Notes: generated from the letters alone by a model not told the origin. A stretch of 64,000 bases of DNA from Acidobacteriota bacterium (GCA_947482665.1 CANKJK010000004.1:186001-250000), one strand, 5' to 3'; shown: positions 1 through 64,000, numbered from the stretch's first letter. A program made the numbers and translations.

Positions 1-1
1 T

Positions 2-580
2 GACACCGCCGATGGGTCCTCCAAGGCCGGCACGACGCAGGCGATACGGTCGCCCGAGTGGGAACGCACCGTTCGGCTAGATGAATGGGCCTACAAGCCT
101 GGGCTCCCGAGCAATGCCGTGGTCGCGACCTCGGAGGCCCTTGAGGCCGCCGGCGCCCAGGCGCATGCGTTTGCCGGAGGGACGGCGGCGAGGGCCTTGC
201 GCACCCAGGGGTGGAGCACCGAGGAGTGGTTGCACTTCCTCGCCGAGCTGCCGCCGGCACTCTCGCCAGGCCAACTCGCTGATCTGGACCGCGCCTTCGG
301 CTTTACAAAGCGGGGCAATTCGGAAGTGCTGTTCGCCTGGCTGCGGATCGCGATCCGGCAGCACTATCAACCCGCGATGCCTGCGCTGGAGCACTTCCTC
401 CTCTCGCAAGGGCGGCGCAAGTTCGTGCGCCCACTCTACGAAGACCTGATGGGCGTGGCGTGGGGACGTCCCGAGGCGCGGCATATCTATGCCAGGGCCC
501 GGCCGCTGTACCACGCGGTCACCACCGGAGCGGTGGACAAGATCCTCGGCGTTGGCGTGAGCGAGCCGAGGAAGCCGTGA
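2..580 (+). CDS. M1 family metallopeptidase, C-terminal leukotriene-A4-hydrolase-like domain (5' truncated by window)
   Basis: Reading frame open from base 2; motif WLRIAIRQHYQPAMPALEHFLLSQGRRKFVRPLYEDLM resembles the LTA4H C-terminal helical domain (GR.KF.RPL..DL). Confidence 0.8.
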   Translation, partial: DTADGSSKAGTTQAIRSPEWERTVRLDEWAYKPGLPSNAVVATSEALEAAGAQAHAFAGGTAARALRTQGWSTEEWLHFLAELPPALSPGQLADLDRAFGFTKRGNSEVLFAWLRIAIRQHYQPAMPALEHFLLSQGRRKFVRPLYEDLMGVAWGRPEARHIYARARPLYHAVTTGAVDKILGVGVSEPRKP

Positions 581-604
581 TGCGCTGGCTGAGGGCCCTT
601 GGCG

Positions 605-1336
605 TTAGAACCTGAGTTCCGGTTCCAAAAATCGTCGGAGCCCGATGAGCTTCGCTCCCTTGACCAACGCCCGCAAGAGGTGAAACCGGGCGAAGGTCAC
701 GGCGCAGACTGCTAGATGCAATGCCTGACGGGTCGCGCTGGAACCCTCGGACGACCGAGACCGGCACACCGCCCACCATGCGTACGGGAACAAGCGCATC
801 TCGCGCACAAGTCCACACCGTTCAATCTCGAAGTGCCGGCCGATCATGAAGGTGAGATCCCAGAACCGGAAGTTCTGGGGGTGCAGGATCGGGTCGTAGG
901 GCTGGCCGATGTTGCAGTAGAACCAGGCGGTGCCGCCTGGCGTCAGGCGCGGCGCCATGTACTCCACCAACTGCTCGGGGGCGTCCATGTGGTCCAGGCA
1001 GTTGAGACAGGCCACGAGGCTGTACTGCCGGTCGGGCATGCTGACCTGAATCGGGAACTTCTTCACCGGAACCAGCTGGTTGTAGCCCTCACCCAGCGGG
1101 TCGACAGGCGTGATGTCCGCCTGGGCAGGCGCAAACTCCTCGAACATCGAGATCGGGCCTGAGCCCACATCGAGGATGGAGGTACGGCTCCAGTCGATGG
1201 TCCCTGGGTGAAATAGATCCTCGTAGAGGCCGTGGTGATCCACCTCGTCGTGCCTTCTGTTGGCCGCCCACGTCCGTGCGGACTCAAACTCTCCTCTCTG
1301 CGATGCCTCGCTGGGGCGGCCCGGAGTCGGTGACAT
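605..1336 (-). CDS. Class I SAM-dependent methyltransferase-like protein
   Basis: SILDVGSGPISMFEEF motif I, then CLNCLDHMDAPEQLVEYMAPRLTPGG typical of the Methyltransf_11/25 fold. Confidence 0.75.
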   Translation of the reverse strand: MSPTPGRPSEASQRGEFESARTWAANRRHDEVDHHGLYEDLFHPGTIDWSRTSILDVGSGPISMFEEFAPAQADITPVDPLGEGYNQLVPVKKFPIQVSMPDRQYSLVACLNCLDHMDAPEQLVEYMAPRLTPGGTAWFYCNIGQPYDPILHPQNFRFWDLTFMIGRHFEIERCGLVREMRLFPYAWWAVCRSRSSEGSSATRQALHLAVCAVTFARFHLLRALVKGAKLIGLRRFLEPELRF

Positions 1337-1398
1337 CTCTGGGGTCTATCGCACGATCTGGAGTGCACGCGTCTGGCGGCCGGCCAGACGGATCAGCA

Positions 1399-2781
1399 CT
1401 ACGGCAGCCACGTCAGGGGATCGTCGGGCGTGACGGTCCGCACGGAGTAGGCCGTCTTAGCCGCTCCGGGGTAGCAGCCGCCAATGATCACGTTATAGGC
1501 CATCGGGTCCGCCGTCTTCAGGAAGTAGATATCGCGATACCCGCGGCCGCCGCAGACGCTGCGCGCGTCGAGCCGGTCAGAAAAGTGGGCCAGTGTGAAC
1601 CGGCCCGCGCCATCGTTCAGCCAGACGGCGTTGGGGGACTTCGAGGCGGTCCGGTGGTCGGCGGCGCTCGAGTACGTGGGCCCGAATACGACGAGGTCCG
1701 GAAATCCGTCGAAGTTGACGTCGATGACAGTGGCGTCGATGCCGAAATCGTTGTCGTTGTAGGTCTGGAGGGCCGGGAAGGCGTCGAGTTTCTCAGTGAG
1801 CGTCCGATTGGGGCCGCCGGTGTACAGCACGAACCGAGCGGCGTCCAGGCCGGTTGCTGGCGTCGTGCTCAGGATCTTCACCAGGTCCGGGTAGCCGTCC
1901 GCGTTCAGGTCGGCCGTGACCTCACCCTGCCAGTTACCGAACGTCGGCGTCACGAGCGCGTTCGGCGGAAGCGACGCCACCACCGGGCCCGTGGGCGTTC
2001 CCCACAGAATCTCGAGGTCGCCCACCACATCCGCGTAGCCGTTCTGGTCGTAGTCACCGGTAGCTGTCCAGAAGCCCCATGGTTTGCCGGTGCGCGTGCC
2101 GGTCAGGAGCGGGAACGGCGCTCTCGTGGCGAACTGCGTGCCATTCCAGGAAGCCATGAAGGTCGGTGAATAGGGTGCCACGGCCCCGCCGACCTGGTTG
2201 ACCATGATCGAGTCGTGCCCCCTGTGGTCCACGTCGCCGATGCTGCAGCCGTGGTTGTAGAACGCCGCCTGTGGAAAGAGGGCCGAGGCGTCCACGAACA
2301 CGCCGTCGCGCCGGAGCCAGACCTGATTCTGTTCTCCCCACGCGCCGGGCACGCGCGGCCGGAGCGTGAGGTAGGAACGGTCCGTCGTTTCCCGCCCAGC
2401 GCCGCAGAACACCACGTCGCGCTGGCCGTCGCCGTCGAAGTCCCCCACCATCGTTCGGCGGACGGCCCACGACATCGGAACGGTCGCGAAGAAGTCCGTC
2501 GTCCGGTCGACCAGGATCTGGTCCTCGACCTTGAGGACATGGATGGCCGTTGGCGGCGACAGAGCGTGGATAGCGGAGCCATCGATCGACGGCATGATGA
2601 GCTCTTCAACGCCATCGCCATCGAGGTCAGCTGTCGTCCCGAACCACTCCTGCTCGGTCCCGGGAAACATCCAGGCGTTCGGGGGGGCGAACGCGGCGCC
2701 CTTGAGCGGGACCAGCGCGACAGTCAACCCGACGACGAACAGGGCGCACGAGAGGGCGAATCGTATGGGTCGGGGCGGCAT
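1399..2781 (-). CDS. Secreted FG-GAP/VCBS repeat protein
   Basis: N-terminal signal peptide; repeated D.DGDG..E / GDFDGDGQRDVVF / DLNADGYPDLV motifs. Confidence 0.8.
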   Translation of the reverse strand: MPPRPIRFALSCALFVVGLTVALVPLKGAAFAPPNAWMFPGTEQEWFGTTADLDGDGVEELIMPSIDGSAIHALSPPTAIHVLKVEDQILVDRTTDFFATVPMSWAVRRTMVGDFDGDGQRDVVFCGAGRETTDRSYLTLRPRVPGAWGEQNQVWLRRDGVFVDASALFPQAAFYNHGCSIGDVDHRGHDSIMVNQVGGAVAPYSPTFMASWNGTQFATRAPFPLLTGTRTGKPWGFWTATGDYDQNGYADVVGDLEILWGTPTGPVVASLPPNALVTPTFGNWQGEVTADLNADGYPDLVKILSTTPATGLDAARFVLYTGGPNRTLTEKLDAFPALQTYNDNDFGIDATVIDVNFDGFPDLVVFGPTYSSAADHRTASKSPNAVWLNDGAGRFTLAHFSDRLDARSVCGGRGYRDIYFLKTADPMAYNVIIGGCYPGAAKTAYSVRTVTPDDPLTWLP

Positions 2782-2936
2782 GGGCTCTCGTTGTCGGTTC
2801 GTGTGCTATTGCGTCACAGGCTCGCGTGTGACGGGATAGATAACGCCGTGCCAGTCTAGGGCGAACAGACGGGTGCTGGATAGCGTCTTGATGGCGTCCT
2901 GCGTGTTATCGGTCGATTTGACCTCGCCCACCATCA

Positions 2937-2961
2937 ATACCCGACCAAACTTGACGGATAT
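2937..2961 (+). promoter_or_regulatory. Candidate type-1 IscR-like box 1 (ATACCCGACCAAACTTGACGGATAT)
   Basis: 25-bp imperfect palindrome; about 20/25 match to the type-1 IscR consensus as recalled (ATASYYGACTRWWWYAGTCRRSTAT); overlaps the -35 of the iscR promoter. Confidence 0.55.
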
Positions 2962-2979
2962 CCGCGCAGCGCCTAATAT
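2951..2979 (+). promoter_or_regulatory. Sigma70-type promoter for the isc operon (TTGACG-17-TAATAT)
   Basis: TTGACG at 2951-2956, 17-bp spacer, TAATAT at 2974-2979, upstream of the ATG at 3003. Confidence 0.7.
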
Positions 2980-3000
2980 CAGACCATCCCGGTCGGGTAT
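2976..3000 (+). promoter_or_regulatory. Candidate type-1 IscR-like box 2 (ATATCAGACCATCCCGGTCGGGTAT)
   Basis: 25 bp, about 19/25 match to the type-1 consensus as recalled; overlaps the -10 and presumed TSS. Confidence 0.5.
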
Positions 3001-3002
3001 CA

Positions 3003-3470
3003 ATGCTGAGACTCTCAAAGAAGGCGGATTACGCGCTCATCGCGATGAAGCACCTTGCCCAGCGGCAGGATGCGGTGTCGTCGAGCGCGCGCGAAATCGC
3101 CGGCGCCTACGACATCCCTATCGAGCTGCTGGCCAAGATCCTTCAGAAGCTGGTCCGCACCGGTCTTCTGCGGTCGCTCCAGGGCACTCGCGGCGGCTAC
3201 GTCCTCAGCAAGCCGTCCACGACGATCACGGTGGGCGACATCATCCAGGCCATTGACGGTCCGTTCACCGTGACGGCCTGCTCCACGGAGCGCAACACCT
3301 GCGAGCAGTACGGCAAGTGCAGCATCCGTGACCCGCTCTGGCGCATCAAGGAACGCATCGTGGCCGCGCTCGCCACGGTGTCGCTTGCCGAAATGGCCGC
3401 CGAAACCGACCAGCCGCTCTCCACCGCTGCCGTGCCCGTGCCGGCCGCCCTTCTGAGAACACACGCATGA
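3003..3470 (+). CDS. iscR: Rrf2 family transcriptional regulator, IscR-like
   Basis: [21 protein letters not shown]-terminus; Cys triad [13 protein letters not shown] as in IscR; first gene of an isc operon. Confidence 0.9.
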
Positions 3471-4681
3471 AGCTGCCGATCTATCTCGACTACCACGCCA
3501 CGACCCCGGTGGACCCGCGCGTCCTCGAGGCCATGCTGCCGTATTTCACCGAGCACTTCGGCAACGCCGCGAGCCGCAACCACGCCTTTGGCTGGGCGGC
3601 GGAAGAAGCGGTCGACACGGCCCGCAAGCAGGTGGCCGACCTGATTGGCGCGAGCGCCAAGGAAATCATCTTCACGAGCGGTGCGACCGAGTCGAACAAC
3701 CTCGCCATCAAGGGCGTGGCCGAGATGTACCGCGAGAAGGGCAACCACATCATCACGTGCGTGACGGAGCACAAGGCCGTCATCGACACCTGCAAGAAGC
3801 TTGAGAAGCAGGGCTACCGGGTGACCTACCTGGCGGTCCAGAAGGATGGCCGGATCAGCCTCGATGAACTCAAGGCGGCCATCACGGACAAGACGATCCT
3901 CATCACCATCATGACGGCCAACAACGAGATCGGCGTGATTCAGCCGATCGCGGAGATTGGGGCCATCGCGAAGGAGAAGGGCATCCTCTTCCACACGGAC
4001 GCGGTGCAGGCGACGGGCAAGATTCCCTTTGATGTGAACGCGCTGAAGGTGGACCTGGTGTCGCTCTCGGCCCACAAGATGTATGGCCCCAAGGGTGTGG
4101 GCGCGCTCTACGTGCGGCGCCGGAATCCCCGCGTGCTCCTGGCCGAGCAGACCAACGGCGGCGGCCACGAGCGCGGGATGCGGTCGGGCACGCTGAACGT
4201 GACGGGCATTGTCGGACTGGGCAAGGCGGCCGAGATCGCGAAGGCCGAGATGGCGACGGAGTCGGCCCGGCTGCGTGCCATGCGCGACCGGCTGAACGCC
4301 GAGCTCCACAAGAACCTCGATGAGATCTTCATCAACGGCTCAGTCGAGCACCGGCTCCCGCACAGCCTCAACATCAGCTTTGCCTACGTCGAGGGCGAGT
4401 CGCTCCTGATGGGCATCAATGATGTGGCGGTGTCGTCCGGCTCGGCCTGCACCTCGGCCAGTCTGGAGCCGTCCTATGTGCTCAAGGCGCTGGGCGCCGG
4501 CGACGACCTGGCGCACTCCTCGATCCGCTTCGGCCTCGGCCGGTGGACGACGGACGAAGAGCTCGATTACGTGATTGAGAAGCTGACAACCGTGGTGCGG
4601 CGCCTGCGCGAGATGTCGCCGCTCTACGAGATGGTGAAGGAAGGCGTGGACCTTTCAAAGATGCAGTGGACGGCCCACTAG
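3467..4681 (+). CDS. iscS: Cysteine desulfurase IscS
   Basis: [32 protein letters not shown] (PLP lysine), [21 protein letters not shown] (catalytic Cys loop). Confidence 0.97.
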
Positions 4682-4717
4682 CGCGAGTCTGGCAACAGGC
4701 GTATCTGGAGACTGACG

Positions 4718-5140
4718 ATGGCGTATTCCGACAAGGTCATTGACCACTACGAAAACCCCCGCAACGTGGGCTCACTCTCGAAGGAGGATGCCAACGTGGG
4801 CACCGGCCTCGTGGGCGCGCCCGAGTGCGGCGACGTGATGAAACTGCAGGTCAAGGTCAACCCGGTGACGGGCGTGATCGATGACGCCAAGTTCAAGACG
4901 TTCGGCTGCGGCTCGGCGATTGCCAGCTCAAGCCTCGCGACAGAATGGCTGAAGGGCAAGACGGTGGAAGAAGCCCTCGCCATCAAGAACACCGACATCG
5001 TGGAGGAACTGGCGCTGCCGCCGGTCAAGATCCACTGCTCGGTGCTCGCCGAGGACGCGATCAAGGCCGCGATTGCCGATTACAAGGCCAAGCAGGAGAA
5101 GGGCGAGCCCGCTCTTGCCGGAGCCCAGCCGCACGCCTGA
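4718..5140 (+). CDS. iscU: Fe-S cluster scaffold IscU
   Basis: [19 protein letters not shown]; three conserved Cys ([28 protein letters not shown]); LPPVK HscA-binding motif. Confidence 0.97.
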
Positions 5141-5147
5141 GGACGCG

Positions 5148-5477
5148 ATGGATATCGAGATCACCGAGGTCGCCGCACTGAAGATCCGCTCGCTGATGGC
5201 CAAGCAGGGCATCAGCGAGGGCGGGCTCCGCGTGGGCGTGAAGGGTGGCGGGTGCTCCGGCCTCAGTTACACCTTTGCGTGGGAGCGCGAGGCGCGCCTG
5301 GGTGACGAGGTCTTCGAGGGTGTCGAGGGCGCAAAGATCTACGTCGACAAGAAGAGCCTGCTCTTCCTGAAGGGCACCATCCTCGACTACGACACGGCGC
5401 TTCTGGGCAAGGGCTTCGTCTTCAACAACCCCAACGCCAAGCAGACCTGCGGCTGCGGCAGCTCGTTCGGCGCCTGA
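5148..5477 (+). CDS. iscA: A-type Fe-S carrier IscA
   Basis: MDIEITEVAALKIRSLMAKQGISEGGLRVGVKGGGCSGLSYTFAW...QTCGCGSSF; start re-set from the ORF-track 5073 to ATG 5148. Confidence 0.95.
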   Translation: MDIEITEVAALKIRSLMAKQGISEGGLRVGVKGGGCSGLSYTFAWEREARLGDEVFEGVEGAKIYVDKKSLLFLKGTILDYDTALLGKGFVFNNPNAKQTCGCGSSFGA

Positions 5478-5529
5478 TTGCCAGACGGTCCCGGGCCTCG
5501 CCCGGGCCTCCCGCCTCGTCCATAGACCG

Positions 5530-6225
5530 ATGACTTCAGAGCCGACCAAGACGCCGACGATGATCGAGTGCCACAGCTGCGGCGCGGGTGCGCCGCTGCG
5601 TGAGCACTTCTGCCCGCAGTGCACCAACATCCTGCAGCTCTCGCGGCACGGTGACTACTTCAGCTACTTCGGTCTGCCCCGGCAACTCCAGCTCGACCCG
5701 CAGGAACTGGAAAAGCGCTTCCGCGATCTGAGCCGGCAGTTCCACCCGGACTTCTTCTACAACGGGCCGGCGACCTTGAAGCTGGCCAGCCTCGAGCGTT
5801 CGTCGTACCTGAACGATGCCTACCGCGTGTTGAAGAACACGGCGGCCCGCGCGGAGTATCTGCTCGGCCTCGAAGGGCTCTCGCCGCTCAAGGCCGAAGC
5901 GACCGCCGCGTCGAAGGTCGCCGTGCCGGCGTCGCTGCTCGAAGAAGTGTTTGCGTTCAACGAGGAGCTCGACGAGATCCGCGAGGCGCGGGAATCCGGC
6001 GCGCCGCATGGGGCCCTGGTTGAACGGCTGGAGCGAGCCAGGGCGCCAATCGTGCTGAAGCAGGACGAGCACGAACATCAGGTTGAAGCTCTCTGCGCGC
6101 AGTGGGATGCGGATCACAGCCGGGCCACGCTCGAAGCGCTCCGCGAGTGCCTGCTCGAGCGGCACTATCTGACCAATCTGCTTGCGACGATTGACCGCGA
6201 GGCCGCGAGCCTCGCCTCGGCGTAG
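5530..6225 (+). CDS. hscB: Co-chaperone HscB with N-terminal CxxC/CxxC zinc-finger-like extension
   Basis: J-domain [15 protein letters not shown]...[13 protein letters not shown] (HPD); N-terminal [18 protein letters not shown]. Confidence 0.92.
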
Positions 6226-6229
6226 ACCC

Positions 6230-8089
6230 ATGGGCAAAGTCGTCGGCATCGATCTCGGTACCACCAACAGTCTTGTGGCGTACGTCGGGGAGGCTGGTCC
6301 CGTCGTGATCCGCGATGCGAGCGGCGACGCGCTGGTGCCCTCGATCGTCTCCGTGGCCGACGACAACACGTTCTTCGTGGGTCGCGAGGCCCAGCGACGC
6401 CTGCTGACCGCACCCGCACGGACGGTCTACTCGGTGAAGCGCTTCATGGGCCGCGGGCTGAGCGACGTGAAGGACGAAGCCGCGCACATGCCCTTCGCGT
6501 TTGCCCCCGGCGATGGTGAGGCGCTGCGCATCCAGCTCGGTTCCCACGCGCTGACGCCGCCGGAGATTTCGGCCTTTGTGCTGCGCGAATTGAAGCACCG
6601 TGCCGAGGAGCACTTCCGTGAGGCCGGGGAGTTTGACTTTGAAGTGGACCGGGCCGTCATCACCGTGCCCGCCTACTTCAACGACGCCCAGCGGACGGCC
6701 ACGCGCGATGCCGGCCGGCTTGCGGGCCTCGAAGTGCTCCGCATCATCAACGAGCCCACCGCGGCGTCGCTGGCCTACGGCCTCGGCTCCAAGGACCGTG
6801 GCACCGTGGCCGTGTACGACCTGGGTGGCGGCACGTTCGATATCTCGATCCTCAAGATCGAGGACGGCGTGTTCCAGGTGCTCGCCACCAACGGCGACAC
6901 CCACCTTGGCGGCGACGACGTCGACCAGTTGCTGGTCGCACACATCGCAGAGGCGCTGCGTGCCATCGGCGTGGCCGCGCTCTCGCCCGAGGCGACCCAG
7001 GCCGTCCGCAAGGCCGCGATTCAGGCTAAGTGGGATCTCTCGGACCAGGACTCGACCGAGATCCGCGTCGAGCCGGCACCTGGGCTGCCGAGCGGGTTCC
7101 GTCAGGCGATCACCCGCTCCGATTTCGAGCAGCTGATTCAGTCACTCGTTGAGCGGACGCTCGGGCCCTGCCGTCAGGCGCTCACTGATGCGGGCCTCAA
7201 GGCCGCCGATGTGGATGAGGTCGTGCTGGTGGGTGGCTCCACGCGCATACCGCTTGTGCGTCGATCCGTCGAAACGCTCTTTGGCCGGAAGCCGCACTCG
7301 GATTTGAACCCGGACGAAGTCGTGGCGCTCGGTGCCGCCGTGCAGGCCGACATCCTCGTCAGCGGCCGGCGCGAGATGCTGCTACTGGACGTGACGCCAC
7401 TCTCGCTCGGTCTCGAGACGATGGGTGGCGTGGTCTCGAAGATCATCCTGCGCAACTCGACAATTCCGACCACCGGCCGCGAGATGTTCACGACGGCCGT
7501 GGACAACCAGACGGCCGTCGACATGCACATCCTGCAGGGGGAGCGTGAGCTCGCGTCCGATTGCCGGTCGCTGGCCCGGTTCCGTCTCAGGGGCATCCCG
7601 CCGCTGCCAGCCGGCCTGGCCCGGATCGAGGTGGTGTTCCAGATCGATGCGAACGGCATCCTGAGCGTCAGCGCGCGCGAGCTGAAGACCGCCGTCGAGC
7701 AGACGATCGAGGTGAAGCCATCCTACGGGTTGTCCGACGACGAAGTGGAGCAGATGCTCATCGACTCGTTCGAGCACGCCGAGGCGGACTTTGACGCGCG
7801 GCTGCTCATCGAGGCGAGGAACGAAGCCGAGAGCGTCGTCAATGCTACGGAGAAGTCGTTGCGCTTGCCGGAGTTTCCGCAGGTTGCCGCCGAAGAGCTC
7901 CAGCCAGGGGAGCAGGCCGCCATCGAGGCCGCTCTTGCGGATCTGAAGGCGTCACTCCTGGCGATTGATCGAGCCGTCATCCAGGAACGCACGCTCGCCT
8001 TGAACCACGCCACCCAGCACCTCGCGGAGGTGGTCATGAACCGGACGGTCAAGGCCGCGCTCTCCGGGAAGAACGTCAGCGAGGTCTAA
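6230..8089 (+). CDS. hscA: Hsp70-type chaperone HscA
   Basis: [45 protein letters not shown]; located after hscB; start re-set to ATG 6230. Confidence 0.95.
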
Positions 8090-8479
8090 ATGCCCAAGGT
8101 CACTTTCATCATCGACGGCGTCGAGCAGACGGTCGAGTTTCAGCACGGCCAGCTCGAGTACAGCCATCACGGCGAGCCGGAGTCGCTCCTGGACGTCGCC
8201 AAGAACCGCGACATCCCGCTCGAACACGCCTGCGGCGGCAGCTGCGCGTGCACGACGTGTCACGTCATCGTTCGGAGCGGTGCTCAGAACCTGAGCGAGA
8301 TGCAGGAGGACGAGGCCGACCGGCTCGATACGGCGTGGGGCCTCACACCCGAGTCACGCCTGGGCTGCCAGGCGGTGATCACGGGCGATGTCGTCGTCGA
8401 GTTCCCGATGTACACCCGCAACTACGTGCAGGAAGGTGGGGCCATCCAGCTCGGCAAATCCACCGCCGACAAGGCCTAG
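8090..8479 (+). CDS. fdx: ISC-type 2Fe-2S ferredoxin
   Basis: EHACGGSCACTTCHVIV...SRLGCQAVI Cys ligands. Confidence 0.95.
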   Translation: MPKVTFIIDGVEQTVEFQHGQLEYSHHGEPESLLDVAKNRDIPLEHACGGSCACTTCHVIVRSGAQNLSEMQEDEADRLDTAWGLTPESRLGCQAVITGDVVVEFPMYTRNYVQEGGAIQLGKSTADKA

Positions 8480-8493
8480 TCTCGGAGAATCCC

Positions 8494-8697
8494 ATGCAGT
8501 GGACCAGCTCGGAAGATATCGGCATCGCGCTGTTCGAGAAGTTTCCGGGCGACGACCCGCTCAAGGTGCGATTCACGGATCTGCGTGAACGCGTGATTGC
8601 GCTGGAGGGCTTCGCCGACGACCCGAAGGCGTCGAACGAACCGAAGCTCGAAGCGATTCAGATGGCGTGGTACGAGGAGTGGAAGGACAATCAGTAG
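8494..8697 (+). CDS. iscX: Fe-S cluster assembly protein IscX
   Basis: MQWTSSEDIGIALFEKFPGDDPLKVRFTDLRERVIALEGFADDPKASNEPKLEAIQMAWYEEWKDNQ; start re-set within the 8248..8697 ORF. Confidence 0.93.
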   Translation: MQWTSSEDIGIALFEKFPGDDPLKVRFTDLRERVIALEGFADDPKASNEPKLEAIQMAWYEEWKDNQ

Positions 8698-8716
8698 CGC
8701 GTCTGGGAGAGACCGG

Positions 8717-9166
8717 ATGAGGAAGACGCTCGGTGTTGCAGCTGTTGTAGTGTTGACGAGCATGGGAGTACATGCACAGACGGCCTACGACGCCGCGCTG
8801 GCGCACAAGCTCAAGGCCGACGAATACGGCATGCGCCAGTACGTTGTGGCCTTTCTCAAGGCCGGGCCACGCCGGGACCGCAGTCAGGCGGAGGCCGAGC
8901 GTCTGCAGCGGGCGCACCTCGCCAACATCAACCGGCTCGCGGCGCTGGGAAAGCTCGTCGTCGCCGGCCCGTTCATGGACGACGGAGACCTGAGGGGCAT
9001 CTACATCTTCAACGTCGATACCGTGGGTGAAGCCGAAGCACTCACCAAGACCGATCCCGCGATTCAGGCGGGCTCGCTCGTGATGGAACTGCACCCCTGG
9101 TATGGGTCGGCGGCGCTCATGATGGTGAATGAGCTGCACGCACGAATCGAGAAGAAGAAGCCGTAG
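8717..9166 (+). CDS. Secreted YCII-domain-like protein
   Basis: Signal peptide MRKTLGVAAVVVLTSMGVHAQ; R..QAEAERLQRAHLANINRLAALGKLVVAGPFMDDGDLRGIYIF resembles YCII. Confidence 0.65.
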   Translation: MRKTLGVAAVVVLTSMGVHAQTAYDAALAHKLKADEYGMRQYVVAFLKAGPRRDRSQAEAERLQRAHLANINRLAALGKLVVAGPFMDDGDLRGIYIFNVDTVGEAEALTKTDPAIQAGSLVMELHPWYGSAALMMVNELHARIEKKKP

Positions 9167-9172
9167 CCCCGT

Positions 9173-9544
9173 TTATTTCAGTGAGTGCAGCCCGATGAGG
9201 TTGCCTTCGGTGTCGTGCACCAGCGACACGAAACCGTACGGCCCGATGGAGATCTTGGGCCGCAGCACCGTCCCACCGGCTCCGGCCACGCGCGATTCCT
9301 CGACTGAGCAGTCGTCGCAGTTGAAGTAGACGATCACGCTGTTCCCACCGGACGGCATGCCGGCCATCTGCACGAGCGTGCCGCCCGTGCCGGGCTTGCC
9401 CATCTCGTTGTTGAAGGCCCACATCTCGAGGTCCCCCGCGTTCAGCTTTTCGAACGTTCGCTGGAAGACCGTCTGGTAGAACGCCTTGGCTCTGGTGATG
9501 TCCTGGACGTAGATCTCGAACCAGCCGACGGGATTTGCGCTCAT
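9173..9544 (-). CDS. VOC family (glyoxalase/bleomycin resistance-like) protein
   Basis: VGWFEIYVQDITRAKAFYQTVFQRTFEKL...GKPGTGGTLVQM. Confidence 0.85.
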   Translation of the reverse strand: MSANPVGWFEIYVQDITRAKAFYQTVFQRTFEKLNAGDLEMWAFNNEMGKPGTGGTLVQMAGMPSGGNSVIVYFNCDDCSVEESRVAGAGGTVLRPKISIGPYGFVSLVHDTEGNLIGLHSLK

Positions 9545-9604
9545 CCTGCTCTCCTTGGGAAGTCGATCGCAGGGGGATGCTAGCGCATCTCGGAGGGGCA
9601 GAAC

Positions 9605-9648
9605 CGCCCGCCGGAGAGGCCGACTATGCGTCGGTGCTCCAGCGGGCG
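9605..9648. other. Long interrupted inverted repeat (three-tier hairpin)
   Basis: CGCCCGC-c-GGAG-agg-CCGAC-tatgc-GTCGG-tg-CTCC-a-GCGGGCG; lies just 3' of the TorF-like gene; no U-tract. Confidence 0.6.
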
Positions 9649-9658
9649 TGAGGAGAGC

Positions 9659-10579
9659 TTAGTAGGTGAAGCCGAGCCCGCCGGAGACGATCGTCTTGTG
9701 GTCCTTCCCCGCGTTGAAGACCTTCAGTGAATCACCGAGCTTCTGGAACTCGACGCCCGCGTGGACGTTCCAGGAGCCGTAGCCGGCGGCCACGCCCTTG
9801 ATGGGTGCCGTCACGACGCCGCCCACGCTGAAGTAGCCGAACTTCGAGTCCTTCCCCGTGCCCGGGGCTTCGTAGTAGTTGCCGGCGCTCAGCGCCACCT
9901 TCACCGGAATCGCGAGGCTGGCCGCCGCTCCGGAGTAGCCGGGTGCCACGCCCAGTTCCACGTATTTGCCGGCCTTGGCGCCACCGTCAGCCTGGCCTGA
10001 GCCGGGCTTGGTGTTCATTTCGAAGGCGCTGATCACATACGGATGCAGCGCGCCCTTGCCGAGGGCCGCGCTGTCGTCAACCGACAGCTTGAACATGACT
10101 TCCTTAACCGTGCTGAAGCCGTTGTTCGGGCTCGTGTAGGCCGTGTAGGTGGTGGCGAGGCTCGTGCCGCCGCCAAAGCCGAGGCCGAGCGTGGCGTAGA
10201 AGTCGGACTCGTACCACAGCTTGCCGCAGGCGCATCCGAGGCCGGACTTCTTCGAGTCCATGCCGGCATTACCGGTGTGGAGGCTGTTCCAGGTGCCGAA
10301 GTTGAGGCCGACACTCTTGAGGCCGCCCTCGCCGGAGTAGGCCTTGATGCCGAGATCAACAGCAGGCCACATCATCACCTTCGTGTCGTCCTGCAGGATG
10401 CCCCGGAACATATAGGTGTTGATGAAGTCGAACGACCCCGTCAGGGTCAGATTCCCGGAGTTGGGCTTCGGCGGCTCTGGCGCGGCCTGAGCCGACGCGG
10501 TCTGCGCGGTCAGCCCTACGAGCGCCAGTGCTCCGGCCATTCCGCTGAGGCCCTTGAGAAACGATGTGGTCGATGACAT
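9659..10579 (-). CDS. TorF/TIGR02001-like putative outer-membrane porin
   Basis: Signal peptide; LTLTGSFDFINTYMFRGILQDD; alternating beta pattern ending GLGFTY; start re-set to ATG 10579. Confidence 0.7.
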   Translation of the reverse strand: MSSTTSFLKGLSGMAGALALVGLTAQTASAQAAPEPPKPNSGNLTLTGSFDFINTYMFRGILQDDTKVMMWPAVDLGIKAYSGEGGLKSVGLNFGTWNSLHTGNAGMDSKKSGLGCACGKLWYESDFYATLGLGFGGGTSLATTYTAYTSPNNGFSTVKEVMFKLSVDDSAALGKGALHPYVISAFEMNTKPGSGQADGGAKAGKYVELGVAPGYSGAAASLAIPVKVALSAGNYYEAPGTGKDSKFGYFSVGGVVTAPIKGVAAGYGSWNVHAGVEFQKLGDSLKVFNAGKDHKTIVSGGLGFTY

Positions 10580-10793
10580 GAAACTGCCTCCCCTGTTCAA
10601 GATGACGGCGGCGCGTGACGCGCCCTCCGCGGTGCAAACGAGAAACCCGGTCTGGCGCTCTCCGCCAAGGCAACCGTTGTCCCTGACCAGAGCAAGAGGC
10701 AGACCACTCCGAATCCGAGAGGGCCCCATCTGTCTAAGTCATTGTGTATAAAGGCTGTTATCTGATCTAAATGGCGAGAAGTGGTCATCCAGG

Positions 10794-10843
10794 TAGACGT
10801 ACATAGATGTGCGCTGTCTATCCAGACATGACGTGAATGTCTG
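10794..10843. promoter_or_regulatory. Intergenic inverted-repeat cluster (TAGAC..GTCTA and CAGACAT-7-ATGTCTG)
   Basis: TAGAC 10794-10798 / GTCTA 10816-10820; CAGACAT 10823-10829 / ATGTCTG 10837-10843, in an AT-richer intergenic gap. Confidence 0.4.
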
Positions 10844-11050
10844 TCAGGGGATACCCGGATCGGGCGTCTCATGGCTGCGAGGCCTCAGTGGCCTGGGGGT
10901 GTGTCGGTTGCCCGCGGTTCTGGCGTGGCCGCGCCGCAGCCTGAATAGTGGGGTGGAGCGCCTATTCCAGACGGTTATGTCTTTCGTACTGATAGAACGG
11001 CCAAAAGTGTCCCAGCTGTTCCTCGCGCACGGTGCGGTAGCATCCCCTGC

Positions 11051-11527
11051 ATGTCCAGTCGCTTCGCGCTCGTCCTGATGGCCGCCGTCTTTGCCGTGTC
11101 CTGTGCCCAGCCGAACGAGTCCTACGCACCGGGGCTCGGAGAGATCATGACGCTGCAGCAGATGCGGCACACCAAGCTCTGGCTGGCGGCGGAGGCCGGC
11201 AACTGGCCGCTGGCCGCCTATGAGTTGGATGAGTTGAACGAAGGATTCGAGGATGCCGTCCACTTCCACCCGACGCACAAGGACTCGCCCGTGCCGATTG
11301 CGGAAGTGGTCGAAAAGATCATGACGCAGCCGCTGAAGGATGCCCGCGCGGCTGTTGAGGCCAAGGACGCTGCGGCGTTTGCCCAGGCGTTTGACGCCGT
11401 CACTGACGGGTGCAACCGGTGCCACACGGCGACGAACTTCGGGTTCAACGTCGTGACGCGTCCAGCCGCAAACCCCTATCCGAATCAGGTCTTCGCGCTA
11501 CCCGCGGATTCGGCCGGGACTAAGTAG
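11051..11527 (+). CDS. Single-haem c-type cytochrome, putative lipoprotein
   Basis: Lipobox-like VFAVSCAQ; one CNRCH motif near the C-terminus; cytochrome c''/four-helix-like length. Confidence 0.7.
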   Translation: MSSRFALVLMAAVFAVSCAQPNESYAPGLGEIMTLQQMRHTKLWLAAEAGNWPLAAYELDELNEGFEDAVHFHPTHKDSPVPIAEVVEKIMTQPLKDARAAVEAKDAAAFAQAFDAVTDGCNRCHTATNFGFNVVTRPAANPYPNQVFALPADSAGTK

Positions 11528-12869
11528 CCGACGCCGCGTCCGGAAAACTCACCGCGACACGGGTGCCGCGGCCATCGGGACCGTCCGCGATCGTAACGGT
11601 GGCGCCGTGCACGGCAGCCACGCGGCTCACGATTGAGAGGCCCAGTCCGCTGCCGTCCGCGCGAGAACCGGCCACCCGGTAGAACCGTTCCATCACCCGC
11701 GCGCGTTGGTCCGGTGGAATGCCCCCACCGGAATCCGAGACGGAGAGCTGGACCCCGCCCCCGTCGCTGGTCAGCTCCACCATGACCTGGCCACCGTCCG
11801 GCGTGTAGCGGATGGCGTTGTCGACGAGATTCCGGACCAGCACCTGCAGCAGCGCCGCATGGCCCGACACTCGGATGCCGGGGCTACCGGTGAATGAGAT
11901 CTCGATACGGCGGCTCACGGCACCAGGGGCCGCCACGGCGACCACCTCAGTGACGAGGTCCGTGAGCACGACGGCCTCCGGTTGGCCTGGCGGCTGCGCA
12001 TCGAGCCGGGCCAGCGTCATGAGTTGAGCGACCAGATGAGCGGTCCTGTCGCAGGCGGCCATGACCTTATGGAGGACGGCCTCACGCTCGGCGGCATCCG
12101 AGGTGCCGAGCGCCACCTGCGCCTGTGCGCGGATGGCCGCGAGTGGCGTCCGAAGTTCATGCGCGGCATCCGCCGTGAACCGCCGTTCGTGCTCCATCGC
12201 GCGGGTGACCTCGGCGAAGAGTCCATTGAGACGCTTCAGCAAGGGCAGCAGCTCCGTTGGCACGCTGGCCAGGTCCAGCGGATCCAGGCGAGACGGAGCA
12301 CGGTGCCCGACGTCGTCTGCGACGCGGTCAAGCGGCCTGACGCCCTGGCGAACCGCGAACCACACGAGGAGCGCCAGAAACGGGACCGCGAGGAGGAGTG
12401 GCGCGAGCGACGCTTCGAGCATCTCCCGCGCGATGGCGACCCTGGCCTCCACCCGCTCCCCGACGTGAACCAACTGCTCATGCTCGCGGTCCCAGGCAGA
12501 GAACACACGCCACTGGCGACCCTCGATCTCCTGATCACTGAACCCGGCGCCCTGTCCGCCGAGTGGCGCCTCCGGCGCGTTCGCCGAGTGGAGGGACAAG
12601 CGAGTGCCGTGCTCCCAGACCTGAAACGCGACAGCGTTGGACACCGGGTACCCGATGTCAGCGTGTTCGGTATCGAATTCCTCGATCTCGTCTCCGGCCT
12701 GCGCGACGACCAGCGCCACCGACTGTGCGAGGTGGGCGTCGAGGAGTTCGTCGATCTCGTGCCGCGCCTTGACGTAGGTGGCCACCGTTGCGGCTGCCCA
12801 TACGAGGACGACCGCGCCGACCACGAGTACGGTGAGGCGAGCCTTGAGCGAGGGGGGCGCGCTCGTCAT
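11520..12869 (-). CDS. Sensor histidine kinase (QseC/PmrB-like)
   Basis: TM segments, DHp RRFTADAAHELRTPLAAI, N box LVRNLVDNAIRYTP, G box GSGLGLSIV; start re-set to ATG 12869. Confidence 0.92.
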   Translation of the reverse strand: MTSAPPSLKARLTVLVVGAVVLVWAAATVATYVKARHEIDELLDAHLAQSVALVVAQAGDEIEEFDTEHADIGYPVSNAVAFQVWEHGTRLSLHSANAPEAPLGGQGAGFSDQEIEGRQWRVFSAWDREHEQLVHVGERVEARVAIAREMLEASLAPLLLAVPFLALLVWFAVRQGVRPLDRVADDVGHRAPSRLDPLDLASVPTELLPLLKRLNGLFAEVTRAMEHERRFTADAAHELRTPLAAIRAQAQVALGTSDAAEREAVLHKVMAACDRTAHLVAQLMTLARLDAQPPGQPEAVVLTDLVTEVVAVAAPGAVSRRIEISFTGSPGIRVSGHAALLQVLVRNLVDNAIRYTPDGGQVMVELTSDGGGVQLSVSDSGGGIPPDQRARVMERFYRVAGSRADGSGLGLSIVSRVAAVHGATVTIADGPDGRGTRVAVSFPDAASAT

Positions 12870-12871
12870 CC

Positions 12872-13540
12872 TCACGCCTCCGGCTGTTGCGGCAGCAGAT
12901 ATCCCACGCCTCGCACCGTGCGGATGTGGTCCGCACCAAGCTTCCGGCGCAGGTGGTGGATGAAGACCTCCACCGTGTTGCTCTCCACTTCCTGCCCCCA
13001 CTCGTAGAGATGCTCTTCCAGCTGGGCCCGGGTCAGGACCTGGCCGGCGTGGCGCATCAGCGCATGCAGCAGCGCGAATTCCCTGGCGGACAAATCGACC
13101 GGAGCACCCGCGAGCGTCAGCGTGCGGGCGGCCGGATCCAGGACAAGCTCGCCGAGCGTGATGGTGGGCGTCGCGCGGCCCGTCGCCCGGCGGACCAGGG
13201 CCCGCAGGCGGGCGGCCAGCTCTCCGAGATCGAACGGCTTGACGGCGTAGTCATCGGCTCCGGCGTCGAGACCGCGGATCCGATCCTCGACGGCGTCTCT
13301 GGCGGTCAGTATCAGCACCGGCGTCCGGTTTCCAGCGGCCCGCATGGTGCGCAGCACGTCGAGCCCGGTCCGGCCGGGAAGCCCGAGATCAAGCACGAGG
13401 GCCGCAAAGGTTTCGGTGCCGACCGCCGCCTCCGCCGCGCCTCCGTCGGTGACCCACTCGACCGCGAAGCCCGCCTGCCGGAGTCCTGCCTGGACGGCAT
13501 CTCCCAGCAGGCGGTCGTCTTCGACCAGTAATATCCGCAC
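12872..13540 (-). CDS. OmpR-family response regulator (QseB/PmrA-like)
   Basis: MRILLVEDDRLLGDAVQAGL, LVLDLGLPG, VLILTARD, KPFDLGEL; winged helix ESNTVEVFIHHLRRKLGADHIRTVRGVGYLL. Confidence 0.95.
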   Translation of the reverse strand: MRILLVEDDRLLGDAVQAGLRQAGFAVEWVTDGGAAEAAVGTETFAALVLDLGLPGRTGLDVLRTMRAAGNRTPVLILTARDAVEDRIRGLDAGADDYAVKPFDLGELAARLRALVRRATGRATPTITLGELVLDPAARTLTLAGAPVDLSAREFALLHALMRHAGQVLTRAQLEEHLYEWGQEVESNTVEVFIHHLRRKLGADHIRTVRGVGYLLPQQPEA

Positions 13541-13555
13541 CAGCCTGTCGCTCCC

Positions 13556-14104
13556 TCAGGGCCTTCCCCCAGACGCGCGCTTCCAGCCGGTCACCATCGC
13601 TCCCACCAGGTTCTCGCGATGGCGGACGCTGGCGAGGATGACGCCGGCCACGTGAATGCCCACTAGCGTGAGCATCGCACAGGCGGAGGCGCCGTGAAGC
13701 TCGGGCATCCACTCACCGCCGACGTCCTGGTAGGCCAGCCACCCTGTGAGGCTGGTTGTGAGGCCGAGCGCCAGCAATCCCACGATGGCGGCGCCGCCCG
13801 CCGGGTTGTGGCCGATGTGGTGTTCGGGCGTGGAGGAGAACACCGCCCTCATGTAGCGCCACACGGCGGCCGGGCCTGTGATGAACTCGCGGAACCGCGC
13901 ATACGGGCTGCCCACGAATCCCCAGACGACTCGGAAGAGCACCAGCGCGACCACCGCGAGGCCGAGCCGCACGTGGGTGAGCCGCAGCCATTCGCTGTCA
14001 GCCGTGAGCATCGCGCCGATGAAGGCCGAGGCCAGCAGCCAATGGCCGAGTCGGACGGGCACGTCCCACACGAAGACGCGCCTGAGCGGCAGCGGGGCGC
14101 TCAC
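13556..14104 (-). CDS. Cytochrome b561-type membrane protein
   Basis: VFVWDVPVRLGHWLLASAF...YMRAVFSSTPEHHIGHNPAGG...GVHVAGVILASVRHRENLVGAMVTGWKR; GTG start at 14104 overlapping the upstream stop (GTGA). Confidence 0.88.
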   Translation of the reverse strand: MSAPLPLRRVFVWDVPVRLGHWLLASAFIGAMLTADSEWLRLTHVRLGLAVVALVLFRVVWGFVGSPYARFREFITGPAAVWRYMRAVFSSTPEHHIGHNPAGGAAIVGLLALGLTTSLTGWLAYQDVGGEWMPELHGASACAMLTLVGIHVAGVILASVRHRENLVGAMVTGWKRASGGRP

Positions 14105-14571
14105 CGGCGTCTCCCGCCGCTGGTGCCGGAAAGGTCGTCGCTGAAGTTGTTGCTCTCGGCGCCGGTGTGGCAGGCGGTGCAGTTGGACGGGCTCTTGATC
14201 TCCGGCCGCTTCCAGGTCGAGGCTGCAACCTCCCGATGCTCTCGAATGAACCACGGTGATGTGGTGATCCTGAGCGGGACCGGGCCTCCCGTGCTGCGCA
14301 CGGCCCGCATGCCCGCGTTGGCGACCAGAAACCGTTCGATGGCTGCCGCGGCTGGCGCGTCGACGGTGGCATCGGTGCCGAAATGGGATTTCAGGCCCGC
14401 CATGATGGCCTTCCAGGATTCGGCGGGCAGCAGTCGGGCGGGGTACGCCATGTGGCAGGCGGCGCACTCTTCCTTCCAGAGAGCCGCAGGCGTGGGAGTT
14501 TGGCTAGGTTGCCCAGCCACGGCGGACCCTGCCCACAGCAACAGCATCGTCATCGGAATAGAACGAGTCAT
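14101..14571 (-). CDS. Dihaem cytochrome c (DHC family)
   Basis: CAACHMAYPARLLPAESWKAIMAGLKSHFGTDA...FIREHREV...CTACHTGAESNNFSDD; two CxxCH. Confidence 0.92.
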   Translation of the reverse strand: MTRSIPMTMLLLWAGSAVAGQPSQTPTPAALWKEECAACHMAYPARLLPAESWKAIMAGLKSHFGTDATVDAPAAAAIERFLVANAGMRAVRSTGGPVPLRITTSPWFIREHREVAASTWKRPEIKSPSNCTACHTGAESNNFSDDLSGTSGGRRR

Positions 14572-14582
14572 GGGATGTCTCC

Positions 14583-14990
14583 TTAGCGGATGGACAGCAG
14601 CCAGGCCACGACATCGGCCTTCTCACGAGGCGTGCATTCACGGTTGAGCACGTCGCTGCAGTTACGGCGGAACCACTTGTCGACCTTGGCCGGGTCCGTC
14701 AGCCGGTCAGGTTGCGCAGCCGGAGCCAGGGGTTGGATGAGCTTGCCGGTCGCCGCGTGCTTGCCCTGCGCCTTCGGATCCGGCGTGTGACAGCTGCTGC
14801 AGCTCCAGGCGGTGGCGTGCTTCGCCGTGAAGAAGGCGGCGCCGCGCGCCGCGGTCGGCACAAACGAGGCGTCGGCCGAACGAGCCGCGTTCTCAAAACG
14901 CGAGAGGAACTCACGCGGGGCCGCCGCGGACACCGCGCCCCCGATGGAGAGTGCCGCCGTGGCGAGCGCGAGTGGGATCAGGTGTGTCAT
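14583..14990 (-). CDS. DUF1924 / sphaeroides haem protein (SHP)-like monohaem cytochrome c
   Basis: GAAFFTAKHATAWSCSSCHTPDPKAQGKHAATGKLIQPLAP...FRRNCSDVLNRECTPREKADVVAWLLS. Confidence 0.92.
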   Translation of the reverse strand: MTHLIPLALATAALSIGGAVSAAAPREFLSRFENAARSADASFVPTAARGAAFFTAKHATAWSCSSCHTPDPKAQGKHAATGKLIQPLAPAAQPDRLTDPAKVDKWFRRNCSDVLNRECTPREKADVVAWLLSIR

Positions 14991-15033
14991 GGCTGCCTCC
15001 AGATGCGAACTGGAGACAGGCTACGCAGGCTGT

Positions 15034-15050
15034 CTTAACCGGACCTTAAG
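15034..15050. promoter_or_regulatory. Direct-repeat response-regulator box CTTAA-N6-CTTAA
   Basis: CTTAACCGGACCTTAAG, 11-bp period; same architecture as PmrA/QseB boxes; between the SHP gene (-) and the DinB gene (+). Confidence 0.5.
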
Positions 15051-15101
15051 GCCGCGGCTCAGCGGCAGGGCCGCGTATACTTCGCGCCTGGAGGATTTCT
15101 G

Positions 15102-15635
15102 ATGAAAACTGTTCTTCGTCTGTCGTTTGCGCTGGCTGCGGCCGCGCTCGTCGCCACACCGGCTTTCGCGCAGAAGGCTGACGTCAAGGCCGAGGTCATG
15201 AATGACTGGGCCGCCATGAAGACCGCGATGGTCAAGATCACCAACGAGATGCCCGAGGACAAGTTCGGGTTCAAGGCCACGCCCGCCCAGCGCAGCTACG
15301 GCGAACAGGCGATGCATATCGCCGGTGCCAACGTGAACTTCCTGAAGACGCTCGGTGGCAAGACGGCCGCGCCTACGATCAACCCGAAGGCCACGTCCAA
15401 GGCCGAAATCGTCAAGGCGCTCGAGGATTCGTTCGACTACGGCACGGCCGTGCTCAATGAGCAGACGGCGGATTCGATTCTCGAACAGGTGAAGGTGCCG
15501 CCGTTCATGGGCGGGATGGCGAGCCGCGCGCGCGTGGCGAACTTCCTCATCGGCCACGCCTGGGACATCTACGGCCAGATGGTCGTGTATCTGCGGCTGA
15601 ACGGCCACGTGCCGCCGGCCAGCCAGCGCCCGTAG
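15102..15635 (+). CDS. Secreted DinB-family protein
   Basis: Signal peptide then DWAAMKTAMVKITNEMPEDKFGFKATPAQRSYGEQAMHIAGANVNFL...HAWDIYGQMVVYLRLNGHVPPAS. Confidence 0.85.
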   Translation: MKTVLRLSFALAAAALVATPAFAQKADVKAEVMNDWAAMKTAMVKITNEMPEDKFGFKATPAQRSYGEQAMHIAGANVNFLKTLGGKTAAPTINPKATSKAEIVKALEDSFDYGTAVLNEQTADSILEQVKVPPFMGGMASRARVANFLIGHAWDIYGQMVVYLRLNGHVPPASQRP

Positions 15636-15743
15636 GTTCGATTCTTCTCCGCGGCTGCCTGTTTCCGCGCCGGCAACGGGCAGCCGCGCTCCCCTGTCAG
15701 AGCGTGATCTGCTGACTCACGTCTATTTGATATTCGTTTCACA

Positions 15744-16598
15744 TTGATAGTAGCGTCCCTCCCGGTGAGAGACCTGAGCGAGCGCGACGCCGTGCGTCCG
15801 GCCGGTCGCCGCTGGTGTGGCGTGGCCGCAGTGCTTCTGCTGCTGGCGACGAATGCCACGGCCCAGACAGGCGCCGCCGCTGCCAGCCTCACCATTGCGG
15901 CCGCCGCAGACCTTCAAGGCGTGCTGCCCCTCGTGATTGGGCAATTCCAGCGGGCGACAGGGCGAACCGTCTCGGCCACCTACGGATCGTCTGGCAACTT
16001 CTATACGCAGATTCAGCACGGCGCGCCGTTTGACCTCTTTCTCTCGGCGGACATCGACTATCCGAACCGCCTCATCACTGAGCGTCTCGTCGAGCCTGAT
16101 TCGCTGTTTCGCTACGCGACGGGCCGTATCGTCCTCTGGTGGCGCAAAGGTCGCGCATTGGACCCGACACGTGGTTTGGACGCCCTGAGAGATCCGCGCG
16201 TGCGTCGCATCGCCATTGCGAATCCCGACCACGCGCCGTACGGCCGCGCGGCCGTGGCGGCACTCCGAAAGGCGCATCTGCTGGAGCAGGTGCAGGCGAA
16301 GCTGGTGCGAGGGGAGAACGTGGCGCAGGCCGCCCAGTTCGTTGAGTCAGGGAATGCGGATGCGGGCATCATCGCGCTGTCACTTGCGCTGTCGCCAGCG
16401 CTGCGGACGAGCGGCTCCTACTACGAGATTCCCGCCACTGAGCACCCTCCGATCGTCCAGGCCGCCGTGGTGGTCAGCGCGTCGCGGCAGAAGTCGGCTG
16501 CGCGCGAGTTCCTGCGTTTCCTGCGGGCGCCCGAGGTGATGAGCCTGATGGCGACCTTCGGGTTTGTCCGCCCGCCGTCGGACGAGGCAGCGAAGTAG
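15744..16598 (+). CDS. modA: Molybdate ABC transporter substrate-binding protein
   Basis: LTIAAAADLQGVLPLVIGQFQRATGRTVSATYGSSGNFYTQIQHGAPFDLFLSADIDYPNRL; first codon is TTG, true start uncertain (GTG 15765 also possible). Confidence 0.92.
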   Translation: MIVASLPVRDLSERDAVRPAGRRWCGVAAVLLLLATNATAQTGAAAASLTIAAAADLQGVLPLVIGQFQRATGRTVSATYGSSGNFYTQIQHGAPFDLFLSADIDYPNRLITERLVEPDSLFRYATGRIVLWWRKGRALDPTRGLDALRDPRVRRIAIANPDHAPYGRAAVAALRKAHLLEQVQAKLVRGENVAQAAQFVESGNADAGIIALSLALSPALRTSGSYYEIPATEHPPIVQAAVVVSASRQKSAAREFLRFLRAPEVMSLMATFGFVRPPSDEAAK

Positions 16599-16602
16599 CG
16601 AC

Positions 16603-17274
16603 ATGGACTGGCAGGCCATCGGTCTGAGCGTGCGACTGGCCACGCTCGTCTGCGCCATCCTCCTCATCCTGGGGCTGCCGATCGCCTACTGGCTCACCTT
16701 CTCGCGGCGGCGCTGGACCTTCCTGGTCGAGTCCGTCGTGGCGTTGCCACTCGTGCTGCCGCCGACCGTGCTGGGCTTCTACGTCTTGATGGCCATCGGC
16801 GCACGAAGCCCGGTTGGCCGTGCGTGGGAGCACTGGACCGGCCACGGCCTCGCGTTCACATTTGAGGGGCTCGTGCTGGCCTCGATCCTCTACAGTCTGC
16901 CCTTCGCCGTGCAGCCCATCGCCGCGGCGTTCTCGCAGGTGGATGTCAGTCTCCTTGAGGCGTCAGCGCTGCTCGGCAGCTCCCGCTGGCGGACCTTCAC
17001 GCGGGTTCTGGCACCGCTCTCGCTTCAGGGCATCATCACCGGCGCCGTGCTCAGCTTCGCGCATACCCTCGGGGAATTCGGCGTCGTGCTGATGGTCGGC
17101 GGCAACCTCCCCGGCGTGACGCGCACGGTGTCCATCGCCATCTACGACCAGGTGCAGGGCTTTGACTACGCGGCGGCCAACGCCACCGCGCTTCTCCTGC
17201 TCGTGTTTTCTTTTGCGGTGCTGTCGGTCGTCTATGGGCTGACGCGCAAGCCCTGGTCCGTGACGCGTTCATGA
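16603..17274 (+). CDS. modB: Molybdate ABC transporter permease
   Basis: ALPLVLPPTVLGFYVLM...FSFAHTLGEFGVVLMVGGNLPGVTRTVSIAIYDQVQ; start re-set to ATG 16603. Confidence 0.95.
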   Translation: MDWQAIGLSVRLATLVCAILLILGLPIAYWLTFSRRRWTFLVESVVALPLVLPPTVLGFYVLMAIGARSPVGRAWEHWTGHGLAFTFEGLVLASILYSLPFAVQPIAAAFSQVDVSLLEASALLGSSRWRTFTRVLAPLSLQGIITGAVLSFAHTLGEFGVVLMVGGNLPGVTRTVSIAIYDQVQGFDYAAANATALLLLVFSFAVLSVVYGLTRKPWSVTRS

Positions 17275-18356
17275 CGACCTTGCGAGCGGTCATCCGGGCG
17301 AGGGTGTCGGCCGACTTCCTGCTCGACGTCGATCTGGCGGTCGAGCCAGGCATCACGATGCTGTTTGGCGCGTCCGGATCTGGCAAGACCACGGTGCTGC
17401 GCTGCCTCGCCGGACTTCGCACGCCCGAATCCGGGCGCATCACGATCGGCGACCGCGTGCTCTTTGCGGCCGACACGGGTGTGGACGTGCCGCCCCAGCA
17501 GCGGAACGTGGGCTATGTGTTTCAGCAGCTCGCCCTCTTCCCGCACCTCACCGTCGAACAGAACATCCACTACGGCCTGTCCGCACTCGATCAGGACACT
17601 CGGCGCGCCCGCTCCCGGGAGATTGCGGCGTCCTTCCGCATCGAGCCCCTGCTCCAGCGCCGGCCCGACCAGCTCTCCGGCGGGGAGCGTCAGCGCGCGG
17701 CGCTGGCCCGGTCACTGGTGACGAATCCGCAGGTGCTTCTGCTGGATGAGCCGCTCTCGGCGCTGGACCATGCGTCGCAGTCCCGGATCATCGAAGACCT
17801 TCGTAACTGGAACGCCGCACGGGGCATCCCGATCCTCTATGTCACCCACTCACACCGTGAGGTGTTCGCGCTCGGTGCCCGCGTGATCGTGCTGGAGCGC
17901 GGCACCGTTCTGGCCGACGGTCTTCCCGAGCACGTGCTCGAGGCGCCCGAGCAGGAGTCCCTTGCACGGTTGACCGGGCACGAGAACGTGCTCGATGCCG
18001 TTGTCGAGAGCATTCGGCCAGATGCCGCCACGATGCAGTGTCGCCTCTCGCGGAGCGACGTCGAGCTGGAGGTGCCCCGCGCGAAGGGCGAACCGGGCTC
18101 GTCCGTCCGCATTGCCATCCGTGCCGGCGACATTCTGCTGGCCACGGAGCCGCCGCGCGGGATCAGTGCCCGCAATGTGATCGCGGGCACGATCGGGGCG
18201 CTCCGACGCGAAGGCGCGACGGTAATTCTCCAGGTGGATACCGGTGTTCCCTTCGAGGTCCACGTGACGCCCGGAGCCAGCGAGTCGCTTGGGTTGGCCG
18301 TGGGGCGGCCCGTCTGGCTCGTCATCAAGACCCACTCCTGCCGAACAGTTGTGTAG
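17271..18356 (+). CDS. modC: Molybdate ABC transporter ATP-binding protein
   Basis: GASGSGKTTVLR, LSGGERQRAALARSL, LLLDEPLSALD; C-terminal molybdate-binding domain. Confidence 0.95.
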   Translation: MTTLRAVIRARVSADFLLDVDLAVEPGITMLFGASGSGKTTVLRCLAGLRTPESGRITIGDRVLFAADTGVDVPPQQRNVGYVFQQLALFPHLTVEQNIHYGLSALDQDTRRARSREIAASFRIEPLLQRRPDQLSGGERQRAALARSLVTNPQVLLLDEPLSALDHASQSRIIEDLRNWNAARGIPILYVTHSHREVFALGARVIVLERGTVLADGLPEHVLEAPEQESLARLTGHENVLDAVVESIRPDAATMQCRLSRSDVELEVPRAKGEPGSSVRIAIRAGDILLATEPPRGISARNVIAGTIGALRREGATVILQVDTGVPFEVHVTPGASESLGLAVGRPVWLVIKTHSCRTVV

Positions 18357-18445
18357 CCTTCGCCGACGCGCGCAAGCCGGGCACACTGCGGCGTCTCGAT
18401 CGGGAAGGGCTCCCGACGGCCGGGTTACGATACAGTTCCAACGAC

Positions 18446-19264
18446 ATGAAGCACTGGTCTTGGCGTTCTGCGGTGTCGTGCGCGGTCGTGTCCGCGGCGG
18501 CTGGAGTGGTGCTGGTGGCCGGGCAGGCCAACGACCCGAGGCCCAAGCTGCCACCGTTCGTGGCAGGACCGCCCCCGGGGATGAAGAATCCCCCCAGGCC
18601 AGTGACGCCGCCGAAGGCGCCGTCGGGCGTTCGGACTCCGCCTCCCTCCGCGCCATCCCGCGTCGAGAAGCTGAGTGAGTCGACGCTGCGCATTGGCGCC
18701 ATCTACGTCGACCTCGCGAAGAAGGAAATGGTGGTCCCGGGCACCATCAATGACGTGATGGTGTTGGAGTTCCTGCTGAACACCAAGAGCGGCTACAAGA
18801 GCTACGAGAGCGCGATCGAGGCGGATTGCACCGCACTGGACTTCAACGTCGCGCTGGTCCTGATCGGCTTGGACGAAGAGCGGTCCAGTGCCCGCCCCCG
18901 CTTTCACTTTGACCCTGTCACCCCGCAGGGCGACGGCGTCGAGATGTCCGTCGCCTGGCGCACCGCCGCCGGTGAGCGTCGCGTCAAGATTGAGGAGCTG
19001 ATCTACAACGAGGGGAACAAGCAGACGCTCCCGGCCGGCCACTGGGTGTACACCGGACCGCGGTTCATGCCGAATTCCAAGGCGCTGATGGCCGACGTGG
19101 ACGGCGTCCTTGTCGGGTTCGTCCACACCCCGGCCACGCTCATCGAACGCGCCGAAGCCGTGCCGGGTCCCTACGGGAACGCCAAGCTCAACCCGACCCT
19201 TGGTCTCAATCCAGGTACCCCGGTGCTGGTGACCATCAAGGCGCTGCCCCCGGCCGCGCGCTGA
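18446..19264 (+). CDS. Secreted YdjY-like domain protein
   Basis: Signal peptide; RIGAIYVDLAKKEMVVPGTIN...LEFLLNTKSGYKSYESAIEADCTALDFNVALVLIGLD; start re-set to ATG 18446. Confidence 0.65.
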   Translation: MKHWSWRSAVSCAVVSAAAGVVLVAGQANDPRPKLPPFVAGPPPGMKNPPRPVTPPKAPSGVRTPPPSAPSRVEKLSESTLRIGAIYVDLAKKEMVVPGTINDVMVLEFLLNTKSGYKSYESAIEADCTALDFNVALVLIGLDEERSSARPRFHFDPVTPQGDGVEMSVAWRTAAGERRVKIEELIYNEGNKQTLPAGHWVYTGPRFMPNSKALMADVDGVLVGFVHTPATLIERAEAVPGPYGNAKLNPTLGLNPGTPVLVTIKALPPAAR

Positions 19265-19268
19265 GACG

Positions 19269-22034
19269 ATGCCCTCGGTCTCCATCCTCGTCGGGCTGGC
19301 ATTGCTGCTCAATGCCACGTACCTCGCGTCCTATTCGTCCGCCAGCGTCTTCCACTACGCCAACGTCGGCGCCCACGTGATGCTCGGGTTGCTCGCCCCG
19401 CTGACGCTCTGGTCGATCGCACGTCGTGCGGCGGGCCGGTGGGGTGTCTCGGGCGCGTTGGCGGCTGCGGCCCTCGGCGTCGCGATGGGTGCCGGGATCT
19501 ATCTCGCATGGGTTGGGGGCGGTCGTGCCCACGATCTCGCCCGCCACGTGCACGCCGGCGTGTCGGCAGCCGCGGCCGTGCTGGTTGCCGCCTGGGTGCT
19601 GATCCTCTCCGGGCGCCGCGCCGTAGGCGCCGTCTCGCGAGGAGCCGCCATGGCCACGGTGGCGCTTGTCGTCCTGGCAACGGCCGGTGCCGTCGTGGCG
19701 AGGGCCACGGTGCCGGGCCGGCAGGCGGCCTCCTTCCGCATCACGAATCCGGCGCTACCGCCTCTCACGATGGAGGAGGAAGGCGGCGGAGCCAGGTCCC
19801 CGTTCTTTCCATCCTCGGCGAAGACTTCTGTCGGTGGCGTCATGCCCGCGGACTTCTTCATGACGAGCAAGGAGTGCGGCCGCTGCCATCGCGAGATCTA
19901 CGAACAGTGGCAGTCCTCGACGCATCACTTCTCGTCATTCAACAACCAGTGGTACCGGAAGTCCATCGAGTACATGCAGGACGTCGCAGGCGTGCCGCCG
20001 TCGAAGTGGTGCGCCGGCTGCCACGACCACGCGATGTTCTTCAACGGCCGCTTCGACCGTCCCGTGAAGGAGCAGATCGAGACACCCGAGGCGCAGAACG
20101 GGCTCGGGTGCACGTCCTGTCATGCCATCGTGCACGTGGACGGCACCATGGGGCAGGGCGGATTCACGGTCGAGTATCCCGCGCTGCACGATCTGGCGAC
20201 GAGCTCCAATCCCGTGCTGATGAAGGCGCACGATGCGTTGCTGCACATGAGCCCCGCGCCGCACAGGCAGACCTTCCTGAAGCCCTTCCACACCGAGCAG
20301 CCGGCGCAGTTCTGCAGCGCCTGCCACAAGGTGCACCTCGACAAGCCCGTCAACAACTACCGGTGGTTCCGTGGGTTCAACGACTACGACAACTGGCAGG
20401 CGTCAGCCGTGTCGGGTGAGGGCGCGCGATCTTTCTACTACCCGCCGAAGCCGCAGACGTGCAGCGACTGCCACATGCCGTGGGTGCCCTCGCAGGATCC
20501 CGCGGCACGGAATGGACGGGTCCGGTCACATCGATTCATCGCCGCGAACACCGCGCTGCCCTACGTCAACGGCGACGCCGAGCAACTCCGCCTGACGCAG
20601 GAGTTCCTCAAGGCCGGCCAGATCTCGGTGGACGTCTTCGGGCTGGCGCGCGTCGAGGAAACGCAGCAGGCCTGGGGTGGTAATGGGAGGGACGGCGAGC
20701 CGCGCCTCTCCAGCACGTTCGCCGTCGGCGAAGAAGGCGGGGATTCTGCCGTCGGTGCGGCGGGCCTGGCGCCAGTGGAAGTCGTCGGTCCGCTCGGGAC
20801 GGTGGACGCCTCGGTGCGGCGTGGAGATTCGGTGCGCGTGGAAGTGGTCGTTCGCACCCGGAAGGTGGGCCACTTCTTCCCGGGCGGCACTGTGGACGCG
20901 TTCGAGGTCTGGGTTGAGTTCGAGGCCGTCGATGACCACGGCCGTGTGCTCCTTCACAGCGGCGACGTGGCGGACGGCGGCAGCGGGCCGGTGGATCCGG
21001 GGGCGCATCTCTATCGCAGCCTCCAACTCGATGGCCACGGAAACCCCATCAGCAAGCGCAATGCGTGGTCGACGCGGTCTGTGGCCTACGTTCGCCTGAT
21101 CGGACCAGGGTCCGCGGATACCGTGCACTACCGCATGCGCGTGCCGCCCGACGCGGGCCACACGATTACCCTTCGCGCGAAGGTCAAGCACCGGAAGTTC
21201 GCCTGGTGGAATACCCAGTGGGCCTACGCCGGCGTCCGCGCACCAGGCACTCCGGCGGCCACGCGCGACCACGATGACGGCCAGTGGGTCTTCACCGGGG
21301 ATACGTCGAAGGTGTCCGGTCCGATGAAGCGGATACCCGCGCTGCCCATCACGGTGATGGCGACGGCGCAGGCCACCGTGTCCGTGCTGCCGAAGGGCGC
21401 GCCGCTGACCTCTCCTCGACGTCTGGATCCGTCGGTCCGTGAACGGTGGAATGACTACGGGATTGGCCTGCTCCAGCAGGGCGATCTGAAGAACGCCGAA
21501 GCGGCCTTCCTCAACGTCATGGCATCCGAACCCGGATACGCGGATGGTCCGCTGAACGTCGCGCGCGTCCGCCTGCAGGAGGGTGATCTCGAGGGCGCGG
21601 AGCTCATGCTGCGGAAATCCCTCACCATCAACGGAAGCCTTGCCCGCACGCACTACTTCCTCGGGACGGCGCTCAAGGGACTCGGCCGCTACGACGAGGC
21701 CATCACGCATTACGAGCAGACGGTGGCGCAGTATCCGAAGGATCGCGTGGCGCTCAATCAGCTCGGGCGCGTCCTGTTCCTGCAGCGGAAGTTCGAGCCG
21801 GCTATCGCCGTGTTCCGTCGGGTGCTGGCCATCGATCCCGAGGATTTGCAGGCGCACTACAACCTGATGCTGTGCTACCAGGGCACCGGGCAGGACGACA
21901 TGGCTGCGAAGGAGGAGACCCTCTATCTGCGCTTCAAGGCGGATGAAGGGTCGCAGGCCATTGCGGGCGACTTCTCCCGTACCTCGCCAGAAGACAACAA
22001 CGAACGCCAGAACATCCACGAGCACGGGAAGTAG
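19269..22034 (+). CDS. Membrane-anchored pentahaem cytochrome c (c554-like) with C-terminal TPR repeats
   Basis: N-terminal TM segments; five CxxCH (CGRCH, CAGCH, CTSCH, CSACH, CSDCH); TPR motifs in the last ~180 aa. Confidence 0.9.
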   Translation: MPSVSILVGLALLLNATYLASYSSASVFHYANVGAHVMLGLLAPLTLWSIARRAAGRWGVSGALAAAALGVAMGAGIYLAWVGGGRAHDLARHVHAGVSAAAAVLVAAWVLILSGRRAVGAVSRGAAMATVALVVLATAGAVVARATVPGRQAASFRITNPALPPLTMEEEGGGARSPFFPSSAKTSVGGVMPADFFMTSKECGRCHREIYEQWQSSTHHFSSFNNQWYRKSIEYMQDVAGVPPSKWCAGCHDHAMFFNGRFDRPVKEQIETPEAQNGLGCTSCHAIVHVDGTMGQGGFTVEYPALHDLATSSNPVLMKAHDALLHMSPAPHRQTFLKPFHTEQPAQFCSACHKVHLDKPVNNYRWFRGFNDYDNWQASAVSGEGARSFYYPPKPQTCSDCHMPWVPSQDPAARNGRVRSHRFIAANTALPYVNGDAEQLRLTQEFLKAGQISVDVFGLARVEETQQAWGGNGRDGEPRLSSTFAVGEEGGDSAVGAAGLAPVEVVGPLGTVDASVRRGDSVRVEVVVRTRKVGHFFPGGTVDAFEVWVEFEAVDDHGRVLLHSGDVADGGSGPVDPGAHLYRSLQLDGHGNPISKRNAWSTRSVAYVRLIGPGSADTVHYRMRVPPDAGHTITLRAKVKHRKFAWWNTQWAYAGVRAPGTPAATRDHDDGQWVFTGDTSKVSGPMKRIPALPITVMATAQATVSVLPKGAPLTSPRRLDPSVRERWNDYGIGLLQQGDLKNAEAAFLNVMASEPGYADGPLNVARVRLQEGDLEGAELMLRKSLTINGSLARTHYFLGTALKGLGRYDEAITHYEQTVAQYPKDRVALNQLGRVLFLQRKFEPAIAVFRRVLAIDPEDLQAHYNLMLCYQGTGQDDMAAKEETLYLRFKADEGSQAIAGDFSRTSPEDNNERQNIHEHGK

Positions 22035-22036
22035 TC

Positions 22037-23731
22037 GTGACACGCCGGCGCATCCTTGTTCCCCTGGTCACCCTCCTGCTGTGGAGCGCGTTGGGGCTGC
22101 GTCCGGAAACCGCCGGGCCGGTCACCTTCAAGGACATCACGGCGTCGGCCGGCATCCGTTTCACCCAGAACAACGGGGCGTTCGGCGCGAAGTATCTGCC
22201 CGAGCAGCTCGGGTCCGGCGCGCTCTTTCTCGACTTCGACGGCGACGGCTGGCAGGACCTGCTTTTCGTCAACGCCACCAACTTCCCGGGACGCCAGGGC
22301 CCACGGTCACGCGCGGCGTTGTACCGGAACCAGGGGAACGGCACGTTCAAGGACGTGACGGTCGGCTCCGGGTTGGATGTCCCGCTCTACGGCGTCGGGG
22401 GCGTCGTGGGTGACTACGACAACGACGGGAAGCCCGACGTCTATCTGACCGCGTGGGGCGGCGGGCGCCTCTTCCGGAACGCCGGTGGCGGCAAGTTCGT
22501 GGACGTGTCGCAGGCCGCTGGCGTTGTCGACCGAGGCTGGTCCACCGGTGCGCTCTGGGTGGACTACGACAAGGACGGCCGGCTCGATCTCTTTGTCAGT
22601 CACTACGTGGAATGGGACGTGAAGTCGAACGTGCCCTGCACGAACAACGGGACGAAGCGCAACTTCTGCGGCCCCTCACCCTACCGGCCCACGGCTCCGC
22701 TGTTGTTCCACAACACGGGCAACGGTGTGTTCCACAACGTGACGCAGAAGGCCGGGCTGGCGGCGCCGCTGTCGTCGGGCCTCGGTGTGGCCATGCTGGA
22801 TTTCGATGGCGACGGCTGGATGGATGTCTTCGTCGCCAACGACCTGCGGCCGAATCAGTTGTTCCGGAATCGTGGCGACGGCACGTTCGTCGACGCGGCG
22901 CGTCGGGCGGGTGTGGCCGTGTCCGAGGCGGGCGCTGCGCGCGCCGGCATGGGCGTGGACGCGGCCGACTACGATGGCTCGGGTTGGCCCAGCCTCGTCG
23001 TCGGCAATTTCTCCCACGAGATGCTGTCCCTCTATCGCAACGGTGGGCGAGGACTCTTCATCGATGAAGCGCCGCGGTCGGAGGTCGGGCGCGCCTCGCT
23101 CCTCTCGCTCACGTTCGGCTGCTTCTTCTTCGATTACGACCTGGATGGCTGGCCCGACATTCTCTCCGCGAACGGGCACATCGACGAGTTCGTCGCGGAC
23201 TACGACGCGAAGGTGCCCTATCGCCAGCCCCCTCACCTGTTCCGCAACACCGAGGGTAAGGGATTCCAGGAGGTCCTCAAGAACGTGGGGGCCGACCTGG
23301 CGCTGCCGATTGTCGGCCGCGGCGTGGCCTACGCGGACATCGACAACGATGGCGACCTCGACATCGTCCTCACGCAAAGCGGCGGTCCGGCGCGGCTTCT
23401 CCGGAACGACGGGGGCAATGCGAATCACGCCATCCGCGTGGAACTGGTCGGCTCGGCGTCCAACCGCGCGGCCATTGGTGCCCGCATCGACATCGAGATG
23501 GCTAACGGCCGCAAGTCCTGGAGCACGGTCAAGTCCGGCTCGTCCTTCGCGTCCCAGAGCCAGCTGGGTGTGACCTTCGGCCTCGGAGCCGAATCTGGCG
23601 TCAAGGGGCTGAAGGTCCGGTGGCCGTCGGGCCAGGTGACGACCCTTGGCCCCGTGCCCGCCGGACAGATCGTTCAGGTGACGGAAGGCAAGGGGCTCAC
23701 CGCCTCCATGCCCTTCACGCGTCCCCGCTGA
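22037..23731 (+). CDS. CRTAC1-like protein (FG-GAP/VCBS + ASPIC/UnbV)
   Basis: FLDFDGDGWQDLLF, GDYDNDGKPDVYLT repeats; C-terminal SNRAAIGARI...VKGLKVRWPSGQVTTLGPVPAGQ. Confidence 0.92.
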   Translation: MTRRRILVPLVTLLLWSALGLRPETAGPVTFKDITASAGIRFTQNNGAFGAKYLPEQLGSGALFLDFDGDGWQDLLFVNATNFPGRQGPRSRAALYRNQGNGTFKDVTVGSGLDVPLYGVGGVVGDYDNDGKPDVYLTAWGGGRLFRNAGGGKFVDVSQAAGVVDRGWSTGALWVDYDKDGRLDLFVSHYVEWDVKSNVPCTNNGTKRNFCGPSPYRPTAPLLFHNTGNGVFHNVTQKAGLAAPLSSGLGVAMLDFDGDGWMDVFVANDLRPNQLFRNRGDGTFVDAARRAGVAVSEAGAARAGMGVDAADYDGSGWPSLVVGNFSHEMLSLYRNGGRGLFIDEAPRSEVGRASLLSLTFGCFFFDYDLDGWPDILSANGHIDEFVADYDAKVPYRQPPHLFRNTEGKGFQEVLKNVGADLALPIVGRGVAYADIDNDGDLDIVLTQSGGPARLLRNDGGNANHAIRVELVGSASNRAAIGARIDIEMANGRKSWSTVKSGSSFASQSQLGVTFGLGAESGVKGLKVRWPSGQVTTLGPVPAGQIVQVTEGKGLTASMPFTRPR

Positions 23732-23773
23732 CGTCGGCAGGTCGCCCGGCACGGTGGGTTAGAATGCCCTGTC

Positions 23774-24604
23774 ATGCCGTCTTCCGTCCGCTCACGTACG
23801 TTTCTGCGAGGTGCCTGCACGGCCGCCGCGCTGTTGCTGCTCGTCGCGCTCTTCGTGCCGCATCTCGCAGCCGGCGGGGGACAGGGTGACGATCTGCGTC
23901 GCCGGATGGACGCCCTCGAGGCAGGCCAGAAGGAGATCCTGAAGCAGCTGCAGGAGTTGAAGGCGCTGGTGCAGCAGCGCCCGGCCGCGCCCACCGGCCA
24001 GCCCTCGGCCGTGCCTCCGCCGCCTGCACTGCCGTCCCAGCCGGTGTCGCTCGTCGGCGCCGCGACGCGAGGAAGCGCCAGCGCCAAGCTCACGATGGTC
24101 GAATTCTCCGACTTCCAGTGCCCGTTCTGTGGCCGGTACGCGCGCGAGACCTTCGACCAGATCAACCGCGAATACATCGCCACCGGCAAGGTGCGCTACT
24201 TCTTCCGCCATTACCCGTTGGAGCGGCTCCATCCCAATGCGTTCAAGGCCGCGCAGGCAGCCGAATGCGCCCTGCAGCAGGGCAAGTTCTGGGAGTTGCA
24301 TGATCGGCTGTTCACCAATCAGCAGGCGCTCGCCGATACCGACCTCCTGAACCACGCGAAGGCCGTCGGGATGAACCCCGGCAAGTTCCAGCAATGCGTC
24401 GTGCAGCCGACGGTGACCGCGAAGATCCGGCAGGACATGGACGACGGCGCCCGCGCCGGCATTACCGGGACTCCGTATTTCTTCCTGGGAGTCATCGAGA
24501 AAGACGGCCGGCTGAAGGTGCTCAAGAAGGTCACGGGGGCGGCACCGTTCGCGTCGTTCAAGGGCCTGATCGACGGGCTGCTGGCTTCGCCCGAACTGAA
24601 GTAG
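23774..24604 (+). CDS. DsbA-family thioredoxin-like protein
   Basis: LTMVEFSDFQCPFCGRYARETFDQI; GITGTPYFFLG cis-Pro loop; secretion signal. Confidence 0.9.
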   Translation: MPSSVRSRTFLRGACTAAALLLLVALFVPHLAAGGGQGDDLRRRMDALEAGQKEILKQLQELKALVQQRPAAPTGQPSAVPPPPALPSQPVSLVGAATRGSASAKLTMVEFSDFQCPFCGRYARETFDQINREYIATGKVRYFFRHYPLERLHPNAFKAAQAAECALQQGKFWELHDRLFTNQQALADTDLLNHAKAVGMNPGKFQQCVVQPTVTAKIRQDMDDGARAGITGTPYFFLGVIEKDGRLKVLKKVTGAAPFASFKGLIDGLLASPELK

Positions 24605-24609
24605 GCGTC

Positions 24610-26403
24610 GTGACGTTCCGCGTCGATCTCCTCGCCGTCACCCTTGCGCTCGTGAGTTCGGCCATCGCGTGCAAGGGGGCGCCCCCTCCTTCGCCCGTCA
24701 AGAGCGCTCCTCCAGGACGCATGCGCTTTACGGACGTCACCCAGGCCTCCGCGGTGCAGTCGACCTGGGTAGCAGGCAGTTCCGGCCACAACTATTACGT
24801 GGAGCAGATGGGCGGCGGAGGTGCCTTCCTGGACTATGACCAGGATGGGCGCCTGGACTTCTTTGTGGCTGGGGGCGGCGTGTTGCCGGGTTACAAGGGT
24901 AACCGGCCGCCAGGGGATCGCCTGTACCGCAACAATCCCGATTCCACGTTCTCTGACGTGACCAAGGCAGCCGGCATTCGTACGGACTGGTACACGCTCG
25001 GCGCTGCTTCGGCCGACTACGACAACGATGGTCTGCCTGACCTGTTTGTGACGGCCGTTCAGGGGAACACGCTCTATCACAACGATGGTCACGGGCATTT
25101 CGTCGACGTCACGGAGCATGCCGGTGTCAGAGGCTCGGCGCTCTCCACCAGTGCGGCCTTCCTGGACTACGACAATGACGGGTGGGTTGATCTGTTCGTG
25201 GGGCGCTACATGGACTACGCGGTGATCGCGGATAAGGGGTGCGCGATCCGGGGGATGGGACAGCAGGACCTGAATCGCGCGCGGATCATGGAGGAACACC
25301 AGAAGGGAGTATCAAAGCTCCCGCTGACCTGTGGCCCGCACGTGATGCCAACCACATCAAGCCTCCTGTACCACAACAACGGAGACGGCACGTTCACGGA
25401 TGTCAGCGCCGCATCAGGGATCAGTGCGGCCCAGGGTCACGCGCTGGCTGTCGGCATTGCCGACTTCAATGACGACGGGCTTCCGGATATTCACGTCGCC
25501 TCAGATGGCTATCCCAGCCTCCTGTTCATGAACCTCGGCGGGGGACGATTCAAGGAAGACGCCGTCCGTGCCGGTGTCGCGACGTGGAAGGGTGGACGGG
25601 CGTTCGCAGGCATGGGCACCGACACCGCCGATTTCGACAACGATGGCCGGGCGGATCTGGTCACGTCGAACTACGAAAAGGAACCGGAGACGCTCTATCG
25701 GGGCCGAGGCGACGGAACGTTCATCGACGTCGTTGAGCAATCCGGTGTGATGACGCCGAGCTATCCCTTCCTGAAGTGGGGCGTTCGTGCGTTGGATTTC
25801 AACGGGGATGGCTGGAGAGATCTCATGATTGTGTCGGGACACGTGGACCCGGCCGGGACTCCGGGACGGCCGCTCAACATCCCTGATGAAAGCTGGCCCG
25901 GGAAGGGCTTTGCGCAGGAAGCGCTGGTCCTGGTCGGAACCGGGACGGGAACGTTCTCAGACAAGTCGGCTTCCTCCGGGCCGTTCTTCAAGGACAAGCA
26001 CGTCGCGAGGGGAGCGGCCTTTGCGGATTTCGATAACGATGGCGACTGGGATGCCCTGATTGTGAATATCGACGAGCCCGCTGTGCTGCTGCGGAACGAC
26101 AGTCCAGGACATCGTTGGGGCCGATTGCAGCTTGAGGGTGCGGGCTGCAACCGGGATGCGCTCGGGGCTCGTGTCCGGGTGACGACCGGAAATCTGACGC
26201 AGACCGAGTACGTGCGTTCGGGTAGCAGCTACCTCTCGGATCATGACCGCCGTCCGCTCTTCGGACTGCCCGGTTCCGCTCCCGCCGTCGCTGAGATCCG
26301 ATGGCCGTGTGGAGCCGTGCAGACGGTGAACCTGCAGCCGGGCCAGACCGTGCGCGTCAAGGAGGCCGGGTGCCGGCTTCCTCATCGAAAGGAAGTGCAG
26401 TGA
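24610..26403 (+). CDS. CRTAC1-like lipoprotein (FG-GAP/VCBS + ASPIC/UnbV)
   Basis: GTG start; lipobox-like SSAIACKG; FLDYDQDGRLDFFV, ADYDNDGLPDLFVT; C-terminal NRDALGARVRV...AEIRWPCGAVQTVNLQPGQ. Confidence 0.9.
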   Translation: MTFRVDLLAVTLALVSSAIACKGAPPPSPVKSAPPGRMRFTDVTQASAVQSTWVAGSSGHNYYVEQMGGGGAFLDYDQDGRLDFFVAGGGVLPGYKGNRPPGDRLYRNNPDSTFSDVTKAAGIRTDWYTLGAASADYDNDGLPDLFVTAVQGNTLYHNDGHGHFVDVTEHAGVRGSALSTSAAFLDYDNDGWVDLFVGRYMDYAVIADKGCAIRGMGQQDLNRARIMEEHQKGVSKLPLTCGPHVMPTTSSLLYHNNGDGTFTDVSAASGISAAQGHALAVGIADFNDDGLPDIHVASDGYPSLLFMNLGGGRFKEDAVRAGVATWKGGRAFAGMGTDTADFDNDGRADLVTSNYEKEPETLYRGRGDGTFIDVVEQSGVMTPSYPFLKWGVRALDFNGDGWRDLMIVSGHVDPAGTPGRPLNIPDESWPGKGFAQEALVLVGTGTGTFSDKSASSGPFFKDKHVARGAAFADFDNDGDWDALIVNIDEPAVLLRNDSPGHRWGRLQLEGAGCNRDALGARVRVTTGNLTQTEYVRSGSSYLSDHDRRPLFGLPGSAPAVAEIRWPCGAVQTVNLQPGQTVRVKEAGCRLPHRKEVQ

Positions 26404-28223
26404 TGGCGGGCAAGGCCCCTGTGAGCCAGCGTGGAGGTGCCAGGACCCGACCCGACAGCCCGCTGGTAGGAAAGCTGCTGCCCATAGCCGGCGCCGTCGC
26501 GCTCTCCGCGTTTGCCGCGTTCCCATCGATTCGGGCCAGTCGGAATCTTCTGGCCAGCGTTGCGGGCGCTGCCGTGGTCCTGCTTGGCTGGGCCGTTCTG
26601 CTCTTGCTGAGCAATCGGGGCGCGGGCCGCCGGCAGGATCTGGTGAAGGAATCGACGCCCGCCGACGTGGTCCATTCGCTGACGCTGGCGGCGTTCTTCG
26701 TGTACTGGGCCTATGCCTCAGGGCCCGTGCGCACGGTTGCCGCGCCGATTGTCGCGCAGGTCGTCTTCGCTTATGTGTTCGACATGCTCCTCGTGTGGTC
26801 ACGTCGAGAGAGCTACACCCTCGGATGGGGACTGCTACCTGTCGTGGGAACCATCAATCTCTTTCTGTGGTTTCACGCTGACGGGTTTGTGTTCCAGCTG
26901 GGTATGGTGGCCGTGGCGGTCCTGGCGCGCGAGTTTCTTCGCTGGGAGCGCAACGGCGAGCGCGTCCCGGTCATCAATCCCGTCGCGCTCGCACTTGTCG
27001 TCGCCTCGGTCGCGATTATCGCCATGGCGAAGCCGGGTCTGACGACAGGTGAGGACCAGGCGGCGTTGCTGTTCGTGCCTCAGTGGATCTATCCAGCCAT
27101 CGTCGCGCTGACCCTGCCGTGGCTCTACCTGCGTCGTCTGGTGGTGCTGCCGCTCACCGCCGTGCTGGCTCTCTACCTGTTCAACCTCGTGCACCTCAGG
27201 CTGACAGGGACCTACTTCTTCGTGGACTCGACGGTGCCCGTGACGGTGTTTCTCGCCACTCAGCTCCTTCTGACGGCGGCGGAGACGCTGCCCACGTCGG
27301 AGCTTGGGCGAATGGCGGCCGGGGTCCTGTACGCGGGGGCGGTCGTTGGCCTCCATGCGTTGCTGCGCCGGTTCGGCGTGCCGACGTTTCACGCGGTGTG
27401 GCTGCCGGTTCCCGTCTTGAATCTGGCCTCCAGGGCTCTGGATTGGATCGCGCGGGTCCGCGTGTTTCGTTTCGTGAGTCCGGAGTATCTTGCCGAACGG
27501 CTGGGTCCCGGCCTGCGGAATACGGTCTACCTGGTGCTGTGGGTCGTCGTCTTCGGAGGACTATCGACGGTCAAGGCCCTTGGCGACGCTCACGAAGCAC
27601 GCACGGTACCATTCTGGTACCAGGCCTGCGAAGACAATCGCCCCAACGGGTGCCAGCGATACGAAGAACTGCTGCGCACCCACTGTGCAGCGGAGTCCGG
27701 CTGGGCCTGCAATGAACTGGGCGTGCTCGTCAACGACAAGAAACTCAGCGGCAAGGAGGACCTCGACGTCCTCTTCAACAGCGCGTGTGGTTTTGGCTCC
27801 AGTGCCGGATGTGCCAACCGGGACACGTTTCGGTCAGCCCGCCAGGACTTCGGCCACGGCGTTCCAACCCTGCTGGACTTCAGGGTGATTCTTCGGCAGG
27901 GCAAGCCCCTCCGAGAGAAGACCCCCCTGCAGATCCTTGCGAGGGCCTGCGCCGAAGGCTGGATGGCCGGCTGCGATCGGCTCGCGGCTCTCTACTTCCA
28001 GGGGACCGGCGTGACGGCGGACAAATCGAAGGCGGCAGCGTTGGAGTTCCGCGCCTGCGAGGGGCGTCACGCTCCCGCGTGCGCGAATCTCGGTTTGATG
28101 TTCAGCCAAGGTGACGGCGTACCGCAGGATCGCGCCAAGGCGCTGGACTACCTGTCGAAGGCGTGCGACCTCGGCATGGCGAAGGCCTGCACGTGGCTCG
28201 ACGAGGAGTCAGCGAAGCGTTAG
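26403..28223 (+). CDS. NqrB/RnfD-like polytopic membrane protein fused to Cys-rich Sel1-like repeats
   Basis: ~10 TM helices with INPVALALVV and GRMAAGVLYAG segments; C-terminal ACEGRHAPACANLGLMFSQGDGVPQDRAKALDYLSKACDLGMAKAC; ATG overlaps the upstream stop (TGATG). Confidence 0.75.
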   Translation: MAGKAPVSQRGGARTRPDSPLVGKLLPIAGAVALSAFAAFPSIRASRNLLASVAGAAVVLLGWAVLLLLSNRGAGRRQDLVKESTPADVVHSLTLAAFFVYWAYASGPVRTVAAPIVAQVVFAYVFDMLLVWSRRESYTLGWGLLPVVGTINLFLWFHADGFVFQLGMVAVAVLAREFLRWERNGERVPVINPVALALVVASVAIIAMAKPGLTTGEDQAALLFVPQWIYPAIVALTLPWLYLRRLVVLPLTAVLALYLFNLVHLRLTGTYFFVDSTVPVTVFLATQLLLTAAETLPTSELGRMAAGVLYAGAVVGLHALLRRFGVPTFHAVWLPVPVLNLASRALDWIARVRVFRFVSPEYLAERLGPGLRNTVYLVLWVVVFGGLSTVKALGDAHEARTVPFWYQACEDNRPNGCQRYEELLRTHCAAESGWACNELGVLVNDKKLSGKEDLDVLFNSACGFGSSAGCANRDTFRSARQDFGHGVPTLLDFRVILRQGKPLREKTPLQILARACAEGWMAGCDRLAALYFQGTGVTADKSKAAALEFRACEGRHAPACANLGLMFSQGDGVPQDRAKALDYLSKACDLGMAKACTWLDEESAKR

Positions 28224-31200
28224 CGCAGTGCCTGTCGCGCGGGCTCCGGCCCGACGTAGCGCGTGTGGTAGGTCATGAAATCCTGGTGCTGCCGGTGATA
28301 CACCGGGTCGTCCTCCAGGCGGCCTGGCGCGGCGTTGTAGCGAGGATCCCGATGCGTCGGCAGCGGGAGCACCGTACGTGAGAAGGACGTGTTGTAGTCG
28401 CCGTCCTTGACCCATCCGTCGCTCATGACGATGAAGTCGCGCGCTGTGCCAGCCTGGGGCGCCGGCGCCTCAGGGAATTGCAGGCGGAGTTCGTCGCCCG
28501 CATTCATGATCACGTAGCGGTCGTCGACGCCGGTGAGTAGTTCCCGGACGTCGCCATACCGCGTGTAGTACCCCTCAAGATCCAGCCAGCGCGGCGAGGT
28601 GCCGGCCACCGTGTACCGTGGTCTCTCAGGTGAGCTCGGGGACGACTGTTCGGTCGCCGAGTAGCCGCGGAACCTGAGGTCCGCGGTGCGCAGCGCCAGA
28701 CGCTGCGGCTCGACGTGGACGTCAGGGCGCCCAACCGCCCATCCCAGGCGATCCCAGAAGATCTCGAGGTTCGTTGAGAGGCGCAGCCGGCGGGGGCCCT
28801 GGCGCGGAAAGAGCCCCGACAGATCCAGCATCACCGTCTTGTCCTTGCCGGCCGGGAACCCGAGGTTGGCTCGGGCGGTGTGGAAGCGGCCCGACTCGTC
28901 GGCGATCTCCAGCGACAGCCCTCTCGGGGCAGGGTGCGTGCCCTGACTGATGGCGATGTTCACCGAGCTGTCCGTCGGGTGAATCCAGCCCTGGGCCACG
29001 AGCCACAGCGGGCCTCTGCGTGGGGCATCCTCCGGCAGTGTCAGCTCCACGAAGTGATCCCGCGTGATGCCCTGGTAACGCCCGCGACCGGCGAAGTCCA
29101 GGTGATGGTCGTCCCGGTCGCGCACGACGTCTCCGACCTCCCGACCCTGGTCATCGCGGACGGACGCAAAGTGGCCGACGGGTGATGTGACGACGACGTC
29201 GAGCGAAGGCGCCGGCACCGCGAAGCGTTCGTCGATGAAGACCTCCGTGCCCACGGGATGGTCGACCACCAGCAGGGACACGAGATCAAAGAAGTGTGTT
29301 TCCCAGAGCTCCGCTGTGATGCGCAGGTCGTAGGCACCGTTGCGGGCCACGATCGCCTGGCCGGGCACCTTCACCCGATCCTCGGTCATCACGACGTTGG
29401 CCGTGGCCTGGGCGTTGATGCGGAGCCCCAACGGTGATCGCCAGATGAGGTCGGACAGGAAGTTCATGGCGTGGCCGTTCCACGCGAAGAGCCACGGGCA
29501 CGAACCCTTGAGGCGCTGGTCCGCGAGCATCGTGGCGTCCGCCTTCTGGTCAAAGTCCGACTGCAGCACGCCATTCGGCCAGGTGATGCGGACCACGTTG
29601 GTGAGCGTGGCGTCGCCGAGGCCGAAGTGGACGATCGGGGACGTGATCGTCTGGCGCTGCAGATGCAGCCCGGAGCGGACTTCCACTTCACCGCCGATGC
29701 CAAACGAGTTGATCCGCTGGTCACCCTGAGCCTGTGCCGCACGCGGCCGCACCACCTGCCAGTGATACGCCTTCGAACCGCGGCTCTTCAACGTCGTGAG
29801 TTGGTGGGCCGCGTCCAGGCCAACAAGGTCCAGGCGTCCGTCGCCGTCGAGATCGGCGGCACTGGACGCGACAAGAGGCAGCGTCACAGCGAGGGGGCTG
29901 AATTGCTGGTCGTTCCCCGCCAGCAGCACGCGCGTGCCATCAGGACCCGAGACGACGAGGTCCGCCGCACCGTTGTTGTCGAGGTCGGCGACGCTGATCC
30001 GCGCCGTCCCGAGCGCGAACGTCGCTGGCGGGTTCAGTCGCGCAATTGGGGAGAGCGCCCCGGTTTCGAGCGCCATCCGCGTGATGGCGCCGTCCGCCGC
30101 GAGCAGCAGGAGGTCCAGCGTCCGGCCGTGGCTGATGTCACCAGCCGCGAGGGCGACCGCCGTCACAGCGGGAAGCGCTTGCCGGGTGAACGCGCCGCCA
30201 CGCGCATTGAGGAACACCTGCACGTGGCCTGCGGCACCCAGCATCGCCGCATCCGGCGTGCCGTCGCCATCCAGGTCGACCCAGACAAAAGCGCGGAGGT
30301 CCGCGACGCCCGTCCAGGGATTGCTCGTCGTGAAGGTGCCATCTCCGTTATTACGCAGCAGCAACGGCGCGCCGCTGATTGGGGCTGCGATCACATCCAG
30401 GTCGCCATCAAGGTCTGTATCCGCTGCCCAGAGTCCCGAGAGCGGTGAGCTGGTCACATTGCTCGGGAGATGAGCGGCCGCGGTCACGTCCGTGAAGCCT
30501 GCGCTCTCGGACTGTTGAAGAAGCCGCAGGCCCTTTGAGCTCGCGATGGCGAGGTCCGTGCGGAAGTCGTAGTTGAGGTCCACTGGCAGGATGCGGGAGG
30601 CGCCAGCGGTGCCCGGGATGATCCGCCCAGCCACAAAGACACCTGCGGGCGTCGCTGTAGCAACAACTGGCGCGCCCTCGCCGCGCAGCGAGACGATGCT
30701 CACATCCGCCGCGTCGGTGCCGCCTGGCTCCCGGCTCGGAACGGCGGTGAATGCCAACGCGGTATCCGGCGCGGCCGCCTTCGGCGCGGGATTGGGCAGC
30801 GCCAGAAAGCTATTCAGCGGCTCCCCGGCGGTGTCCTGCGCATCGCTCACGGTTGCGAGGGCCTTCCGGTAGCCAGGCGTGGCGACCAGGATGTTCTTCA
30901 GAAAGACGGCCTGGAGTTCAGCCGAGCGCGTGTCCTTCGCCGCGGCGGTCTTCAGCGCCTCCCATTGTTCGCGTGCTTCCGAGGGCCAGCCCGCTGCCAG
31001 CGCCGCCAGTGGAGCCAGCGTGTCCGCGAGTGCCGTGGCGTTGCCATGGGTGGCCACGAGCCGTGCGTACTCCAACCGGACGGCCAGATTGTCGGTCGAG
31101 CGCAGCAATGCGGAGTACGCCTGCTCGGCGGCCTGTTCGTTCGCGGCGCCGCCCAGGCGTTCGGTGAGCTGGGCAATCGTGAAGGCCGAGCGCACATCGG

Positions 31201-31615
31201 TCGGCTCGGCGCGCACGGCGTGCTTCAGGCTGTCGATCGCCTCGGGAATCCGGCCGGCAAGGGTGTGAGCCAGCGCCTGGAGTCGCAGCACGGCCGGCTG
31301 ACTTGGGGCCAGCGCGACGGCCCGTTCGAGCGGCTTGGAGGCCTGCTCCAGTTCCTGGTGCCGAAGGTACAGTAGGGCCAGGTTCGCCCAGCCAGCCGGT
31401 TCTTCGGGCACGAGGACGGTGAGGCGCTGAAACTTCTCGAGGGCGAGCCCGTCCTGGCTCGTCTGCATGGCGGCCAGCCCGGTGTGAAACGTCGAGACGG
31501 CTTCTGCGTACGCGTCAGGCGAAACCTCAGGCGATGACTTGCGCGGTGAGCAGGCGCCGCTCACCAGCGCGAGAGCCAGCAGCACGGGCACCGAGGCGCG
31601 GGATGTGCGCGTCAT
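28220..31615 (-). CDS. TPR + FG-GAP + ASPIC/UnbV giant protein with ~450-aa C-terminal extension
   Basis: Lipobox-like LVSGACSP; TPR region; FG-GAP (DLNYDFRTDLAI, DLDGDLDVIAAPI); UnbV VVRITWPNGVLQ; then LFAWNGHAMNFLSDLIWRSPLGLRINAQA. Confidence 0.85.
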   Translation of the reverse strand: MTRTSRASVPVLLALALVSGACSPRKSSPEVSPDAYAEAVSTFHTGLAAMQTSQDGLALEKFQRLTVLVPEEPAGWANLALLYLRHQELEQASKPLERAVALAPSQPAVLRLQALAHTLAGRIPEAIDSLKHAVRAEPTDVRSAFTIAQLTERLGGAANEQAAEQAYSALLRSTDNLAVRLEYARLVATHGNATALADTLAPLAALAAGWPSEAREQWEALKTAAAKDTRSAELQAVFLKNILVATPGYRKALATVSDAQDTAGEPLNSFLALPNPAPKAAAPDTALAFTAVPSREPGGTDAADVSIVSLRGEGAPVVATATPAGVFVAGRIIPGTAGASRILPVDLNYDFRTDLAIASSKGLRLLQQSESAGFTDVTAAAHLPSNVTSSPLSGLWAADTDLDGDLDVIAAPISGAPLLLRNNGDGTFTTSNPWTGVADLRAFVWVDLDGDGTPDAAMLGAAGHVQVFLNARGGAFTRQALPAVTAVALAAGDISHGRTLDLLLLAADGAITRMALETGALSPIARLNPPATFALGTARISVADLDNNGAADLVVSGPDGTRVLLAGNDQQFSPLAVTLPLVASSAADLDGDGRLDLVGLDAAHQLTTLKSRGSKAYHWQVVRPRAAQAQGDQRINSFGIGGEVEVRSGLHLQRQTITSPIVHFGLGDATLTNVVRITWPNGVLQSDFDQKADATMLADQRLKGSCPWLFAWNGHAMNFLSDLIWRSPLGLRINAQATANVVMTEDRVKVPGQAIVARNGAYDLRITAELWETHFFDLVSLLVVDHPVGTEVFIDERFAVPAPSLDVVVTSPVGHFASVRDDQGREVGDVVRDRDDHHLDFAGRGRYQGITRDHFVELTLPEDAPRRGPLWLVAQGWIHPTDSSVNIAISQGTHPAPRGLSLEIADESGRFHTARANLGFPAGKDKTVMLDLSGLFPRQGPRRLRLSTNLEIFWDRLGWAVGRPDVHVEPQRLALRTADLRFRGYSATEQSSPSSPERPRYTVAGTSPRWLDLEGYYTRYGDVRELLTGVDDRYVIMNAGDELRLQFPEAPAPQAGTARDFIVMSDGWVKDGDYNTSFSRTVLPLPTHRDPRYNAAPGRLEDDPVYHRQHQDFMTYHTRYVGPEPARQALR

Positions 31616-33195
31616 CTCAGAATCTCCTCACGGGACGGGGTATCAAATCCGGAACGCTCGAGCAGCGCCTTCAATTCTTCAGCAGTCGCGCCGAGCCTGG
31701 GCGCAGCACGCATCAGATCATCCGCCAATGCCGGGTACCAATCGCGGCGACCGCGGTCGCCGAGGCCCGCAACGTCAATGGGCGCGATCGCGGCGTCGAT
31801 CCGGGTGAGCAGTGCGGCTCGTGCCGTGCCGGTCTGGTGCGCCATGGCCGCGTCGCAGCACGCGGTGAACTCCGCGCTGAATGCGGGGCGACCGACCAGC
31901 AGAAAGCCTGGGGCATCTTCCGGCCGGCCCAGCCTGCGAACGGTTTCGCTGAAGCTGGCCGCCGCGAAGTACAGGAGGCTCACGCGCTTGAAAAGCGCGA
32001 AGTCCTCCATGCTGGCGTACAGCGCGGCGACGAGGCGTTCCGTGGCGTCGAGTTCCTGCTGCGTCTGCCGCGCATAGTCGGCGAGGGCTTCGGCGCGGCC
32101 AGGTTGGCACCATGTCTGATGGAGCACATCCACCAGACGGCCAATACCCAGCAGCGTCAGCGGAAACCCGGTGGAGAGCAACGGGTCGATCACGCCGGCC
32201 GCCGAGGGCAGCATGGCCCAGCAGGGTCCGACGACTGCCTCGCTCCTGAACGCCACGCGCGGTGAGTGGATAAACGGCCGCGTGGCCCTGGCCTGCGCAA
32301 ACTGTGCCTGCACCGAGGGCAGGCGACTCAGCAGACGCCGCCACGCCGGTTCGCCCTCCTGGAACCGCAGCTCGCGAGCCAGGCTGTCGGTCACGGCCGC
32401 ACCAGCGCTTGTCAGGCCGTTGCTGAACCTGAGGATCCAGATCCAGCCACCCGGGAAGACGTGGTGTACCGCCGCGTCGTCAATCGGAAACGGTGGACGA
32501 GCCTCGGGTGGGTTGAGGTCGTCCCAGCGTGTCACGCCGGTGAAGTGCGTATAGAGCCCCTGCGTGGCGGGCAGCCACCTGGGCGTCCGTTCATCGAGTG
32601 CGAGCGTACGATGCAGAAAGCCACGCGGGCCGCTCGCGTCGACGACAAAGCGCGTGGTGACGCGGATGGCTTGGGCGGGCCGCGTCGCCTCGATCACGGC
32701 ACCGCGGTCGCCCTCCACGTGCAAGGTCGAGATGGTCGTGTCGTCGAAATACGTGGCTCCCAGGGCGACGGCTTCGCCGACCAGGTGCTCGTCAAAGTCG
32801 GGCCGGTACCAATGCGTGTCGGCAATCGCGTCGTGCGGACTGGCGGCCACCAGCAACTGACGCTCATGCCCGGCATCCGCGAAAGGCTGATCCCAGTCAT
32901 GCCTGAAGAAGCTGAAGCCTCGCTTCAATCCGCATCCGACCTGCGGGTACGCGCGCTGCCACGTGCCCCACTTCGAGAAGGGGCGCAGTTGCGGCAGGTC
33001 GTAGCGGTCCGCGAACTCCTCGAGCAGCAGCCCTGCAAGAGGCGTTGACGATTCGCCGATCGCGAAGCGTGGATGACGGCCGCGTTCGAGCAGCACGACG
33101 GAGTAGCCGAGGCGCCGCAACGCGAGGGCGGTCAGCGAGCCGCTGAAGCCCGCGCCCACGATCGTGACGTCCGCGTCGAGGTGGGTGACGGCCAT
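31612..33195 (-). CDS. FAD-dependent oxidoreductase, tryptophan-halogenase-like superfamily
   Basis: DVTIVGAGFSGSLTALALRRLGYSVVLLERGRHPRFAIGESSTP; FVVDASGPRGFL; FPGGWIWILRFSNGLTSAGAAV; start ATG 33195 preferred over 33219. Confidence 0.82.
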   Translation of the reverse strand: MAVTHLDADVTIVGAGFSGSLTALALRRLGYSVVLLERGRHPRFAIGESSTPLAGLLLEEFADRYDLPQLRPFSKWGTWQRAYPQVGCGLKRGFSFFRHDWDQPFADAGHERQLLVAASPHDAIADTHWYRPDFDEHLVGEAVALGATYFDDTTISTLHVEGDRGAVIEATRPAQAIRVTTRFVVDASGPRGFLHRTLALDERTPRWLPATQGLYTHFTGVTRWDDLNPPEARPPFPIDDAAVHHVFPGGWIWILRFSNGLTSAGAAVTDSLARELRFQEGEPAWRRLLSRLPSVQAQFAQARATRPFIHSPRVAFRSEAVVGPCWAMLPSAAGVIDPLLSTGFPLTLLGIGRLVDVLHQTWCQPGRAEALADYARQTQQELDATERLVAALYASMEDFALFKRVSLLYFAAASFSETVRRLGRPEDAPGFLLVGRPAFSAEFTACCDAAMAHQTGTARAALLTRIDAAIAPIDVAGLGDRGRRDWYPALADDLMRAAPRLGATAEELKALLERSGFDTPSREEILR

Positions 33196-33199
33196 GCGG

Positions 33200-34183
33200 T
33201 CAGTGCGCCGAGCCGCCACAGTCGCCGCAGGCGACGGGGGGAGCGAGCTGCTGAGAGTGATTCATCTGTACGAGTCGCGCGCGGCGAGCCTGGGCGCACG
33301 CCTCGCAGTCGCTAAAGCGATCGAGATCCCACGCGTCGGCGAAGACATAGCCGCGCGCACGCGTCAACGCCAGGATACAGGCACGCTCCAGGTGCGCCAA
33401 TCGAGGCTCCGCGAAGAGCCCTTCGCCTGCGAGCGCTTCCAGTGCTCCGTTGCCCGTGCGGGTTGGAATCAAGGAGACCGCAGACGCTCCGCACGCAAAC
33501 GCCACGTCGACCGACCGTTCCAGCCACGCGTCCTGCTCAGCGGTCGGAATGAACGGCGGGTGCACCAGCAGAAAGACCCGGAGGCGGATGCCGCGCTCGG
33601 CGAGCGCCGCTGCCGCACGCGTGAAGTCGTCGACCGTCATGCGCTTGTGCAGTCGAGCCAGCGCGTCGGGATGCGCCGTTTCGAGCCCCATGGCCACTTC
33701 GAGAGCCGTGGTCCGCAAGGCGCGCTGCCAGCGGTCGACGCGCGGTCCCACAAGGGAGGGATGCGATTCCACGATCACCCGGGAGATCCCGGAGAGGGCG
33801 TCCGCGAGGTCCTCGCAGTCGCTCTCGGGCACGGCCCGCGGGTCGAAGAAGCTGCCCGCGTTGTAGAGCTTGACGTGCGCCGGCACTCCACCCGGGGCGC
33901 TGCGCATCTCCAACAGTGCCTGGCGCACCTGGGCCGCGAGGGCGCCCGGTGGCGTGTCGCCAGGAATCGTGTGGCGCCACAGGTCGCACATCACGCAACG
34001 CCAGGGGCACTCACGGCCGGTGAGGAAGATCGTCGCGACGCGGGCGAGCTGTCCGGTCGCGTCGGGCTCCTCGTCGATGATCCACCCCTGGTGACGGAGC
34101 GGATCGTGGTCCGGCCGCGGTCCACGCCGATCGAGCACGAACCGATCGCGTTGGGCGATCCCGGCCGGATACGACGCCGTCAC
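33200..34183 (-). CDS. Radical SAM protein (Elp3/COG1244-like)
   Basis: IFLTGRECPWRCVMCDLWRHTIP (Cx3Cx2C), KLYNAGSFFDP, MGLETAHPDALARLHKRMT; extra C-terminal Cys pairs CEAC and CGDC. Confidence 0.85.
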   Translation of the reverse strand: MTASYPAGIAQRDRFVLDRRGPRPDHDPLRHQGWIIDEEPDATGQLARVATIFLTGRECPWRCVMCDLWRHTIPGDTPPGALAAQVRQALLEMRSAPGGVPAHVKLYNAGSFFDPRAVPESDCEDLADALSGISRVIVESHPSLVGPRVDRWQRALRTTALEVAMGLETAHPDALARLHKRMTVDDFTRAAAALAERGIRLRVFLLVHPPFIPTAEQDAWLERSVDVAFACGASAVSLIPTRTGNGALEALAGEGLFAEPRLAHLERACILALTRARGYVFADAWDLDRFSDCEACAQARRARLVQMNHSQQLAPPVACGDCGGSAH

Positions 34184-35511
34184 ACGTAGCTGGCGAGAAA
34201 ACTCCGCCGATAGGCGGCTTCACTGCCGCCCAGGTGCGCGCGCATCGTGTCGACAGGGACGGCGCCGTGCTGGAAGCGACGCTTCGGGAAGACAGGCATG
34301 TCCAGCCCCATGACCGCGCGGACGCCGCGCTGGACGATGTCGCCCTTGAGCGAGTAGAGCGTGGGGACGTCGTAGCCCGTCAGCGCCGCGAACGGGATGC
34401 CTTCCGCGACTTCCATCACGCCGGGTCGCGTGAACGGGCTGAAGCCGGCGAAGCCGAAGTGGCGCAGCGGCGCGTAGGTCCGCACATAGCCACGGCTCAG
34501 GCCGCCGCTGTAGGTCAGCGAGTGCTTGATCTTCCCGACGCCCCACCCCTCCTGGTAGAGCATCAGGTTGTCCACCACGCTCCGGATCGTGAGCTCGGGG
34601 TTCTCCTCGATCGGGTAATCCTTCAGGTTCTCGTCGCCGCCGTCTCCGTCGGCCAGATACCGCCAGTCCCGGTGCCGGGCACGGATGCCGCGACAGAGGA
34701 GCAGGCCCATCGCGGCACATTCCACGTCGAGAGGCTTGTAGTCTTCAAGAACGCTGATGGCGGCCGTTGCGTCGAGGTCCGTGGGCGAGGCTTCGATCTC
34801 CTCGAGGAACATCGAGAGGTCGAGGCGAGACAGAAAGGCCCGGGCCTGGTCCACGTCAGGGCCGTCGCCGAGGTTCAGGACGAAGGCCTTGAGCCGAGCT
34901 GGTGACATGCCGAGGTTCAGCATCGCGTGGTACACCGCGAGGAAGACCGCGCCGCTGTCCACACCGCCCGAGAAGCACACGCCGATGGGCGCACCCGGAG
35001 ATCGCGCGTCCAGGGCCTGCAGCCACTGCGATGTCTCGCCGACCAGTGCTGTGATGTAGCGCCGCCCGATCTCGTCGAGGTCGGCGGGCAGCGCTCCACG
35101 CTCAGGTGTGAAGAAGCGCGTGTAGGTCGGATCGGGGTCAGGGCAACCCACCAGTCGCAATTCGACCACGTGGTGCGCGGGGATCATCCGCGTGTAGCTG
35201 GGGTGGAACTGCCCGTCGAGACCCTCGGCGGCGAGTGCCTGGTGCAGCCGGTCGATCCGGTCTGCTACGAACAGCGCCGGCCCGGCCTGGCGCTTGGCGA
35301 GGAAGTACCGCACGGGGCGGTCCATCGACCGCGCGAGCCGCACGGTGATGCCATCCTTGGCCAGCAGGGCGAAGGAGCCCTGGATGCCGCGCACGTCGTC
35401 CGGGCGACCTGTCAGCACCCGCCCGCGCGCCTCGTCCACTGACATGTTGAGGATGTCGTTGGCGTCCGGGTCGAGGAGATCCACCACGCGTTCTATGTAC
35501 TGCGGCCCCAT
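34180..35511 (-). CDS. Asparagine-synthase-like ATP-dependent enzyme lacking the N-terminal glutaminase Cys
   Basis: PP-loop CFSGGVDSGAVFLA; LADGDGGDENLKDY; starts MGPQ, not MCG, with in-frame TAG just upstream. Confidence 0.85.
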   Translation of the reverse strand: MGPQYIERVVDLLDPDANDILNMSVDEARGRVLTGRPDDVRGIQGSFALLAKDGITVRLARSMDRPVRYFLAKRQAGPALFVADRIDRLHQALAAEGLDGQFHPSYTRMIPAHHVVELRLVGCPDPDPTYTRFFTPERGALPADLDEIGRRYITALVGETSQWLQALDARSPGAPIGVCFSGGVDSGAVFLAVYHAMLNLGMSPARLKAFVLNLGDGPDVDQARAFLSRLDLSMFLEEIEASPTDLDATAAISVLEDYKPLDVECAAMGLLLCRGIRARHRDWRYLADGDGGDENLKDYPIEENPELTIRSVVDNLMLYQEGWGVGKIKHSLTYSGGLSRGYVRTYAPLRHFGFAGFSPFTRPGVMEVAEGIPFAALTGYDVPTLYSLKGDIVQRGVRAVMGLDMPVFPKRRFQHGAVPVDTMRAHLGGSEAAYRRSFLASYV

Positions 35512-35601
35512 GGGCGGATTCTAACAGTTCCCTTTCCCTGGGAGTCGCCCCCGCGACGCAGAACGCCGAAGGGTTACTCTAGGCAGACTCGCCATCTACC
35601 G

Positions 35602-37584
35602 ATGGATGAGATTCGAAGGATGTCTGCCATGCGCCGCGCGCTGCTTCCGTTCGTGCTGCTGACCACTGTCATCGGCGTGATTGCGCAGCAGCGCCCCGTC
35701 GACGTGCCTTTCCCCTTCGTTGATATCGGTGCCAATACGCTGGCGGCCCGGAAGCAGGCTCAGCTCGCGACGGCCGCACAATTCAACGTGTTCCATGGCT
35801 TCCATTTCGTGGACCGGGTGACGGAGAGCGGTATTACCTTCCGCCATCACATCGTCGATGACGCCGGCAAGCACTACAAGATGGCCCACTACGATCATGG
35901 CAACGGGGTGGCCGCGGCGGATGTGGATGGCGACGGCCTCGTCGACCTCTATTTCGTCAGCCAGCTCGGTGGCAATGAGCTCTGGAAGAACCTGGGCGGG
36001 GGCAAGTTCGCCAACATCACCGCGAGTGCGGGTGTGGCCGCCGCGGGTCGCATCGGCGTGACCGCGTCGTTTGGAGATATCGACAACGACGGCGATCAGG
36101 ACCTGTTCGTGACCACCGTCCGCGGGGGCAACGTGCTGTTTGAGAACGACGGCAAGGGCCACTTCAACGACATCACGCGAACGGCAGGCCTAGGCCTCGT
36201 GGCGCACTCATCGGGAGCCGTATTCTTCGACTACGACCGGGACGGCCTGCTCGACCTGCTCGTGTGCAACGTCGGGAAGTACACCTCGGACGTCAAGGGC
36301 TCCGACGGCGCCTATGTCGCCCTGCCCGATGCCTTTCAGGGCTTCGCGCATCCTGAACGCCTGGAGCATCCCGTTCTTTATCGGAACGCGGGGCACAATG
36401 TCTTCAAGGACGTGACGGTGCAATCTGGCCTCACGCCGAAGATCTGGAGCGGCGACGCCATCGTCACAGACCTGAACCGCGACGGGTGGCCCGACATCTT
36501 CCTGCTGGTGATGGCGGGTCAGCAGCGCTACTACGAAAACGCCGCGGGAAAGGGGTTCGTCGAGAAGACGGCGAAGTACTTCCCGAAGACGCCGATGGGC
36601 GCCATGGGCATTGCATCGCTGGACTTCGACAACGACGGCCGCATGGATCTGTTCCTGACCGATATGCACTCGGACATGCCGCAGGAAGTTGGCCCGGACC
36701 GCGAGAAGGTCAAGCCTGCATCCGCGAACGCGGCCATGAAGGGCGGTACGGCGGCGGGGCACGGCGCGGCCCCTATGGTGATGGCGCCCGGTTCTCCCTC
36801 GGACTACATCCTCGGGAATGCCCTCTTTCGCAACAACGGCACCGGTCCGTTCGAGGAGGTGTCCGATCGCATGGGCGTCGAGACCTACTGGCCGTGGGGT
36901 GCGAGCGCGGCTGACCTCAATGCTGATGGGTGGGTGGACCTCTTCGTGACCGGCAGCATGAACTTCCCGTATCGCTACGGCATCAACTCCGTGCTGCTGA
37001 ACAATCTCGGCCGGAAGTTCCTGGACGCGGAGTTCATCCTCGGCGTTGAGCCGCGGAAAGGCGGTCGGACGTCCACGTTCTGGTACGAGGAAGACTGCAC
37101 CACGGGCGGAGCCAACAGGAGCCGGCCCGTCGGCGGGCGCGTGATGTCGCCCTGCCAGGGCCGAACGGGCAAGATCAACGTCATGGCGACGCTGGGCAGC
37201 CGCTCCTCGGTTGTATTCGATCTGGACAACGACGGCGACCTGGACATCGTGACCAGCGACTTCAACTCTGCCCCGCAGATCCTCGTCAGCGACCTGAGCC
37301 AGCGGACGGCCCCTCACTGGTTGAGCGTGAAGTTGACCGGCACGGCTTCGAATCGCAGCGGACTTGGGGCCACGGTCCGCGTGGTGTCCGGCAAGCAGAC
37401 CTGGACCCGGTACGTCGACGGAAAGTCGGGCTATCTCTCCCAGAGCGCCCTCCCGCTCTACTTCGGTCTCGGAGACGCGACGACCGTTGACCGCGTCGAG
37501 GTCGACTGGCCGTCGGGCCGGAAGCAGGTAGAGCGGCAGGGGCTGGGTGTGAACCGGACGTTCTCGCTCACCGAGCCCAAGTAG
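35602..37584 (+). CDS. CRTAC1-like protein (FG-GAP/VCBS + ASPIC/UnbV)
   Basis: ADVDGDGLVDLYFV, GDIDNDGDQDLFVT; C-terminal SNRSGLGATVRV...VEVDWPSGRKQVE. Confidence 0.9.
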   Translation: MDEIRRMSAMRRALLPFVLLTTVIGVIAQQRPVDVPFPFVDIGANTLAARKQAQLATAAQFNVFHGFHFVDRVTESGITFRHHIVDDAGKHYKMAHYDHGNGVAAADVDGDGLVDLYFVSQLGGNELWKNLGGGKFANITASAGVAAAGRIGVTASFGDIDNDGDQDLFVTTVRGGNVLFENDGKGHFNDITRTAGLGLVAHSSGAVFFDYDRDGLLDLLVCNVGKYTSDVKGSDGAYVALPDAFQGFAHPERLEHPVLYRNAGHNVFKDVTVQSGLTPKIWSGDAIVTDLNRDGWPDIFLLVMAGQQRYYENAAGKGFVEKTAKYFPKTPMGAMGIASLDFDNDGRMDLFLTDMHSDMPQEVGPDREKVKPASANAAMKGGTAAGHGAAPMVMAPGSPSDYILGNALFRNNGTGPFEEVSDRMGVETYWPWGASAADLNADGWVDLFVTGSMNFPYRYGINSVLLNNLGRKFLDAEFILGVEPRKGGRTSTFWYEEDCTTGGANRSRPVGGRVMSPCQGRTGKINVMATLGSRSSVVFDLDNDGDLDIVTSDFNSAPQILVSDLSQRTAPHWLSVKLTGTASNRSGLGATVRVVSGKQTWTRYVDGKSGYLSQSALPLYFGLGDATTVDRVEVDWPSGRKQVERQGLGVNRTFSLTEPK

Positions 37585-37633
37585 GAGCCGCCGCGGCGAG
37601 GCGACTCTTCCGTCAGCGGTCAAACCACTGAAC

Positions 37634-37657
37634 GCGCCAGAACTGGCGCTATTTCAC
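37634..37657 (+). terminator. Possible hairpin terminator after the CRTAC1-like gene
   Basis: GCGCCA-GAAC-TGGCGC followed by TATTTCAC; weak U-tract. Confidence 0.35.
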
Positions 37658-37679
37658 ATCTATCCGTCGGCCAAGTCCT

Positions 37680-37708
37680 GCAACTCCAGTCCGTCGGGCC
37701 GGAGTTGC
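37680..37708. other. Perfect 8-bp inverted repeat GCAACTCC-13-GGAGTTGC
   Basis: Intergenic, second hairpin after the CRTAC1-like gene. Confidence 0.45.
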
Positions 37709-37761
37709 GCTTCGTCATACCACTGACTTACAAAAGCGATGAGTCTCTGTACAGAATCGTG

Positions 37762-37790
37762 TTGACGAACGGACTCTAGGTTTGTACAGT
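37762..37790 (+). promoter_or_regulatory. Candidate sigma70 promoter TTGACG-17-TACAGT
   Basis: Upstream of the pentapeptide/giant-protein gene pair; SD GGAGG precedes ATG 37860. Confidence 0.45.
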
Positions 37791-37859
37791 GCCCAGACAA
37801 GTTAATGGTGCTAGGACTCCGGATACGTCTATTCCATGCGGTCGTTGGAGGAATTTCAG

Positions 37860-38243
37860 ATGAAGCAGCTCAGTAAGTCACAGCGAGTGTGGATCGTCGT
37901 CGGCGGCGTTGCGCTGACGGGGGCCCTGCTCGGAACGGCGCGGGCATCCGACCCGACGCACCTTCAGCGGCTGATTGCGACCCGGAACTGTGTCGGGTGC
38001 GATTTGTCGGGGGAGAACCTTTCAGGTTTCGGGCTGAAGGGGAGCAACCTCGGCAACTCAAACCTGACCGGCGCGAGCCTCTACAAGGCCAATCTGGTCC
38101 AGGCCAATCTCACCGGCACGGTGCTCGCCAACGCGGATCTGAGCGGCGCCAACCTGCTGGCCGCGATCGGAGCGAACCTCTCCGGCGCCACGACGAACGC
38201 TGAAACCACCTGTCCGAACGCGAAGAAGGGACCGTGCCAATGA
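37860..38243 (+). CDS. Secreted pentapeptide-repeat protein
   Basis: Signal peptide; [53 protein letters not shown]. Confidence 0.85.
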
Positions 38244-41200
38244 GCCGCGCTTCTTCCTCCGCGAACAAGCCTTCGAGCGCAACGACTATGAAATCAAATC
38301 GCACGCTGCTGCGGCGCGCCGCACTCGGCATCTTCTCGCTGGCGCTCCTGGCGCTGGTGACGGTCTGGCAGACCACGGCACGCGTTGTCGCCGCCCCGCC
38401 GCCCGGGCCCGACACCGTGACCGCCGTCACGTTCACGATTCGCGACAACTGCGCCAACAACACGACCTATGACCTGCAGATTGGCGGGGTCACGGTCGGT
38501 AGCCCGTCTGCGTCGGATGGCACCTGCGACGGCAACAATCTGGGTCAAGCGCGCACGCTGACCATTACGGACCCGGCCGTGCTGGCGTCCTTCCCCAGCC
38601 TGGACTCGCCCTTCTGCGCGACCTACGGCGTGATCAGCCACGACCCCTGCGTGGATAGCGGCTGGGGCTGGTGCGACCAGTCGAACCACTACACGCTGCA
38701 GGAGTATGTCGACGTTGTCCGTGCCAACTCCGGCGCGGAGCGCACCTGCGTGGTCGACACTATCGGCCAGGGATGCGCGGACCTGCCGAATAACTTCCCG
38801 TGGAATCAGCATCCGGGCTACCTGAACGAGAACAACGTCAGCCGGACCACGACCCTCACGGATACGGACCACGACGGCGACCCGAACTGCACGGACCCCG
38901 ACGCGGATAACGACGGCGTCCTGAACGTGTCGGACAACTGCCCGTTCAATGCGAACCCCACGCAGGTTGACACGGACGCGAATGGCCGCGGCGACGCCTG
39001 CGACCGCTTCGACCGCGACAACGACGGTATTTGGAACGTTGTTGACAACTGCCCCGACGCCGCGAACGCCGCCCAGACCGACTCGGACGGCAACGGTATC
39101 GGCGACGCGTGCGACCGCGGCGTGGTTGCTGTGCCGTGGGCTGGCCTTGAATCCAAGCCCCATGTGGTCGTCTCGGGTGGCGTGCTGGTTCTCCAGGCCG
39201 TGGCCCAGGAGGGCGCGAGCGGCAGGGCCTTCCCGCTGACCAGCGGCACGTGGGATCCAGGCGATGGTTCCGGACCGCAGGGAATCAACGTCAGCAACTC
39301 CAGGGTGCTGGAACTGGCGCACGTCTACACCGGCGGCGTGGGCGATCCGTTCACGGCGACCGTGTCAGTGACCGACACAAACGGCAAGACCTACACCGAT
39401 ACCTTCAAGGTTCAGATTCAGGCGGATTCGCTTGATACCCGGACCAACATGGCGATCGATCGGGCCCTGTGGCACAACCACAAGCTCATGGGCTATGCCG
39501 GGTCCGGCGCGCAGCTCCAGGTGAGCTGCACTGACAGCCAGGCCAACGCCTGCACGGCGGCTGCGGCCCAGGCGCTCGAGGTGAACGGCCATCGCGAAAC
39601 CGGTGACGTCACCAAGGACCCGTACGTGGTCGAGGTGAGCGGCCTGTTGCACTTCCTCCAGAGCCACATCCGGCGCGTCAGCATCAACGTGCAGACGCTC
39701 GGCGACCCCGATACCAATGGCAACGGCTATGGCCTGGAAGAGGACGGCGGCCACGTGGTGTATGTGGGTGGGCAGATTATCGACGCCCTTGTGGCAAGCG
39801 GCACGCCGAACGCGGTCATCGGGCTTGGCCCGGAGGCCGGGCGGACCTACAAGGACGTCGTGCAGGACCTGGTCGACGCCTACTCCTTTGGTATGAACGA
39901 CAACTGCAATCAGGGCGGCTGGGTCTACAACTGGAATGACTGCAGCGGCATCGACTCCTCCTCGAGCGGCTGGTGGGGCATCGGCGCCCACGGCGCGAAG
40001 GTGTGGGGCGTCACGGTTCCGCAGTGGGTCAAGGACCACAACCTGAGCGTCGGCATCCCGCAGCTGCAGAGCGGCTCGCCGAGCGTGGACAGTCACAAAA
40101 ACCTGGACATGGGTGGCGGCGACGGTTCCTGCGGTTACAGAGGCCCCGGCGGCAACGCGGCCGAGACGGCTGCCTGCCTCGTGATGCTGTCCGCAGACGA
40201 ACAGCCCCGCTCCTCTGCCCGGTTCCGTGCAGCTGAGACGTGGCTCCGCAACAACCACCCGGCTGATGAGATGAGCAACATCTACGCGATGTACGGCGTG
40301 ACCAAGGCGATGCGCCTGGCCATCGACGACAGCGGCAGCTCCTCGCCCATCACGCTCCTGGGCGGCGACCTCGATTGGTATGCCGACGTGAACAACGGCT
40401 TCGCCTGGCGCCTGTTGAACACCGCAGGCGGTGACGGCGAGTTGGCAGCGCAATCGCAGCAGTGGGCTTCCGGATCGCTCGCCAATTCGTGGGGCATCCT
40501 GATCCTCTCGCCGGCGCTCTTCGAACAGGGTCCGACGGCGGCCTGCAGCGTGGACTCCTCGATCGTCTGCCAGGCAGGCGCATCGGGTGGTTGCAACACG
40601 GCCGGCACCGACCCCTACTCGACCGTGCACCTGGACGGTTCGGCCTCCACGGCCGGCGACAACCCGATCGCCTCCTACGCCTGGAACTTCCAGGACGGTG
40701 GCACCACGGTTGACGCGACGACGGCCCTGGCGAGCACCACCTTCTCGGCGACTGGCACTTACAACATCCAGCTGACCGTGACGGATACAAAGGGCCACAA
40801 CTCGTCGGTGACCTGCCCCGTGCAGGTGACGGACACGGCTCTGCCGCCAGTGGCGGATCCGGGCGGTCCGTACTCCATCTGCGAGGGCAAGGGCCACGTG
40901 GTGCTGGACGGCTCGGCCTCGCTCGGCCGCGGCGCGAACATCGCCCTCTACGAGTGGGACTTCACCGGTCCGCAGATCAACTGGTCGCCGGTTGATGCGA
41001 CTGGCGCCATCACGGACCAGACCGCGCTCTTCACGAGCCTGGCGCCCGGCACCTATGACGTCGGCCTGCGTGTGACCGACGACAGCGCTTCGCACTTCGT
41101 GACGAGGGCGTTCACCACGGTGACTGTGAAGTCCAAGACCGTTGACGAGTGCAAGAACTCGGCACCGGTGGCGAACGACCAGGCCGTGACGACGCCGGAA

Positions 41201-42994
41201 GACGTTGCGGTCGGCATCACGCTGACGGCCACGGACGCGGAGAGCAACCCGCTGACGTTCACGGTGGTGACCGGTCCGACGCACGGCACGCTCTCCGGCA
41301 TCGCGCCGAACGTGACCTACACGCCGGCCGCGAACTACAACGGTCCGGACAGCTTCACCTTCACGGCGAACGACGGTCAGCTCGACTCGAACGTCGCCAC
41401 GGTGAGCATCAACGTGACAGCCGTCAACGATGCGCCAGTCGCGAACCCCGGCTCGAACACGACGCCGGAAGACACGGCGGTGAGCGGTGTGGTGACGTCG
41501 AGTGACATCGACGGTGGCGCGCCGACCTACAGCCTGGCGACGGGTGCTTCGCACGGCACGGTGGTGGTGAACGCTGATGGCAGCTACACCTATACGCCGG
41601 CGCCGAACTACAACGGTCCGGACGCCTTCACCTTCACGGTGGACGACGGCAACGGTGGGTCGGCCAGCGCGGCGGTGAGCATCACCGTGACGCCCGTCAA
41701 TGACGCACCCGTGGCGAACCCCGGCTCGAACACGACGCCGGAAGACACGGCGGTGAGCGGCACGGTCACGTCGAGCGATATCGACGGTGGCCCGGCTGTC
41801 TACAGCCTGGCGACGGGCACGACGCACGGCACGGTGGTCGTCAACAACGACGGCACCTACACCTACACGCCGGCGTCGAACTACAACGGTGGCGACAGCT
41901 TCACCTTTACGGTGAGCGACGGCAACGGCGGCACGGCGACCAACACCGTGGTGCTGGTGGTCTCGCCTGTCAACGACGCGCCGGTGGCAAACCCCGGCTC
42001 GAACGTGACGCCGGAAGACACGGCGGTGAGCGGTGTGGTGACGTCGAGCGACGTGGACGGCGGCGCGCCGGCCTACAGCCTGCTCGCAGGCACGACGCAC
42101 GGCACGGTGGTGGTGAACGCGAGCGGCGCCTACACCTACACGCCGGCGCTGAACTACAACGGTGGCGACAGCTTCACCTTCACGGTGATTGACGGCAACG
42201 GCGGCTCCGCGACCAACACCGTGACGCTCACGGTGACGCCGGTCAACGATGCCCCGGTGGCGGTCAACGATGCCTACACGGGTCAGTGGAATACGCTGCT
42301 GTCGATTCCGGTGAACGGCGTCCTCGGCAACGACACTGATGTGGACAGCAGCGTGCTGACCTCCATCAAGCTGACGAACCCCGCGTCGGGCGCCATCACG
42401 CTCAACGCGAACGGCAGCCTGACCTACATGCCGGCGGCGAACTTCTCCGGTGTGGCGACGTTCACCTACAAGGCGAACGACGGTGCGCTGGACAGCAACG
42501 TGGCGACGGTGAAGCTCACCATCACGTCGCCCTGCTCGGTTTCAACCGACAACAGAAGCCGGGACGGCCGGAGCGGCGACAACCGCAGCGACGACCACAG
42601 CGATGACCGGAGTGTTGACTGCAAGCCCGGCACGCCGAAGTCGCACGCTGACCACTACACGACGAAGAAGAACACGACGCTGACCGTGTCGCCGAAGGGT
42701 GTGCTGAAGAACGACAACGCCTTCGCGGTGACCGCGCAGCTCTTCTCGGGTGCGGCTAACGGCACAGTGGTGCTGGCGGCCAACGGCAGCTTCGTCTACG
42801 TGCCGAACCCGGGCTTCGCCGGTGATGACTCCTTCTCCTACGTGGCGCGCAGCGCCGCCGGGGTTGCGGGTAACGTGGTGAAGGTCAGCATCCGGGTGCG
42901 CGCGCACTGGGATGGGGACGGCTGCGACCACGACAGGAAGAAGAACAAGCACAAGAACGGCGACAAGTGCGAGCACGACATGGACCACGACTAG
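38240..42994 (+). CDS. Very large secreted protein: Ca-binding type-3-like repeats, PKD domains, tandem cadherin/Ig-like repeats
   Basis: [38 protein letters not shown]-like [11 protein letters not shown] and YEWDFTGP; repeated [21 protein letters not shown]...[29 protein letters not shown] overlaps the upstream stop (ATGA). Confidence 0.88.
41156..42244 (+). repeat. In-frame tandem repeat, one 270-bp unit then three 273-bp units (~91 aa each)
   Basis: NxAPVAN-encoding unit starts at 41156, 41426, 41699, 41972; a diverged unit follows at 42245. Confidence 0.88.
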
Positions 42995-43048
42995 TCGCTG
43001 AGTAATCACCGTTCGCCGGCCTTGCAGCCGGCGGACGGAGCAAGACTG

Positions 43049-43084
43049 AAGGCCCGCATCCCAAAAGGGGTGCGGGCCTTTTGC
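43049..43084 (+). terminator. Rho-independent terminator of the giant-protein gene
   Basis: AAGGCCCGCATCCC-AAAA-GGGGTGCGGGCCTT then TT; 14-bp stem with one G:U. Confidence 0.85.
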
Positions 43085-43173
43085 ATTTGCAGAGGTGAGG
43101 GGGATGAGCCGTGGTGCATGAGCCTGCCTCTGAGCCCGGACCCAGCCAGGGACTCCATGGCGGGGCGAGACAG

Positions 43174-43274
43174 GACTGAGGACAGGGCTGAGGACAGGGC
43201 TGAGGACAGGGCTGAGGACAGGGCTGAGGACAGGGCTGAGGACAGGGCTGAGGACAGGGCTGAGGACAGGGCTG
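43174..43274. repeat. 12-bp minisatellite, 8 copies of GAGGACAGGGCT
   Basis: GAGGACAGG at 43178, 43190, 43202, 43214, 43226, 43238, 43250, 43262. Confidence 0.95.
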
Positions 43275-43453
43275 GGCCCGACCTGACTGCGCTGTCTTGG
43301 GAGGCACGGGGAGACCGCCGGTCGGTGAGCCGGCGGTCTCCTGAGGGTCCGCGCAGGCTCCACCGACGCCCCACGCGTGGCAGCCCCGGCATCGCCCCCT
43401 GAAGGGGGAGTTGCCCGAGCCGGAAGAAGGCTTGAGCGCGGGGCGGAGAGGAC

Positions 43454-45058
43454 TTAGTTCCGCGGAGCGGGTTTACCGATGGCCGCGCAGCTCGACGGCC
43501 AGCCCTGAAGGCACGCGAGCTCGTTGAGCTCTCGCAGCGTCTCGTGCTTCAGCGGGCCTCGGCCTTCCTGCAGGACCAGGCGGAGGTCGAACTCGTCCGG
43601 GTCGTCGTGCCGGAAGTCCTTCCCGCCAGCCGCCAGCACCTTGGCGTTCTCACAGCCGGCGGTCGACTCCGACCGGCAGGCCAGGGCGAAGAGATCCTTC
43701 GCCGGGGCTGCGACTACCTTCCCGGCGGCCTGGAGGATGCCGAGCTCCGAGCACGCCAGCCCGGAGCCTGCCCGGCACGCGCGGGAGTAGAAGATAGCCG
43801 CGTTGTGGCAGGCGCCGGCCCGGCCGTCATCACACGCCTTCTTCCAGAACGGAATGGAGGCGCCAGGGTGATGGTCGCCCAGCACCCGCGATGAGCTCAG
43901 AGCCGTGAACGCCACGATCCACGCGGAAACATACACAGCGCTCCGGACCCTGGGTGTGAGCTGGAACCGGCTCGGATCCGCCCAGGACACCCACCGTGCT
44001 GCCGCCACGAGGTCCAGCCGGCGCACCATGAGGTTCATCAGAGGCACCTGCAGCAGCTTGTCGTAGAACGTGGGGACGCCAAGCCACCCCAGCAGCCAAT
44101 AGAGCCCGAACACGCTCGCGCCGTACATCACGCCGAAGGAAATCCGCCCCAGGTCGGTCCTCGGTGACGTCGACGGGTCAGTGAAGAGCAGGTGCATGCC
44201 CAGGAACACGGCAATGGGGATATCCGAGTCGAAGAAGTAGTAGGTGCCCGTCCGGTGCAGGAAGACGGCACTCAGCAGCGATGTCGTCAGCACGGCCGGG
44301 AGCGTCATGGCTGTCACGCCGAAGAGAAACTGCCCTGGCAGCGAGACGAGGAAGATGAAGAGGTACATCTGCGGCGGCAGGCCCAGCAGCGAGGCGATGT
44401 CCTCGCCCCACGTGATGCGGGTGGTGCCCGTCACGATGAGGCCGAGCGAGAAGATCGCGAGCGTCAGCGACGACGGGTTGAAGATGTGCACCCGGCGCCC
44501 CTCACGCTCCCAGCGGATGAATTCCTTGCCCAGGAAGGCGATGGCGACCATCGCGAACTGCAGGTAGAACCAGTCGTCCCGGAACCGCAGGAAGAGGTTC
44601 GTGCTGTAAATGATGGGGAAGATCCCGAAACCGAGCGTATAGGTGCGGCCCCTCGACCAGGTCAGCAGGATGTCGAAGGCGTAGGCAAAGAGAATCTGAG
44701 CGACGATGAGCAGCGCAGCCTGTCGAAGGGGATCCCAATACATGCCCCAGTACACGAAGATGGACGTGTGGGCCACCGCCTGCAGGTAGTGCTGGGGGCG
44801 CAGTGACACGACCGTCCGGAAGCCTTCTGCGCCGCGGGCGCGCCACACCACCAGGGCCCAGGCCAGGAGGGCGAGCGCGGCCCCGATGACCGACGCGGTC
44901 AGCGTGTCGTGGTCCTGAATCCTGGGGAAAAGGGCCAGGGCACCCAGCGCTGCCGCAAACCCCAGCGGGAGCTTGAGCGCCCCCAACCCGGCGGCGGCCG
45001 CGTCCGGCGGTGGTTGCACGGCAGTCTGGCGTGAATGTGGTTCGCGGCGTTTGGACAC
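43454..45058 (-). CDS. NqrB/RnfD-like polytopic membrane protein with Cys-rich Sel1-like tail (paralog of 26403-28223)
   Basis: LLFTDPSTSPRTDLGRISFGVMYG; FNPSSLTLAIFSLGL; Cys-rich tail KACDDGRAGACHNAAIFYSRACRAGSGLACSELG. Confidence 0.75.
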   Translation of the reverse strand: MSKRREPHSRQTAVQPPPDAAAAGLGALKLPLGFAAALGALALFPRIQDHDTLTASVIGAALALLAWALVVWRARGAEGFRTVVSLRPQHYLQAVAHTSIFVYWGMYWDPLRQAALLIVAQILFAYAFDILLTWSRGRTYTLGFGIFPIIYSTNLFLRFRDDWFYLQFAMVAIAFLGKEFIRWEREGRRVHIFNPSSLTLAIFSLGLIVTGTTRITWGEDIASLLGLPPQMYLFIFLVSLPGQFLFGVTAMTLPAVLTTSLLSAVFLHRTGTYYFFDSDIPIAVFLGMHLLFTDPSTSPRTDLGRISFGVMYGASVFGLYWLLGWLGVPTFYDKLLQVPLMNLMVRRLDLVAAARWVSWADPSRFQLTPRVRSAVYVSAWIVAFTALSSSRVLGDHHPGASIPFWKKACDDGRAGACHNAAIFYSRACRAGSGLACSELGILQAAGKVVAAPAKDLFALACRSESTAGCENAKVLAAGGKDFRHDDPDEFDLRLVLQEGRGPLKHETLRELNELACLQGWPSSCAAIGKPAPRN

Positions 45059-45121
45059 GGAGTCGGAATCCCTGGAATGCCCGCGTTCAGATCGGGAAGC
45101 GGCGAGGCGATTTTAGCGCAC

Positions 45122-45161
45122 AAAAAAAGCCACGACAGCCGGAGACCGGCCATCGTGGCTT
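45122..45161 (-). terminator. Rho-independent terminator of the RRM protein gene
   Basis: + strand AAAAAAAGCCACGACAGCCGG-agac-CGGCCATCGTGGCTT; minus-strand hairpin followed by T7. Confidence 0.85.
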
Positions 45162-45213
45162 CAGAGAAACAGGCGCCCGCAGACGCCCTGGGGCGCCTCA
45201 GGCGGAGCGGGTG

Positions 45214-45507
45214 CTACCAGCGCGACTCGCGCTGACCGCGACCGCCGCCACCGCCTTCGCGGCGCTCCATCGGCTTGGCCTCGTTGACCGTCAGACGACG
45301 GCCTTCGAATTCGTGCTGGTCGAGGGACTGGATCGCGGCGCGACCGGCCTCCTCGGTGGTGAGCTCCACGAAGCCGAAGCCGCGCGACTGACCGGTCATC
45401 TGGTCCCGGATGAGCTTCACCGACTCGACCGCGCCGTGGGTCGAGAAGAGGGATTCGATCTGCTGTTCACCGGTACTGAAAGAGAGATTGCCAACGTAGA
45501 GTCGCAT
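45214..45507 (-). CDS. RRM-domain RNA-binding protein
   Basis: MRLYVGNLSFST (RNP2), SRGFGFVELTT (RNP1), Gly/Arg-rich tail; start re-set to ATG 45507. Confidence 0.93.
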   Translation of the reverse strand: MRLYVGNLSFSTGEQQIESLFSTHGAVESVKLIRDQMTGQSRGFGFVELTTEEAGRAAIQSLDQHEFEGRRLTVNEAKPMERREGGGGGRGQRESRW

Positions 45508-45712
45508 ATGCACGGTCCTTTGAAAGGTTGGGTCGCGGAACTGGATGGACGCGTGCAGAAGAGACAGGCTGACGCAGGCAGAGCAGGGCGGAGTCCAACG
45601 GAACACCTCAGTGTAACCCCTATTCCAAGGCCGTGTGTGTGCAATAGCGGACACGGCCCAGGTTCCTGCGATACTAGGGACCGTTTTCAGGCCCAGCGCC
45701 TCCAAAACCCTC

Positions 45713-46468
45713 ATGAAAATCCAGATTTGGTCCGACATCGTCTGCCCGTGGTGCTACATCGGGAAGCGGCGCTTCGAGCACGCGCTTGAGACGTTTCCCC
45801 ATCGAGACCAGATCCAGGTCGAGCACCAGTCCTTTCAGCTGAACCCGGCCGCCGAGCGCGGCGTCACCGGGTCGCGGACCGATATGCTGCGGCAGAAGTA
45901 CCGCCTCTCGGACGACCAGATCGCCACGATGGACGAGCGCATGGAGCGCCTCGCCTCGGAGGAGGGCCTGGCCTACAACCTCGCCGCCACCGCGACCGGC
46001 AATACCCTCGACGCGCACCGGCTTGTGCAGGCCGCCAAGGCCCACGGGATCGGTGATGCCATGGTGGAGCGGCTCTATCGCGCCTACTTCACCGAGGGCC
46101 GCTCCATCTTCGACGCCGAGTCGCTCGCCGCGCTCGCGGCCGAGGCCGGCCTGGACGCGGCCGAGGCCCGCCACGTGCTGGCCAGTGACGACTACGCCAC
46201 TGCGGTGGCGGACGATGCCAGGGAGGCTGCGGCCCTGGGTGCCACTGGCGTGCCCTTCTTCGTCATCGACGGCCGCTACGGCGTCTCGGGTGCCGAGGCG
46301 TCTGACGTCTTCACCCAGGCCCTGACACAGGCCTGGGCCACGCGCGTGCCGGACGGCGCCGTCGGTGGGGCGAGCGATACGTCGAGCTCTGGAACGAGTG
46401 CTGGGCCGAGCACTGGCCCAAGCGCTGTGCCGAACGCTGTACCGAGCGGAGAGAACCCCACTGACTAG
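45713..46468 (+). CDS. DsbA-family oxidoreductase, FrnE-like
   Basis: IQIWSDIVCPWCYIGKRRFEHAL; GVPFFVIDGRYGVSGAEASDVF; Ser/Gly/Pro-rich tail. Confidence 0.92.
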   Translation: MKIQIWSDIVCPWCYIGKRRFEHALETFPHRDQIQVEHQSFQLNPAAERGVTGSRTDMLRQKYRLSDDQIATMDERMERLASEEGLAYNLAATATGNTLDAHRLVQAAKAHGIGDAMVERLYRAYFTEGRSIFDAESLAALAAEAGLDAAEARHVLASDDYATAVADDAREAAALGATGVPFFVIDGRYGVSGAEASDVFTQALTQAWATRVPDGAVGGASDTSSSGTSAGPSTGPSAVPNAVPSGENPTD

Positions 46469-46541
46469 CGACGTGTCAGCGCGACGAGTTGCGACTCCGG
46501 CGCAACCCCTCGCCCCGTGTTTCCCGCGATATGCTCCGCCG

Positions 46542-48812
46542 ATGTTTATGCGGGCGTCCGGCGCTCTACCGCTCCTGATCGCGTGCGCTCTGAGCAGCGT
46601 CCCCGCTTTGGCGCAGGGGGTGGGCGCAGGTCGTGGGGCCTCGCAGGCGCCCGCGCTGGCTCCGGGCGCTCCGCCCGCGCCGATTGCCCCTGAGGTGATT
46701 TCCAGAGACGCCGCCGGCCACGCCACCATCCGGGCCCAACGGGTCACCACCCCCATCAAGATCGACGGCAAGCTCGACGAAGAGGCCTACAGCCTCCCCT
46801 CCTTCTCGGGCTTCATTCAGGCCGAGCCAAAGTCCGGGGAGCCGGCCACCGAGCGCACGGAGGTCTGGCTCCTGTTCGACGACGACAACGTCTATCTCGT
46901 CGCCCGCTGCTGGGAAACGCACCCCGAGCGCATTACCGCAAACGAGATGCGGCGCGACAGCGCGGCGATTCAGTACAACGACCTCATCAGCTTCTCGCTT
47001 GACACGTTCTACGACCACCGCAATGCCACCAACTTCGGCGTCAGCGTGCTGGGGGGGCGCACCGACGGCCAGGTGACCGACGAGCGCGTGTTCAACATCG
47101 ACTACAACCCCATCTGGAATGTGCGCACGGGTCGATTCCCTCAGGGGTGGGTGATGGAAGCCGCCATCCCCTTCAAGTCGCTCCGCTACAGGCAGGGCCA
47201 CGATCAGGTGTGGGGCCTCATCATGCGGCGCTCCAACCGGTGGAAGAATGAAATCTCCTATCTGATCCCGATCCCGGCCGCGCAGTCGTCGCGAGGCACG
47301 CTGCTCGTGTCGGCGGCGGCGTCGGTCGTGGGCCTCGAGGCGCCACGCGGCTCGCGCCGGCTGGAGGTGAAACCCTACGTGACGGCCAGCACCTCGAAGG
47401 ACCGGGCTGTGTCGTCCGGGTCAAAGACGGATGCGGCGGTGGGCGGAGAGGTGAAGTACGGCCTCACGCAGAACCTCTCGGCGGACTTCACCTACAACAC
47501 CGACTTCGCGCAGGTCGAGGCGGACGAGCAGCAGGTCAACCTCACACGGTTCAGTCTCTTCTTCCCGGAGAAGCGCGAGTTCTTCCTCGAAAACAGCGGC
47601 ATCTTCTCCTTCGGCGGCAGCACGGGTGGCAACGTGCCCGTCATGTTCTACAGCCGCCGGATTGGGCTCAACGGCTCCAGCGTGGTGCCGCTCAATGCCG
47701 GCGGGCGCCTGACGGGCCGGGTCGGCAAGATGACCGTGGGCGCCGTGTCGCTCCGCACGTCTGAGCTGGGTGCGACGCCTGCCACGACCTTCTCCGCCCT
47801 CCGCCTCAAGCGCAACCTGCTGCGCCGGAGCAACCTGGGTCTCATCTACACGGGCCGATCCACGACCCAGGCCGGCGGCACGGGAAACGACGCCTATGGG
47901 GCCGACGCCAGCTTCTCCTTCTTCTCCAACGTCAACCTCTATACCTACTGGGCGCGCTCGCGCACGCCCACCGCGGCGCAATCGGGCGACGACCAGAGCT
48001 CCCGCGCGGAACTCGATTACACCGGTGACCGCTACGGTGTGCAGGCCCGCTATCTGGCCGTGGGAAGCCACTTCACCCCTGACATCGGCTTCGTCCGCCG
48101 GGCAGACATGCGGGAGGTGCTGGCCCAGGTCCGCTTCAGCCCGCGCACCAGGAAGAGCCGCGTGGTCCGGAAGTATTCCTACCGCTCGTCGTTTCAGCGC
48201 GTGGCCAACGGCGCGGGTCGTCTTGAGTCGCGCGACCTGCTGGGGGAGTTTGCCGCCGAGCTCCACAATGCGGACCGGATCGCGATCACCGCGGACGCGA
48301 TACACGAATTCCTGCCCCGTCCATTTGCCATCGCGCCCGGCGTGACGATTCCCGTGGGCGCCTACGACTACAGGAACGTGCGGGCGTCGTGGTTGTTTGG
48401 GCAGACCTCGCGCATGGCGGGTGAGGCCTCCATCGATCAGGGCTCCTTCTACGATGGCTACCGCACGGTCCTCGCCCTGAGCGCGGGGAGAATGGACGTC
48501 TCGCCGAGGCTCTCACTGCAACCGACGGCCTCGATGAATCGCGTCCACCTCGGTGCCGGCGATTTCACGACGAATCTCGTGGGCAGCCGGGTCACCTTCA
48601 CGATGACGCCGCTCAGCTTTGCCAGCGCGCTGGTTCAGTACAATTCCTCGACGCACTCGGTGGCGTCGAATCTGCGCCTGCGCTGGGAGTACCAGCCGGG
48701 CAGCGAGTTCTTCGTGGTCTATAACGAGCAGCGTGACACCGGCGCGGCTCGTCTACCTGGGCTGGCCAACCGCTCGTTCATCGTCAAGCTCAACAGACTC
48801 GTCCGGTTCTAA
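46542..48812 (+). CDS. DUF5916 protein with N-terminal CBM9-like domain (paralog 1)
   Basis: IKIDGKLDEEAYSLPSFSGFIQAEPKSGEPATERTEVWLLFDDDNVYLVARCWE; QVEADEQQVNLTRFSLFFPEKREFFLENSGIF; C-terminal WEYQPGSEFFVVYNEQRDT. Confidence 0.88.
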   Translation: MFMRASGALPLLIACALSSVPALAQGVGAGRGASQAPALAPGAPPAPIAPEVISRDAAGHATIRAQRVTTPIKIDGKLDEEAYSLPSFSGFIQAEPKSGEPATERTEVWLLFDDDNVYLVARCWETHPERITANEMRRDSAAIQYNDLISFSLDTFYDHRNATNFGVSVLGGRTDGQVTDERVFNIDYNPIWNVRTGRFPQGWVMEAAIPFKSLRYRQGHDQVWGLIMRRSNRWKNEISYLIPIPAAQSSRGTLLVSAAASVVGLEAPRGSRRLEVKPYVTASTSKDRAVSSGSKTDAAVGGEVKYGLTQNLSADFTYNTDFAQVEADEQQVNLTRFSLFFPEKREFFLENSGIFSFGGSTGGNVPVMFYSRRIGLNGSSVVPLNAGGRLTGRVGKMTVGAVSLRTSELGATPATTFSALRLKRNLLRRSNLGLIYTGRSTTQAGGTGNDAYGADASFSFFSNVNLYTYWARSRTPTAAQSGDDQSSRAELDYTGDRYGVQARYLAVGSHFTPDIGFVRRADMREVLAQVRFSPRTRKSRVVRKYSYRSSFQRVANGAGRLESRDLLGEFAAELHNADRIAITADAIHEFLPRPFAIAPGVTIPVGAYDYRNVRASWLFGQTSRMAGEASIDQGSFYDGYRTVLALSAGRMDVSPRLSLQPTASMNRVHLGAGDFTTNLVGSRVTFTMTPLSFASALVQYNSSTHSVASNLRLRWEYQPGSEFFVVYNEQRDTGAARLPGLANRSFIVKLNRLVRF

Positions 48813-48836
48813 GCGCCGCTGGCGTCCAGGAGTCCC

Positions 48837-51101
48837 ATGTTCCGTTGTGTCATCCCCGGCCTGGTCGTTGGACTGTTGCTCACCGGCCCGGTGTGTGTGT
48901 CCGCCCAGGTTGCCGTCGACCCGCCCGCGCCGGTGGCGCCAGCCACCGTCACCCGAACGCCGGATGGCCGCGCCACGATCCGCGCCGTCCGCGTGACGAC
49001 GCCGATGCGCATTGACGGCAAGCTGGACGAAGCCATCTACAGTCAGGTCCCGCCCATCTCCGACTTCATCCAGAGCGACCCGAAGCCGGGCGAAGTGGCG
49101 GCCGAGAAGACCGACGTGTGGGTGCTCTTTGACGACTCGCGCGTCTACGTCGTCGCCCGCTGCTGGGAAACGCACCCTGAGCGGATGATCGCCAACGAGA
49201 TGCGGCGCGACAGCAACATCCTCTTTCCCGGCAATGACAACTTCGTCGTCGACCTGGACACCTTTCACGACCGCCGCAACGGCGTGATGTTCGGCGTCAA
49301 CCCCATCGGCGGGCGCAATGATGGCCAGGCCCTGAACGGCCAGCAGTACAACGGCGACTACAACCCGATCTGGACCTTCAAGACCGGCCGCTTCGAGGGC
49401 GGCTGGACGGTGGAGATGTCCATTCCGTTCAAGTCGCTGCGCTACACGCCTGGCCGCGAGCAGGTGTGGGGCATGGTCGCCGTCCGGCAGAGCAAGTGGA
49501 GGAACGAAGTGTCGTTCCTGACGAAGATGCCGGCCTCGCGCGGCCATCGCGCCATCCTGGAAACGTCGCTGGGCGCGAACCTGGTGGGCATCGAAGCACC
49601 GCTCACCGCACGGAACATCGAGGTGAAGCCCTTCGCCATTGCCGACGTGACGACGGACCGCCTGGCCAAGCCCCCTGTCTCGAATGATGTCGGGGCCGAC
49701 GCTGGTCTCGATGTGAAGTACGGGATCACGCGCAATCTGACGGCGGACCTGACGGTCCGCACGGACTTTGCCCAGGTCGAGGCCGACGAGCAGCAGATCA
49801 ACCTCACCCGCTTCAACCTCTTCTTCCCGGAGAAGCGCGACTTCTTCCTGGAGAACCAGGGCACCTTCTCCTTCGGCGGCGTGGTGACGTCCGGCTCCGC
49901 GGCGGGCGCCAGTGACGCACCCATCCTCTTCTACAGCCGGCGCATCGGGCTCGATGGCGGCGCCGAGGTGCCGATCCAGGCGGGTGGGCGTCTGACCGGT
50001 CGCGTGGGCCGCTTCAGCCTCGGCGTCATCAACATCGAATCCGGCGACGCGCCCGAGCGGAACCTGCAGGCTACCAACTTCACGGTGCTTCGCCTCAAGC
50101 GCGACATCTTCCGCAAGAGCAGCGTGGGCGTCATGATGACGTCGCGGTCGGCCCTGCGGGCCGGCGGTGGCCGCAACGAAGCCTTCGGCGCGGATGCGTC
50201 ACTGGGCTTCTTCGCCAACATGTTCGTCTACGGCTATGTGGCGAAGGCCCGTTCGGAGTCAGCGAAGGCGGGCGACGACATGAGCCACCGCGTGCAGCTC
50301 GACTACCCGGGTGACCGGTATGCGCTGCAGCTCGAACGCCTCGGCGTGGGGAGCCGCTTCGACCCCGGGGTGGGCTTCGCGCGGCGCACCGGCGTCGAGA
50401 AGCACTACGCGCAGGCCAAGTTCACGCCCCGGACCAAGCGCGTGAAGTCGATCCGGAAGTTCAACTACATCGGCTCGTTCTCGCACATCGACAACACCGT
50501 GGCCCACCGGCTGGACACGCGGGTTGTTGACGGCGAGTTCGGTATCGAGCTGCAGAACAGCGACCGGTTCTTCACAGGGTACGCCTCGACCTACGAATAT
50601 CTGCCGCAGCCCTTCCGGATCGCGACCGGCGTCACGCTCCCGGTGGGCGGCTACGACTACGGCATCGGCCGCATCGGCTACAACTTTGGCCGGCAGCGGA
50701 AAGTCTCGGGAAACGTGCAGCTCGAGAGCGGGACGTTCTACAGCGGCCATCGCACCACGCTGGCCGTCAGCTCCGGCCGCTACAGCCCGCTCCCGCGCCT
50801 CTCGGCCGAGCCGAACGTCTCCATCAATCGCGTGCGGCTGCCGGTGGGGGACTTCACGACGACCTTGCTCGGATCGCGGGTGACCTACACACTGACGCCC
50901 ATGGCGTTTGTGAGCGCGCTCGTGCAGTACAACTCAGGCTCACGCACGGTCAGCACCAACGCGCGGTTGCGGTGGGAGTATCGGCCGGGCAGTGAGTTCT
51001 TCGTGGTCTACAACGAGCAGCGCGACACGCTCGGTCTCGGCGCGCCGGATCTGCAGAACCGCGCGCTCATCGTGAAGATGAATCACTCGCTGCGGTTCTG
51101 A
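48837..51101 (+). CDS. DUF5916 protein (paralog 2)
   Basis: MRIDGKLDEAIYSQVPPISDFIQSDPKPGE...QVEADEQQINLTRFNLFFPEKRDFFLENQGTFSFGG. Confidence 0.88.
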   Translation: MFRCVIPGLVVGLLLTGPVCVSAQVAVDPPAPVAPATVTRTPDGRATIRAVRVTTPMRIDGKLDEAIYSQVPPISDFIQSDPKPGEVAAEKTDVWVLFDDSRVYVVARCWETHPERMIANEMRRDSNILFPGNDNFVVDLDTFHDRRNGVMFGVNPIGGRNDGQALNGQQYNGDYNPIWTFKTGRFEGGWTVEMSIPFKSLRYTPGREQVWGMVAVRQSKWRNEVSFLTKMPASRGHRAILETSLGANLVGIEAPLTARNIEVKPFAIADVTTDRLAKPPVSNDVGADAGLDVKYGITRNLTADLTVRTDFAQVEADEQQINLTRFNLFFPEKRDFFLENQGTFSFGGVVTSGSAAGASDAPILFYSRRIGLDGGAEVPIQAGGRLTGRVGRFSLGVINIESGDAPERNLQATNFTVLRLKRDIFRKSSVGVMMTSRSALRAGGGRNEAFGADASLGFFANMFVYGYVAKARSESAKAGDDMSHRVQLDYPGDRYALQLERLGVGSRFDPGVGFARRTGVEKHYAQAKFTPRTKRVKSIRKFNYIGSFSHIDNTVAHRLDTRVVDGEFGIELQNSDRFFTGYASTYEYLPQPFRIATGVTLPVGGYDYGIGRIGYNFGRQRKVSGNVQLESGTFYSGHRTTLAVSSGRYSPLPRLSAEPNVSINRVRLPVGDFTTTLLGSRVTYTLTPMAFVSALVQYNSGSRTVSTNARLRWEYRPGSEFFVVYNEQRDTLGLGAPDLQNRALIVKMNHSLRF

Positions 51102-51148
51102 CGGCGAGGGCCACGGGCTGACCCTCGCCGCTCTGAAGTCTCAGCTCG

Positions 51149-52834
51149 TCAGTCGAGTGGCTCGATCTTCATCACCCTGGCCGTCCGCTTGTTGGTGCCC
51201 CAGATGATCGGCTTCGTCGTGGTCGTGTCGATGGAGAGCTTCTTCACGTCCAGCTCCGCCGGCCACTGGAATTCCACGATCTCGCCGGTCTTGGGATCCA
51301 GCTGAATCAGCCGCTCCGTCATGTTGCTCGGGTAGTAGACGCGGCCCTTGCTGTCCGGCGTGGAGGCCGTATAGGGCTCCGACCAGGGGCGCACGTCCCA
51401 GCGCTGCACCTTGCCGGTCTTGAGGTCCACGACGCTGACCTTATCGCCGAGGTATTCACCGAACCAGAAGCGGTCCTGCGAGTCCACGCGTCCACGGCGC
51501 GCCTTGAGTCCCGGCACCGAGATCCAGGTGACCTTATTCGTCTTGGTGTCGATGCCGATGATGCCGCCAGGCCCGCGGTAGGTCGCGAACCAGGGGTTGC
51601 CCTTCGAGTCGACGACGTTATGGTAGCCGCCGGAGCCCTTCGGCACGGTCGGGTCGGTCTGATAGCTGAACTTGCCCGTCACCTGCATCGTCTTCGGGTC
51701 CACGCGCGTGTTGCCGGCCCACACGGAGCCGTCGCCGCCGAGCGCTACGAACTGGCTCGCCACGCCCGGGACGGACGTGAACTGCCCAGTCTTCGGGTCG
51801 TACTTCGTGAGCGGGGCCGAGCCCCCCGGGATGCGCATCGGGAACCAGACGTTGTCGTCCTTGTCGACGACGATGTCCTGCCCGCCCTCGAGGTCGCCCT
51901 TGGGCACGGCCGGCATCGGGATCTCGGTGATGGCGCCCGTCTTCGGCTCGAACTTGCCGAGAGTCTGCCGGCTCTGGTCGGTGTACCAGAGGATGCCCTT
52001 TGAATCCATGTCGGAGTCGTGCGAGACGGTTGACGCCGTCGGCATGTCGTACTCGGTGATGATGACCTGCGTGCCCTTGCCCTTGGGGCGGGGCAGGGCC
52101 TTCAGCTCAAAGGGCCACGTCGTGCGGCCGCCGCTTAGATTGTTCTGGGAGAGATACTCGGCGACCTCCGTCCGCGGAAGGCCAGGGAAGAAGCCCCACT
52201 CGGGCACGTTGACGAAGCCCTCGCGACCGTGCTCCTGGATGCGCGCCGCGCGGCCCCGCTTGTTGTCGTTGCTCACGGCCGTGCCGTCCGAGTAGTAGTT
52301 CATCATCCGCAGCATCGCCTTCAGGAATTCATCCGGCGTGTGCTTGGACTTCAGGATGCGCTGGTAGGTGTGGCAGTAGCCGCAGCTCATCAGCTGGTGG
52401 TTGAACCGCTCCTTCTGCTCGGGCGTGCCGTTCATGCTCGCGGCCCACTCGGCCGAAGTGAGCTGGCTGGCGAGATCCTGTGTCTTCGCGAGGGTGAGGT
52501 CCGCCTTCGCGGCCTTGCCCGCCACCACCGTGGCCGCACCGCCCGAGGCGAGGTCGAAGCCGGTCGCGCGAATCTTCAGTGCATAGGTGCCCGGCTCCAG
52601 GTGTGTGCGCGGGAACGTGTACTCGCCCTTGGCGTTGCTGACGACGGACACCGTGAAGGTGGCGCCCTCGCGGCGGGCGCTCACGACCACGCCCTCCATC
52701 TTGCCTTCCTCTGAGGACGTGACGACGCCTGTCAGGGCCGCTCCGCCCTGCGCCGACACACCCTGGCCCATCAGGGCCGCCAGGCCCAGTACGCCGATGA
52801 TCCCGGCGAGTGCGACAAATCGATTCGCGCGCAT
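51149..52834 (-). CDS. Secreted fusion: carboxypeptidase-regulatory-like domain + monohaem CxxCH + Vgb-like beta-propeller
   Basis: GVVTSSEEGKMEGVVVSARR...YTFPRTHLEPGTYALKIRATG; MSCGYCHTYQRI; Vgb/NHL repeats ILWYTDQSRQTLGKFEPKTG, NVWFPMRIPGG. Confidence 0.8.
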   Translation of the reverse strand: MRANRFVALAGIIGVLGLAALMGQGVSAQGGAALTGVVTSSEEGKMEGVVVSARREGATFTVSVVSNAKGEYTFPRTHLEPGTYALKIRATGFDLASGGAATVVAGKAAKADLTLAKTQDLASQLTSAEWAASMNGTPEQKERFNHQLMSCGYCHTYQRILKSKHTPDEFLKAMLRMMNYYSDGTAVSNDNKRGRAARIQEHGREGFVNVPEWGFFPGLPRTEVAEYLSQNNLSGGRTTWPFELKALPRPKGKGTQVIITEYDMPTASTVSHDSDMDSKGILWYTDQSRQTLGKFEPKTGAITEIPMPAVPKGDLEGGQDIVVDKDDNVWFPMRIPGGSAPLTKYDPKTGQFTSVPGVASQFVALGGDGSVWAGNTRVDPKTMQVTGKFSYQTDPTVPKGSGGYHNVVDSKGNPWFATYRGPGGIIGIDTKTNKVTWISVPGLKARRGRVDSQDRFWFGEYLGDKVSVVDLKTGKVQRWDVRPWSEPYTASTPDSKGRVYYPSNMTERLIQLDPKTGEIVEFQWPAELDVKKLSIDTTTTKPIIWGTNKRTARVMKIEPLD

Positions 52835-52979
52835 GCATCCTCCTCAAAAGCGAGACCCGGAGAGCCGGCGTCACCGCGTGCCGGGCGCGGCACTGGGGCC
52901 GGATTCTATCCCGCCGGAGCGGGCGCCGCGGTGGAGAAGATCGCCGGAAGCGACGTGATCGAGGGAGTGCGCTGGTGGC

Positions 52980-55304
52980 CTAGAACCGCAGCAGCCGGTT
53001 CACCTTCACGATGACCGACCGGTTCACCAGAGAGGGGAAGGCGGGCGCCAGGGTGTCGCGCTGCTCGTTGTAGACGACGAACAGCTCGCTGCCCGGCTGA
53101 TATTCCCAGCGGAACCGCACGTTGGAGGCGACCGATGCGGTGGCCGAGTTGTACTGAATCAGCGCGCTGGCGAACATCAGGGGCGTCACGGTATAGGTGA
53201 TGCGCGACCCGATGAGGTTCGTCGTGAAGTCGCCCTGCGCCAGGCGCACACGGTTCATCGAGACGCTCGGCTCGACCGACAGGTGTGTGCCGAAGCTGGC
53301 ACGGCCGGCGCTTGCGCTCAGCACGGTCTTGTGCCCGTTGTAGAAGCTGCCGTGCTCCAGCAGCAGGTTGGCCGAGACGAGTCGCTGGCGGCCGATGTTG
53401 TAGCCGAGCTTGGTGGCGTTGAAGTCGTAGTCCGCCACGGGCAGCGTCACGTTCCTGGCAATGCGGAAGGGCGCGGGGAGTGATTCGTGCGTGCTCAGGT
53501 TCGAGACGAACACGCGGTCGCCGTTGTGAAAGTCGATCGCAAACTCGCCATTGACCTCGCGCGTTTCGAGCCGCCCGGTGCCGTCCTCGATGTAGTCCAC
53601 CGAGCCCGTCCACGAGAGCTTGCGCAGGTGCGCGCTCTTCCTGGGCCGTGGGCTGAATCGGCCGACCGCGTAGGTGCGGCGCATGTCGGGTCGAGGCACG
53701 AAGCCCACCTCGGGGTTGAAGTGGTCGCCCACGGTGAGCCGCTCCACCTGCAGGCCGTAGCGGTCGCCGCTGTAGTCCATCTGGGCCCGAACGCTCGCGT
53801 TGTCACGGTCGAGCCCTGGCGTGTGTGACTGCGCCCAGTACGTGTTGACGACCAGGTTGTTGAAGAAGGCGAAGGAGCCGTCGACGCCGTAGACGCTGTT
53901 GTGGCCGTTGTCCAGAACGGAGCGGGAGCGGTCGGTCAGGATGACGCCCACGCTGCTCTTGCGGAGGATGTCGCGCTTGAGGCGCACGGCCGTGAAGTTC
54001 GTGGCGCGCGCGGCGGCCGCCGCGTCCTCGCCGGCCTCGATATTGAGTGCCCCGACGGAGAAGCGCCCGACCCGGCCAGTCACCCGGCCGCCTCCCAGAA
54101 TGGGGACTTCGCGTCCGTGGGCGATCCCGATCTGGCGGCTGTAGAAGAGCACGGGCGTCTTGTCGCCAGAGGTCGCGTTCGGCCCTGACCCTGACGGCGC
54201 GGCGCCGCCGAATGTAAACGTGCCCGAGTTCTCGAGGAAGAACTCCCGCTTCTCCGGGAAGAACAGATTGAACCGCGTCAGGTTCACCTGTTGATCATCG
54301 GCCTCCACCTGCGCGAAGTCCGTCCGTACCGTGACGTCGGCGGTGAGGCTCCTACCGATGCCGTACTTCATGTCCACACCAGCGTCTGCCCCGGGGTTGT
54401 TCAGCACCTTCGGCGTGGCGGCCTTGTCCGTGTTGAGGTCCGTGATGACATAGGGCTTCACTTCCAGATTGCGCGAACTGGTTGGCGCCTCGATGCCGAC
54501 CACCGCTGGCGAGAGCGACATCCGGAAGTGCCCCTGCGTGCCGATGGCGGCAGGAATGGGCGTGAGGTAGGACGTCTCGTTCTTCCAGAAGTTCTTCCGC
54601 CGGGCCTGAAAGCCCCAGACCTGCGTGACGCCGGGCGCGAACCTGAGCGACTTGAAGGGGAGCGCGGCCTCCATCGTCCAGCCTCCCTCGAAGCGGCCCG
54701 TCTTGAGCGACCAGACCGGATTCCAGTCGCGGTTCATCTGCCGCTCATTGGTGATCTGCCCGTCGAGGCGCCCACCAAGCGGATTCACCTCAAAGAGAAA
54801 GCCGTTGCGCTTATCGCGGAAGGTGTCGAAGCTGAAGGCGAATTGGTCCTGCTGGCCGATGTTGCCGTCGCGGCGCATCTCGTTGGCCACCATCCGGTCC
54901 ATGCGACTTTCCCAGCACCGGGCCACCACGTAGACGTTGTCGCGATCGAAGAACAGCCACACCTCGGTCTTCTGAGAGGCGGGCGCCCCCTCCAGGGGCT
55001 CGTTCTGGATGAAGCCGGACATGGAGGGCACCGTGGCGTAGATCGCTTCGTCGAGCCGGCCGTCAATCCGCAGCGGCTCGGAGAGCCGCGTGGCACGCAC
55101 GGTGGCCTGTCCCGACGCATCACGGGCGATCACCTCGGGCGCCTGGGGTGGCGGTGGGCCACCTGGCGCCACCGGCGTGGGCGACTGCGCCAGCGCCGCG
55201 GAGCCCACGAGGAGGAGGCCTGTGACCGCGAGGCCGATCGTGGCGGCATGAAGCCGGGCGTGTGCGGCGACGCGCACAGAGACGGGGACACAGGCCGCGA
55301 TCAT
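52980..55304 (-). CDS. DUF5916 protein (paralog 3)
   Basis: LRIDGRLDEAIYATVPSMSGFIQNEP...QVEADDQQVNLTRFNLFFPEKREFFLENSGTF...WEYQPGSELFVVYNEQRDT. Confidence 0.88.
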   Translation of the reverse strand: MIAACVPVSVRVAAHARLHAATIGLAVTGLLLVGSAALAQSPTPVAPGGPPPPQAPEVIARDASGQATVRATRLSEPLRIDGRLDEAIYATVPSMSGFIQNEPLEGAPASQKTEVWLFFDRDNVYVVARCWESRMDRMVANEMRRDGNIGQQDQFAFSFDTFRDKRNGFLFEVNPLGGRLDGQITNERQMNRDWNPVWSLKTGRFEGGWTMEAALPFKSLRFAPGVTQVWGFQARRKNFWKNETSYLTPIPAAIGTQGHFRMSLSPAVVGIEAPTSSRNLEVKPYVITDLNTDKAATPKVLNNPGADAGVDMKYGIGRSLTADVTVRTDFAQVEADDQQVNLTRFNLFFPEKREFFLENSGTFTFGGAAPSGSGPNATSGDKTPVLFYSRQIGIAHGREVPILGGGRVTGRVGRFSVGALNIEAGEDAAAAARATNFTAVRLKRDILRKSSVGVILTDRSRSVLDNGHNSVYGVDGSFAFFNNLVVNTYWAQSHTPGLDRDNASVRAQMDYSGDRYGLQVERLTVGDHFNPEVGFVPRPDMRRTYAVGRFSPRPRKSAHLRKLSWTGSVDYIEDGTGRLETREVNGEFAIDFHNGDRVFVSNLSTHESLPAPFRIARNVTLPVADYDFNATKLGYNIGRQRLVSANLLLEHGSFYNGHKTVLSASAGRASFGTHLSVEPSVSMNRVRLAQGDFTTNLIGSRITYTVTPLMFASALIQYNSATASVASNVRFRWEYQPGSELFVVYNEQRDTLAPAFPSLVNRSVIVKVNRLLRF

Positions 55305-55368
55305 CCGGCCGATCTTACCCGCGCCGAGGGGGAGGGTGCGCAGGGAGCTGCGCCTGGCGTCGAGTGCG

Positions 55369-56205
55369 CTACTGGACGAACAGGTCGTGCGGCAGCGCCG
55401 GGATGACGCCGGTGGCCGTGGCGCGCTGGAAGAGGCCGTCGACGGCTGCGCGACCTTCGACGCCGAGCGACACCGAGAACTGATTCACGTAGAGGTCGAT
55501 GTGCTTGAACATCACCTCGTCCTGCATCTCCTGGGCGTGGTCGCGCACAAAGGGGAGCGTCACGTCTCGGTTGGTAAAGGCGAATTCCACGCTGCGCCGG
55601 AGCACCCGGTTCATCGCGCGCTGCACGTCCACCGGCAGCGTCCGGCGGACGACGATTCCACCGAGCGGAATCGGCAGCCCCGTCTCGGACTCCCAGAACT
55701 CGCCGAGGTCGACGATCTTCCGGAGGCCCTTCGCCTCGTAGGTGAAGCGGTTCTCGTGGATGATGAGCCCCGCATCGAACCTGTCATCGAGCAGAGCCGG
55801 CTCGATCTCCGAAAAGACCAGTTCCGTCTTGTCCGTCGCGGCTGGAAAGGCCAGGCCGAGCAGGAAGTTGGCCGTCGTGTACGTCCCGGGGATGGCGATG
55901 CGGAGGTGGCCGGCTGCCACCGCGTCTTGCGAGATCGGCCGCTTCGAGATCAGGAGCGGGCCGCAGTTGCGCCCGAGGGCGCTGCCGGCGTCGAGCAGGG
56001 CATAGCGGTCGGCGCAGTACGCAAACGCGTGATAGCTCAGCTTGGTGACGTCGATCCCGCCCGCGAAGGCGTCCCGGTTGAGCGCCTCCACATCAGCCAT
56101 CCGCACGTCGAACTCCAGGCCCTCCAGGTCGATGCGCTTGTGCACGATCGCATCGAACATGAAGCAGTCGTTCGGGCACGGAGAAAAGCCGAGCGAAAGC
56201 CTCAC
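55369..56205 (-). CDS. mqnD: 1,4-dihydroxy-6-naphthoate synthase (futalosine pathway)
   Basis: LSLGFSPCPNDCFMFDAIVH; DVTKLSYHAFAY; IAIPGTYTTANFLLGLAFP; IIHENRFTYEAKGL; GTG start overlaps mqnB stop. Confidence 0.93.
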   Translation of the reverse strand: MRLSLGFSPCPNDCFMFDAIVHKRIDLEGLEFDVRMADVEALNRDAFAGGIDVTKLSYHAFAYCADRYALLDAGSALGRNCGPLLISKRPISQDAVAAGHLRIAIPGTYTTANFLLGLAFPAATDKTELVFSEIEPALLDDRFDAGLIIHENRFTYEAKGLRKIVDLGEFWESETGLPIPLGGIVVRRTLPVDVQRAMNRVLRRSVEFAFTNRDVTLPFVRDHAQEMQDEVMFKHIDLYVNQFSVSLGVEGRAAVDGLFQRATATGVIPALPHDLFVQ

Positions 56206-56873
56206 AGCCCCTCCACGATGGCGAGGGCAGTCGCGTTGAGCGCCGCGATGGCCTCCGGCAGCTTCCAGGCCGCGCGGTTCCGGCGCTCGACGTAGTTCGA
56301 GATGGCGCGCACCTGTGCACACGGGATGCCCGCAGTCAGACAGGCATAGAGAAACGCCGCGCCTTCCATGCTTTCCACGTCCGCGTTGCAGCGCTCCAGC
56401 AGCGCCGCGATAGAAGGCTCGTGACCGTGCACCGTATTCACAGTGGCGCCCGTCACGCTGGGCAGGCCCGCGAGCGCCGGCCAGAGCGGTGGCGCGTGAT
56501 TGACGATGAGGCCGGAGGCGAAGGGCGCTTCGTTCGGATCCACGAGGCCGATGGCCGCAGCCGAGACGAAGCGGTCGCCATCCTCGACGCCGAATTCCGG
56601 GAGACCGTCGGCGGTGACATGGACAACGGTCGCCAGCGGGCGGGTTCTGTGAAAGCTCCCGCAGACGCCCAGATTCATCGCGGCGTCGTAACGGGCGTGG
56701 GCGAGTGCCGTTGCCGTCCGTGCAGCCGTGGCCACCATGCCAACACCCGTGACGAGCAGGTCAACCTCGTGGCCGCCGACGCGACGCGTGAGCGTGCCCG
56801 CCTGCGCGGGGCCGAGCGCCTCGGCGATCGGGGCGATTTCAGCGGGTGTGGCGGCGACGATGAGCAGGCGCAT
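56202..56873 (-). CDS. mqnB: Futalosine hydrolase
   Basis: VTGVGMVATAARTATALAHARYDAAMNLGVCGSF; DVESMEGAAFLYACLTAGIPCAQVRAISNYVERRNRAAWKLPEAI. Confidence 0.92.
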   Translation of the reverse strand: MRLLIVAATPAEIAPIAEALGPAQAGTLTRRVGGHEVDLLVTGVGMVATAARTATALAHARYDAAMNLGVCGSFHRTRPLATVVHVTADGLPEFGVEDGDRFVSAAAIGLVDPNEAPFASGLIVNHAPPLWPALAGLPSVTGATVNTVHGHEPSIAALLERCNADVESMEGAAFLYACLTAGIPCAQVRAISNYVERRNRAAWKLPEAIAALNATALAIVEGL

Positions 56874-56927
56874 CGCCGCTGATCGTACCGCAGCTGTGCA
56901 GCCCCAGGCGCGGTGGAGATCGGGTGC

Positions 56928-57371
56928 CTACCTGGCTGGCGCGACTTCGGTGAAGCGGATCGCCTTCACGGCCGCGGCGTCAGCGGGGAGCGCCGTCGCT
57001 CCGGCGGGCAGCTCGTTGAGCTTCAGCAGGTAGGCCGTCACATCGGCGACCTCCTGCGGGCTCAATGTGCCGGGCTTGGTGCGCGGCATGTTGGCCGTGA
57101 TGAAGGTGGTGATGTCGCCCACGGTATTCCCGTCCCATCGGCTCATGAAGTACGGACCCTTGATGGGCGGGATGCCGTCATCGCCGGGGCTGCCGTCCTC
57201 GGCATGACAGGTGATGCAGTCCCGCTTGTCGTACACGGCCTTGCCTCTGGCTGCCTGCTCGGGCGTGTAGACACCGGCCCAGACGTTGGCCGGCGCCTGA
57301 GCGCGGAGCGCGCCCAGGGTCAGCAGGGCGGAGAGGGCAGTGGCGAACGCAAGAGCCGTGCGCGGAAGCAT
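56928..57371 (-). CDS. Monohaem class I cytochrome c
   Basis: Signal peptide; GKAVYDKRDCITCHAEDG; axial Met region near FITANMPRTKPGTLSPQEVADVTAYLL. Confidence 0.85.
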   Translation of the reverse strand: MLPRTALAFATALSALLTLGALRAQAPANVWAGVYTPEQAARGKAVYDKRDCITCHAEDGSPGDDGIPPIKGPYFMSRWDGNTVGDITTFITANMPRTKPGTLSPQEVADVTAYLLKLNELPAGATALPADAAAVKAIRFTEVAPAR

Positions 57372-57419
57372 CGAATGGTTCTGATGTTAACTGGTTCGGC
57401 AACCTTCTAGAATGACGGC

Positions 57420-57833
57420 ATGCCCCGATTCGTTCGCCGCCTCGTCATCGCGCTCGTGGTCCTGCTCGCGATTCAACTCGTACCCGTGACCCGCGACAAT
57501 CCGCCGGACCGGCGGGGGCCCGCCGCGCCACCTCAGGTGGAAGCGGTGCTGAAGAGGGCCTGCTACGACTGCCACTCGAACGAAACGGTCTGGCCCTGGT
57601 ACAGCCACGTGGCGCCGATGTCCTGGCTGGTCGCCTATGACGTCCACCAGGGCCGGAAGCACTTCAACCTCTCTGACTTTCAGGATCTCTCGCCGGAGAC
57701 GGCCGCCAAGGTGCGCGCCAAGGCCATCGAGGAGGTGGAAGCCGGGGAAATGCCGCTCTTCTTCTACGTGCCCCTCCACCCGGCCGCCAAGCTGACGGAC
57801 GCCGACAAGGCCGTCATCAAGACTTGGAAATAG
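57420..57833 (+). CDS. Haem-binding domain protein (Haem_bd-like)
   Basis: TM anchor; LKRACYDCHSNETVWPWYSHVAPMSWLVAYDVHQGRKHFNLSDF. Confidence 0.9.
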   Translation: MPRFVRRLVIALVVLLAIQLVPVTRDNPPDRRGPAAPPQVEAVLKRACYDCHSNETVWPWYSHVAPMSWLVAYDVHQGRKHFNLSDFQDLSPETAAKVRAKAIEEVEAGEMPLFFYVPLHPAAKLTDADKAVIKTWK

Positions 57834-57873
57834 CGAGTACGGAGGGCAACGAGAGGCGGTCTGGCGTCTGGTC

Positions 57874-59691
57874 ATGAGGCGCCTGACCCTTCTGAGTTGC
57901 GCGATGGCCCTGGCCCTGACGGCCGGGCTGACCGTCGGCTGGCGACACCTGCCGCCAGCGCAACTGGAGCAGTTCGCGGCCTGGATCATCGGGTTGGGCC
58001 TCCTGGCGATCGTCATGCCCCTCGGCTGGCGAGCCGCGGCCGTGGTGCTGGTGGGCAGCGCCGGGGTGCAGTTTGGACTGTCGCGGATCAACGAAGCCAA
58101 GATCGCCATGACGCAGGCTCCGTTGACCGTGCTCGACTTCGAGATCGCACTCGCCAATCCACGAGGACTCTGGCTCGCGCTGGGCTTGCCCGTGTGGACC
58201 CGTGTTCCCGTCGGTGTGCTGCTGGTGGCGCTGCTCGGCGGCGTGGCGGCCCTGGGGGGCTGGCTCTCCTGGCGGCACGTCCGTCGCCAGACCAGGCAGC
58301 AACGGATTGGCACCGGCGTCAGCGTCGCGCTGTCGATGGCCGGCCTCGTCTGGTACACCGTGGCGCTGCCGGGCGCATTGGCGCCGCATGCCGACCAGAA
58401 CGACGAACTATGGGAGGCCGCAGGGCTGAGCGCGTACTCGTCGCGGATCGGGGTCGTCCCGTTTCTGCTGTATTCCTATCAGCTCGAACGCGGCCAGAGC
58501 GGCCCGTACTACACCGAGAAGCCCGTGGCGCCGACGCCACCCGCGACCATTCGCGCCACGGCCAACACGTTTGTCTCGCTCAGCCGGCGGCCACGGACGT
58601 TGCCGAACATCGTCATCGTCTTTGCCGAGTCCACCTTCAATCCCGACTGGGCCTTTCATCTCAGTGAGCCGGTCGCCAGCGAGTTGTTCGCGCATCACGC
58701 AGACACGCACGTGCTGACCGGGATGACTGTGAACACCGTGGGTGGAGGGAGCTGGATCACGGAGTTTGAAACCGTGGTTGGCGTGGACGCCAGGCTCTTC
58801 GGCTACGCGGGCAACTACACCCACGCCACGCTGTCGCCATTCATCAGGCACTCGCTGGCGACCTATCTGAAGGGCAAGGGCTACGACACGGCGGCCTACT
58901 ACTCGTGGGCCGGTGATTTCTACAACGCCCGTCGCGCCTATGGGCACTATGGCTTTGGGCAGTTCTTTGATGTGACCGACATCGGCCTGCACGAATTCGA
59001 AGGGTCCGACGTCGACGTGGCCACGGCGGCGCTCGCCCGCATCACCACCGCGCAGGCGGCGCCCCGGTTTGCCTATGTCGTGCTGTACGAGAACCACTCA
59101 CCGCATGCGTGCGAGCACTTCACCGACGCCGCACAACTGCCCGTCACGTTTGCCGGGTCCGTGGAGTTCGGCAAGAACTGTGAACTCAATGAATACCTGC
59201 TGCGCATGGCGTCCACGACCGCGGCGGTCGAGACTGTCGAAGCGGCGCTCAAAGACATGGAGCGGACCACCGGGCGGCCGTATGTGCTGGCCGTGTTCGG
59301 GGACCACCAGCCCCACACGTTTACGGGCACCAAGGCGCCGCCGCTCAGCAACTTCGACTACGTGGCCGAGCGCACGGGTGACAGCATGCGCAACACCTTC
59401 CTGCACATCCGCTCATCCGCGCCCAACCCGCTGCGGTGCTGCGGCACGGTGCCGCCCCCTGCGTTCTTGCTGCCGACGCTGCTCAGCGCGTATGTGGCGA
59501 CGGGTGTGGACGACCTGTACCTGCCCCAGAACTTCCAGGTCTACCAACAGTGCGGGTCGGACATCCTTGCGGATAACCAGGCGAGGAAGGGGGCAGCCCT
59601 GCCCTTGCGTATCGGGCCGCCACCGCAGCCGGGCTGCCGGCCGGCCTATCTGAGCTGGCTCTCGTCGATCCGCAAGTCCGGCGTGATGTAG
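57874..59691 (+). CDS. Membrane sulfatase-like/LTA-synthase-like phosphotransferase
   Basis: N-terminal TM helices; PNIVIVFAESTFNPDW (metal/Thr site); VLAVFGDHQPHTF. Confidence 0.85.
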   Translation: MRRLTLLSCAMALALTAGLTVGWRHLPPAQLEQFAAWIIGLGLLAIVMPLGWRAAAVVLVGSAGVQFGLSRINEAKIAMTQAPLTVLDFEIALANPRGLWLALGLPVWTRVPVGVLLVALLGGVAALGGWLSWRHVRRQTRQQRIGTGVSVALSMAGLVWYTVALPGALAPHADQNDELWEAAGLSAYSSRIGVVPFLLYSYQLERGQSGPYYTEKPVAPTPPATIRATANTFVSLSRRPRTLPNIVIVFAESTFNPDWAFHLSEPVASELFAHHADTHVLTGMTVNTVGGGSWITEFETVVGVDARLFGYAGNYTHATLSPFIRHSLATYLKGKGYDTAAYYSWAGDFYNARRAYGHYGFGQFFDVTDIGLHEFEGSDVDVATAALARITTAQAAPRFAYVVLYENHSPHACEHFTDAAQLPVTFAGSVEFGKNCELNEYLLRMASTTAAVETVEAALKDMERTTGRPYVLAVFGDHQPHTFTGTKAPPLSNFDYVAERTGDSMRNTFLHIRSSAPNPLRCCGTVPPPAFLLPTLLSAYVATGVDDLYLPQNFQVYQQCGSDILADNQARKGAALPLRIGPPPQPGCRPAYLSWLSSIRKSGVM

Positions 59692-59711
59692 GCGAGGTCG
59701 GGGGGCCGTCC

Positions 59712-60506
59712 TCAGGACCGGGCGGTCGCCGCGGCGCTGATGATGGCGTGCAGTTGGCGCACGCCGTCGGTGAGCGCGGCTGGTCCCGGCTGGAGGATGT
59801 AGGCGGACTTCACTTCGTGGATCTGGCCGCTGGTAATTGCGGCCACCTGCGCCCAGCCCTCGCGCCCCGCGATGGCCTTCTTCCGGACCGGCTTGCCGCA
59901 CCACGAGCCGATGATGACCTCCGGGTTGCGGCGGATCACCTCGGCCGGCTCGACGATCCGTTCCTTGCCCATCTTGGCGCGCCGCAGCTCGGGGAAGATC
60001 GGCTCGCCGCCCGCGATCTCGACCAGCTCCTCGACCCACTGGATGCCCGAGATGAGCGGGTCGTCCCATTCCTCGAAGAACACGCGGGGCCGCATCGGGA
60101 GCCGTGCGGCCGCCTGCCGGATCTCGTCGAGGCCGGACTCCAACTGCGAGGCCAGCGCCTCGGCCGCGTCGCCACGGCCGATGAGGCCGCCCACCATGCG
60201 GATCATCTGGAGGATCTCGGCCACCGATCGCTGGTTGAAGGTCACCACCGTGTGGCCACGTTTGATGAGTTCAGAGACGATGTCGCGCTGGAGATCCGAG
60301 AAGGCGAGGATGAGGTCCGGGTTGAGCGCCTCGATCTTCTCGAAGCGTGCGTTGAGGTAGGCCGAGATGCGCGGCTTCTTCCGGGCTTCGGGCGGACGCA
60401 CCGTGTAGCCGGAGACGCCGACGACGCGGTCGCCTTCACCAAGGAGGTAGAGCGTTTCGGTCGTTTCTTCCGTCAGGCAGACGATGCGTTCGGGATAGCG
60501 GCTCAT
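59712..60506 (-). CDS. BtuF-like periplasmic-binding-fold protein without obvious signal peptide
   Basis: ERIVCLTEETTETLYLLGEGDRVVGVSGYTVRP...LNPDLILAFSDLQ...FEEWDDPLISGIQWVEELVEIAGG. Confidence 0.85.
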   Translation of the reverse strand: MSRYPERIVCLTEETTETLYLLGEGDRVVGVSGYTVRPPEARKKPRISAYLNARFEKIEALNPDLILAFSDLQRDIVSELIKRGHTVVTFNQRSVAEILQMIRMVGGLIGRGDAAEALASQLESGLDEIRQAAARLPMRPRVFFEEWDDPLISGIQWVEELVEIAGGEPIFPELRRAKMGKERIVEPAEVIRRNPEVIIGSWCGKPVRKKAIAGREGWAQVAAITSGQIHEVKSAYILQPGPAALTDGVRQLHAIISAAATARS

Positions 60507-61174
60507 GCGGAGGCTCCGGCCAGAACGATGTCGCGGAAGACGAAGGGCGGCCGGTCCACGCGTTCGCCGACCGTGACAGAGAGCGTGTGGCGGAACATCG
60601 GCCCGGCCGTGACGCAGGTGTGGAACTCGCCGTTTTCGGCGCAGGGGTCCACGCCCGCTGGAAGATCGCGGAGGAAGCCGGCGTCAAAGGCCCGACCCGC
60701 GAATTCCGCCGGCAGCACCCGTGTGTCGACCACCGAGAGCGTGGCGTGCAGACCGCCGTCGATCATCCGCTGCGCCAGCTCACGCGTCGGGAGCTCCCAG
60801 AGCGGGAAGAGGGGCGTGAGGCCGCTCCCGGCCAGCCGCTCTTCGCGGTACTGCCGGATGTCGGCGAGATACAGGTCGCCGAACGCCACGTGCGTGAAGC
60901 CATCGGCCACGGCTCGTGCGCAGGTCTCGCCCATCCGCGCATCGTAGATCTCGTTGGTGCACTGCTCGGGGAGTGGCACCTGCCAGAGCGGGAGGCCCGC
61001 GGCCTCGGCCTGCGATTCGAGGACCGAGCGCCGGACCCCGTGCATCGCCACGCGGTCAGCGGCCTCGTTGTAGGTCGTCAGCAAGGCCGCCACGGCACCA
61101 GGGTGCTGCTGGTTGAGTGTGTGGAGCGTCCAGGCGCTGTCCTTGCCGCTGCTCCAGCTCATGAGCACTTTCAT
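60503..61174 (-). CDS. DUF71/COG2102 (Dph6-like) ATP pyrophosphatase, likely B12-salvage subgroup
   Basis: VLMSWSSGKDSAWTLHTL PP-loop; HVAFGDLYLADIRQYREERL; DPCAENGEFHTCVTAGPMF. Confidence 0.88.
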   Translation of the reverse strand: MKVLMSWSSGKDSAWTLHTLNQQHPGAVAALLTTYNEAADRVAMHGVRRSVLESQAEAAGLPLWQVPLPEQCTNEIYDARMGETCARAVADGFTHVAFGDLYLADIRQYREERLAGSGLTPLFPLWELPTRELAQRMIDGGLHATLSVVDTRVLPAEFAGRAFDAGFLRDLPAGVDPCAENGEFHTCVTAGPMFRHTLSVTVGERVDRPPFVFRDIVLAGASA

Positions 61175-62046
61175 TTGAAGGCCTCCGGATGGAGTGCGCG
61201 GGCGATGGCCTCGGCCGCGTCGGCGATACGCGGCCCCGGCACCACGAACTGATCGCCGTAGAGAGCGAGGATCCGCTTGTTGCGCACGGCAGGAACAGAC
61301 GCCACCGTCTGCCAGACGGCCAGTTCCTTCTCGGCCCGGAGGCGGTCCCCAGGCTCCGACGCGCCGTAGTGGAGATCGAGAATCGCTTCAGGCGCGCGCG
61401 AAAGGAGCATCTCGTTTGAGACGGTCACCGCCTCGCGCTTCACATCGCCAAAGGCGTTGGCGCCACCGGCGATCTCCAGCACCTCGTGGAGGAAGCCGAT
61501 GCCGCCGCTGGCGTTGAGATTGCGCAGCGTCAGCGGTTCGCGGCCCATCACCAGCAGCGTCTTCGGTTTGGGAAGGGCCGCCGTCCTGGCCCGCAGCGCG
61601 TCGAGGCGACCACGGAGAGACGCCGAGAGTGTCGCCGCCTCGGTGGCATGTCCGGTGACCCGGCCCAGCTCTTCGAGCGAGGTGAAGATGCCCGCGAGGC
61701 CCGCGTGCCGGTAGCTGAAGACATGGATGCCGGCCCGCTGCAGCTGCACCTGCAGGTCCGCCTGCGAGCCATACGAGATGACCAAGCCCGGCCTGGCCGA
61801 GAGGATAGCTTCGGTGTTCGGGTCGAGCAAGGCGCCCATCTTCGGGAGCCGCGCCACCTCCGGCGGATGCTTGTCGTAACTGCTGACGCCGATGACCTGC
61901 GGCCCCGCGCCAATAGCGAAGAGCATCTCGGTGACGGCCGGGACGAGCGAAATGATCGTGGGCCGCGCGGGCGCCTGGGCAAAGGCGGGCGCGCACAGGC
62001 CGAGGGCGAGGAGCGCGAGGGCGAGTGCGGCTCGAAACCTGCTCAT
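61171..62046 (-). CDS. btuF: B12 ABC transporter substrate-binding protein
   Basis: Signal peptide MSRFRAALALALLALGLCAPAFAQ; IISLVPAVTEMLFAIGAGPQVIGVSSYDKHPPEVARLPKMG; start re-set to ATG 62046. Confidence 0.88.
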   Translation of the reverse strand: MSRFRAALALALLALGLCAPAFAQAPARPTIISLVPAVTEMLFAIGAGPQVIGVSSYDKHPPEVARLPKMGALLDPNTEAILSARPGLVISYGSQADLQVQLQRAGIHVFSYRHAGLAGIFTSLEELGRVTGHATEAATLSASLRGRLDALRARTAALPKPKTLLVMGREPLTLRNLNASGGIGFLHEVLEIAGGANAFGDVKREAVTVSNEMLLSRAPEAILDLHYGASEPGDRLRAEKELAVWQTVASVPAVRNKRILALYGDQFVVPGPRIADAAEAIARALHPEAFK

Positions 62047-63053
62047 CGCCGGCGCACCAGGAGCCAGAGGAAGAACGGACCACCGATGACGGCCGTGACG
62101 ATGCCCACGGGCAGCTCGACGGGGCTGATGATCGTGCGGGCGATCAGGTCGCAGATGATGAGGAACGCGGCGCCGAAGAGCGCGGCGGCAGGCAGCACGA
62201 GGCGGTGGTCGACGCCGACGACGAGGCGCACCAGGTGCGGCACGATGATACCGATGAAGGCCACCGGGCCCGCCAGCGAGACGGCGGCGCTGGTGGCCAG
62301 CGAGGAGCTGACGAAGGCCAGGCGCTGCGCCCGCGCCACGTCGACCCCGCGGGCCGCGGCGGCATCCGGCCCGAGGCTCAGCAGATTCAGTGCGCCCGGT
62401 AGCGTGGCAAAGATGGCGAAGGCGACGAGCACGAGCGGCAGCGCCGCGGCGATAGGCGCGAAGGCGCCGACGTCCAGATCCCCGATGAGCCAGCGCACGG
62501 CGCGATACGTCTGCGTGAAGTCCGCGAGGTACTGCACGAAGAGGATCATCGCGGAGATGAAGGCGTTGAGGGCCACGCCTGCAAGCAGCAGTACCGAGGT
62601 CGAGAGGGCCCGCCGGGTGGCGCTCGCCAGCAGATAGACCACCGACATGGCCGAGAGCGCGCCCACCAGGCTTGCCAGGGGCACCGGGGCGAGTGGGCCC
62701 AGGCGCATGTCCGCGCCAAACGTGATGGCGAGGATGGCGCCGAGCGCCGCACCGGCCGAGACGCCAAGGGTTTCGGGCGCGGCGAGCGGATTCCGGAAGA
62801 GCGCCTGCAGCACCGCGCCGGCGGCCGCGAGGGCCGCGCCGACCAGCGCACCGGTCAGCACACGGGGCAAGCGCGCCACGAAGAAGATCTGCGCGTCGAC
62901 GTTGTCCGCGTAGGGAATGGTGCGGCTGAACGCGCGCGAGAGGCTGATGGGCGTGCTGCCCACCAGCGGAGCGAGCAGGCACACCGCCAGCGTCACGGCG
63001 CCGAAGCCCCCGATGGTCAACACGAGGCGTGTCCGCAGCGGCCGCGTGCTCAC
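62043..63053 (-). CDS. btuC: FecCD/BtuC-family ABC permease
   Basis: RLPRVLTGALVGAALAAAGAVLQALFRNPLAAPETLGVSAGAALGA; GPVAFIGIIVPHLVRLVVGVDHR. Confidence 0.92.
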   Translation of the reverse strand: MSTRPLRTRLVLTIGGFGAVTLAVCLLAPLVGSTPISLSRAFSRTIPYADNVDAQIFFVARLPRVLTGALVGAALAAAGAVLQALFRNPLAAPETLGVSAGAALGAILAITFGADMRLGPLAPVPLASLVGALSAMSVVYLLASATRRALSTSVLLLAGVALNAFISAMILFVQYLADFTQTYRAVRWLIGDLDVGAFAPIAAALPLVLVAFAIFATLPGALNLLSLGPDAAAARGVDVARAQRLAFVSSSLATSAAVSLAGPVAFIGIIVPHLVRLVVGVDHRLVLPAAALFGAAFLIICDLIARTIISPVELPVGIVTAVIGGPFFLWLLVRRR

Positions 63054-63895
63054 TCGGCGTTGGCTCCCAGTGGGACAACCATCACGTGTCCCGCTCCCGC
63101 GTGAAAGGTCACCTCCGCGCGCACGCCGTAGAGCGCCTGCACGTTGGCCGCCGTCAGCACGTCCGCCGTCGGTCCATACGCCAGCACGCGGCCCCCGCGC
63201 AGCAGCAGCAGGTGGTCGCAGAGTCCAGCCGCGAGATTCAGGTCGTGCGTGGCGAGGACCTGCGTCACCTGCCGTTCGCGGTTCAGCCGGCGCAGCAGCG
63301 TCGCGATCTCCATCTGATAGCCAAGGTCGAGCGAAGCCGTCGGCTCGTCGAGCAGCAGCACGTCGGGCGACTGCGCCAACGCGCTCGCGATGATGACGCG
63401 CTGCTTCTCACCGCCGCTCAGTGTCATGTAGGCGCGCCCGGCCAGGTGCGCCGTACCCGTGGCGGCGAGCGCCTCTTCGGCGATCGAGACGTCTGCAGGG
63501 CCTTCGAGGGTGAGCACGCCCAGGTGCGGGTGCCGCCCCATCAGCACCATGTCGAGCACGGTGAAGTCGAACGTCGGGTGCGTCTCCTGTGGCACGACCG
63601 CGATCCGGCGGGCGATGGCCCGTCGCGACATACCGGCGAGCGGCTGACTGTCGAGCGTCACCGCGCCCCGCTGCGGAGACACGGTCCCCGAGAGCAGCTT
63701 CAGGAGTGTCGTCTTGCCGGAGCCGTTGGGCCCGAGCAGGCCCACGAAGCCGCCCCCCGGGATCTCCAGGGATACGCCGTCGAGCGTGAACGCGCGTTCA
63801 CGCCCGGCAGCGTCCCGATAGCCGTAGTGGAGGTCAGCGGCTCGCAGCAAGGCGGACCCCGGCGAATGCCAGTCTGCCCGGAGCAGGAAAGCCAT
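63050..63895 (-). CDS. btuD: ABC transporter ATP-binding protein (B12-type)
   Basis: GLLGPNGSGKTTLLKLLSG; TLSGGEKQRVIIASALAQ; LLLDEPTASLDL; start re-set to ATG 63895. Confidence 0.9.
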   Translation of the reverse strand: MAFLLRADWHSPGSALLRAADLHYGYRDAAGRERAFTLDGVSLEIPGGGFVGLLGPNGSGKTTLLKLLSGTVSPQRGAVTLDSQPLAGMSRRAIARRIAVVPQETHPTFDFTVLDMVLMGRHPHLGVLTLEGPADVSIAEEALAATGTAHLAGRAYMTLSGGEKQRVIIASALAQSPDVLLLDEPTASLDLGYQMEIATLLRRLNRERQVTQVLATHDLNLAAGLCDHLLLLRGGRVLAYGPTADVLTAANVQALYGVRAEVTFHAGAGHVMVVPLGANAE

Positions 63896-64000
63896 AGGCG
63901 GATTCATACCGCCGGTCCCCGAGGTTTTCGAGGCGACCGAAGACCTCGACGCCGCGCGTGACCCGCACCGATGCGCCGGCATCGACGGTGCCGAAGCCGG
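63834..64000 (-). CDS. TonB-dependent receptor C-terminus, BtuB-like (5' truncated by window)
   Basis: Unlisted frame: GFGTVDAGASVRVTRGVEVFGRLENLGDRRYESAYGFPAPGRLAFAGVRLAASR* (..NLgDRrYe.aYGFPaPGR..), next to btuDCF. Confidence 0.8.
   Translation of the reverse strand, partial: GFGTVDAGASVRVTRGVEVFGRLENLGDRRYESAYGFPAPGRLAFAGVRLAASR

Follow-up and report, generated by a model that had tools for sequence, protein, structure and literature searches.

Three enzymes encoded side by side in an acidobacterial operon, namely an AsnB/beta-lactam-synthetase-like amide ligase, a radical SAM enzyme and a flavin-dependent halogenase-type enzyme, constitute one functional unit that is co-inherited and usually co-linear, and that is recurrently, yet not obligatorily, linked to a giant UnbV protein predicted to be exported. 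Each of the three enzymes represents a new subfamily of an established type, and their combination is a novel variation on a tailoring-enzyme pathway; we found no description of the trio or of the function of these UnbV giants in open-access papers. In the DNA analysed, a 64-kb stretch of a 3.53-Mb genome with a completeness of 97.5% (hereafter the window), the four genes run along the minus strand from 35511 down to 28220. The AsnB-like gene (34180..35511; 443 aa; PF00733) comes first and is followed by those for the radical SAM enzyme of a RaSEA-like subfamily (33200..34183; 327 aa; PF04055), the flavoenzyme of the PltM/CtcP branch (31612..33195; 527 aa; PF04820) and the giant, lipoprotein-like TPR/FG-GAP/UnbV protein (28220..31615; 1131 aa). 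Overlaps of 4 bp join the AsnB-like to the radical SAM gene (34180-34183) and the flavoenzyme gene to that of the giant (31612-31615), while a 4-bp gap (33196-33199) lies between the radical SAM and flavoenzyme genes, given the ATG at 33195; the alternative flavoenzyme start is a longer GTG frame from 33219. The window confirms the coordinates of this arrangement of two overlaps and one gap of about 4 bp as described in the first-pass annotation, and Pfam returns the domains assigned there (Asn_synthase, Radical_SAM, Trp_halogenase/FAD, and TPR with FG-GAP and UnbV_ASPIC).

Among 217 near-complete genomes of the phylum, searched with cut-offs of E ≤ 1e-60 for the AsnB-like and E ≤ 1e-30 for the radical SAM enzyme, the AsnB-like gene occurs in 25, and these are also precisely the genomes that carry the radical SAM gene; the flavoenzyme is present in 23 of these and in none of the remaining genomes (Fisher p of about 1e-33 for the AsnB-radical SAM association and about 1e-29 for the flavoenzyme, both ignoring kinship). 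In the carrier genomes the trio genes are normally adjacent. Named strains such as Acidipila rosea DSM 103428 (locus L072) have the system. A scan with one genome per species yielded 531 AsnB relatives, of which 80 were kept, mostly from Verrucomicrobia and Acidobacteria at 65-75% identity; AsnB-like relatives at 48-76% identity are found in the two phyla. At 52 of 111 AsnB loci, a set in which some loci are truncated by a contig end and a few duplicate one genome, the AsnB-like, radical SAM and flavoenzyme genes are directly consecutive in that order on the same strand, and at some of the others the radical SAM gene alone stands next to the AsnB-like gene. The idea that these enzymes travel together as a tightly co-inherited unit is thus borne out by dozens of other genomes in which they keep this order and orientation. 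The distribution is nevertheless patchy, since an AsnB-like match was recovered in only 5 of 43 genomes of the family (E ≤ 1e-3, one of the matches being weak); in one order of Verrucomicrobia it was recovered in 2 of 135. Pairwise divergence is mirrored between the AsnB-like and radical SAM enzymes (r 0.88, n = 61) and between the AsnB-like enzyme and the flavoenzyme (r 0.88, n = 49), values that are uncorrected for species phylogeny and that shared ancestry alone could produce.

Where the AsnB-like gene stands alone, mostly in Verrucomicrobia, a radical SAM gene is located elsewhere in 21 of 25 genomes. The flavoenzyme (E ≤ 1e-40) was detected in 18 of 33 genomes, all 18 being among the 25 with a solitary AsnB-like gene and none among the 8 with an AsnB-radical SAM pair; two further genomes, G161 and G232, likewise carry the pair without the flavoenzyme (E ≤ 1e-60). 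Because the pair is found without the flavoenzyme in all eight genomes of the former set and in these two, we infer that the AsnB-like and radical SAM enzymes form the core of the system and that the flavoenzyme is a frequent late or optional addition. Within a single genus, the flavoenzyme gene follows the radical SAM gene at one locus (L148 in G124) and is missing at another (L149 in G161).

Enzymes of the AsnB/beta-lactam synthetase family adenylate a carboxylate and then form an amide. The first enzyme of the operon matches this superfamily in its SGGxDS PP-loop and two-domain fold: the PP-loop motif FSGGVDSG (aa 180-187; 34951..34974, minus strand) has S181, G182, G183, D185 and S186 invariant in an alignment of 23 sequences, and the DGDGGDE motif (aa 288-294; 34630..34650, minus strand) is the counterpart of the SGEGSDE segment of asparagine synthetase in an alignment with ASNS. 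A structural model (pLDDT 84.6, with parts of aa 302-338 of low confidence) ranks beta-lactam synthetase 1mc1 first (Foldseek E 2e-11, TM 0.63), followed by human asparagine synthetase and carbapenam synthetase. As in beta-lactam synthetase, there is no glutaminase Cys: it is absent from the N-terminus, where the alignment of 23 sequences has no invariant Cys column, and the open frame leaves room for only about three further codons upstream of the start, in keeping with the glutaminase-less state claimed at first reading. The protein differs from the beta-lactam, carbapenam and asparagine synthetase B family in its identity of only 16% and in belonging to a separate subfamily spread over two phyla, with invariant blocks of its own (DRPxRYFLAK, DGDGGDENLKDYP and KRRFQxGA). 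By analogy with the characterized members, its reaction should begin with adenylation of a carboxylate, which is then coupled as an amide to a substrate amine and not to ammonia released from glutamine, since the Cys required for that release is lacking; free ammonia could conceivably also serve as its nitrogen source. AsnB-like enzymes are known within natural-product pathways, as exemplified by enzymes that amidate peptides or form nitriles, namely TsrC, ScdTA and the nitrile-forming PesC of the nitrilobacillins (PMC13060819). However, those pathways possess precursor peptides, none of which was found for the window operon, and PesC draws on glutamine or ammonia, unlike the window protein with its missing glutaminase Cys.

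The radical SAM enzyme is, by its sequence, a distant relative of RaSEA of archaeosine synthesis. The RaSEA model TIGR01210 is the only NCBI model matched by all radical SAM members (28 of 28), and the window protein scores 83.4 bits against it, far under the curated cut-off of 212; a PDB sequence search with the family profile gave nothing significant. The cluster motif CxxxCxxC takes the form CPWRCVMC (aa 59-66; 33986..34009, minus strand), with C59, C63 and C66 invariant in the family alignment. RaSEA completes archaeosine after ArcS attaches lysine to preQ0 (PMC11298593). The ArcS/RaSEA pair and the operon have in common, besides this sequence family and motif, the pairing of a radical SAM enzyme with a partner potentially able to install a nitrogen donor. 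They differ in that the partner here is AsnB-like rather than ArcS, in that the window protein is bacterial, and in the extra C-terminal Cys pairs carried by many members of its family. The affinities of the window protein lie closer to RaSEA than to a typical RiPP enzyme. An in-frame TGA in the radical SAM gene of 10 genomes of the phylum, considered as a possible selenocysteine codon, is an ordinary stop after a CxxCG tail. In about eight genomes of Verrucomicrobia, rplW directly precedes the radical SAM gene at the end of a ribosomal run, away from the AsnB-like and flavoenzyme genes (L161:4507-9989, where the order is fusA, rpsJ, rplC, rplD, rplW and then the radical SAM gene; also L158, L164, L165, L166, L097, L103 and L105). 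A 95-aa ORF adjoining the radical SAM gene in Verrucomicrobia was identified by sequence and neighbours as ribosomal protein L23.

The flavoenzyme groups with the PltM/CtcP branch of flavin-dependent halogenases, its family profile matching the phenol halogenase PltM at 265 bits and tetracycline 7-halogenase at 248 bits, and it has retained the catalytic Lys. This is Lys91 in CGLKRGF (32923..32925, minus strand), which aligns with Lys87 of PltM (CGIKLGF) and is invariant in all 25 family sequences aligned; Lys87 of PltM is catalytic and its change to Ala abolishes activity (PMC6424973). The likeness to PltM and CtcP extends over about 400 residues and takes in the HH and GW.W segments, and the FAD motif GxGxxG is present near the N-terminus as GAGFSG (family form G.gF.Gs). 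In contrast, the WxWxIP motif is altered to WIWILR in the window protein: across the family, the second W is kept in 45 of 56 members, the I position is Leu in all 56, and the P position is variable and mostly Arg. The genomic partners, too, differ from those of PltM and CtcP. The branch placement and the Lys make the first impression of a halogenase-like enzyme more precise. The enzyme also resembles the monooxygenase QhpG (82 bits) and, more faintly, the models for GoxB/LodB. The QhpG match makes hydroxylation possible and, together with the altered WxWxIP motif, leaves halogenation a tentative assignment.

The giant combines its TPR and FG-GAP regions with a UnbV_ASPIC segment (aa 658-694; 29534..29644, minus strand; PF07593, 26.8 bits against a cut-off of 23.4) and a C-terminal domain (aa 700-1131; 28223..29518, minus strand) with the conserved motifs GSCP, DHP, TRxGxV and KDxD in the family alignment. 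The model of this domain is confident and beta-rich (pLDDT 89.6); a PDB fold search with it gave no global match and none below E 1e-3, the partial likenesses being to beta-sandwiches such as APC10/DOC1 and CBM35. A homologue of the giant scoring at least 200 bits with aa 700-1131 as query is present in all 25 trio-positive genomes of the phylum, as opposed to 14 of 192 trio-negative ones, counts taken without correction for kinship. In many Acidobacteria no more than about 10 kb, and often just a few kb, separate the giant gene from the trio, to which it may be convergent (e.g. L021, L054, L059, L072 and L142-L145) or co-directional (L128 and L146); in L146 (genome G184) it abuts and overlaps the flavoenzyme gene as in the window. 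More generally, an UnbV gene lies within 5 kb of 25 of 47 linked-trio loci and 5 of 11 AsnB-radical SAM loci, as against 2 of 35 loci with the AsnB-like gene alone and none of 11 with the radical SAM gene alone. Recurrent adjacency of the enzymes to the giant had been set beforehand as the test of the proposed association, and such adjacency does recur. The link is not obligatory: the trio also occurs away from UnbV genes, for example in genus g95 of family f46 and in many Verrucomicrobia. The usual company of the giant comprises a UnbV protein of about 600 aa and an RnfD-like membrane protein of about 290 aa, the latter recognized by PF03116 in L021 and by the RnfD chain 8ahx_D at E 5e-4. This block of giant, UnbV and RnfD-like genes is a unit of its own, as it is present without the trio in Acidobacteria (L198-L201). 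A profile search of the window's own genome found no RnfD-like protein.

Several UnbV genes surround the operon on the plus strand: a divergent neighbour codes for a UnbV/FG-GAP protein of 660 aa (35602..37584), and on the other side lie one for a UnbV/FG-GAP protein of up to 669 aa (24394..26403) and another UnbV gene (22037-23731). The gene at 26301-28223 meets that of the giant tail to tail, with their 3' ends overlapping by 4 bp, and encodes a 640-aa membrane protein with a C-terminal Sel1 repeat; considered as a counterpart of the RnfD-like protein, it shows no relation (hhalign probability 0.1%). It is related (42% identity over 355 aa) to a second membrane protein of the window (43454-44986) without a Pfam match. 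Next to the UnbV run, 19269-22034 encodes a 921-aa protein containing TPR repeats and segments that resemble cytochrome c554; in Verrucomicrobia (L011, L013 and L033) its relatives lie close to UnbV and trio genes. Upstream of the run lie ABC transporter genes (15822-18356) for an SBP_bac_11 binding protein, a permease and an ATPase with a TOBE domain, of molybdate type by domain make-up. In other genomes, a different ABC transporter, NMT1-like and likewise comprising permease, ATPase and binding protein, is repeatedly found next to either the trio or the giant block (L146:13242-15896, L059:6261-9956 and L201:9989-12841), accompanied in L059 by a small HMA metal-binding protein. Farther away in the window, DUF5916 proteins of 705 and 754 aa are encoded side by side (46695-51101).

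Taking the co-inheritance, gene order and partner statistics together with the intact PP-loop, CxxxCxxC and catalytic Lys of the trio, we give about an even chance to the three enzymes being a dedicated small-molecule pathway that is linked to the exported UnbV machinery and does not modify the giant. In such a pathway, the AsnB-like enzyme would use ATP to adenylate a carboxylate and couple it to an amine of the substrate. The RaSEA-like radical SAM enzyme would then edit the amide-linked intermediate, perhaps by N-C cleavage of the kind known from archaeosine synthesis by ArcS and RaSEA; this is the least certain step, because the RaSEA likeness is weak at 83 bits against the cut-off of 212. 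Finally, in most lineages, the PltM-type flavoenzyme would halogenate, or hydroxylate, an electron-rich ring. The product, a small molecule or cofactor, would act together with the exported giant, the UnbV protein of about 600 aa and, in many relatives, the RnfD-like protein. Of the original suggestion of an undescribed pathway acting on or through either the giant or a small molecule, it is the recurrent unit that has been substantiated, with the small molecule as the favoured object and the giant not supported as substrate.

QhpG/QhpD and LodB/GoxB are maturases that build protein-derived cofactors, and the trio could by comparison modify a UnbV protein, whether the giant or another, post-translationally and ahead of its export, an alternative that we regard as rather unlikely. 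In its favour are the QhpG and GoxB/LodB matches of the flavoenzyme, the giant-type protein in every trio-positive genome, its co-directional, overlapping gene in the window and G184, and the invariance of Cys706 (in GSCP) and several other motifs of the giant; further, the maturation of quinohemoprotein amine dehydrogenase by QhpG/QhpD likewise places a flavin monooxygenase relative and a radical SAM enzyme beside a secreted protein. However, the window radical SAM enzyme is from another subfamily than QhpD and the operon has no recognised QhpC-like small subunit. Moreover, giants of the same subfamily exist without the trio and still keep the invariant Cys and motifs, the trio occurs apart from UnbV genes, and a lipoprotein-type export signal is apparent by eye on the giant, with none evident on the three enzymes. 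A search for a modification site by comparing close giants from 25 trio-positive and 5 trio-negative genomes found no residue column that tracks the trio; with only five negatives, this argues weakly against modification of the giant, which is accordingly not supported as the pathway's substrate.

That the pathway instead makes a RiPP from a short precursor, encoded elsewhere or missed, seems to us distinctly improbable. The reactions of AsnB-like enzymes do include lasso-peptide cyclisation and the formation of amides or nitriles at C-termini (PMC13060819), peptides can be substrates of halogenases and radical SAM enzymes, and a POT peptide transporter adjoins the AsnB-like gene in a few loci of Verrucomicrobia (L017, L023 and L071). 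Nonetheless, in line with the first-pass annotation, which found no precursor ORF in the divergent gap 35512-35601, no conserved short ORF lies near 52 linked trios, the recurrent short ORFs that were considered appearing to shadow genes for AsnB-like, UnbV or flavoenzyme proteins; the Pfam domains of the operon include neither a peptidase nor a recognition domain, and the model that the radical SAM enzyme fits is that of RaSEA, not one for RiPPs. This last affinity, shared by all 28 relatives, together with tRNA being the substrate of RaSEA (PMC11298593) and the placement of the radical SAM gene behind an rplC-rplD-rplW run in about eight genomes of Verrucomicrobia, could point to modification of tRNA or the ribosome, which we rate a little lower again: the occurrence in 25 of 217 genomes of the phylum and 2 of 135 of the verrucomicrobial order is patchy, the system is tied to a halogenase-type enzyme and exported proteins, and Pfam assigns no protein of the operon an RNA-binding or TGT/ArcS-like domain. 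As for four unrelated genes being neighbours by chance, the giant and the enzymes do exist independently of each other, but exact co-occurrence and a gene order that recurs in different families and in two phyla already contradict this for the three enzymes and make it scarcely credible.

Returning to the small-molecule pathway, a more specific version, in which the trio makes a new halogenated amide cofactor or ligand handed to an exported assembly of giant, UnbV and RnfD-like proteins, is on balance unlikely. Were it to hold, it would provide a function for the abundant bacterial UnbV/FG-GAP giants and place RaSEA-type chemistry outside tRNA. More broadly, the system brings RaSEA-like radical chemistry together with an AsnB/beta-lactam-type synthetase and a halogenase-type enzyme, and its occurrence across Acidobacteria and Verrucomicrobia offers a test of the function of the UnbV/FG-GAP giants.
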